25,579 bases of DNA, taken from positions 1 through 25,579 of IMG/VR virus record IMGVR_UViG_3300021368_001496; one strand, given 5' to 3'. The position numbers were made by a program, and so were the translations under genes. This document shows positions 1 to 25,579 of the stretch, piece after piece. The stretch is from a virus. Under the pieces are notes generated by a model, which saw only the letters and a program-made list of their open reading frames with translations, was not told the origin of the DNA and did not search any database. How positions within the stretch are numbered: position 1 is the stretch's first letter; every line of letters begins with the position of its first letter.

Positions 1-2
1 CA

Positions 3-518
3 CGAACACAAGAACAAATAGATTTAGCACCGGTTAAGCCAAATGAAACATCTAATAATTACCCTAGGCTTATAGATGAACCTACGACATCTCGATTAGC
101 GAGAAACGAGGTTGCTAATACAAGTTCGGTGGTATCACTTAAAACTGGTCGTATAACTGCAAATGATACTTCATCAGTTGAAAGGACGCCATATTATAAT
201 GCACAATACCCATACAATAATGTATATGAATCTGAGTCTGGCCATGCACTAGAATTTGATGATACCAAAGATAATGAGAGAGTTCACCTTTATCACCGTT
301 CTGGTTCGTACATGGAGTACGGTCCTGATGGTTCTTTGGTTGAGAGAGTACAGAAAGACAAGTTCTCGGTGGTAGTCGGGGACGAGAGTGTCCTAGTCAA
401 AGGAAACGTGAATATAACCATAGAGGGTAATGCAAATGTGCTTGTAAAAGGTACATACAAAGTTGAATCAGAGGGTAATATGACATTTAAAGCACCTAGA
501 ATAGATTTGAATCCATAA
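3..518 (+). CDS. 5: Baseplate central spike, gp5/VgrG-like, C-terminal part (5' truncated)
   Basis: The reading frame is open from base 3 with no stop, so the gene begins upstream and only about 171 C-terminal residues are visible. A GTG at 129 could be taken as a start, but the frame continues coherently upstream of it. The visible part has a stretch rich in polar residues, then a segment with ESESGHALEFDDT and the HLYHRSGSYMEYGPDGSLVE motif typical of VgrG/gp5 proteins just before the needle. It ends in short valine/glycine repeats (VLVKGNVNITIEGNANVLVKG) of the kind that form the triple-stranded beta-helix of T4 gp5. Known role: trimeric membrane-piercing spike at the centre of the baseplate. 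Whether an upstream lysozyme domain exists cannot be seen. The stop overlaps the next start by one base (TAATG), which fits a spike and spike-tip pair. Confidence 0.85.
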   Translation, partial: RTQEQIDLAPVKPNETSNNYPRLIDEPTTSRLARNEVANTSSVVSLKTGRITANDTSSVERTPYYNAQYPYNNVYESESGHALEFDDTKDNERVHLYHRSGSYMEYGPDGSLVERVQKDKFSVVVGDESVLVKGNVNITIEGNANVLVKGTYKVESEGNMTFKAPRIDLNP

Positions 519-808
519 TGGCTGCGGTACATAGAAACGGAGATTCAAGAACTTGCGGAGCATCTACTGTTTCAGGGCAAGGTAAAAACGTCTTTGCAAA
601 TGGTAAATTAGTTTCAATTAATGGCGACCCAAATAGCCATGGTGGTGGGGCTTTGTCAGCATCAGTAAATCAAGTGTTTATAGGAGGCACAATGATTGTG
701 GAAAATGGTGATTCTGCAAGTGCAGATAACTTATGTCCTGATCCAGGTGGAGCTCATTGTTCTCCCGCATCATCAAGCGGATCCCCTGACGTATTTGTTG
801 GGAGTTAG
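518..808 (+). CDS. 5.4: PAAR-repeat spike tip protein (gp5.4-like)
   Basis: A 96-residue protein with the glycine-rich, short-strand pattern of PAAR proteins: a GDS turn near residue 8, FANGKLVSINGDPNSHGGG around residues 26-44, VFIGGTMIVENGD around residues 53-65, and a C-terminal PDVFVGS. PAAR proteins form a sharp metal-bound cone that caps the gp5/VgrG needle and is the first part of the particle to meet the cell envelope. The usual site is three His and one Cys. Here the candidates are Cys13, His41, Cys73 and His80 or Cys81, so the site may be richer in cysteine than usual. Its position directly after the spike gene, with a TAATG overlap, supports the call. Length matches small phage PAAR proteins. 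Confidence 0.85.
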   Translation: MAAVHRNGDSRTCGASTVSGQGKNVFANGKLVSINGDPNSHGGGALSASVNQVFIGGTMIVENGDSASADNLCPDPGGAHCSPASSSGSPDVFVGS

Positions 809-809
809 G

Positions 810-817
810 TATAAATA
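810..817 (+). promoter_or_regulatory. T4-type late promoter octamer TATAAATA before gp25
   Basis: A perfect match to the T4 late consensus lies in the 13-base gap between the PAAR gene and gp25. The usual start point, about six bases downstream of the octamer, would fall at about 823, inside the gp25 start codon (822-824). Transcripts from here might therefore serve gp6 and later genes, or gp25 might be read only from upstream messages. A chance match in AT-rich DNA cannot be excluded; the same octamer also occurs inside gp8. Confidence 0.5.
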
Positions 818-821
818 AAAG

Positions 822-1226
822 ATGGCAGAAATAACAATAAAAAATCAAAGGTCTTTTACAGATTTAGACTTAAATTTTAATATCCACCCGACACAAAAGG
901 ATATCAATAAGTTTAAGGATGAAAATGCTATAATTAATTCTGTAAAAAATTTAATTTTAACAAATCATTATGAAAGACCATTTCAACCAGATTTAGGTTC
1001 AAATTTAAAAAGATTATTGTTTGAACCTGTAGATAATGCAACGGCGGCTCTGCTTGAAAGGGAAATCACAGAAACTATAGAGAACTTTGAACCTAGGGTA
1101 GAAGTGAAAGATGTAACAGCTGCTGGTTTTCCAGATGAAAACGGATATAGAGTAGAGGTAATTTTCTTTTTAATAAACAATTCAGACCCAGTTTCAGTAG
1201 ACTTTTTCTTAGAGAGAGTAAGATAA
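822..1226 (+). CDS. 25: Baseplate wedge subunit gp25
   Basis: 134 residues, almost the same as T4 gp25 (132). The protein shows the GPW/gp25 family pattern: an N-terminal segment with DLDLNFNIHPTQKDI, then NLILTNHYERPFQPDLGSNL around residues 43-62, then LLFEPVDNATAALLEREITE and the FEPRVEVKDV segment, followed by two closing beta strands. Known role: part of the conserved inner baseplate that nucleates sheath assembly and contacts gp6 and gp53; related to TssE of type VI secretion. It ends in TAA immediately followed by the gp6 ATG, with no spacer, so the two are probably translationally coupled. The start is at the only sensible ATG, downstream of a late-promoter octamer. Confidence 0.95.
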   Translation: MAEITIKNQRSFTDLDLNFNIHPTQKDINKFKDENAIINSVKNLILTNHYERPFQPDLGSNLKRLLFEPVDNATAALLEREITETIENFEPRVEVKDVTAAGFPDENGYRVEVIFFLINNSDPVSVDFFLERVR

Positions 1227-3284
1227 ATGGTAGATCGACTTAGAGTAACCGAACTTGATTTTGATACAATCAAAACAAATTTAAAATCATTTTTAAGACA
1301 ACAATCCACTTTTTCAGATTATGATTTTGATGGATCTGGTTTATCAGTCTTATTAGACCTATTAGCGTATAACACCCATTACAATGCTTACTACTTAAAT
1401 ATGGTTGCTAATGAGGCATTTTTAGATACAGCTTTACTTCGTGAGTCTGCTGTTTCCCACGCAAAAACTTTAGGTTATACGCCACACTCTAAAAGATCAG
1501 CTACCGCAACTATTACCTTTACAGCCAATTCAACAACTACAACTGATGGTACACTCACAGTCCCAGAAGGATATTCTTTTTTATCAGATCAAATAGATGG
1601 TAAATCATATAACTTTGTTGTTCTTGAGGATACAACGGTAACAAAATCAAATCAACAATATGTATTTAAAGACTTAGCAATTAATGAGGGTCAAATTGTT
1701 ACGAATCAATTTGGATATGTTGAGTCATCTAATCCAAAATCTATATTCACATTACCGGATAAAAACATAGACACAACCACAATCAAAGTTGTTGTTCAGC
1801 CAAATTTATCAAATACATCAACTTCAACATATAGTAAAGTAAATGATGTATTAAGTGTAAATAATACATCAGACGTTTATTTTTTACAAGAGAATAGAGA
1901 TGGTAATTTTGAAATATATTTTGGTAACGATAGTGTCGGTAGAAAATTAAATGATGGTGCTACAATAACAGTCTCATATCTGGTAACAAATGGCACAGCT
2001 TCAAATAAAGCAAACAATTTTGTTCAGAAATCATCACTAACAGATTCAAACGGTGAAGACACAACTTTAACAATTACACCGGTTTCAGCTGCATCAGGAG
2101 GTTCAGATAAAGAAACTGTTGACTCTATAAAGTTTTCAGCACCTAATCAATTTACAACTCAAAATCGACTTATAACAATTAAAGATTATGAAACGACAAT
2201 ACTTAGAGAAGTCCCGCAAGTAGAGTCTATTTCTGTTTGGGGAGGTGAAGATAATATACCAGTTGTTTATGGTAAAGTATTCATTGCTTTAAAACCAAAG
2301 AATAACTTTTTTATATCTGAAACAGAGAAGAAAAGAATAATAGATGATATTATTAAACCAAAAGCTGTTATTGGTTTAGACGCTGAGATAATTGATCCAG
2401 ACTTTACATATATTTTACTTACAAATAATGTCAAGTTTGATAGAAGAAAAACAACACTATCAGATGCAGCTTTAAAAACTGCTGTAAAAAATTCTATCAT
2501 AGGATTCAACACATCAAGTTTAAATACATTTAGTAGCACATTTTCATTATCAAAATTGTCCAAAGCAATCGATGATACTGATAAGAATGCTATTATTGGT
2601 TCTGAGACAACTGTTAGGCTTCAGAAAAGAATTAAACCTACAATCGGTACTGACAATTACACTATTGACTTCGGTGAAAAGTTAGAAAGAGGCACAACAA
2701 CACAAAAATTAACATCAAGCCAATTTGGAAGTTTTGATGCGGGTGGGACTGCTAGAACAGTATCATTTGAAGAAGTACCAAATTCATCAACTGGTGTTTC
2801 AAGAATAAACATTATAAACCCTGGATTCGGTTATACCACGGCACCTACCGTAACAATTGTTGGTGATGGCACAGGTGCAACAGCAGTAGCAAAAATTACG
2901 TCAGGTGAAATTTCTGAAATTACTTTAACAAATAGAGGTACGGATTATACAACCGCCACAGTTACAATTTCAGGAGGTAATGGTCAAGGCGCAGAGTTAG
3001 AAGCTGCGGTTGACTCTAAAAACGGAACAATTAGAAGTGTTTTCTTTGACACAAATGGTTTAAGACAGATAATAAATGAAAGTATAGGTGAGATAGATTA
3101 TGAAAATGGTGTTATCAGCATAAAAGATATTAATATATCTTCTATTGGCACCTCAGATGGTTTAATTAGATTTACGATTGGCTCTGAAACTGGTGTTGTA
3201 GAATCAACAAGAAAAAATATTGTTGCTATTGATATCGATGACCCACTTGCAATCACAACTACATTAGAAGCTGCAGAATCGTAA
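1227..3284 (+). CDS. 6: Baseplate wedge subunit gp6
   Basis: 685 residues (T4 gp6 is 660). The N-terminus carries the gp6/baseplate J-like pattern seen in cyanophage homologues: TIKTNLKSFLRQQSTFSDYD, then LLAYNTHYNAYYLNMVANEA and ALLRESAVSHAKTLGY around residues 45-88. A central region around residues 230-350 has FEIYFGNDSVGRKLNDGATI and the segment QNRLITIKDYETTILREVP, typical of the J-like core. Known role: gp6 dimers form the continuous ring of the inner baseplate. An insertion around residues 528-592 carries two GxGY-type repeats (NPGFGYTTAPTVTIVGDGTG and a second weaker copy) that also appear in the next two genes. It follows gp25 without a gap and lies one base before the next gene. Confidence 0.93.
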   Translation: MVDRLRVTELDFDTIKTNLKSFLRQQSTFSDYDFDGSGLSVLLDLLAYNTHYNAYYLNMVANEAFLDTALLRESAVSHAKTLGYTPHSKRSATATITFTANSTTTTDGTLTVPEGYSFLSDQIDGKSYNFVVLEDTTVTKSNQQYVFKDLAINEGQIVTNQFGYVESSNPKSIFTLPDKNIDTTTIKVVVQPNLSNTSTSTYSKVNDVLSVNNTSDVYFLQENRDGNFEIYFGNDSVGRKLNDGATITVSYLVTNGTASNKANNFVQKSSLTDSNGEDTTLTITPVSAASGGSDKETVDSIKFSAPNQFTTQNRLITIKDYETTILREVPQVESISVWGGEDNIPVVYGKVFIALKPKNNFFISETEKKRIIDDIIKPKAVIGLDAEIIDPDFTYILLTNNVKFDRRKTTLSDAALKTAVKNSIIGFNTSSLNTFSSTFSLSKLSKAIDDTDKNAIIGSETTVRLQKRIKPTIGTDNYTIDFGEKLERGTTTQKLTSSQFGSFDAGGTARTVSFEEVPNSSTGVSRINIINPGFGYTTAPTVTIVGDGTGATAVAKITSGEISEITLTNRGTDYTTATVTISGGNGQGAELEAAVDSKNGTIRSVFFDTNGLRQIINESIGEIDYENGVISIKDINISSIGTSDGLIRFTIGSETGVVESTRKNIVAIDIDDPLAITTTLEAAES

Positions 3285-3285
3285 A

Positions 3286-5790
3286 ATGTCAGAATTTGAT
3301 TCAACAACTTTAAAAACATCTTTACTTGTAAACAAACAAGTACCAGAGTTTGTTCGTGATGAACACCCTCTCTTCATTTCTTTTTTAGAGGCATATTATG
3401 AGTTTCTTGAAACAGAACAAGGCACTCAAAATAATGATCTTACAAAAATATCAAAAGATTTAAAAAGTGTACAAGATGTCGATGCTTCAATTGATGCTTT
3501 TGAAAATAACTTCTTAAATCAATATGCTAATCTCGTACCAAAAGATTCAGTATCAAACAAAGCATTTTTAATTAAAAATATATTACCTTTGTATCTTGCA
3601 AAAGGTAATCAAAAGTCTTTTGAATTTTTATTTCGTTTATTTTACGGGCAAGAAGCTGATATATCGTTTCCTAAAGATCAAATATTAAGAGCCTCTGATG
3701 GTGAATATTCTCTTGAAACTGTAATTCGTATTAGAGATCAAATTGTAAGTTTTTATACTGGTGATGGCACCACAAAAGAATTTAAACTTGCACAAGCCGT
3801 AACACCAAATGAAATAACTTTAGTTGTTGATGGCACAACTTTAACTTCTGGTTTTTTCACAAGAAAAGAAGAGAAAAAATTATTCTTTTTATCAGCACCC
3901 AGTAACAATGCCGATATAAGGGTAATATACAATAGTTTTGATCAGAGTTTATTAAATAACAGAAAGATAACGGGTGCAACATCAGGCGCTACTGCCACAG
4001 TTGAAGCAGCTGCACCTAGATTATTAGAATTTCCTAGATCGGTTGAATTATTTGTAAATAGATTGACTTTAGTTGGTACATTCGTTCAAGCAGAACAAAT
4101 ACTTACCAATATTGTTGACTCAGATAATGAGCTAATTAATATATCTTGTAACACTACATCTTCAGTTGAAACATTAACATTACTAAGTGGTGGTAATGAC
4201 TATAATGTTGGTGACCCAGTTGTGATCACTTCAGGTGTTTTCGATGAAGCTGCAACAGCTGTGGTTGGTTCTGTAAGAACTGGTTTTACTGATAATGTAA
4301 CAGTACATTTCGGTGGTTCTGGATTTGAAGTTGGTGGTGTTGTAAGAGGTGGTAATACTGAGGCTGGTTTTGTTACATTATCAGTTACCGGTGTAAATAA
4401 TGATGGCGTCAACCAACAAAATAGTTTTACTGCTTTAGATACAACAATAGATTCTATTGATACTTCTACCACTTTAGATAGTAGTGATTATGGGTTTATA
4501 ACAAATATAATACCGACTGGTGAAAATTTATCTACTAGAATCGTAGACACTTTATCAAGTAATACTATATCGGGTATAGGCTCAATTACAACTGTTTCTG
4601 TGTTATCAACAAGTGCTTTTTCAAATGCAATTAGTTTTGATGCAGATGGAGCTAAACTTGTTACTGACACTTCTGTTACGGATATAAAAACATTTGGCAC
4701 ATTAGGCAGAATAAATGTTGCCTCAGGCGGTACAGGTTATGAAGTTGGTGATGAATTAGTCTTTACTGGTGGTGATGGGTTTGGAGCTGCAGCTGCTGTT
4801 AAAACTGTTGGTTCGTCCGGTGAAATAGAACGAGTTGAATTTCAACCACCAAGAATTGCAGGTACGGTTAGTATATCTTCAAATCTAAATCATATATCGG
4901 GTTCCGGCACCACATTCACAACTGACTTAGCTATAAATGACCAAATTATTGTAAATAATGAATCGAGATTTGTAAATACAATTATAAGTGATACTGAAAT
5001 AAATGTCAACTCGAATTTCACACAAACAACAACTGGTAAAGCAATCGGTGTTTACAATAGAAACATGATTGGTGGCCAAGGTTTCTTACCAAATGTTTTT
5101 CCTACAATCACAGTTACTTCATCTGGTGGATCAAGTGCAAATTTAGAAGTTACTGCCTTACTTGGTGATCAAGAGCAAATATCTGCGACATCAAATGGTA
5201 TTGTTGGTCAAATAGAAACTATCTCATTGACAAATCCTGGGCTAGGATTTAGAGTCGTGCCTAGAGTGGATTTAACTGGGTCTGGTGATGGCACAGCAAC
5301 AGCAAATGCTACAATACAACGAGCACTAAGAACATTCCCTGGAAGATGGACTTCTTCAAAAGGTATTATCTCAGCTGCTGAAAGAAAAATACAAGGTGCA
5401 AATTATTATCAAGATTTTGTATATGTTACAAATGTTCCAGTTGAGTTTCAAAAGTATAAATCTATATTGAAAGGTTTATTACATCCAGCTGGATATAAAA
5501 ATTATGCAGAGTTTAATATAACAAAATTAGTAGACACAAGTATTACAGGATCTCACACTCTAAGTAATACTGTATCAGGAACAGTAAATGTGGCTGCTGG
5601 TGGCACAACGGTCGAAGGCACCAATACTAAGTTTTTACTCGCAAATACAAATACTATTAGTATAGGTTCTCAAATATCAGTTAATAATGAAATTAGAGAA
5701 ATTGCTAGTTTTGTTACAAATACAAGCCTTACGGTCACGGCTGCATTTACTTCTGAAGCTAATGACAAATCCATCATAATTATCGCATAA
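3286..5790 (+). CDS. Baseplate wedge-position structural protein (possible gp7 equivalent)
   Basis: 834 residues between gp6 and gp8, the place of gp7 (1032 aa) in T4. I see no direct sequence likeness to T4 gp7, so the assignment is by position. The N-terminus has VPEFVRDEHPLFISFLEAYY (residues 19-38) and LIKNILPLYLAKGNQKSFEF, patterns I associate with marine T4-like structural proteins. The middle carries several GxGY..GD repeats (around residues 296, 476 and 646). Around residues 683-747 is a conserved-looking block with GANYYQDFVYV and LKGLLHPAGYKNYAEF. A module of about 65 residues (GTxF...VNNExR...V) occurs twice, at 526-592 and 764-834. It starts one base after the gp6 stop, so coupled translation is likely. 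Confidence 0.75.
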   Translation: MSEFDSTTLKTSLLVNKQVPEFVRDEHPLFISFLEAYYEFLETEQGTQNNDLTKISKDLKSVQDVDASIDAFENNFLNQYANLVPKDSVSNKAFLIKNILPLYLAKGNQKSFEFLFRLFYGQEADISFPKDQILRASDGEYSLETVIRIRDQIVSFYTGDGTTKEFKLAQAVTPNEITLVVDGTTLTSGFFTRKEEKKLFFLSAPSNNADIRVIYNSFDQSLLNNRKITGATSGATATVEAAAPRLLEFPRSVELFVNRLTLVGTFVQAEQILTNIVDSDNELINISCNTTSSVETLTLLSGGNDYNVGDPVVITSGVFDEAATAVVGSVRTGFTDNVTVHFGGSGFEVGGVVRGGNTEAGFVTLSVTGVNNDGVNQQNSFTALDTTIDSIDTSTTLDSSDYGFITNIIPTGENLSTRIVDTLSSNTISGIGSITTVSVLSTSAFSNAISFDADGAKLVTDTSVTDIKTFGTLGRINVASGGTGYEVGDELVFTGGDGFGAAAAVKTVGSSGEIERVEFQPPRIAGTVSISSNLNHISGSGTTFTTDLAINDQIIVNNESRFVNTIISDTEINVNSNFTQTTTGKAIGVYNRNMIGGQGFLPNVFPTITVTSSGGSSANLEVTALLGDQEQISATSNGIVGQIETISLTNPGLGFRVVPRVDLTGSGDGTATANATIQRALRTFPGRWTSSKGIISAAERKIQGANYYQDFVYVTNVPVEFQKYKSILKGLLHPAGYKNYAEFNITKLVDTSITGSHTLSNTVSGTVNVAAGGTTVEGTNTKFLLANTNTISIGSQISVNNEIREIASFVTNTSLTVTAAFTSEANDKSIIIIA

Positions 5791-5793
5791 ATA
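5786..5793 (+). promoter_or_regulatory. Possible late promoter octamer CATAAATA before gp8
   Basis: One mismatch from the T4 late consensus, and it contains the TAA stop of the preceding gene. The expected start point would lie at about 5799, just before the gp8 ATG at 5801, so a transcript from here would have almost no leader. This makes it a weaker candidate than those at 19357 and 24997. Confidence 0.3.
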
Positions 5794-5800
5794 GGAAATT

Positions 5801-7414
5801 ATGGCAACAAAATACACTTCAAAATTACAATCACTTAAAAGTGCTGAACAATATGTTTCTGGATTTGCGGGAGATGACCCAGAAATACAGTATATTTTTA
5901 TAGGTAACAGTATTCCATACTCTGATGAGGCTAGTCCGCCAGATATCACAGAATCGGTTGATGAAAATGTGAGTGTGGATAATAGTATTATAGCTGCAAA
6001 AAGAGTGTTAGCGAGTGATGTTAATTTAGTTATACCAAGGGTAGACTGGACATCTAGTACAAAATATCGACAATTCGATGATAAAGTTTCAGTAGATAAT
6101 TCGATTTCTGGTGTAGATTCTCAAAATTTAAAACCGATGTATGTGATTACAACTGATAGAAATGTGTATAAATGTCTTTCTAATAATTCAAATTCAGCTG
6201 GTCAATCCCCAGATTCAACGGTTGAACCTACTGGAGACTATACAACGTCAAATGGTGTAATTTCTACTGCTGATGGGTATATTTGGAAATATATGTATCA
6301 AGTCAGGTCCGGTAATAAATTTTTAAGTAGCTCTCACATACCCGTGCCTACTAGAAATGTTAGCTCATCAGAAACGGATACTATTTTTAATTTAGATCCA
6401 ACTGGTGTTGTAGAAGGTGAACTCACAACAATTGTTGTAACAGATGGTGGCACAGGTTATAGGAATTTTTCAAATGTAACAGTAGATGCCTTTGTAGAGG
6501 GTCAAACGGTAATAGGCTTATCAAGCACTATTATAGATAATACAAGTTTAACAGCTGCAGGCATAGCAGCTGCAAATATGTCAGTAAGTGGTACTGGTAT
6601 AGCTTCAAATGCACTCATATCAAGTGTAGATTCTACAAACGCAACAATCACTTTAACTCAAGCTGCAACGGCAGATGGTGGTGATACCGGTAATAATTTA
6701 ACGATTACAACAAGAGTTTATGTGGATGGTGATGGTTCTGATGCGGCTGCAAATGTAACTTTATCGGATGGGGTTATAACTAAAGTAACTGTTGACACAA
6801 TTGGTACGGGTTACGAAAAAGCAAATGCCCTCATATTTGGAACAGGTTCTGGTGTGATAACTAGATCTGTTTTAGCGCCTAAGTTTGGTCACGCATATAA
6901 TATCGGTAAAGATTTGGCTGCGAATAGTGTTATGGTCACTACAAAAATAGGCGATATCGATTCAACCGAAAATGGTGTTGTGCCTTTAGGTATAGATTTT
7001 AGACAAATAGGTTTATTGAGGAACCCATATAAATATGGTGAATCTTCAGCCGTAAATAATTCTACAGCTAATCAGGTTATATCTCAAGTTCATACTGTAA
7101 CAATATCAACTGGAGCTGTTTATCAGGAAGATGAATTTGTTTACCAGGGGTCTTCTAATACTGTATTTTCTGCCTCGGCTAGAGTTCATAGGGTTGTTTC
7201 TTCATCTTTAATTGAATTGATTGATGTTGTTGGAACACTTTTAGTCGCTAGAGAATTAGTGGGTGATACATCTGGTGCATCAAGAACAGTTACAAGTATT
7301 ACAAATCCAGAATTTGAACCAAGATCATCTGATATTTTATACGTTGAAAATATAACACCGGTAACAAGAGTAGATGGACAAGCAGAAGATATAAAGCTTG
7401 TTTTACAATTTTAA
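5801..7414 (+). CDS. 8: Baseplate wedge subunit gp8
   Basis: 537 residues, longer than T4 gp8 (334). Shared features run along its length: EIQYIFIGNSIPYSDEASPP near the N-terminus matches the T4 segment with IFITFGRSEPWS; NLVIPRVDW matches DAVIPRRDW; VYKCLSN matches VYRCLD; DGYIWKYMYQV matches DGYVWEYLFEI. Near the end DFRQIGLLRNP matches FRQISIITNP, and the terminus RSSDILYVENITPV matches RHSGEMIYMENRPP, closing in a phenylalanine. Known role: gp8 dimers connect gp7, gp10 and gp6 in each wedge. The extra length is mostly an insert around residues 205-365 with two GxGY repeats, plus a QEDEFVYQGSSN module around residues 440-500. A weak Shine-Dalgarno sequence (AGGAAAT) precedes the ATG. Confidence 0.92.
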   Translation: MATKYTSKLQSLKSAEQYVSGFAGDDPEIQYIFIGNSIPYSDEASPPDITESVDENVSVDNSIIAAKRVLASDVNLVIPRVDWTSSTKYRQFDDKVSVDNSISGVDSQNLKPMYVITTDRNVYKCLSNNSNSAGQSPDSTVEPTGDYTTSNGVISTADGYIWKYMYQVRSGNKFLSSSHIPVPTRNVSSSETDTIFNLDPTGVVEGELTTIVVTDGGTGYRNFSNVTVDAFVEGQTVIGLSSTIIDNTSLTAAGIAAANMSVSGTGIASNALISSVDSTNATITLTQAATADGGDTGNNLTITTRVYVDGDGSDAAANVTLSDGVITKVTVDTIGTGYEKANALIFGTGSGVITRSVLAPKFGHAYNIGKDLAANSVMVTTKIGDIDSTENGVVPLGIDFRQIGLLRNPYKYGESSAVNNSTANQVISQVHTVTISTGAVYQEDEFVYQGSSNTVFSASARVHRVVSSSLIELIDVVGTLLVARELVGDTSGASRTVTSITNPEFEPRSSDILYVENITPVTRVDGQAEDIKLVLQF

Positions 7415-7423
7415 GGGTAAAGA

Positions 7424-10400
7424 ATGGCACTCAATTTTAATACAACACCGTACTATGATGATTTCGATGAAGATAAAAATTTTCATAGAATACTGTTTAG
7501 ACCAGGTAGAGCAGTTCAAGCTCGTGAATTAACACAATCACAAACACAACTACAAGACCAAGTTAAAAAATTTGGCGACCATATATTCAAGGATGGTTCA
7601 AGAGTTACTGGTGCTTCAATTTTTTCAATCGGTGAAGGTAATATAAAAGTTGTATCACAAAATCGAGCAAATTTAGCGGCCAATTCTTCAACATCAGTTA
7701 GTCATATCAAATTACAATCTACATTTGAAGGCACTACAATTAATGTGTCTAATTTTATAGGCAAATATATTACGACAAATACAGCGATATCAGCAGAAGC
7801 AAATGTAAAAAATATTTACTTTGTACATCACGCTGACGCTGCAGTTGATAGTGATCCAGATACTCTATATGTTTCTTATATAAGAACTGAAGGTAATAGA
7901 CTCGATACAGCTGCGGTTGCATCAAAAGATGTAGCTAATGATGCTAATTTACAAATATTCTCAACATCTGATGTAAGTTCATCAAATTTATTAGGTTCAG
8001 TTACAGCGGCTTCGGCAGATGCTTTTGGTAAAGCAAAACTTCTTGGTGTTACTGAAGGTGTTTTTTATACAAATGGTATTTTTGTTAAAAACAGTCAACA
8101 AATAATTGCTGTTGACAAATATAATGCTAATGCGAATGTATCTATTGGTTTTGAATTAAATGAGAGTATTGTATCAGCAACATCTGATACCTCATTATTA
8201 GATCCAGCTTTAGATTCATCAAACTATTTGGCACCAGGCGGTGATAGATATAAAATTTCACTTAATCTATCCAAAAAACAATTAGACTCAGCTAATCTTT
8301 CATTACCTAGCTTAACAACAAACAAGTATATAGAATTAGTCAGATATAAAAATGGTTTATTAGTTAAAGACACCTCTGATACAAGATACTCTGATTTGGG
8401 TAGAACATTAGCTAGAAGAACTTATGATGAGTCTGGAGACTACGTTGTTGATGGGTTAAAAACGAGATTAGAAACAGAAGGTAATACATCTATGTTTCTA
8501 CATATCTCACCAGGAAAAGCATATGTTAAAGGGTATGAGGTAAATAAACTCCTATCAACTCAACTAGACATAAACAGAGCAAGAGACACAGAAACGATTA
8601 CAGGCCACGATGTATCGACATTCTATGGTAATCACATAAATGTAACTGATGCAAATACTGCTGCGTTTAATTCAAATGTCTCTGAGAGAGTTGAACTTTA
8701 TTCTTCAAATACCGTTACTGATGGTACGACAAAGATAGCGGAGGCATATGTAAGAAATCAACAATATGTGAGTGGTAGTGGTTCATCTACTATTAATCGT
8801 CTATATTTGTTTGATGTAAAAACCGTTGCAAATACTGGTGGTGTAAGTTTACCTTTATCTTTAACTAAAACTATAGTTGGCCAAACTGATTCTGGGAGTT
8901 GTAATGTAGATGCAACATCAACAGTAACTTTTGAAAGAGTAGGTGAAATTGTAAATAATACACCACATTTAACTTTAACAGCTGGTGATGCAGCTGGAGT
9001 GAAAGTTGGTGATGAGGTTTTTGGACATAATGTATCATCCTTTTCTGCAGCAGATGCTTCACCAGGACTTCATGGAACCACAGAAGCAGAACGTAGAATA
9101 TATGTTACAGATGTGCAAGGTAGTAATCTAAGATTAAGTGCTGTAAGTCTGAAAGGAGAAGAACAAGGCACTTCTACTTATCAGTTTAGGAGAGCTGTTT
9201 TATCAGACCCAACATATGAAGCGAGTGTATTTGAATCCTCTTATGGCTCAGTCGCTTCATTAAACCAGGCAAATTACGACACAAAAAGAATATTTAAATC
9301 TGTAACATTCACTAACGGTCAAGCTACAATTACTACAAATGATGGAACAGAAAGATTTAAAGAGGCCGCAACTGCATTATTAAAACAAACATTTTATTCT
9401 GTTATTGTCAGAACAGGAACATTATCTGGCACAGATAGAGGGGCTCCAGTTGATTTATCTGCCGCTGGTGTAACATTTACTACCACTTCAACACCGGGTA
9501 GTGCTGATAATCTAACCATAGATTTAAACGATGGTAGTTTTAGTGGAACTTGCGACATTCTTACAACGATTGATATAACTGGTGCAGGTAGAAGAACTAA
9601 GTTAGCAGTGAGTGGTGTTAAATTTTTTGATGAAATAGGTAACACATCAACTTCAATTGTTAGATCATTAGGTGTAACTGACCTAATCAATGTTACTGCA
9701 ATTTATATATCAAATGACACAAGCAGTGCAGCTGGTAGTTCTAATGTAAATGTTAAAGATTCATTTATATTAGACACAGGACAAAAAGATTCATTCTACG
9801 ATCACGCAACAATTAAGTTGAGAGAAGGTAATAAAGGTTCACAGGCTACTAATGAAAATGCTGTTAATACAGGTAATGTTCGTATTGAATACAATCGATT
9901 TACTCATACTGGTATTGGACACTTTGATGCGAACTCATATCCTGTATATGAATCCATACCTCAACACACTAGAAAAGATGGTGTGATATTAGAACTTACA
10001 AACTCAATAGATTTTCGACCTACTCGTACAGATGATGAAACTTCAAATGTTTATAGCAACACATCTATGACATTTAATAGAAATCAAATTGTTGATAGTA
10101 GAGAAGCTGAAGTGGATACAGAGCTCACATATTATCTTGGTAGAGTCGATAAGGTAGTATTACAACCTAGTGGTGATTTTAGAGTAATAGAAGGCGCAAG
10201 TGCTTTAAACAACCCGCCTACACCAGCTGATGATAACGAGGCGATGACAATTATGAAAATGTCATTAGACCCTTACACATATGGGACTAGTAATGTTAAA
10301 ATAGACCTCGTTAGAAACAGAAGATATACAATGAGAGATATTGGAGGTATTGAAAACCGTTTGAATAGAATGGAGTATTATACCTCTCTCAGTTTACTTG

Positions 10401-12958
10401 AACAAGAAATTAGTGGTACGACTTACTTCGATGGTAATAACATTCAACTATTTAACTCTGGATTTATTGTCGATGATTTTAGAGGCCATGGTATTGGTGA
10501 TGTTAAAAATAAAGATTATAAATGTTCAATATCATTTGTCCCAGACAAAACATTACACCCACGGTTCCAAGCTAATGCTACTAACTCTGCAATTCAAACT
10601 TCTGGGTTAACCAATACGGGAGGTCATTTAACTTTACCATATACATTACAAACATTTACAGCTCAAGATATTGCCTCTGGCACAACAAATATTAACCCAT
10701 TTAATGTCGCTTCTTTTGTGGGTCATGTTGTGTTAGATACTGATGTTACAACTTATGCTGATTTTAACACTCGACCTCTGGTAAATATCAATAGCGATGG
10801 TAATTCTGACATGGCTGAGTTTGGTGAAAATTTTGTTGGTAGTAAATGGGGTGAGTGGATAGAAGTCGCTTACAACCCCGATGTAACGACTAATTTTACA
10901 TATTACGATACAAGCGGTAAATTAACTTCAACAACTTCCTCGGAAGAAGCTGGGTATGGTGGTACAAGAACTGCTTCTGATGAAATTTACTATTTTATGG
11001 CACAAGAAGACATTGAGTTTCAAATATTTGGATATAGACCGAATACACCAGTCTTTTTATTCCTTGATGGTAAAAATATTTCAGATAGTTTAAGAGCATT
11101 TGATTCTAATGCAGGCACTTTCAATCGTGATAGATCAAATTTAGGTTTGATTTCTGATGCAAATGGATATGTTAAAGGACTAATAAAATTAGAAGATGCA
11201 CAATTTAGATTTGCAGCTGGAGAACATACAATGCTCTTTTGTGATAATATTTTCTCTGGTAGATTTTTCTCAACGAGTGCTGTAGTGAAATACTATTCAG
11301 GAACACCAGAGTCAAGAAAACCAAAAGAGGTTGTAACAATCGTGCAGGAAGTTCATGTTGCAGCCCCAGTTGTACAAAACGCATATTTTACCGATAGTGA
11401 TAAACCACGAAACACAGTACACCAAGAACTTATAGCTGCAGATACGGCATCTGGCATACCAATATCAAGTACAATTAGTAGTTATGCTTCAGCAATTGAT
11501 ACTGCATATGATGTTGTATTATTACGAAATCCTGATATAGGAGGTTACATATTTTATTTGCAGACAATTAATAATTTTCAAAATGGTGTAGGTGAAACGC
11601 ATCAGCAAACTAATCCCGATATACTTCAAGAGTTGTTTCAAAACAGCGATGAGTATAAAGAAAACGTACATGGAACTTTTGAAGATCCATTGGCTCAAAC
11701 CTTCGTTGTACCTGAATCAACTCATCCAGATGGTGTATTTTTAGCTGCGATTGATATATTCTTCTCAACTAAACCATCTGATGGAATGCCTGTAACACTT
11801 GAAATTAGGAATGTGGTAAATGGTTATCCTTCAACTGAAGTAATCCTCGACTCTCAGACTACATTAAATCCAAGTGATGTTGTAATACCTGCGGATTCAA
11901 ATATACCAGAAGCAACAAGATTTACATTTAGAAGACTGATTTATTTAGAGCCTGGAAACTATGCAATAGTTCTACTTTCAAACTCTCAAGAATATAATGT
12001 TTATATTGGTGAAGTTGGTAGAGATAGGCTAGACACAAATCAGTCTATTGTAACACAGCCATATTTGGGATCTTTATTTAAATCACAAAATGCAGTAACA
12101 TGGTCACCAGAACAAGGACAAGATTTGTGCTTTGCACTTATTCAACCTATATTCGATACGGCTGTAAATGGATTCTCAGCAGTTATTGAACCCAAAACAG
12201 CAACCGATAATGCAGAGTTAGGTACAAATACTGGTACTGAATTTTACATTGATAACTTTAAATTTGATGCACCTTTTGAAACATATTTAAAGGCTCCCGA
12301 CCACACTATCTCTTTTCAGTTAGGTTTAACTGCAAATGGAACATCTACAATGGATCCCTATCAAGCAATATCACCAAATAATTTACTGTATTTGGAAAGT
12401 AGAAAACATTTTGAAGCTCAAACTGATTTAAATGTTAAGATTTCTATGGCATCAACAAACCCAGAATTGTCACCAGTGTTTGAATTGAATAGAAGTAGAT
12501 TTATTTTTATTGAAAATAAGATTAATTCATCTTCAAACACGGAAGTTGTAAACTCACCTGAGACATTAGCTTCTGGTGGAGGTGCTTCATCAAAATATAT
12601 AACCAAAAAAGTTAGTTTAGAAGTAGGATTTGAAGCGACAGGCTTAAGAGTATTTCTTGCAAAAAATACACCATCAGGTGCTTCAGTTAAAGTTTTCTAT
12701 CGTGTTCAATCAGTTATAGATAATTCTACTTTTGAAGAATTACCTTTTGTTGAGATGACTCAAGTTACACCTTCAACTGTAAGTCAAAGTGTAAGTGAGT
12801 ATTATGACTGTGAATATAAAGCCGAAAACATTTCATATACAGCTGAAGAGTCAACATTTAGTGAGTTTAGTTATTTTCAAATTAAAGTTGTATTGTTTGC
12901 TACGAACACAGCCAGATCACCTCAAATTAAAAACTTTAGGGCAATAGCATTATCGTGA
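7424..12958 (+). CDS. Large DUF4815-like baseplate-associated structural protein
   Basis: 1844 residues, the largest gene here. The N-terminus TPYYDDFDEDKNFHRILFRP followed by GRAVQARELTQSQTQLQDQ is the signature I recall for DUF4815, found in virion proteins of many marine myoviruses. Around residue 1420 begins a second recognisable region with EDPLAQTFVVPES, then LEIRNVVNGYPSTEV, LEPGNYAIVLLS and QPYLGSLFKSQNAVTWSPEQ. This pattern recurs in phage proteins attached to the baseplate rim. Exact role unknown. It follows gp8 after 9 nt, where T4 has gp9-gp12, so it may anchor fibres or form the outer baseplate. No signal peptide or membrane segment is visible. No frameshift is apparent over its full length. 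The last codons overlap the next gene by four bases. Confidence 0.75.
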   Translation: MALNFNTTPYYDDFDEDKNFHRILFRPGRAVQARELTQSQTQLQDQVKKFGDHIFKDGSRVTGASIFSIGEGNIKVVSQNRANLAANSSTSVSHIKLQSTFEGTTINVSNFIGKYITTNTAISAEANVKNIYFVHHADAAVDSDPDTLYVSYIRTEGNRLDTAAVASKDVANDANLQIFSTSDVSSSNLLGSVTAASADAFGKAKLLGVTEGVFYTNGIFVKNSQQIIAVDKYNANANVSIGFELNESIVSATSDTSLLDPALDSSNYLAPGGDRYKISLNLSKKQLDSANLSLPSLTTNKYIELVRYKNGLLVKDTSDTRYSDLGRTLARRTYDESGDYVVDGLKTRLETEGNTSMFLHISPGKAYVKGYEVNKLLSTQLDINRARDTETITGHDVSTFYGNHINVTDANTAAFNSNVSERVELYSSNTVTDGTTKIAEAYVRNQQYVSGSGSSTINRLYLFDVKTVANTGGVSLPLSLTKTIVGQTDSGSCNVDATSTVTFERVGEIVNNTPHLTLTAGDAAGVKVGDEVFGHNVSSFSAADASPGLHGTTEAERRIYVTDVQGSNLRLSAVSLKGEEQGTSTYQFRRAVLSDPTYEASVFESSYGSVASLNQANYDTKRIFKSVTFTNGQATITTNDGTERFKEAATALLKQTFYSVIVRTGTLSGTDRGAPVDLSAAGVTFTTTSTPGSADNLTIDLNDGSFSGTCDILTTIDITGAGRRTKLAVSGVKFFDEIGNTSTSIVRSLGVTDLINVTAIYISNDTSSAAGSSNVNVKDSFILDTGQKDSFYDHATIKLREGNKGSQATNENAVNTGNVRIEYNRFTHTGIGHFDANSYPVYESIPQHTRKDGVILELTNSIDFRPTRTDDETSNVYSNTSMTFNRNQIVDSREAEVDTELTYYLGRVDKVVLQPSGDFRVIEGASALNNPPTPADDNEAMTIMKMSLDPYTYGTSNVKIDLVRNRRYTMRDIGGIENRLNRMEYYTSLSLLEQEISGTTYFDGNNIQLFNSGFIVDDFRGHGIGDVKNKDYKCSISFVPDKTLHPRFQANATNSAIQTSGLTNTGGHLTLPYTLQTFTAQDIASGTTNINPFNVASFVGHVVLDTDVTTYADFNTRPLVNINSDGNSDMAEFGENFVGSKWGEWIEVAYNPDVTTNFTYYDTSGKLTSTTSSEEAGYGGTRTASDEIYYFMAQEDIEFQIFGYRPNTPVFLFLDGKNISDSLRAFDSNAGTFNRDRSNLGLISDANGYVKGLIKLEDAQFRFAAGEHTMLFCDNIFSGRFFSTSAVVKYYSGTPESRKPKEVVTIVQEVHVAAPVVQNAYFTDSDKPRNTVHQELIAADTASGIPISSTISSYASAIDTAYDVVLLRNPDIGGYIFYLQTINNFQNGVGETHQQTNPDILQELFQNSDEYKENVHGTFEDPLAQTFVVPESTHPDGVFLAAIDIFFSTKPSDGMPVTLEIRNVVNGYPSTEVILDSQTTLNPSDVVIPADSNIPEATRFTFRRLIYLEPGNYAIVLLSNSQEYNVYIGEVGRDRLDTNQSIVTQPYLGSLFKSQNAVTWSPEQGQDLCFALIQPIFDTAVNGFSAVIEPKTATDNAELGTNTGTEFYIDNFKFDAPFETYLKAPDHTISFQLGLTANGTSTMDPYQAISPNNLLYLESRKHFEAQTDLNVKISMASTNPELSPVFELNRSRFIFIENKINSSSNTEVVNSPETLASGGGASSKYITKKVSLEVGFEATGLRVFLAKNTPSGASVKVFYRVQSVIDNSTFEELPFVEMTQVTPSTVSQSVSEYYDCEYKAENISYTAEESTFSEFSYFQIKVVLFATNTARSPQIKNFRAIALS

Positions 12959-13164
12959 ACAAACTAAAAGTAAAAGAACATAATAACTTAGTAAAAGATG
13001 TCAGAACTAAAGCTATCTTAAATACAGATATCAATTCTTATAGAGAAGCTAAAAAAAGAAGAATGGAATCGATTACTTTACAATCTTTGACAAATGATGT
13101 GAATACAATTAAAAATGAATTTGAAGAAATTAAAACTCTCTTAAAACAGATAGTGAAAAATTAA
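12955..13164 (+). CDS. Small charged helical protein, function unknown
   Basis: 69 residues starting at a GTG that overlaps the previous stop (GTGA). The N-terminus NKLKVKEHNNLVKDVRTKAI followed by LNTDINSYREAKKRR is a pattern I associate with small proteins in T4-like cyanophage tail regions. The C-terminal 30 residues show leucine/isoleucine spacing consistent with a short coiled coil (LTNDVNTIKNEFEEIKTLLK). The conserved-looking start near the overlap favours the GTG over later ATGs. It ends directly against the next start (TAAATG), so it is embedded in a translationally coupled series. A role as a baseplate or fibre accessory is inferred from position only. Confidence 0.65.
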   Translation: MNKLKVKEHNNLVKDVRTKAILNTDINSYREAKKRRMESITLQSLTNDVNTIKNEFEEIKTLLKQIVKN

Positions 13165-13905
13165 ATGGCCACCATAAATCAATTATCAGCTGCTAACACA
13201 TATCAAGATTGGCTAAGTGCAACTGAAACACTCATATCATTAAATAATGATTTTGGTGAAGGTGCTAACGGCACTTTTTTTGTAAACACTAGTTTGATTT
13301 TAGATGGTGATTTGTCAGTTGGTGGTAATATGGCTTTAGAGTCAGGAGGTTTTGATAATTTAACAACAAATGGTAATTTAGTTTTAGAATTAACTGGGAC
13401 TGGAAATTATCTCACTTCAGGAAATGTTGCTGGAGCTGCAGCTGCTAGATGGTCAATTGTAGGTGATGGGTCTAATTATAATTTTGATGCTTATTCAGAA
13501 AATAATCCAACTTTGAATTTAACAGCTGGAGAAACATATGCTTTTGACTTACAAGGTTTAAGTGGTTCACATCCATTTGTAATTCGCACAACTAATGCAA
13601 GTGCTACAGTAGGTGATAGTAGTACCTATTATAATGTTGGTCTATCCCATGTAGAACCAACAACTGATAAAAAAGGTTTAGTTATATCTCATAGTGCGGA
13701 TGCACAAGGAAAAACAAATGGAATTTTGTACTGGAAAGTACCAGCTAATACCATTAACCAGACATATTACTACCAATGCACAGCTCATGCTAGTGCTATG
13801 GTGGGAACAATACATATAGAAAACACAATAGAAGCTTTATTTTTAGCTGCAAATAATACACTTTCATCGGATGCCGTTGGACTCACGGCTGCATTGGTAG
13901 GATAA
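13165..13905 (+). CDS. Tail protein with cupredoxin-like domain, copy 1
   Basis: 246 residues. The N-terminus MATINQLSAANTYQDWLSAT and a following DGDLSVGGN motif resemble tail-fibre attachment regions of marine phages. The C-terminal part, about residues 112-220, looks like a cupredoxin (plastocyanin) domain: NPTLNLTAGETYAFDLQ, then SGSHPFVIR with His136, then ILYWKVPANT, and finally YYYQCTAHASAMVGTIHI. His136, Cys205, His208 and Met212 fall where plastocyanin has its four copper ligands, although Met is one residue closer to His than in plastocyanin. Cys205 is the only cysteine in the protein. Copper binding is inference; the fold may be used only structurally. It is followed after 4 nt by a paralogue with the same signature. 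No signal peptide is visible, so it is expected to be a particle component. Confidence 0.75.
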   Translation: MATINQLSAANTYQDWLSATETLISLNNDFGEGANGTFFVNTSLILDGDLSVGGNMALESGGFDNLTTNGNLVLELTGTGNYLTSGNVAGAAAARWSIVGDGSNYNFDAYSENNPTLNLTAGETYAFDLQGLSGSHPFVIRTTNASATVGDSSTYYNVGLSHVEPTTDKKGLVISHSADAQGKTNGILYWKVPANTINQTYYYQCTAHASAMVGTIHIENTIEALFLAANNTLSSDAVGLTAALVG

Positions 13906-13909
13906 TTAA

Positions 13910-14644
13910 ATGGCCACTATTAATCAATTAACAACTTCAAATACATTTTTACAATGGCTCGCCTCTACACAGTCTTTAATTACACATCATAATAATTTTA
14001 AAGAAGGTGCTAGTGGTACATTTCTTGCAAATACTAGTTTAGAAGTTGATGGTGATTTAACTGTTACAGGTAATGTAAGTTTAGACATTGCTGGTTTTGA
14101 CAATTTGTCAATGAATGGTAATTTAATATTAGCACAAACTGATACAGCTGCGTTCTTTACAGATGCAAATACGTCTGGGTCAGTTGCAGCTAGATGGTCT
14201 ATTGAAGGAGCAAGTGGCGTAGGTTATTCGTTTGACTCTTATCACGGTGCTAACCCATCTATAAAAGTTAAACCTGGTCAGACATATGCTTTTGATTTAC
14301 AAAAATTGGCCGGTGCCCACCCATTTGTAGTGAGAACAGAGAGTACAGTTGGCACAGTCTCAGATACCAGCACATATTACAATGTAGGGTTAACTCATGT
14401 TGAAAAATCTGGAGGGAATAATTTAGTTATTTCTAAAGGCGCTGATGCACAAGGTAAAAATAATGGTATTCTATACTGGAAAGTGCCAGCAAATACAGTA
14501 GGTTCGACTTTGTATTATCAATGTACCGCTCACCCAAGTTCTATGGTGGGTAACTTAGAAGTAGAAAACACAGTAAAAGCAGCTTTCGATACAGCTAATA
14601 CTGTAATAGACGAGTCCATAGCTGTTGCAATTGCTTTGGGATAA
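13910..14644 (+). CDS. Tail protein with cupredoxin-like domain, copy 2
   Basis: 244 residues, a paralogue of the preceding gene along its whole length; by eye about half the residues are identical. The start MATINQLTTSNTFLQWLAST and the GFDNLSMNGNL segment near residue 62 mirror copy 1. The cupredoxin-like part has NPSIKVKPGQTYAFDLQ, LAGAHPFVVR with His137, ILYWKVPANT and LYYQCTAHPSSMVGNLEV with Cys205, His208 and Met212. Again there is only one cysteine, at the putative ligand position. The two copies differ mostly between the ligand segments and at the C-terminus, as expected if they have specialised. They may form mixed oligomers or decorate different sites; this is not visible from sequence. 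Confidence 0.75.
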   Translation: MATINQLTTSNTFLQWLASTQSLITHHNNFKEGASGTFLANTSLEVDGDLTVTGNVSLDIAGFDNLSMNGNLILAQTDTAAFFTDANTSGSVAARWSIEGASGVGYSFDSYHGANPSIKVKPGQTYAFDLQKLAGAHPFVVRTESTVGTVSDTSTYYNVGLTHVEKSGGNNLVISKGADAQGKNNGILYWKVPANTVGSTLYYQCTAHPSSMVGNLEVENTVKAAFDTANTVIDESIAVAIALG

Positions 14645-14647
14645 TAT

Positions 14648-14655
14648 ACTAAATA
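14648..14655 (+). promoter_or_regulatory. Possible late promoter octamer ACTAAATA
   Basis: A partial match to the late consensus in the 33-base gap before the 108-residue tail protein gene. The predicted start at about 14661 would leave a short leader containing AAGGA (14662-14666), 11 bases before the ATG at 14678. Gap length and ribosome site support it; the first two bases of the octamer do not match. Confidence 0.35.
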
Positions 14656-14677
14656 GAGGTCAAGGAAGAGTTAAGAA

Positions 14678-15004
14678 ATGGCAAATAATTTTAAAAATTA
14701 CGTTAGTGCTAATGTCCTATCAAATACGGTTGTTCATACTGGAGCTTCTGCTACACAAACAACGATTATTGGTATGTCTTTAGCTAATATATCAAACGGT
14801 TCATTAACAGCAAATGTGCATTTACACACAGGTGGGGCTAATTATCAATTAGTAAAAAATGCAGCTATACCTTTTGGCGGTACTTTAGTGCCGGTCGGAG
14901 GTGACCAGAAATTGGTATTAGAAGCTGCTGATTCACTTTGTGTTTCTTCATCAGGTCCTACTGATGGTGTTGATGTCATAGTTTCTGTGTTGGAGATAAC
15001 ATAA
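14678..15004 (+). CDS. Small virion-associated tail protein, function unknown
   Basis: 108 residues with a beta-rich pattern: MANNFKNYVSANVLSNTVVH at the start, IIGMSLANISNG around residues 30-41, then FGGTLVPVGGDQKLVLEAAD around residues 67-86, and a final DGVDVIVSVLEIT. I recognise this as a small protein type seen in fibre regions of marine T4-like phages, often annotated as structural or hypothetical. A tentative inference is a compact beta-sandwich decorating a fibre or head. It is preceded by a clear ribosome site and a possible late promoter, unlike most genes upstream, which are coupled. It is followed after 1 nt by the next gene. Confidence 0.6.
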   Translation: MANNFKNYVSANVLSNTVVHTGASATQTTIIGMSLANISNGSLTANVHLHTGGANYQLVKNAAIPFGGTLVPVGGDQKLVLEAADSLCVSSSGPTDGVDVIVSVLEIT

Positions 15005-15005
15005 T

Positions 15006-15554
15006 ATGTCGTACATAGGCAGAGGACCAGACACCGAGTTATTTCAAAAAAGTTTTCAAAGATTTAGTGGGGATAACTCTGAACAAAGTTTTACATTAGA
15101 AAGAACGGTTGTAAATGCAACTGATCTTGATGTTTGGGTAGCTGATGTACACCAAGACCCCTTTGATGACTATACTGTAACACCAGCAAATAATACAATC
15201 AATTTTACAGTTGCACCGGCTATTGGAACAAATAATATACTGGTTGGTTTAAAAGACAAAGTTGCTTATGCTGTTGTTGAAGCTGATGACCTGAGTGTCT
15301 CAACAAGAAAATTACAAACAGATGCTGTTACAACAATAAAGATAACTGATAGTGCAGTAACAACGGCTAAGATAAATGATGATGCCGTTACACCAGCTAA
15401 ACTAGAAAACACAACTGTTACAGCTGGTGATTATGGAGACGAGAGTAACATACCAATTATAAGAGTTGATGAACAGGGTCGACTCACACAGGCTGCCAAT
15501 GTTTCAGTAAATATACCCGAAGCAGGAATTAACCCATTATTATTTACAGGATAA
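15006..15554 (+). CDS. Tail fibre-like protein with T7-fibre-type N-terminus, copy A
   Basis: 182 residues. Residues about 20-80 (FSGDNSEQSFTLERTV, then DVWVADVHQDPFDDYTV and NTINFTVAPAIGTNNILVG) match the short domain seen at the N-terminus of T7-type tail fibres, used for attachment to the particle. Residues about 95-135 hold three short repeats of the form AVTTxKIxD/AVTPAKLEN, typical of trimeric fibre shafts. Then comes the widespread fibre segment TAGDYGDESNIPIIRVDEQG. The C-terminus is short, so this is likely a connector or small fibre rather than a full receptor-binding protein. A GGAG sequence 10 bases before the ATG supports the start. A paralogue lies at 25030-25515. Confidence 0.72.
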   Translation: MSYIGRGPDTELFQKSFQRFSGDNSEQSFTLERTVVNATDLDVWVADVHQDPFDDYTVTPANNTINFTVAPAIGTNNILVGLKDKVAYAVVEADDLSVSTRKLQTDAVTTIKITDSAVTTAKINDDAVTPAKLENTTVTAGDYGDESNIPIIRVDEQGRLTQAANVSVNIPEAGINPLLFTG

Positions 15555-15560
15555 TCTAAA

Positions 15561-15914
15561 ATGCCACAATCATTTAAAAAATTAGGAGCAGTTGTTCCAA
15601 CAGCAAATACACAAACAAATGTGTATGTAGTGCCAGCATCTACAGAAGCTGTTTTATCTACTATAACAATATGTAATCAAAGCACAGTAAATACATCTTA
15701 TAGTTTAGCTTATTATTATAAAAACGAATTTGCAGATGGAACAGTTAGTGATCCTTCACCAGCGAGATGTTTTTTGGTAAGAGGTGCTGTAGTGCCTGCA
15801 GCTGATACAATTGTTTTAACTATGGGGCTCACAGCAAATGCTGAGTCTATAATTACTTGCAACGCTACTGGTTCAGACATATCGTTTTCAGCTTTTGGTT
15901 CTGAAATTACTTAA
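15561..15914 (+). CDS. Small beta-rich tail protein, copy A
   Basis: 117 residues: MPQSFKKLGAVVPTANTQTN, then VYVVPASTEAVLSTITICNQ around residues 22-41, a central SLAYYYKNEF segment and a closing SDISFSAFGSEIT. The pattern of start, VPA.T.AV.S.I.ICNQ and GxEI end is one I associate with small tail or neck proteins common in marine phages; function unknown. It always seems to me to travel with fibre genes, and here it follows the T7-fibre-like gene after 6 nt. A second copy of the same pair begins at 25030, with the partner cut at the window edge. There is no clear ribosome site, suggesting coupling to the gene before. Confidence 0.6.
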   Translation: MPQSFKKLGAVVPTANTQTNVYVVPASTEAVLSTITICNQSTVNTSYSLAYYYKNEFADGTVSDPSPARCFLVRGAVVPAADTIVLTMGLTANAESIITCNATGSDISFSAFGSEIT

Positions 15915-15919
15915 AGGAG
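15913..15919 (+). promoter_or_regulatory. Strong ribosome binding site AAAGGAG before the first glycine-rich gene
   Basis: A near-perfect Shine-Dalgarno sequence overlaps the preceding stop and is separated from the ATG at 15930 by a U-rich run of 10 bases. It fixes the start of the glycine-rich gene and suggests stronger translation than for its neighbours. Confidence 0.75.
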
Positions 15920-15929
15920 TTTTTTTGTA

Positions 15930-17030
15930 ATGTCGGAATATTCAGTTACAATCGAAAAACTGAGACCTACTGGTTATGAATTCCCCGTTGGTAATATAAC
16001 TAAAGATGTTGGTTCACAGCCAAATTCATACTTTGATAGCTTAGGTGGAACAAAAACATTTAGCGGTGATTATGTAATCCACACATTTACTTCTTCAGGT
16101 ACTTTTAAAGACTATTCTGGTTCAACGGGCCATGATTGTGAGTTCTTCATTATTGCAGGCGGTGGCGGTGGCGGTGCAGGCTTTGGTGGTGGCGGTGGCG
16201 CAGGCGGTTTTAGATATGGTACTGATCTTCCTGTATCTGTAAATGATGAATATACTGTGGTAATTGGAAGTGGAGGCCAAGGTTCTTTAACACCACAGTC
16301 TCCAAACTCTTCTGGCAATGATTCTGAAATATCTAACATAAATTTAGCTCCACATACTCAAGCTAATTCTGCTGGACATATTTTTGCCGATGGTGGTGGT
16401 CTAGGTGGTAATGGCAGCGGTGGTGGTGGAAGAAGACATGGATATCCTGGAGGATGTGGTGGTGGTGGAGGTGGTGCTTGGGATGCTCAAGGGCCGGCCG
16501 CTCCACAAGGTATAACTGATATCTATGCACCGGCTAGTGCTCAACCGGCTCATTTTGAAGGTGGAGCTGGAGAAACTATTACTCACTCTGTAGGTAACCC
16601 AGGCACTCAAGGTTATCCTGGCGGGTATGGAAAAGGAAGACCCAATACAATACCGGGACTTCAGCCATATTCTCCATATGGCGGTGGTGGCGGAGGAGGT
16701 ATAGGTGGTAGAGGAACCGAACAAGGCCCATATGGGACATCACCTCCAAGCCAAGGTGGGTATGGTGGTGCTGGTCTTGAATATTCAATTTCAGGATCTC
16801 CAGTTTTTTATGGAGGTGGAGGTGCTGGTCATGGGAACAGCGGTAGTGGTGTTGCGCCTCCAGCTGGCGGTGGTGATGCTTCTAAAGGACGCAACGGTTT
16901 AGATAATAGAGGTGGTGGTGGAGGTGGTAATGCAGGTTCAAATCCAGGAAATGAAGGCGGAAACGGTGGTTCGGGTATAGTAATTATAAGATATGCTAAA
17001 ACAGGGCTTACAGGCTACGAGGTTAATTAA
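15930..17030 (+). CDS. Glycine-rich tail fibre/adhesin 1
   Basis: 366 residues. After a short N-terminus with RPTGYEFPVGN (residues 12-22) and a VIHTFTSSGTF segment near residue 50, the protein opens into long glycine runs (IIAGGGGGGAGFGGGGGAGG around residues 76-95). These alternate with strands such as YTVVIGSGGQGS and close in GGSGIVIIRY. This is the framework of the phage glycine-rich domain family. In the gp38 adhesin of phage S16, glycine-rich motifs form a packed polyglycine type II lattice whose loops bind the receptor; a similar fold here is inference. The gene is the first of three consecutive homologues and overlaps the next by one base. The glycine codon runs make the local DNA unusually G-rich. 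Confidence 0.75.
   Translation: MSEYSVTIEKLRPTGYEFPVGNITKDVGSQPNSYFDSLGGTKTFSGDYVIHTFTSSGTFKDYSGSTGHDCEFFIIAGGGGGGAGFGGGGGAGGFRYGTDLPVSVNDEYTVVIGSGGQGSLTPQSPNSSGNDSEISNINLAPHTQANSAGHIFADGGGLGGNGSGGGGRRHGYPGGCGGGGGGAWDAQGPAAPQGITDIYAPASAQPAHFEGGAGETITHSVGNPGTQGYPGGYGKGRPNTIPGLQPYSPYGGGGGGGIGGRGTEQGPYGTSPPSQGGYGGAGLEYSISGSPVFYGGGGAGHGNSGSGVAPPAGGGDASKGRNGLDNRGGGGGGNAGSNPGNEGGNGGSGIVIIRYAKTGLTGYEVN
16158..16207 (+). repeat. Low-complexity GGCGGT-type glycine codon tract
   Basis: A tract of about 50 bases built from GGC/GGT/GCA codons, with GGTGGCGGT units repeated in frame. It encodes the first polyglycine run of glycine-rich adhesin 1. Repeats of three- and six-base units can gain or lose glycines without a frameshift. 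Confidence 0.7.
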
Positions 17031-18193
17031 TGGCTGTTACAAGATTATCAGATTTAAATAGAGATGATATAGAAGATAATGGTGCTTCTACAAAAGGCTC
17101 ATTTCGTGTAAGACCTTCAGGTTACAGGTACCCCATTGGTTTAAACTTAACACCAAATACTAATGATACATATAATGTATTTGCAACCGCAACTGGTGGC
17201 ACGCAAACAACAACCGGTTCTGGCGCTTCAGAAGAAGCTATACACACATTTACTTCATCAGGTTCATTTGAGGTGTCTGAAGCACCAACTTATATGTCTG
17301 TACAAATCTTAGCCGTAGGTGGCGGAGGCGGCGGTGGCGGTGGTGCAGGAGGCGGCGGTGGTGGAGGCGGTCTTGTTTATATGAATAGTTATAGACTTAT
17401 GAATACCTCTTATACAATTACTGTAGGAACTGGAGGCAATGGTTTGTATGGCCCACAATCTTCTGGACCAGGTGGTTATTCAAATGTAACTTATACAGGC
17501 GCAAATGTACCAATATCAGGAAATGTTTCAGCAAGAAGAGGTGGTGCCGGTTCTTCTGATGGAGGTGCAGACTCTTTTAATCAAGGAGGACTACAAACAG
17601 GCACAATAGGTAGTCAAGGTGGTGGGTGTGCAAGATTTTCAAAACAAGAGGAATTTTATGGGCCAACAAATGGTTCGATTCAAGGGGGTACTCCTGGATC
17701 TGTAAGCCCGAATGGTTTTTATAATTTTGGTCATTCTGGTGGTAAAGGTCCTGGATCTAAATCAGATTCTACGACAAACCCTGGATCACCAGACAAATAT
17801 GCTGGCGGAGGTGGAGGTGGTGCAGGTGCAAATGGCACACCTTCTTTATCTTTATCAGGCGATGCCGGGAATGGCGGTGCGGGTTTAGCATATTCGATTT
17901 CAGGTTCATCTATAACTTATGCTGGCGGAGGTGGAGGAGGAAAAAATCCAACTTCAAATAATAACCCTAACTGGACTGGAACAGGAGGTCCTGGAGGAGG
18001 TGGTAATGCAGGCCCTACATATCCAAGTATAGGTTCTCAAGGTACATCTGGCCTAGGAGGTGGAGGTGGTGGTGCAAGTGGTTCCCCACCAGCTGGCGCC
18101 CCTAGCACAAATTACGGTGGTAATGGTGGTGATGGTGTTGTAATCATAAGATACAATTCATTTCAAGCAAACGACTCATTCGATGTAAACTAA
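17030..18193 (+). CDS. Glycine-rich tail fibre/adhesin 2
   Basis: 387 residues, start overlapping the previous stop (TAATG). It repeats the plan of its neighbour: RPSGYRYPIGL at residues 28-38, AIHTFTSSGSFEV near residue 70, VGGGGGGGGGAGGGGGGGG around residues 96-114, YTITVGTGGNG, several Gly/Pro/Ser-rich blocks, GNGGAGLAYSISGSSITYAG, and a closing GDGVVIIRY. AYSISGSSITYAGGGGG is almost the same as EYSISGSPVFYGGGGAG in adhesin 1, so the two share a specific C-terminal module as well as the glycine frame. Likely role: receptor-contacting tip or fibre decoration; no enzymatic motif is visible. It ends two bases before the third copy. Confidence 0.73.
   Translation: MAVTRLSDLNRDDIEDNGASTKGSFRVRPSGYRYPIGLNLTPNTNDTYNVFATATGGTQTTTGSGASEEAIHTFTSSGSFEVSEAPTYMSVQILAVGGGGGGGGGAGGGGGGGGLVYMNSYRLMNTSYTITVGTGGNGLYGPQSSGPGGYSNVTYTGANVPISGNVSARRGGAGSSDGGADSFNQGGLQTGTIGSQGGGCARFSKQEEFYGPTNGSIQGGTPGSVSPNGFYNFGHSGGKGPGSKSDSTTNPGSPDKYAGGGGGGAGANGTPSLSLSGDAGNGGAGLAYSISGSSITYAGGGGGGKNPTSNNNPNWTGTGGPGGGGNAGPTYPSIGSQGTSGLGGGGGGASGSPPAGAPSTNYGGNGGDGVVIIRYNSFQANDSFDVN
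17318..17371 (+). repeat. Low-complexity GGCGGA/GGCGGT glycine codon tract
   Basis: A second in-frame tract of glycine codons, of about the same length and at the same protein position as that in adhesin 1. It encodes the longest glycine run in the window. Confidence 0.7.
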
Positions 18194-18194
18194 T

Positions 18195-19346
18195 ATGGCA
18201 AAAGGATCATTACTTAAAGCAAAAGGTGTAAGACCAGTAGGTTATAGATTTCCTGTTGGTAATCTTACGACAAAAGAAGCAGCTGATTTTGTAGCAAACC
18301 CAGACAGTATGATTACAACAACTAATGCTACAAAAACAGATTCAACTGATCACGTTATATATTCATGGACTACTTCTGGCACATTTGAACAAACAGGCTC
18401 TCGTAATCTAACAAGTGATATGTTAATTGTTGCGGGCGGTGGTGCAGGTCATTCAAATGATCCTTCTGGTGGAGGCATGGGTGGCGGTGGTGCCGGAGGA
18501 CTACTTTATTATTCTGATTTACCCGGACTAACAGGCCCTCCCGGACCTGCTTCAGCAAATTCAAAAACTCCTAATGGTCCAACAGTATCAATTGCCCCCA
18601 CAGTTGAATATACTATAACAGTAGGTGCTGGTGGTGCGGCCTACTACCCTGCCGGTGAACCTGCAAGCCCTCCTTTTCCAGCTGATGTATTAGGTCTGGT
18701 AGGTGGTGCTAGTTCATTTAGTAATACTTCACCAGATATACCTACCTCAAATCAGTTAGATTTAACTTCAACTGGAGGTGGTACTATGTGGCTTACAAGC
18801 TCTTTAAAAAATGGTGGGTCGGGTGGTGGCACTTACGGCGGTCCGCCAGTTCCAGCTGGGACAGGTATTGCTGGTCAAGGAAATCCAGGTGCTATATCTT
18901 CTATGCCAGATTTTACGGGTGGTGGAGGTGGTGGTGCTGGAAGTGAAGGCACTACAATGGACGACACACAGCCGAGGTCTGGAAAAGATGGTGGTTCAGC
19001 TCCAACAACTCCCACACATCCCGCAAAGGGTGTGCTTAGATATGCTAGCGGTGGTGATGGCTTAGATTTTGATATATCAGGAACTAGGAGAACTTATGCA
19101 GCTGGCGGTGGAGGTTCTGGTAGAGGTGTTGCGGGACACGGTGGTTCGGATGATTTAGGTGGCCGTGGATCTGGAAGCTTCCCAGGCAGTCCAGGAATAT
19201 ACCCTCAAATGCCATCACAAGCTGGTGGTAATGGAACAGTAAGTAGGGGTTCAGGTGGGGGTGGTGGAAAACCAGGTGGTAACGGATCTGGTGGTGTTGT
19301 AATTATGAAGATCAGTAAAAATTCACCTTGGCTATTTAGTGTTTAA
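18195..19346 (+). CDS. Glycine-rich tail fibre/adhesin 3
   Basis: 383 residues, third member of the series. It keeps RPVGYRFPVGN (residues 13-23), VIYSWTTSGTFEQ near residue 56, a MLIVAGGGAGHS strand entering glycine blocks, YTITVGAGGAAYYPAG, DFDISGTRRTYAAGGGGSG and GSGGVVIMKI near the end. It is the most diverged copy: the glycine runs are shorter, a small collagen-like patch (GLTGPPGPAS) appears near residue 115, and the C-terminus ends in a hydrophobic SPWLFSV rather than the polar VN of the other two. It may therefore face a different partner or receptor. It is followed by the first clear promoter-bearing gap of the fibre region. Confidence 0.72.
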   Translation: MAKGSLLKAKGVRPVGYRFPVGNLTTKEAADFVANPDSMITTTNATKTDSTDHVIYSWTTSGTFEQTGSRNLTSDMLIVAGGGAGHSNDPSGGGMGGGGAGGLLYYSDLPGLTGPPGPASANSKTPNGPTVSIAPTVEYTITVGAGGAAYYPAGEPASPPFPADVLGLVGGASSFSNTSPDIPTSNQLDLTSTGGGTMWLTSSLKNGGSGGGTYGGPPVPAGTGIAGQGNPGAISSMPDFTGGGGGGAGSEGTTMDDTQPRSGKDGGSAPTTPTHPAKGVLRYASGGDGLDFDISGTRRTYAAGGGGSGRGVAGHGGSDDLGGRGSGSFPGSPGIYPQMPSQAGGNGTVSRGSGGGGGKPGGNGSGGVVIMKISKNSPWLFSV

Positions 19347-19356
19347 TTAAGAGTAG

Positions 19357-19364
19357 TATAAATA
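19357..19364 (+). promoter_or_regulatory. T4-type late promoter TATAAATA
   Basis: A perfect late consensus octamer in the 67-base gap, the longest in the window. The expected start at about 19370 gives a leader of about 44 bases containing a strong ribosome site before the ATG at 19414. This is the best-supported promoter in the window and should drive the unknown 146-residue gene and the LamG fibre. Confidence 0.72.
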
Positions 19365-19399
19365 GAATATAAACTAATTTAGTGATGTTTTTTATTAAT

Positions 19400-19405
19400 A
19401 AGGAG
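19400..19405 (+). promoter_or_regulatory. Ribosome binding site AAGGAG
   Basis: A full Shine-Dalgarno core 8 bases before the ATG at 19414. It decides that start and matches an independently transcribed gene. Confidence 0.75.
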
Positions 19406-19413
19406 TAATTTAA

Positions 19414-19854
19414 ATGTCGCATTTCGCAGAAGTAGATCCTTCAACAAATACAGTTATTCGTGTTATAGTAGCTGAACAGGACTTCATTGATACAGGTGCT
19501 GTAGGTGAACCAAGTCGTTGGATTCAAACATCATATAACACAAGAGCCGGTGTTCACTATGCTGAACACGCTAATGGTGCATACTTACCTGATGGTGGTA
19601 CTGCTTTAAGAGGCAACTATGCTGGCCAAGGTTATGAGTATAACGTGGAACTTGATGTTTTTGTTCCCCCAAAACCTAATACAGAATGGACAAGCTGGAC
19701 TATCAGTACAGAAACTTATAATTACGAAGCGCCCATTCCTATGCCAAATACAGAGTTGTTAGAAGCAAACACAACTTATCAATGGAATGAAGCTGCATAT
19801 CAGGCAAATAATCAGACCGGTTGGGATGTCGTAGATATAACAATGCCATCATAA
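19414..19854 (+). CDS. Conserved marine-phage protein of unknown function
   Basis: 146 residues starting MSHFAEVDPSTNTVIRVIVA, followed by EQDFIDTGAVGEPSRWIQTS around residues 21-40 and LRGNYAGQGYEYNVELDVFV around residues 65-84. It continues with PPKPNTEWTSW and ends in a tryptophan-rich region (YQWNEAAYQANNQTGWDVV). I recognise this family from many marine phage genomes, where it lies next to fibre genes; its function has not been established to my knowledge. The VIRVIVAEQDFI start and PPKP motif look like small tail-fibre accessory proteins, so a chaperone or fibre-linked role is possible. It has its own late promoter and strong ribosome site, suggesting a high copy number. It precedes the giant LamG gene by 6 nt. 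Confidence 0.65.
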   Translation: MSHFAEVDPSTNTVIRVIVAEQDFIDTGAVGEPSRWIQTSYNTRAGVHYAEHANGAYLPDGGTALRGNYAGQGYEYNVELDVFVPPKPNTEWTSWTISTETYNYEAPIPMPNTELLEANTTYQWNEAAYQANNQTGWDVVDITMPS

Positions 19855-19860
19855 TTTACG

Positions 19861-22800
19861 ATGGATTTAATAACACAGGCGAGCCAACTTGCAGCTGCTG
19901 GTGCATCTGGAACAACTGAAGAAGCAACTGATGATAATTTTAATCAAACTGTGTTGCTTTTGCATGGTGATGGTTCCGAAGGTCAAGGCACTTCAACAAG
20001 TCTAGGTGACCCAAACTACAAAGCATTTAGAGATAACTCTACATCAGCTCATGCCATTGCTGTAGAAGCTGATTCTTATGGTACTGACTTTAGCCCATAT
20101 TATTATGCTGATGGTTATTGGAGTAATTACTTTGATGGTGGTGACGATAAAATTACCATACCATACTCTCCTGACCACCAACTAGGAACTGAGCCTTTTA
20201 CCCTTGAGTTTTGGTTATATCTAAAAGCCACGGGGACTAATGGTTTTATCGGAAATTATAATGGTTGGTATTTTCAAATTTGGGTTAATGAACTGGAACT
20301 TGCACAAGGTGCTAGCGCTGCAATAGAAAGGGCTTGGTCACCTAATGTAGGCCAATGGTATCATATAGCTGTAACCAGAGACAACTCTAGTGTAGGTAGA
20401 ATTTTTGTAGATGGTACACAATTAGGCGCTGATCAAGCCAATATGACAACTGACTTTGTAACAGGGTCAAATGCTCTTGAAATTGGAAACTGCGGCCCGC
20501 AACTCGGTAGATATTTTCAAGGTGGTTATATTTCTAACCTTAGAATAATTAAAGGTAGAGGTTTATATACTTCAAATTTTACAAGACCATCTGCTCCTTT
20601 TACAGACCCAACAACATCAGGTGAATTATCAGTATATTTTGATGGGACTGGAGATGAATTAATTATTCCAGATAGCTCAGATTTTACTTTTGGTAGTAAT
20701 AATTTTTCCATAGGGGTTTGGGTTTATAGGTTAGATTCATCATCTTCCACAGAAAGAGCAATCGGAAATACAGGAGGGACGAGTTATACATCTTGGCTTC
20801 TCACAACTAAAAAGTTTTGGGCTACATCAACTTCTAATAGTTGGAATATACAAGTTAATTTTTCTCAAGATGTTCCTGTTAAAAGGTGGGTTTATGTTCA
20901 AGTAAATAGAGTTGGTAATGTTTACACCGCATATCACGATGGAGTTTCTGTAGGAACAGTTACGGTGTCGGGAAGTTTATATGATAATAGTTCTGATTTT
21001 GAAATAGGAAAAAGGCAGGGTGCATCTTCCATGTATGGCTATATGTCTAATTTTATTATGACAAATAATGGTAATTTAGCCAGCACAGACGTACCTACAT
21101 CACCTTCTACCGCAGTTACTAACACAAAACTTTTAACTTTGCAATCTAAAAATTTTACTGATGAATCAGATAGTAGTCATAGTATAACAGTAAACGGTAA
21201 TACTAGATTATCAGAGTTTGGTCCATTTGGTGATGGGTATTGGAGTAATGACTTTGATGGCACATCTGACTCACTTACAATAACGTCTACAGCTGCATTA
21301 CAACTACCTGATGAATTTACAATTGAATTTTTTATGAAACTTGACACGGTAGTTGTTGATGCTCAACACCCAAGTCCGATTACTTTTCCTAGTAATGGGT
21401 CTCATATAACACAAGTTTATGTGCAAGCGTCTAATGGTTATGTTGGTTTATATTACAACGGCGATATTGTAAAATCATCAAATGGTTCAATCGTAGCTAA
21501 TAAGTGGTATCATGTCGCTGTAGGTAGAGATTCTTCAGACCAAATAGCTTTATGGCTTGATGGTGTAAGAGTTGCAACAGCTACAAACGGATTCTCTGTT
21601 GGTAACTCTTCGGGTACTTTTAGGGTGGGGTCTTACAGCGGGACTGGCGGTGATGTAAATGGAAAAATTTCTAATTTAAGAATTGTAAAAGGTAGTGATG
21701 TGTATGGATATTCTAACGCAACAATTACAGTACCAACATCACCACTTACGAAAATAAGTGGCACTTCATTACTTACTTGTCAATCAAACAGGTTTATAGA
21801 TAATTCAGACTCAGGATATTCTTTGACTGTAAATGGTAATACTTCTATAGACGAACACATACCATTTGAATATCTACAAAGACAAACAAAACTAATTACT
21901 TGTCAAGGCCATAGATTTAAGGATGTTATACCTTTTAGACATCATAGTATGACTACTACCAATGTTGTAAAAGCATCCACTTACATACCATTTACAGCTA
22001 CAAAGGTTGATAATGTAGGTTCTGGTCATTTTGATGGCTCTGGTGATTTTGTAAGCGTTGCAGACAGTACAGATTTTACTCTTGGGAATTCCGATTTTAC
22101 TGTAGAGTGTTGGGTATATTTTAAGACTGTTTCAGGTACACAATACGTTTACGGACAATCACATAGCTCTGCTGCAAGTGCAACAGCAATTCAAATGTAT
22201 TCATCTGGTACTACATTATATGGCTGGACTGGTTTTGGAAGTGTTAGTGGGACTATAAATGCAAATGAATGGATCCACGTTGCTTTTGTTCGACAATCTA
22301 CCAATTTACGTTTGTATTTAAATGGTGAACAAACTGGTACTGCAGCTGCTGGCACAAATTCGGTTACAGATTCTTCAGGTATTTTTGCTTTAGGTAGAGT
22401 AGGGGCATATGCCTCAAATTACTTTAATGGTTATATATCAGATTTTAATTTAATAAAAGGCACTTGTAAATACGAAAACGGTGTCGCTTTCACCCCTCCC
22501 ACTTCTACTATAACAGCTCATACTAATACCAAATTACTTACTTGTCAATATTCAGGTGCAGTTCGTAACATGGGATTTTTAGATGATTCTAATTCAAATT
22601 TTGAAATTATCAGATCAGGAGACGTATCACCTGGAACATTTACTCCATTTAGTTTAGAAGATGGTTATTGGAGTTGGTACTTTGATGGAAATCACCCAGT
22701 AGAAATTGCAGATTCAGGTAGTGGTTTAGATTTACCTGGTGACTTCACAGTTGAGTTTTGGGCTTATGAACCAAAAATAGCAACAACAAACGGGTATACA

Positions 22801-24522
22801 AATTTATTTTTCACCGTTGATACTTTAGATAGGTTTCAATTTGGTAATAATGGAACTAATGTTTTCTTTTATAATGGAGGATTGGTAATCAGTACAACGC
22901 CATCCACATTAAATCAATGGAATCATTATGCTCTTGTTAGAGAGGGATCTAGTACAAATAATTTGTCGTGTTACAGAAACGGAACAAGATTAGCACAAGC
23001 TACAAATAACACCAATTATACAGCAAATAGTTTAATGTTGGGTGGACAAGATAGAGGTAGTACCACAGGATATCATGGTTGTTTTATGTACATGAGTAAT
23101 TTTAGAATAGTCAAAGGAACAGCTGTATATTCTGGATCAAGCTACACGGTTCCAACTGAGCCTTTAACTGCGATTTCTGGCACATCTTTATTAGCTTGTC
23201 AGAGTAACAGGTATGTTGATAACGGTCCAAACAGTATGACAATCACAACAGCAAGTAACGCTCCAAATAGAGTGAAGGCATTTTCACCTTTTGCACCATC
23301 TAGGTCTTATACTAAAGATGCAGTAGGTGGTAGTGCTCTCTTTGATAGTAGTGGTGATGGGCTAAAAGTAGTTGATTCAGATGGCCCTCTTGGTACAAGT
23401 GATTTTGAAGTTGAGCTTTGGTATTATCCTACAACTATAAGTGGTTCAAAATATATATTTAACACTAGTTATAATAATGGCAGTTTTGGTCCTATATTGA
23501 TTTATATGGCTAATAACGATTTAACCGTTAGACTTTACAGTAGTAGTAGTGGAAGTAGTTGGAATGTTTTTGGGTATAAAACTTTAGGAACAGTAAAACT
23601 ACATCAATGGAATCACATATATTTAAGTCGTGTAAGCAATGCAATGTATGCTTTTGTCGATGGGACTGCATCTTCTCAGAATGGTGATGCTTGGAGTACA
23701 AATTACACTTTAACAAATGCTCCGGTTTACATAGGAACTTATGATACTTCTGGTTCTCTTCCCGCAACTGGCCATATTTCAAATGTACAATTTAATTTAG
23801 GTTCAGGCTCAACAACGAAGACAATACCTACTGCACCGAATACCCCTAATTCATACACTTATGTTCAAACTAATTTTACTAATGCAGGTATCATTGACCA
23901 CACAATGAAACATAACCTAGAGACACAAGGTAATGTAAGAGTAAGAACAGATGTGAAAAAATACGGCACGGGAAGTATTTATTTTGATGGTGCAAGTGAT
24001 GAATTAATACAAAAAGCAAGTCATCTAACTATGAATTTTGGAACAGGACAATTCACAATTGAGTTTTGGGTTTTAATCCCTAGTGGTGCTTCAACAGGAA
24101 ATTATCAAATGTTCATGTCAACTGAAGGAAGCTCTTGGAGTGGTGGTGCAATATCCTGGTACACACACTACACAGGAGGATCTCACTTATTCCCAATGTT
24201 TGTAGCTGATTATAGTGGTGGTTCTCCTATGTTATCCGCCGGTTCTACTAATTTAGCTGATGGTGCTTGGCATCATCACGCTGTAGTTCGTGGGGCATCT
24301 GGTGCGTGTGCATATTTTCTTGATGGTACGAGAAAGAGTACCGTAACATTTACTGGTAATGTAGGAAGTGCTACAAGAGATGCTTATTTTGGTAGTATGG
24401 GCACCGGTTCAAGAAATGCAGAAATGTATTTGGATGATTTGAGAGTAACTATGGGTATTGCTCGCTATGACCCAACACAAACATCGGTTACGATACCAAC
24501 AGAATCTTTTGCAAATAGATAG
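19861..24522 (+). CDS. Giant multi-LamG (ConA-like) tail fibre/adhesin
   Basis: 1553 residues. After an N-terminal QTVLLLHGDGSEGQG and a polar segment, the protein is a chain of seven LamG/concanavalin-A-like jelly-roll domains. Each starts with a YFDGxxDxxxI motif, continues with an FTxEFWxY strand, then a W.H.A..R turn followed by a strand ending in DG, and closes in a G..SN.RI.KG-type strand. Approximate starts are residues 86, 255, 460, 719, 936, 1156 and 1370. Between several domains lie linkers with SLLTCQSNRF-type motifs (Cys640, Cys681, Cys895, Cys1113; Leu427 in the first). LamG folds commonly bind glycans, so a role in cell-surface recognition is inferred. The next gene is chaperone-like, as expected for a fibre. 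Between domains 3 and 4 two linkers follow each other without a domain between them. No enzymatic motif was recognised. Confidence 0.82.
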   Translation: MDLITQASQLAAAGASGTTEEATDDNFNQTVLLLHGDGSEGQGTSTSLGDPNYKAFRDNSTSAHAIAVEADSYGTDFSPYYYADGYWSNYFDGGDDKITIPYSPDHQLGTEPFTLEFWLYLKATGTNGFIGNYNGWYFQIWVNELELAQGASAAIERAWSPNVGQWYHIAVTRDNSSVGRIFVDGTQLGADQANMTTDFVTGSNALEIGNCGPQLGRYFQGGYISNLRIIKGRGLYTSNFTRPSAPFTDPTTSGELSVYFDGTGDELIIPDSSDFTFGSNNFSIGVWVYRLDSSSSTERAIGNTGGTSYTSWLLTTKKFWATSTSNSWNIQVNFSQDVPVKRWVYVQVNRVGNVYTAYHDGVSVGTVTVSGSLYDNSSDFEIGKRQGASSMYGYMSNFIMTNNGNLASTDVPTSPSTAVTNTKLLTLQSKNFTDESDSSHSITVNGNTRLSEFGPFGDGYWSNDFDGTSDSLTITSTAALQLPDEFTIEFFMKLDTVVVDAQHPSPITFPSNGSHITQVYVQASNGYVGLYYNGDIVKSSNGSIVANKWYHVAVGRDSSDQIALWLDGVRVATATNGFSVGNSSGTFRVGSYSGTGGDVNGKISNLRIVKGSDVYGYSNATITVPTSPLTKISGTSLLTCQSNRFIDNSDSGYSLTVNGNTSIDEHIPFEYLQRQTKLITCQGHRFKDVIPFRHHSMTTTNVVKASTYIPFTATKVDNVGSGHFDGSGDFVSVADSTDFTLGNSDFTVECWVYFKTVSGTQYVYGQSHSSAASATAIQMYSSGTTLYGWTGFGSVSGTINANEWIHVAFVRQSTNLRLYLNGEQTGTAAAGTNSVTDSSGIFALGRVGAYASNYFNGYISDFNLIKGTCKYENGVAFTPPTSTITAHTNTKLLTCQYSGAVRNMGFLDDSNSNFEIIRSGDVSPGTFTPFSLEDGYWSWYFDGNHPVEIADSGSGLDLPGDFTVEFWAYEPKIATTNGYTNLFFTVDTLDRFQFGNNGTNVFFYNGGLVISTTPSTLNQWNHYALVREGSSTNNLSCYRNGTRLAQATNNTNYTANSLMLGGQDRGSTTGYHGCFMYMSNFRIVKGTAVYSGSSYTVPTEPLTAISGTSLLACQSNRYVDNGPNSMTITTASNAPNRVKAFSPFAPSRSYTKDAVGGSALFDSSGDGLKVVDSDGPLGTSDFEVELWYYPTTISGSKYIFNTSYNNGSFGPILIYMANNDLTVRLYSSSSGSSWNVFGYKTLGTVKLHQWNHIYLSRVSNAMYAFVDGTASSQNGDAWSTNYTLTNAPVYIGTYDTSGSLPATGHISNVQFNLGSGSTTKTIPTAPNTPNSYTYVQTNFTNAGIIDHTMKHNLETQGNVRVRTDVKKYGTGSIYFDGASDELIQKASHLTMNFGTGQFTIEFWVLIPSGASTGNYQMFMSTEGSSWSGGAISWYTHYTGGSHLFPMFVADYSGGSPMLSAGSTNLADGAWHHHAVVRGASGACAYFLDGTRKSTVTFTGNVGSATRDAYFGSMGTGSRNAEMYLDDLRVTMGIARYDPTQTSVTIPTESFANR
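20116..24516 (+). repeat. Seven LamG-like protein domain repeats
   Basis: Diverged coding repeats inside the large fibre gene, approximately 20116-20622, 20623-21120, 21238-21759, 22015-22524, 22666-23178, 23326-23850 and 23968-24516. They are visible as protein motifs (YWSNYFDGG, VYFDGTGDE, YWSNDFDGT, HFDGSGDF, YWSWYFDGN, LFDSSGDG, YFDGASDE) and not as DNA identity, so the duplications are old or were acquired separately. Borders are approximate. Confidence 0.75.
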
Positions 24523-24525
24523 GAG
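24521..24525 (+). promoter_or_regulatory. Ribosome binding site AGGAG overlapping a stop codon
   Basis: The Shine-Dalgarno core overlaps the TAG stop of the LamG fibre gene and lies 5 bases before the ATG at 24531, so the chaperone-like gene should be translated together with its fibre. Confidence 0.7.
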
Positions 24526-24530
24526 ATAAA

Positions 24531-25001
24531 ATGTTAGTTGCAAAAATAGTAGATGATAGAATAGAAGTAGTGGGAGAACATAAGAAATTGTTCCCAAATG
24601 TATCTTTTCCTAAAACTGGCCCTGATGATGATTGGCTCAATCAAAATTCTGTTAAAATAGTCTCTGTATATAAAGAATATAATAAAGCAACTCAGAGGTT
24701 AGTAACCGTTGAAGAACCTTATATCGAAGGTGATTTTGTTTATGCCGTTCAAGTTGTAGACTTAACAGCCCAAGAACAATCTGATAATGCAAATACTCAA
24801 AATTCGATGATGTCTACAGAAAAAAGAAATACAAGAAATAGTTTATTATCAGACACAGACTGGACTCAAATGACAGACTCTCCATTAACAAATGAAAAAA
24901 AGACAGAGTGGGCTAATTATCGTCAAGCACTTAGGGATTTACCTACAAATAGTGAGTGGCCAAATGTGGAAATGCCTAATACCTCAGTTTATATTACATA
25001 A
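24531..25001 (+). CDS. Tail fibre assembly chaperone-like protein
   Basis: 156 residues. The N-terminal half (MLVAKIVDDRIEVVGEHKKL, then a SVKIVSVYKEYN strand) is specific to this protein. The C-terminal half holds the widespread phage motif RNSLLSDTDWTQMTDSPLTN near residues 102-121, followed by EWANYRQALRDLPTN near residues 127-141. That motif marks the phage tail assembly chaperone family (Phage_tail_APC type) and the ends of some fibre proteins. Known or suspected role: assisting folding or attachment of the fibre encoded just upstream. It follows the LamG fibre by 8 nt with a ribosome site on the stop codon, as fibre-chaperone pairs often do. It could be a minor particle component instead. 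Confidence 0.75.
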   Translation: MLVAKIVDDRIEVVGEHKKLFPNVSFPKTGPDDDWLNQNSVKIVSVYKEYNKATQRLVTVEEPYIEGDFVYAVQVVDLTAQEQSDNANTQNSMMSTEKRNTRNSLLSDTDWTQMTDSPLTNEKKTEWANYRQALRDLPTNSEWPNVEMPNTSVYIT

Positions 25002-25004
25002 ATA
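24997..25004 (+). promoter_or_regulatory. Probable late promoter octamer CATAAATA
   Basis: Seven of eight bases match the late consensus, and the octamer contains the stop codon of the chaperone-like gene. The expected start at about 25010 gives a leader of about 20 bases with the ribosome site AAAGGA (25018-25023), a good arrangement for the GTG at 25030. Confidence 0.5.
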
Positions 25005-25017
25005 AAAAGAATAATAT

Positions 25018-25023
25018 AAAGGA
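25018..25023 (+). promoter_or_regulatory. Ribosome binding site AAAGGA before a GTG start
   Basis: A Shine-Dalgarno sequence 6 bases before the GTG at 25030. It supports that non-ATG start, as does alignment with the N-terminus of the paralogue at 15006 (MSYIGRGP versus MYIGNTP). Confidence 0.65.
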
Positions 25024-25029
25024 AAAAAC

Positions 25030-25515
25030 GTGTACATAGGAAACACCCCAAGAACTGCTAATTTTCTTATAGATCAATTTAGTGGAGATAATACTGAAGT
25101 CAATTTCACTTTATCTTTAGCACCAGGTTCTCTTATCTCTATTTTAGTTTTTATATCTGGAGTAAGACAATCAATAAATGATTACAGTTTAAATGGTGCT
25201 GTATTGACATTCACTAGTCCACCAGCGACAGGTTCTAATAATATAGAGGTTGTTCATATAGCACATGATGCTGGAACTGTTCCATCAGATTTATCTGTAT
25301 CAACAGCAAAATTACAAGATAGAGCTGTTACTGACACGAAGTTAGCAAATACGGCTGTTACTGCCGGAGACTATGGGGATGAAGGTAATATACCAGTTCT
25401 TAGAGTAGATGCACAAGGTCGAGTTACAAGTGCAGCTAATGTAACAGTAAATATACCAGCTGTATATACAGATGCAAATGCCATACCAACAATACTCATG
25501 CTTGGCGGTATGTGA
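25030..25515 (+). CDS. Tail fibre-like protein with T7-fibre-type N-terminus, copy B
   Basis: 161 residues, paralogue of the gene at 15006-15554. Shared features are the start (YIGNTPRT versus YIGRGPDT), FSGDNTEVNFTL, the ILVFISGVRQSINDYSL segment, DLSVSTAKLQDRAVTDTKL with its short trimeric-fibre repeats, and TAGDYGDEGNIPVLRVDAQG. Copy B has two AVTxxKL repeats where copy A has three, and its C-terminus (NAIPTILMLGGM) differs. Likely a fibre connector or small fibre attached to the particle by its N-terminal domain. It starts at GTG with a good ribosome site and a candidate late promoter. The next gene again matches the partner of copy A. Confidence 0.72.
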   Translation: MYIGNTPRTANFLIDQFSGDNTEVNFTLSLAPGSLISILVFISGVRQSINDYSLNGAVLTFTSPPATGSNNIEVVHIAHDAGTVPSDLSVSTAKLQDRAVTDTKLANTAVTAGDYGDEGNIPVLRVDAQGRVTSAANVTVNIPAVYTDANAIPTILMLGGM

Positions 25516-25532
25516 TTAAGATAGGAAATTAA

Positions 25533-25579
25533 ATGGCAACAAATTACAAAGTATTAGGACAAATAAACCCAACTGCAAA
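25533..25579 (+). CDS. Small beta-rich tail protein, copy B (3' truncated)
   Basis: Only 15 codons are visible before the window ends: MATNYKVLGQINPTA. They align with MPQSFKKLGAVVPTA at the start of the gene at 15561 (shared K-LG-and-PTA pattern). A ribosome site (AGGAAAT, about 25523-25529) precedes the ATG. Its position after copy B of the fibre gene repeats the order of the earlier pair, which is the main support for the call. Length and downstream content cannot be seen. Confidence 0.6.
   Translation, partial: MATNYKVLGQINPTA

Follow-up and report, generated by a model that had tools for sequence, protein, structure and literature searches.

A predicted cupredoxin-type domain with an intact putative metal site in tandem tail proteins of a marine phage

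Two adjacent genes in a 25,579-base stretch of DNA from a virus record (the window; G+C 36.6%) probably encode short tail-fibre-like or adaptor proteins, each with a cupredoxin-type head that carries an intact putative metal site, and this is the best overall explanation of the data. It is very likely that the domain has the cupredoxin fold and that its metal site is under selection. The computed support comes from the predicted fold, the register of the ligands, their conservation across marine virion and tail proteins, and their loss only as a whole. An earlier, sequence-only reading of the window had proposed a plastocyanin-like copper site in both proteins; it is partly supported, being largely right on the fold and the ligand set, with copper itself only putative.

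The two tandem genes and their surroundings

The window covers a T4-like baseplate and tail cluster, in which sub-threshold matches to gp5 C-terminal and PAAR-like pieces are followed by genes for gp25, gp6 and a DUF4815 tail protein, and then by the two genes of interest. For gp6 and the DUF4815 protein, the nearest counterparts occur in marine myophages that infect Methylophilales and SAR11 (Melnitz, HTVC008M and Mosig), with 32–41% identity. The two genes lie on the plus strand at 13165–13905 (246 aa) and 13910–14644 (244 aa), as had been claimed, and their products, proteins 1 and 2, are tandem paralogues with 57% identity. Their placement after the DUF4815 gene is conserved in close relatives that match over the full length, which occur as two copies in three loci (L044, L045 and L046) and as one copy in two others (L003 and L004). 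Promoter motifs near the two genes were not found above chance.

Judged by inspection and AF2 modelling, both proteins have the same architecture: a common N-terminal region beginning with a conserved MATINQL, a short fibre-shaft-like stretch of GDLxVxGN beta-repeats, a sandwich head, and a C-terminal helix predicted at low confidence. The head, or cupredoxin-like domain, spans about residues 90–220 of protein 1 (13432–13824) and residues 87–220 of protein 2 (14168–14569), the latter matching the domain profile with an E-value of 5.5e-37 and with its ligands conserved.

On the 3' side of the two genes are small tail proteins, three consecutive glycine-rich proteins (15930–17030, 17030–18193 and 18195–19346; Pfam Gly_rich_2), which we take to resemble the glycine-rich adhesin tips of T4-like fibres, and a 1,553-aa protein (19861–24522) with seven laminin-G/concanavalin-like repeats that is probably a host-binding fibre. 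Two tail-fibre-like ORFs, at 15006–15554 and 25030–25515, resemble each other in a C-terminal segment (VTAGDYGDExNIPxxRVDxQGRxTxAANVxVNIP), which suggests that an attachment part was duplicated.

Predicted fold and kinship of the domain

When full-length protein 1 was modelled by AF2 from 16 sequences, residues 92–220 were modelled well and the rest poorly, and a template-free model of the domain alone, built from 32 sequences, reached a pLDDT of 93.5 and a pTM of 0.88. These models contain no metal, and the AF2 training set is rich in cupredoxin structures. The predicted domain is a Greek-key beta-sandwich of the kind that defines the cupredoxin superfamily, and its best Foldseek matches in the PDB are all cupredoxins: rusticyanin (6e-6) and AcoP (2e-5), followed by laccases, azurin and the nitrite reductase NirK, with probabilities of about 1.00, although TM-scores over the whole domain are moderate (0.5–0.56) for azurin and AcoP. 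A profile of 32 phage relatives (alignment A6; the structure and the residue counts used A7, which differs from it by one residue in row 2) was compared with the PDB by sequence, and nearly all of the 60 matches listed were cupredoxins, led by amicyanin (1.5e-5), plastocyanin (6e-5) and rusticyanin (6e-5). In the alignments to plastocyanin and rusticyanin, the His of the phage HPF motif falls on the first ligand, and the downstream loop on the Cys, His and Met ligands. The structural and the sequence-profile routes are largely independent, and they agree; the fold check proposed with the sequence-only reading thus returned a cupredoxin-type beta-sandwich by prediction, Foldseek and PDB profile alike, and not some other fold.

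More direct comparisons reached less far. When six cupredoxin sequences (one of them incomplete, and amicyanin checked against the PDB) were compared with the phage profile by hhalign, the ligand loop only was aligned, at probabilities of 55–78%, whereas the PDB profile search spans far more of the domain. The suggested search against cupredoxin families gave a mixed outcome with Pfam Copper-bind (PF00127; gathering cut-off 21.2 bits): a phage relative in locus L106 exceeds the cut-off at 24.2 bits, but protein 1 scores 14–15.9 bits, below it, and protein 2 gave no match to this family. Sub-threshold similarity to another family, PF25489 (At5g54830-like domain), recurred in 12 of the 32 members of the A6/A7 alignment, with a best E-value of 1.9e-4.

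Among characterized cupredoxins, amicyanin (PDB 1aac family, TIGR02657) is the best match by sequence profile, and its CTxH-x2-M loop is that of most phage relatives, while the window proteins have three residues between His and Met. Amicyanin is a secreted electron carrier with Asn after the first His, whereas the window proteins have a long insertion between the first His and the Cys. Rusticyanin and AcoP, the top structural matches, are periplasmic proteins of iron oxidation with a longer Cys-His-Met loop and without a link to phage tails. In most blue copper proteins the residue that follows the first His is Asn, which helps to lock the site; rusticyanin has Ser at this place, and the phage domain likewise departs from Asn, having Pro. 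Plastocyanin, including that encoded by cyanophage petE, has the same fold class and the same order of His, Cys, His and Met, but its Cys-x2-His-x4-Met loop is found neither in the window proteins (His-x3-Met) nor in their relatives (mostly x2). The proposed likeness to plastocyanin holds for the alignment of the loop and the first His, while the domain is closer to amicyanin and rusticyanin and has Pro in place of Asn. Similarly, the His-Met spacing had been described as one residue shorter, which is correct relative to plastocyanin and incomplete otherwise, since amicyanin and most phage relatives have x2. The petE gene of cyanophages is a separate metabolic gene and does not specify a virion protein (PMC3037559).

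Closer kin are found in phage structural proteins. The cyanophage gp9-like 'baseplate wedge tail fiber connector' (PHROG 677) carries a homologous C-terminal domain with intact ligands, but the window proteins match only the last third of the profile (positions 281–411 of 412), the N-terminal halves differ, and homology to T4 gp9 or PHROG 677 over the full length is absent. The gene next to that for the gp9-like protein specifies T4-GC 399, a structural protein of cyanophages with about 1,400 residues, which has a divergent copy of the domain with the ligands H, C, H and M, and also a ligand-free repeat that has no Cys-His-Met loop at all. When the GC399 domain alone was compared with the PDB by sequence, no cupredoxin was found, and its kinship rests on a profile match to the phage domain with a probability of 93.5%. 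Structural matches also include a Fadolivirus 'Blue type 1 copper protein' and giant-virus entries named 'Beta-sandwich protein'; cupredoxin-like proteins have therefore already been annotated in other viruses, but these are mostly small proteins of viruses of eukaryotes and are not tail proteins.

Conservation of the ligand residues and spread among phages

The motif order HPF...VPANT...YYQCTAH-x3-M-VG is seen in both proteins, and the putative ligands stand where they had been placed. In protein 1 they are His136 (codon at 13570–13572), Cys205 (13777–13779), His208 (13786–13788) and Met212 (13798–13800), the last a putative axial ligand; in protein 2 they are His137 (14318–14320) and the Cys205–Met212 loop (CTAHPSSM; 14522–14545), which includes His208. 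Cys205 is, as had been noted, the sole Cys of each protein. Read from the residues, the order His...Cys-x(n)-His-x(n)-Met is that expected of a type 1 copper protein. When protein 1 was shuffled 200,000 times at constant composition, the string C-x2-H-x2-4-M turned up in 152 of the shuffles, so that it is only mildly unusual, and it was chosen post hoc; the real evidence is its conservation.

Across 32 aligned domains, with identities to the window domain down to 23%, invariance is confined to five columns: His, Tyr, Cys, His and Met. Some of these domains came from a locus scan with patterns containing the Cys and the second His, which biases the loci towards those two ligands, whereas neither the first His nor the Met ever formed part of the selection. 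The count was repeated without this bias, on loci and domains retrieved without the ligand loop, and all four ligands are present in 66 of the 69 unique domains whose loop was aligned; two have none, and the remaining one is a split alignment, which stops short of the first His. It had been proposed that homologues freely losing Cys205 and His208 would speak against a metal site, and this is not what is seen. The two ligand-free domains are tandem repeats within one 1,746-aa protein (L015/L016, ORF 2223–7460), a natural ligand-free control. Substitution of a single ligand was not seen in any copy of the 69-domain set. A site that is kept or lost whole is expected of a metal site under selection and not of a constraint on the fold only.

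The site departs from the textbook in two ways. The usual Asn (or Ser) of type 1 copper sites after the first His is replaced by Pro in 191 of 193 aligned copies, and the loop of unique domains is C-x2-H-x2-M in 157 and C-x2-H-x3-M in nine, the window proteins belonging to the minority. A cyanophage structural gene of S-PM2 (W09, AJ630128; 50433–50867) gave a weak match, AHIFSLSR...YYYCATQSQDHADEGG, which is possibly a degenerate site.

These observations bear on the idea that the fold was borrowed and that its four residues bind zinc or iron, or serve in packing or thiol chemistry, so that copper would be irrelevant. The azurin site accepts zinc, nickel and iron, as PDB titles record, and the ligand-free copies indicate that the fold can be maintained when the site is absent. 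However, the full His-Cys-His-Met set is retained exactly at low identity and is lost only whole, which points to metal ligation by a soft, copper-like set of ligands, and we regard this explanation as quite unlikely.

Relatives of the domain are widespread among phages. A single-sequence scan of viral contigs gave none, but alignment queries did retrieve them, and the farther relatives have only the C-terminal domain in common. One domain query matched 346 of 50,697 phage records, nearly all of them phages of marine picocyanobacteria, together with the pelagiphage HTVC028P, and a separate query matched a lake actinobacterial phage. The domain recurs in virion and tail proteins of picocyanophages and of some SAR11, methylotroph and lake phages. 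Many marine T4-like phages have it in gp9-like and neighbouring structural proteins, and the earlier remark that nothing in known T4-like tails calls for such a site was too narrow. The sole match in a bacterial genome (L047, a 'Rhodopirellula' MAG) was considered as a sign of acquisition from a host and rejected: its gene order (large structural protein, gp9-like, GC399-like, further ORF) is that of cyanophages, so that it is likely a phage contig.

Whole-genome profile searches gave three or four matches each in S-SM1, Syn9, P-SSM2 and P-HM2, one ligand-intact copy each in Mosig and Melnitz, and no copy in T4, P-SSP7 or HTVC008M. This distribution touches on a redox role, in which the site would exchange electrons at the cell surface, for example to trigger irreversible adsorption or to sense host activity, as in light-dependent adsorption. 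Electron-transfer proteins have this fold and these ligands, and P-HM2, a phage that fails to adsorb in darkness, has three ligand-intact copies, whereas P-SSP7, a phage that infects in darkness, lacks the domain; yet two phages do not make a correlation. S-PM2, reportedly studied for light-dependent adsorption, is without an intact copy at this search sensitivity, and Mosig and Melnitz infect non-photosynthetic hosts; together, S-PM2 and the phages of heterotrophs make the lead from light-dependent adsorption a weak one. Nor is there a known redox partner, and a redox role appears very unlikely.

Possible roles of the metal site

The alternative preferred here is structural. Both genes would encode short, probably oligomeric, fibre-like or adaptor proteins with a predicted cupredoxin-type beta-sandwich as their C-terminal head, in which His136, Cys205, His208 and Met212 form the site. 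The site would bind a soft metal ion, most likely copper, and would be loaded mainly once the virion has left the copper-poor cytoplasm. The bound metal could then cross-brace the strand of the first His to the Cys-His-Met loop, giving a rigid and stable head that may act as a contact module, either in fibre and baseplate assembly or at the cell surface. Bracing is proposed from the chemistry and by analogy: cupredoxins become more stable with metal, and such a function would suit a domain that is employed in structural connectors. That bracing of a contact module is the main job of the site has about an even chance of being correct.

Metal is not foreign to phage fibres. Iron is held by HxH sites in the tip of T4 gp37, HxH sites are predicted in the fibre of the marine Alteromonas phage R22Y, and a Trojan-horse docking hypothesis has been published for iron in phage tail fibres (PMC11705849). 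By extension, copper (or iron or zinc) bound to the tail could be recognised by, or coordinate to, an outer-membrane receptor of the host, and the domain does sit in fibre and baseplate proteins of mostly marine phages. The gp37 metal is octahedral iron held by histidine pairs of a trimer and not by a cupredoxin domain. Against docking, the gp9-like copy lies on an annotated baseplate–fibre connector and not on a known receptor-binding tip. Cupredoxin sites also bury their metal, with at most one His exposed. Metal-mediated docking is therefore judged unlikely, and structural bracing is retained as the favoured role.

The cupredoxin fold, its ligand set, one blue copper annotation in a giant virus and iron sites in phage fibres were already known. 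What is apparently new is a conserved and seemingly intact site in phage tail proteins, and one that, from its residues, would not be of the textbook type, having Pro after the first His and a His-Met spacing of two or three. A search of mainly open-access journal papers gave no report of a cupredoxin or blue-copper domain in phage tails. With these results, a structural identity can be given to the C-terminal part of the gp9-like connector that is common in cyanophages, and to a neighbouring protein annotated only as 'structural'.

Since the domain is conserved in the tails of many ocean phages, virus particles may carry bound metal. One could go further and speculate, tentatively, that a large share of marine T4-like phages bear several copper-loaded heads per virion on connector and fibre proteins, that these represent a His-Pro class of its own among viral copper sites, without which adsorption or baseplate stability would fail, and that the particles constitute a copper-binding pool in seawater. 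If the site does bind copper, abundant ocean viruses would have a redox-capable metal centre built into the apparatus with which they infect; this would be a novelty among phage tails and would have a bearing on trace-metal cycling.
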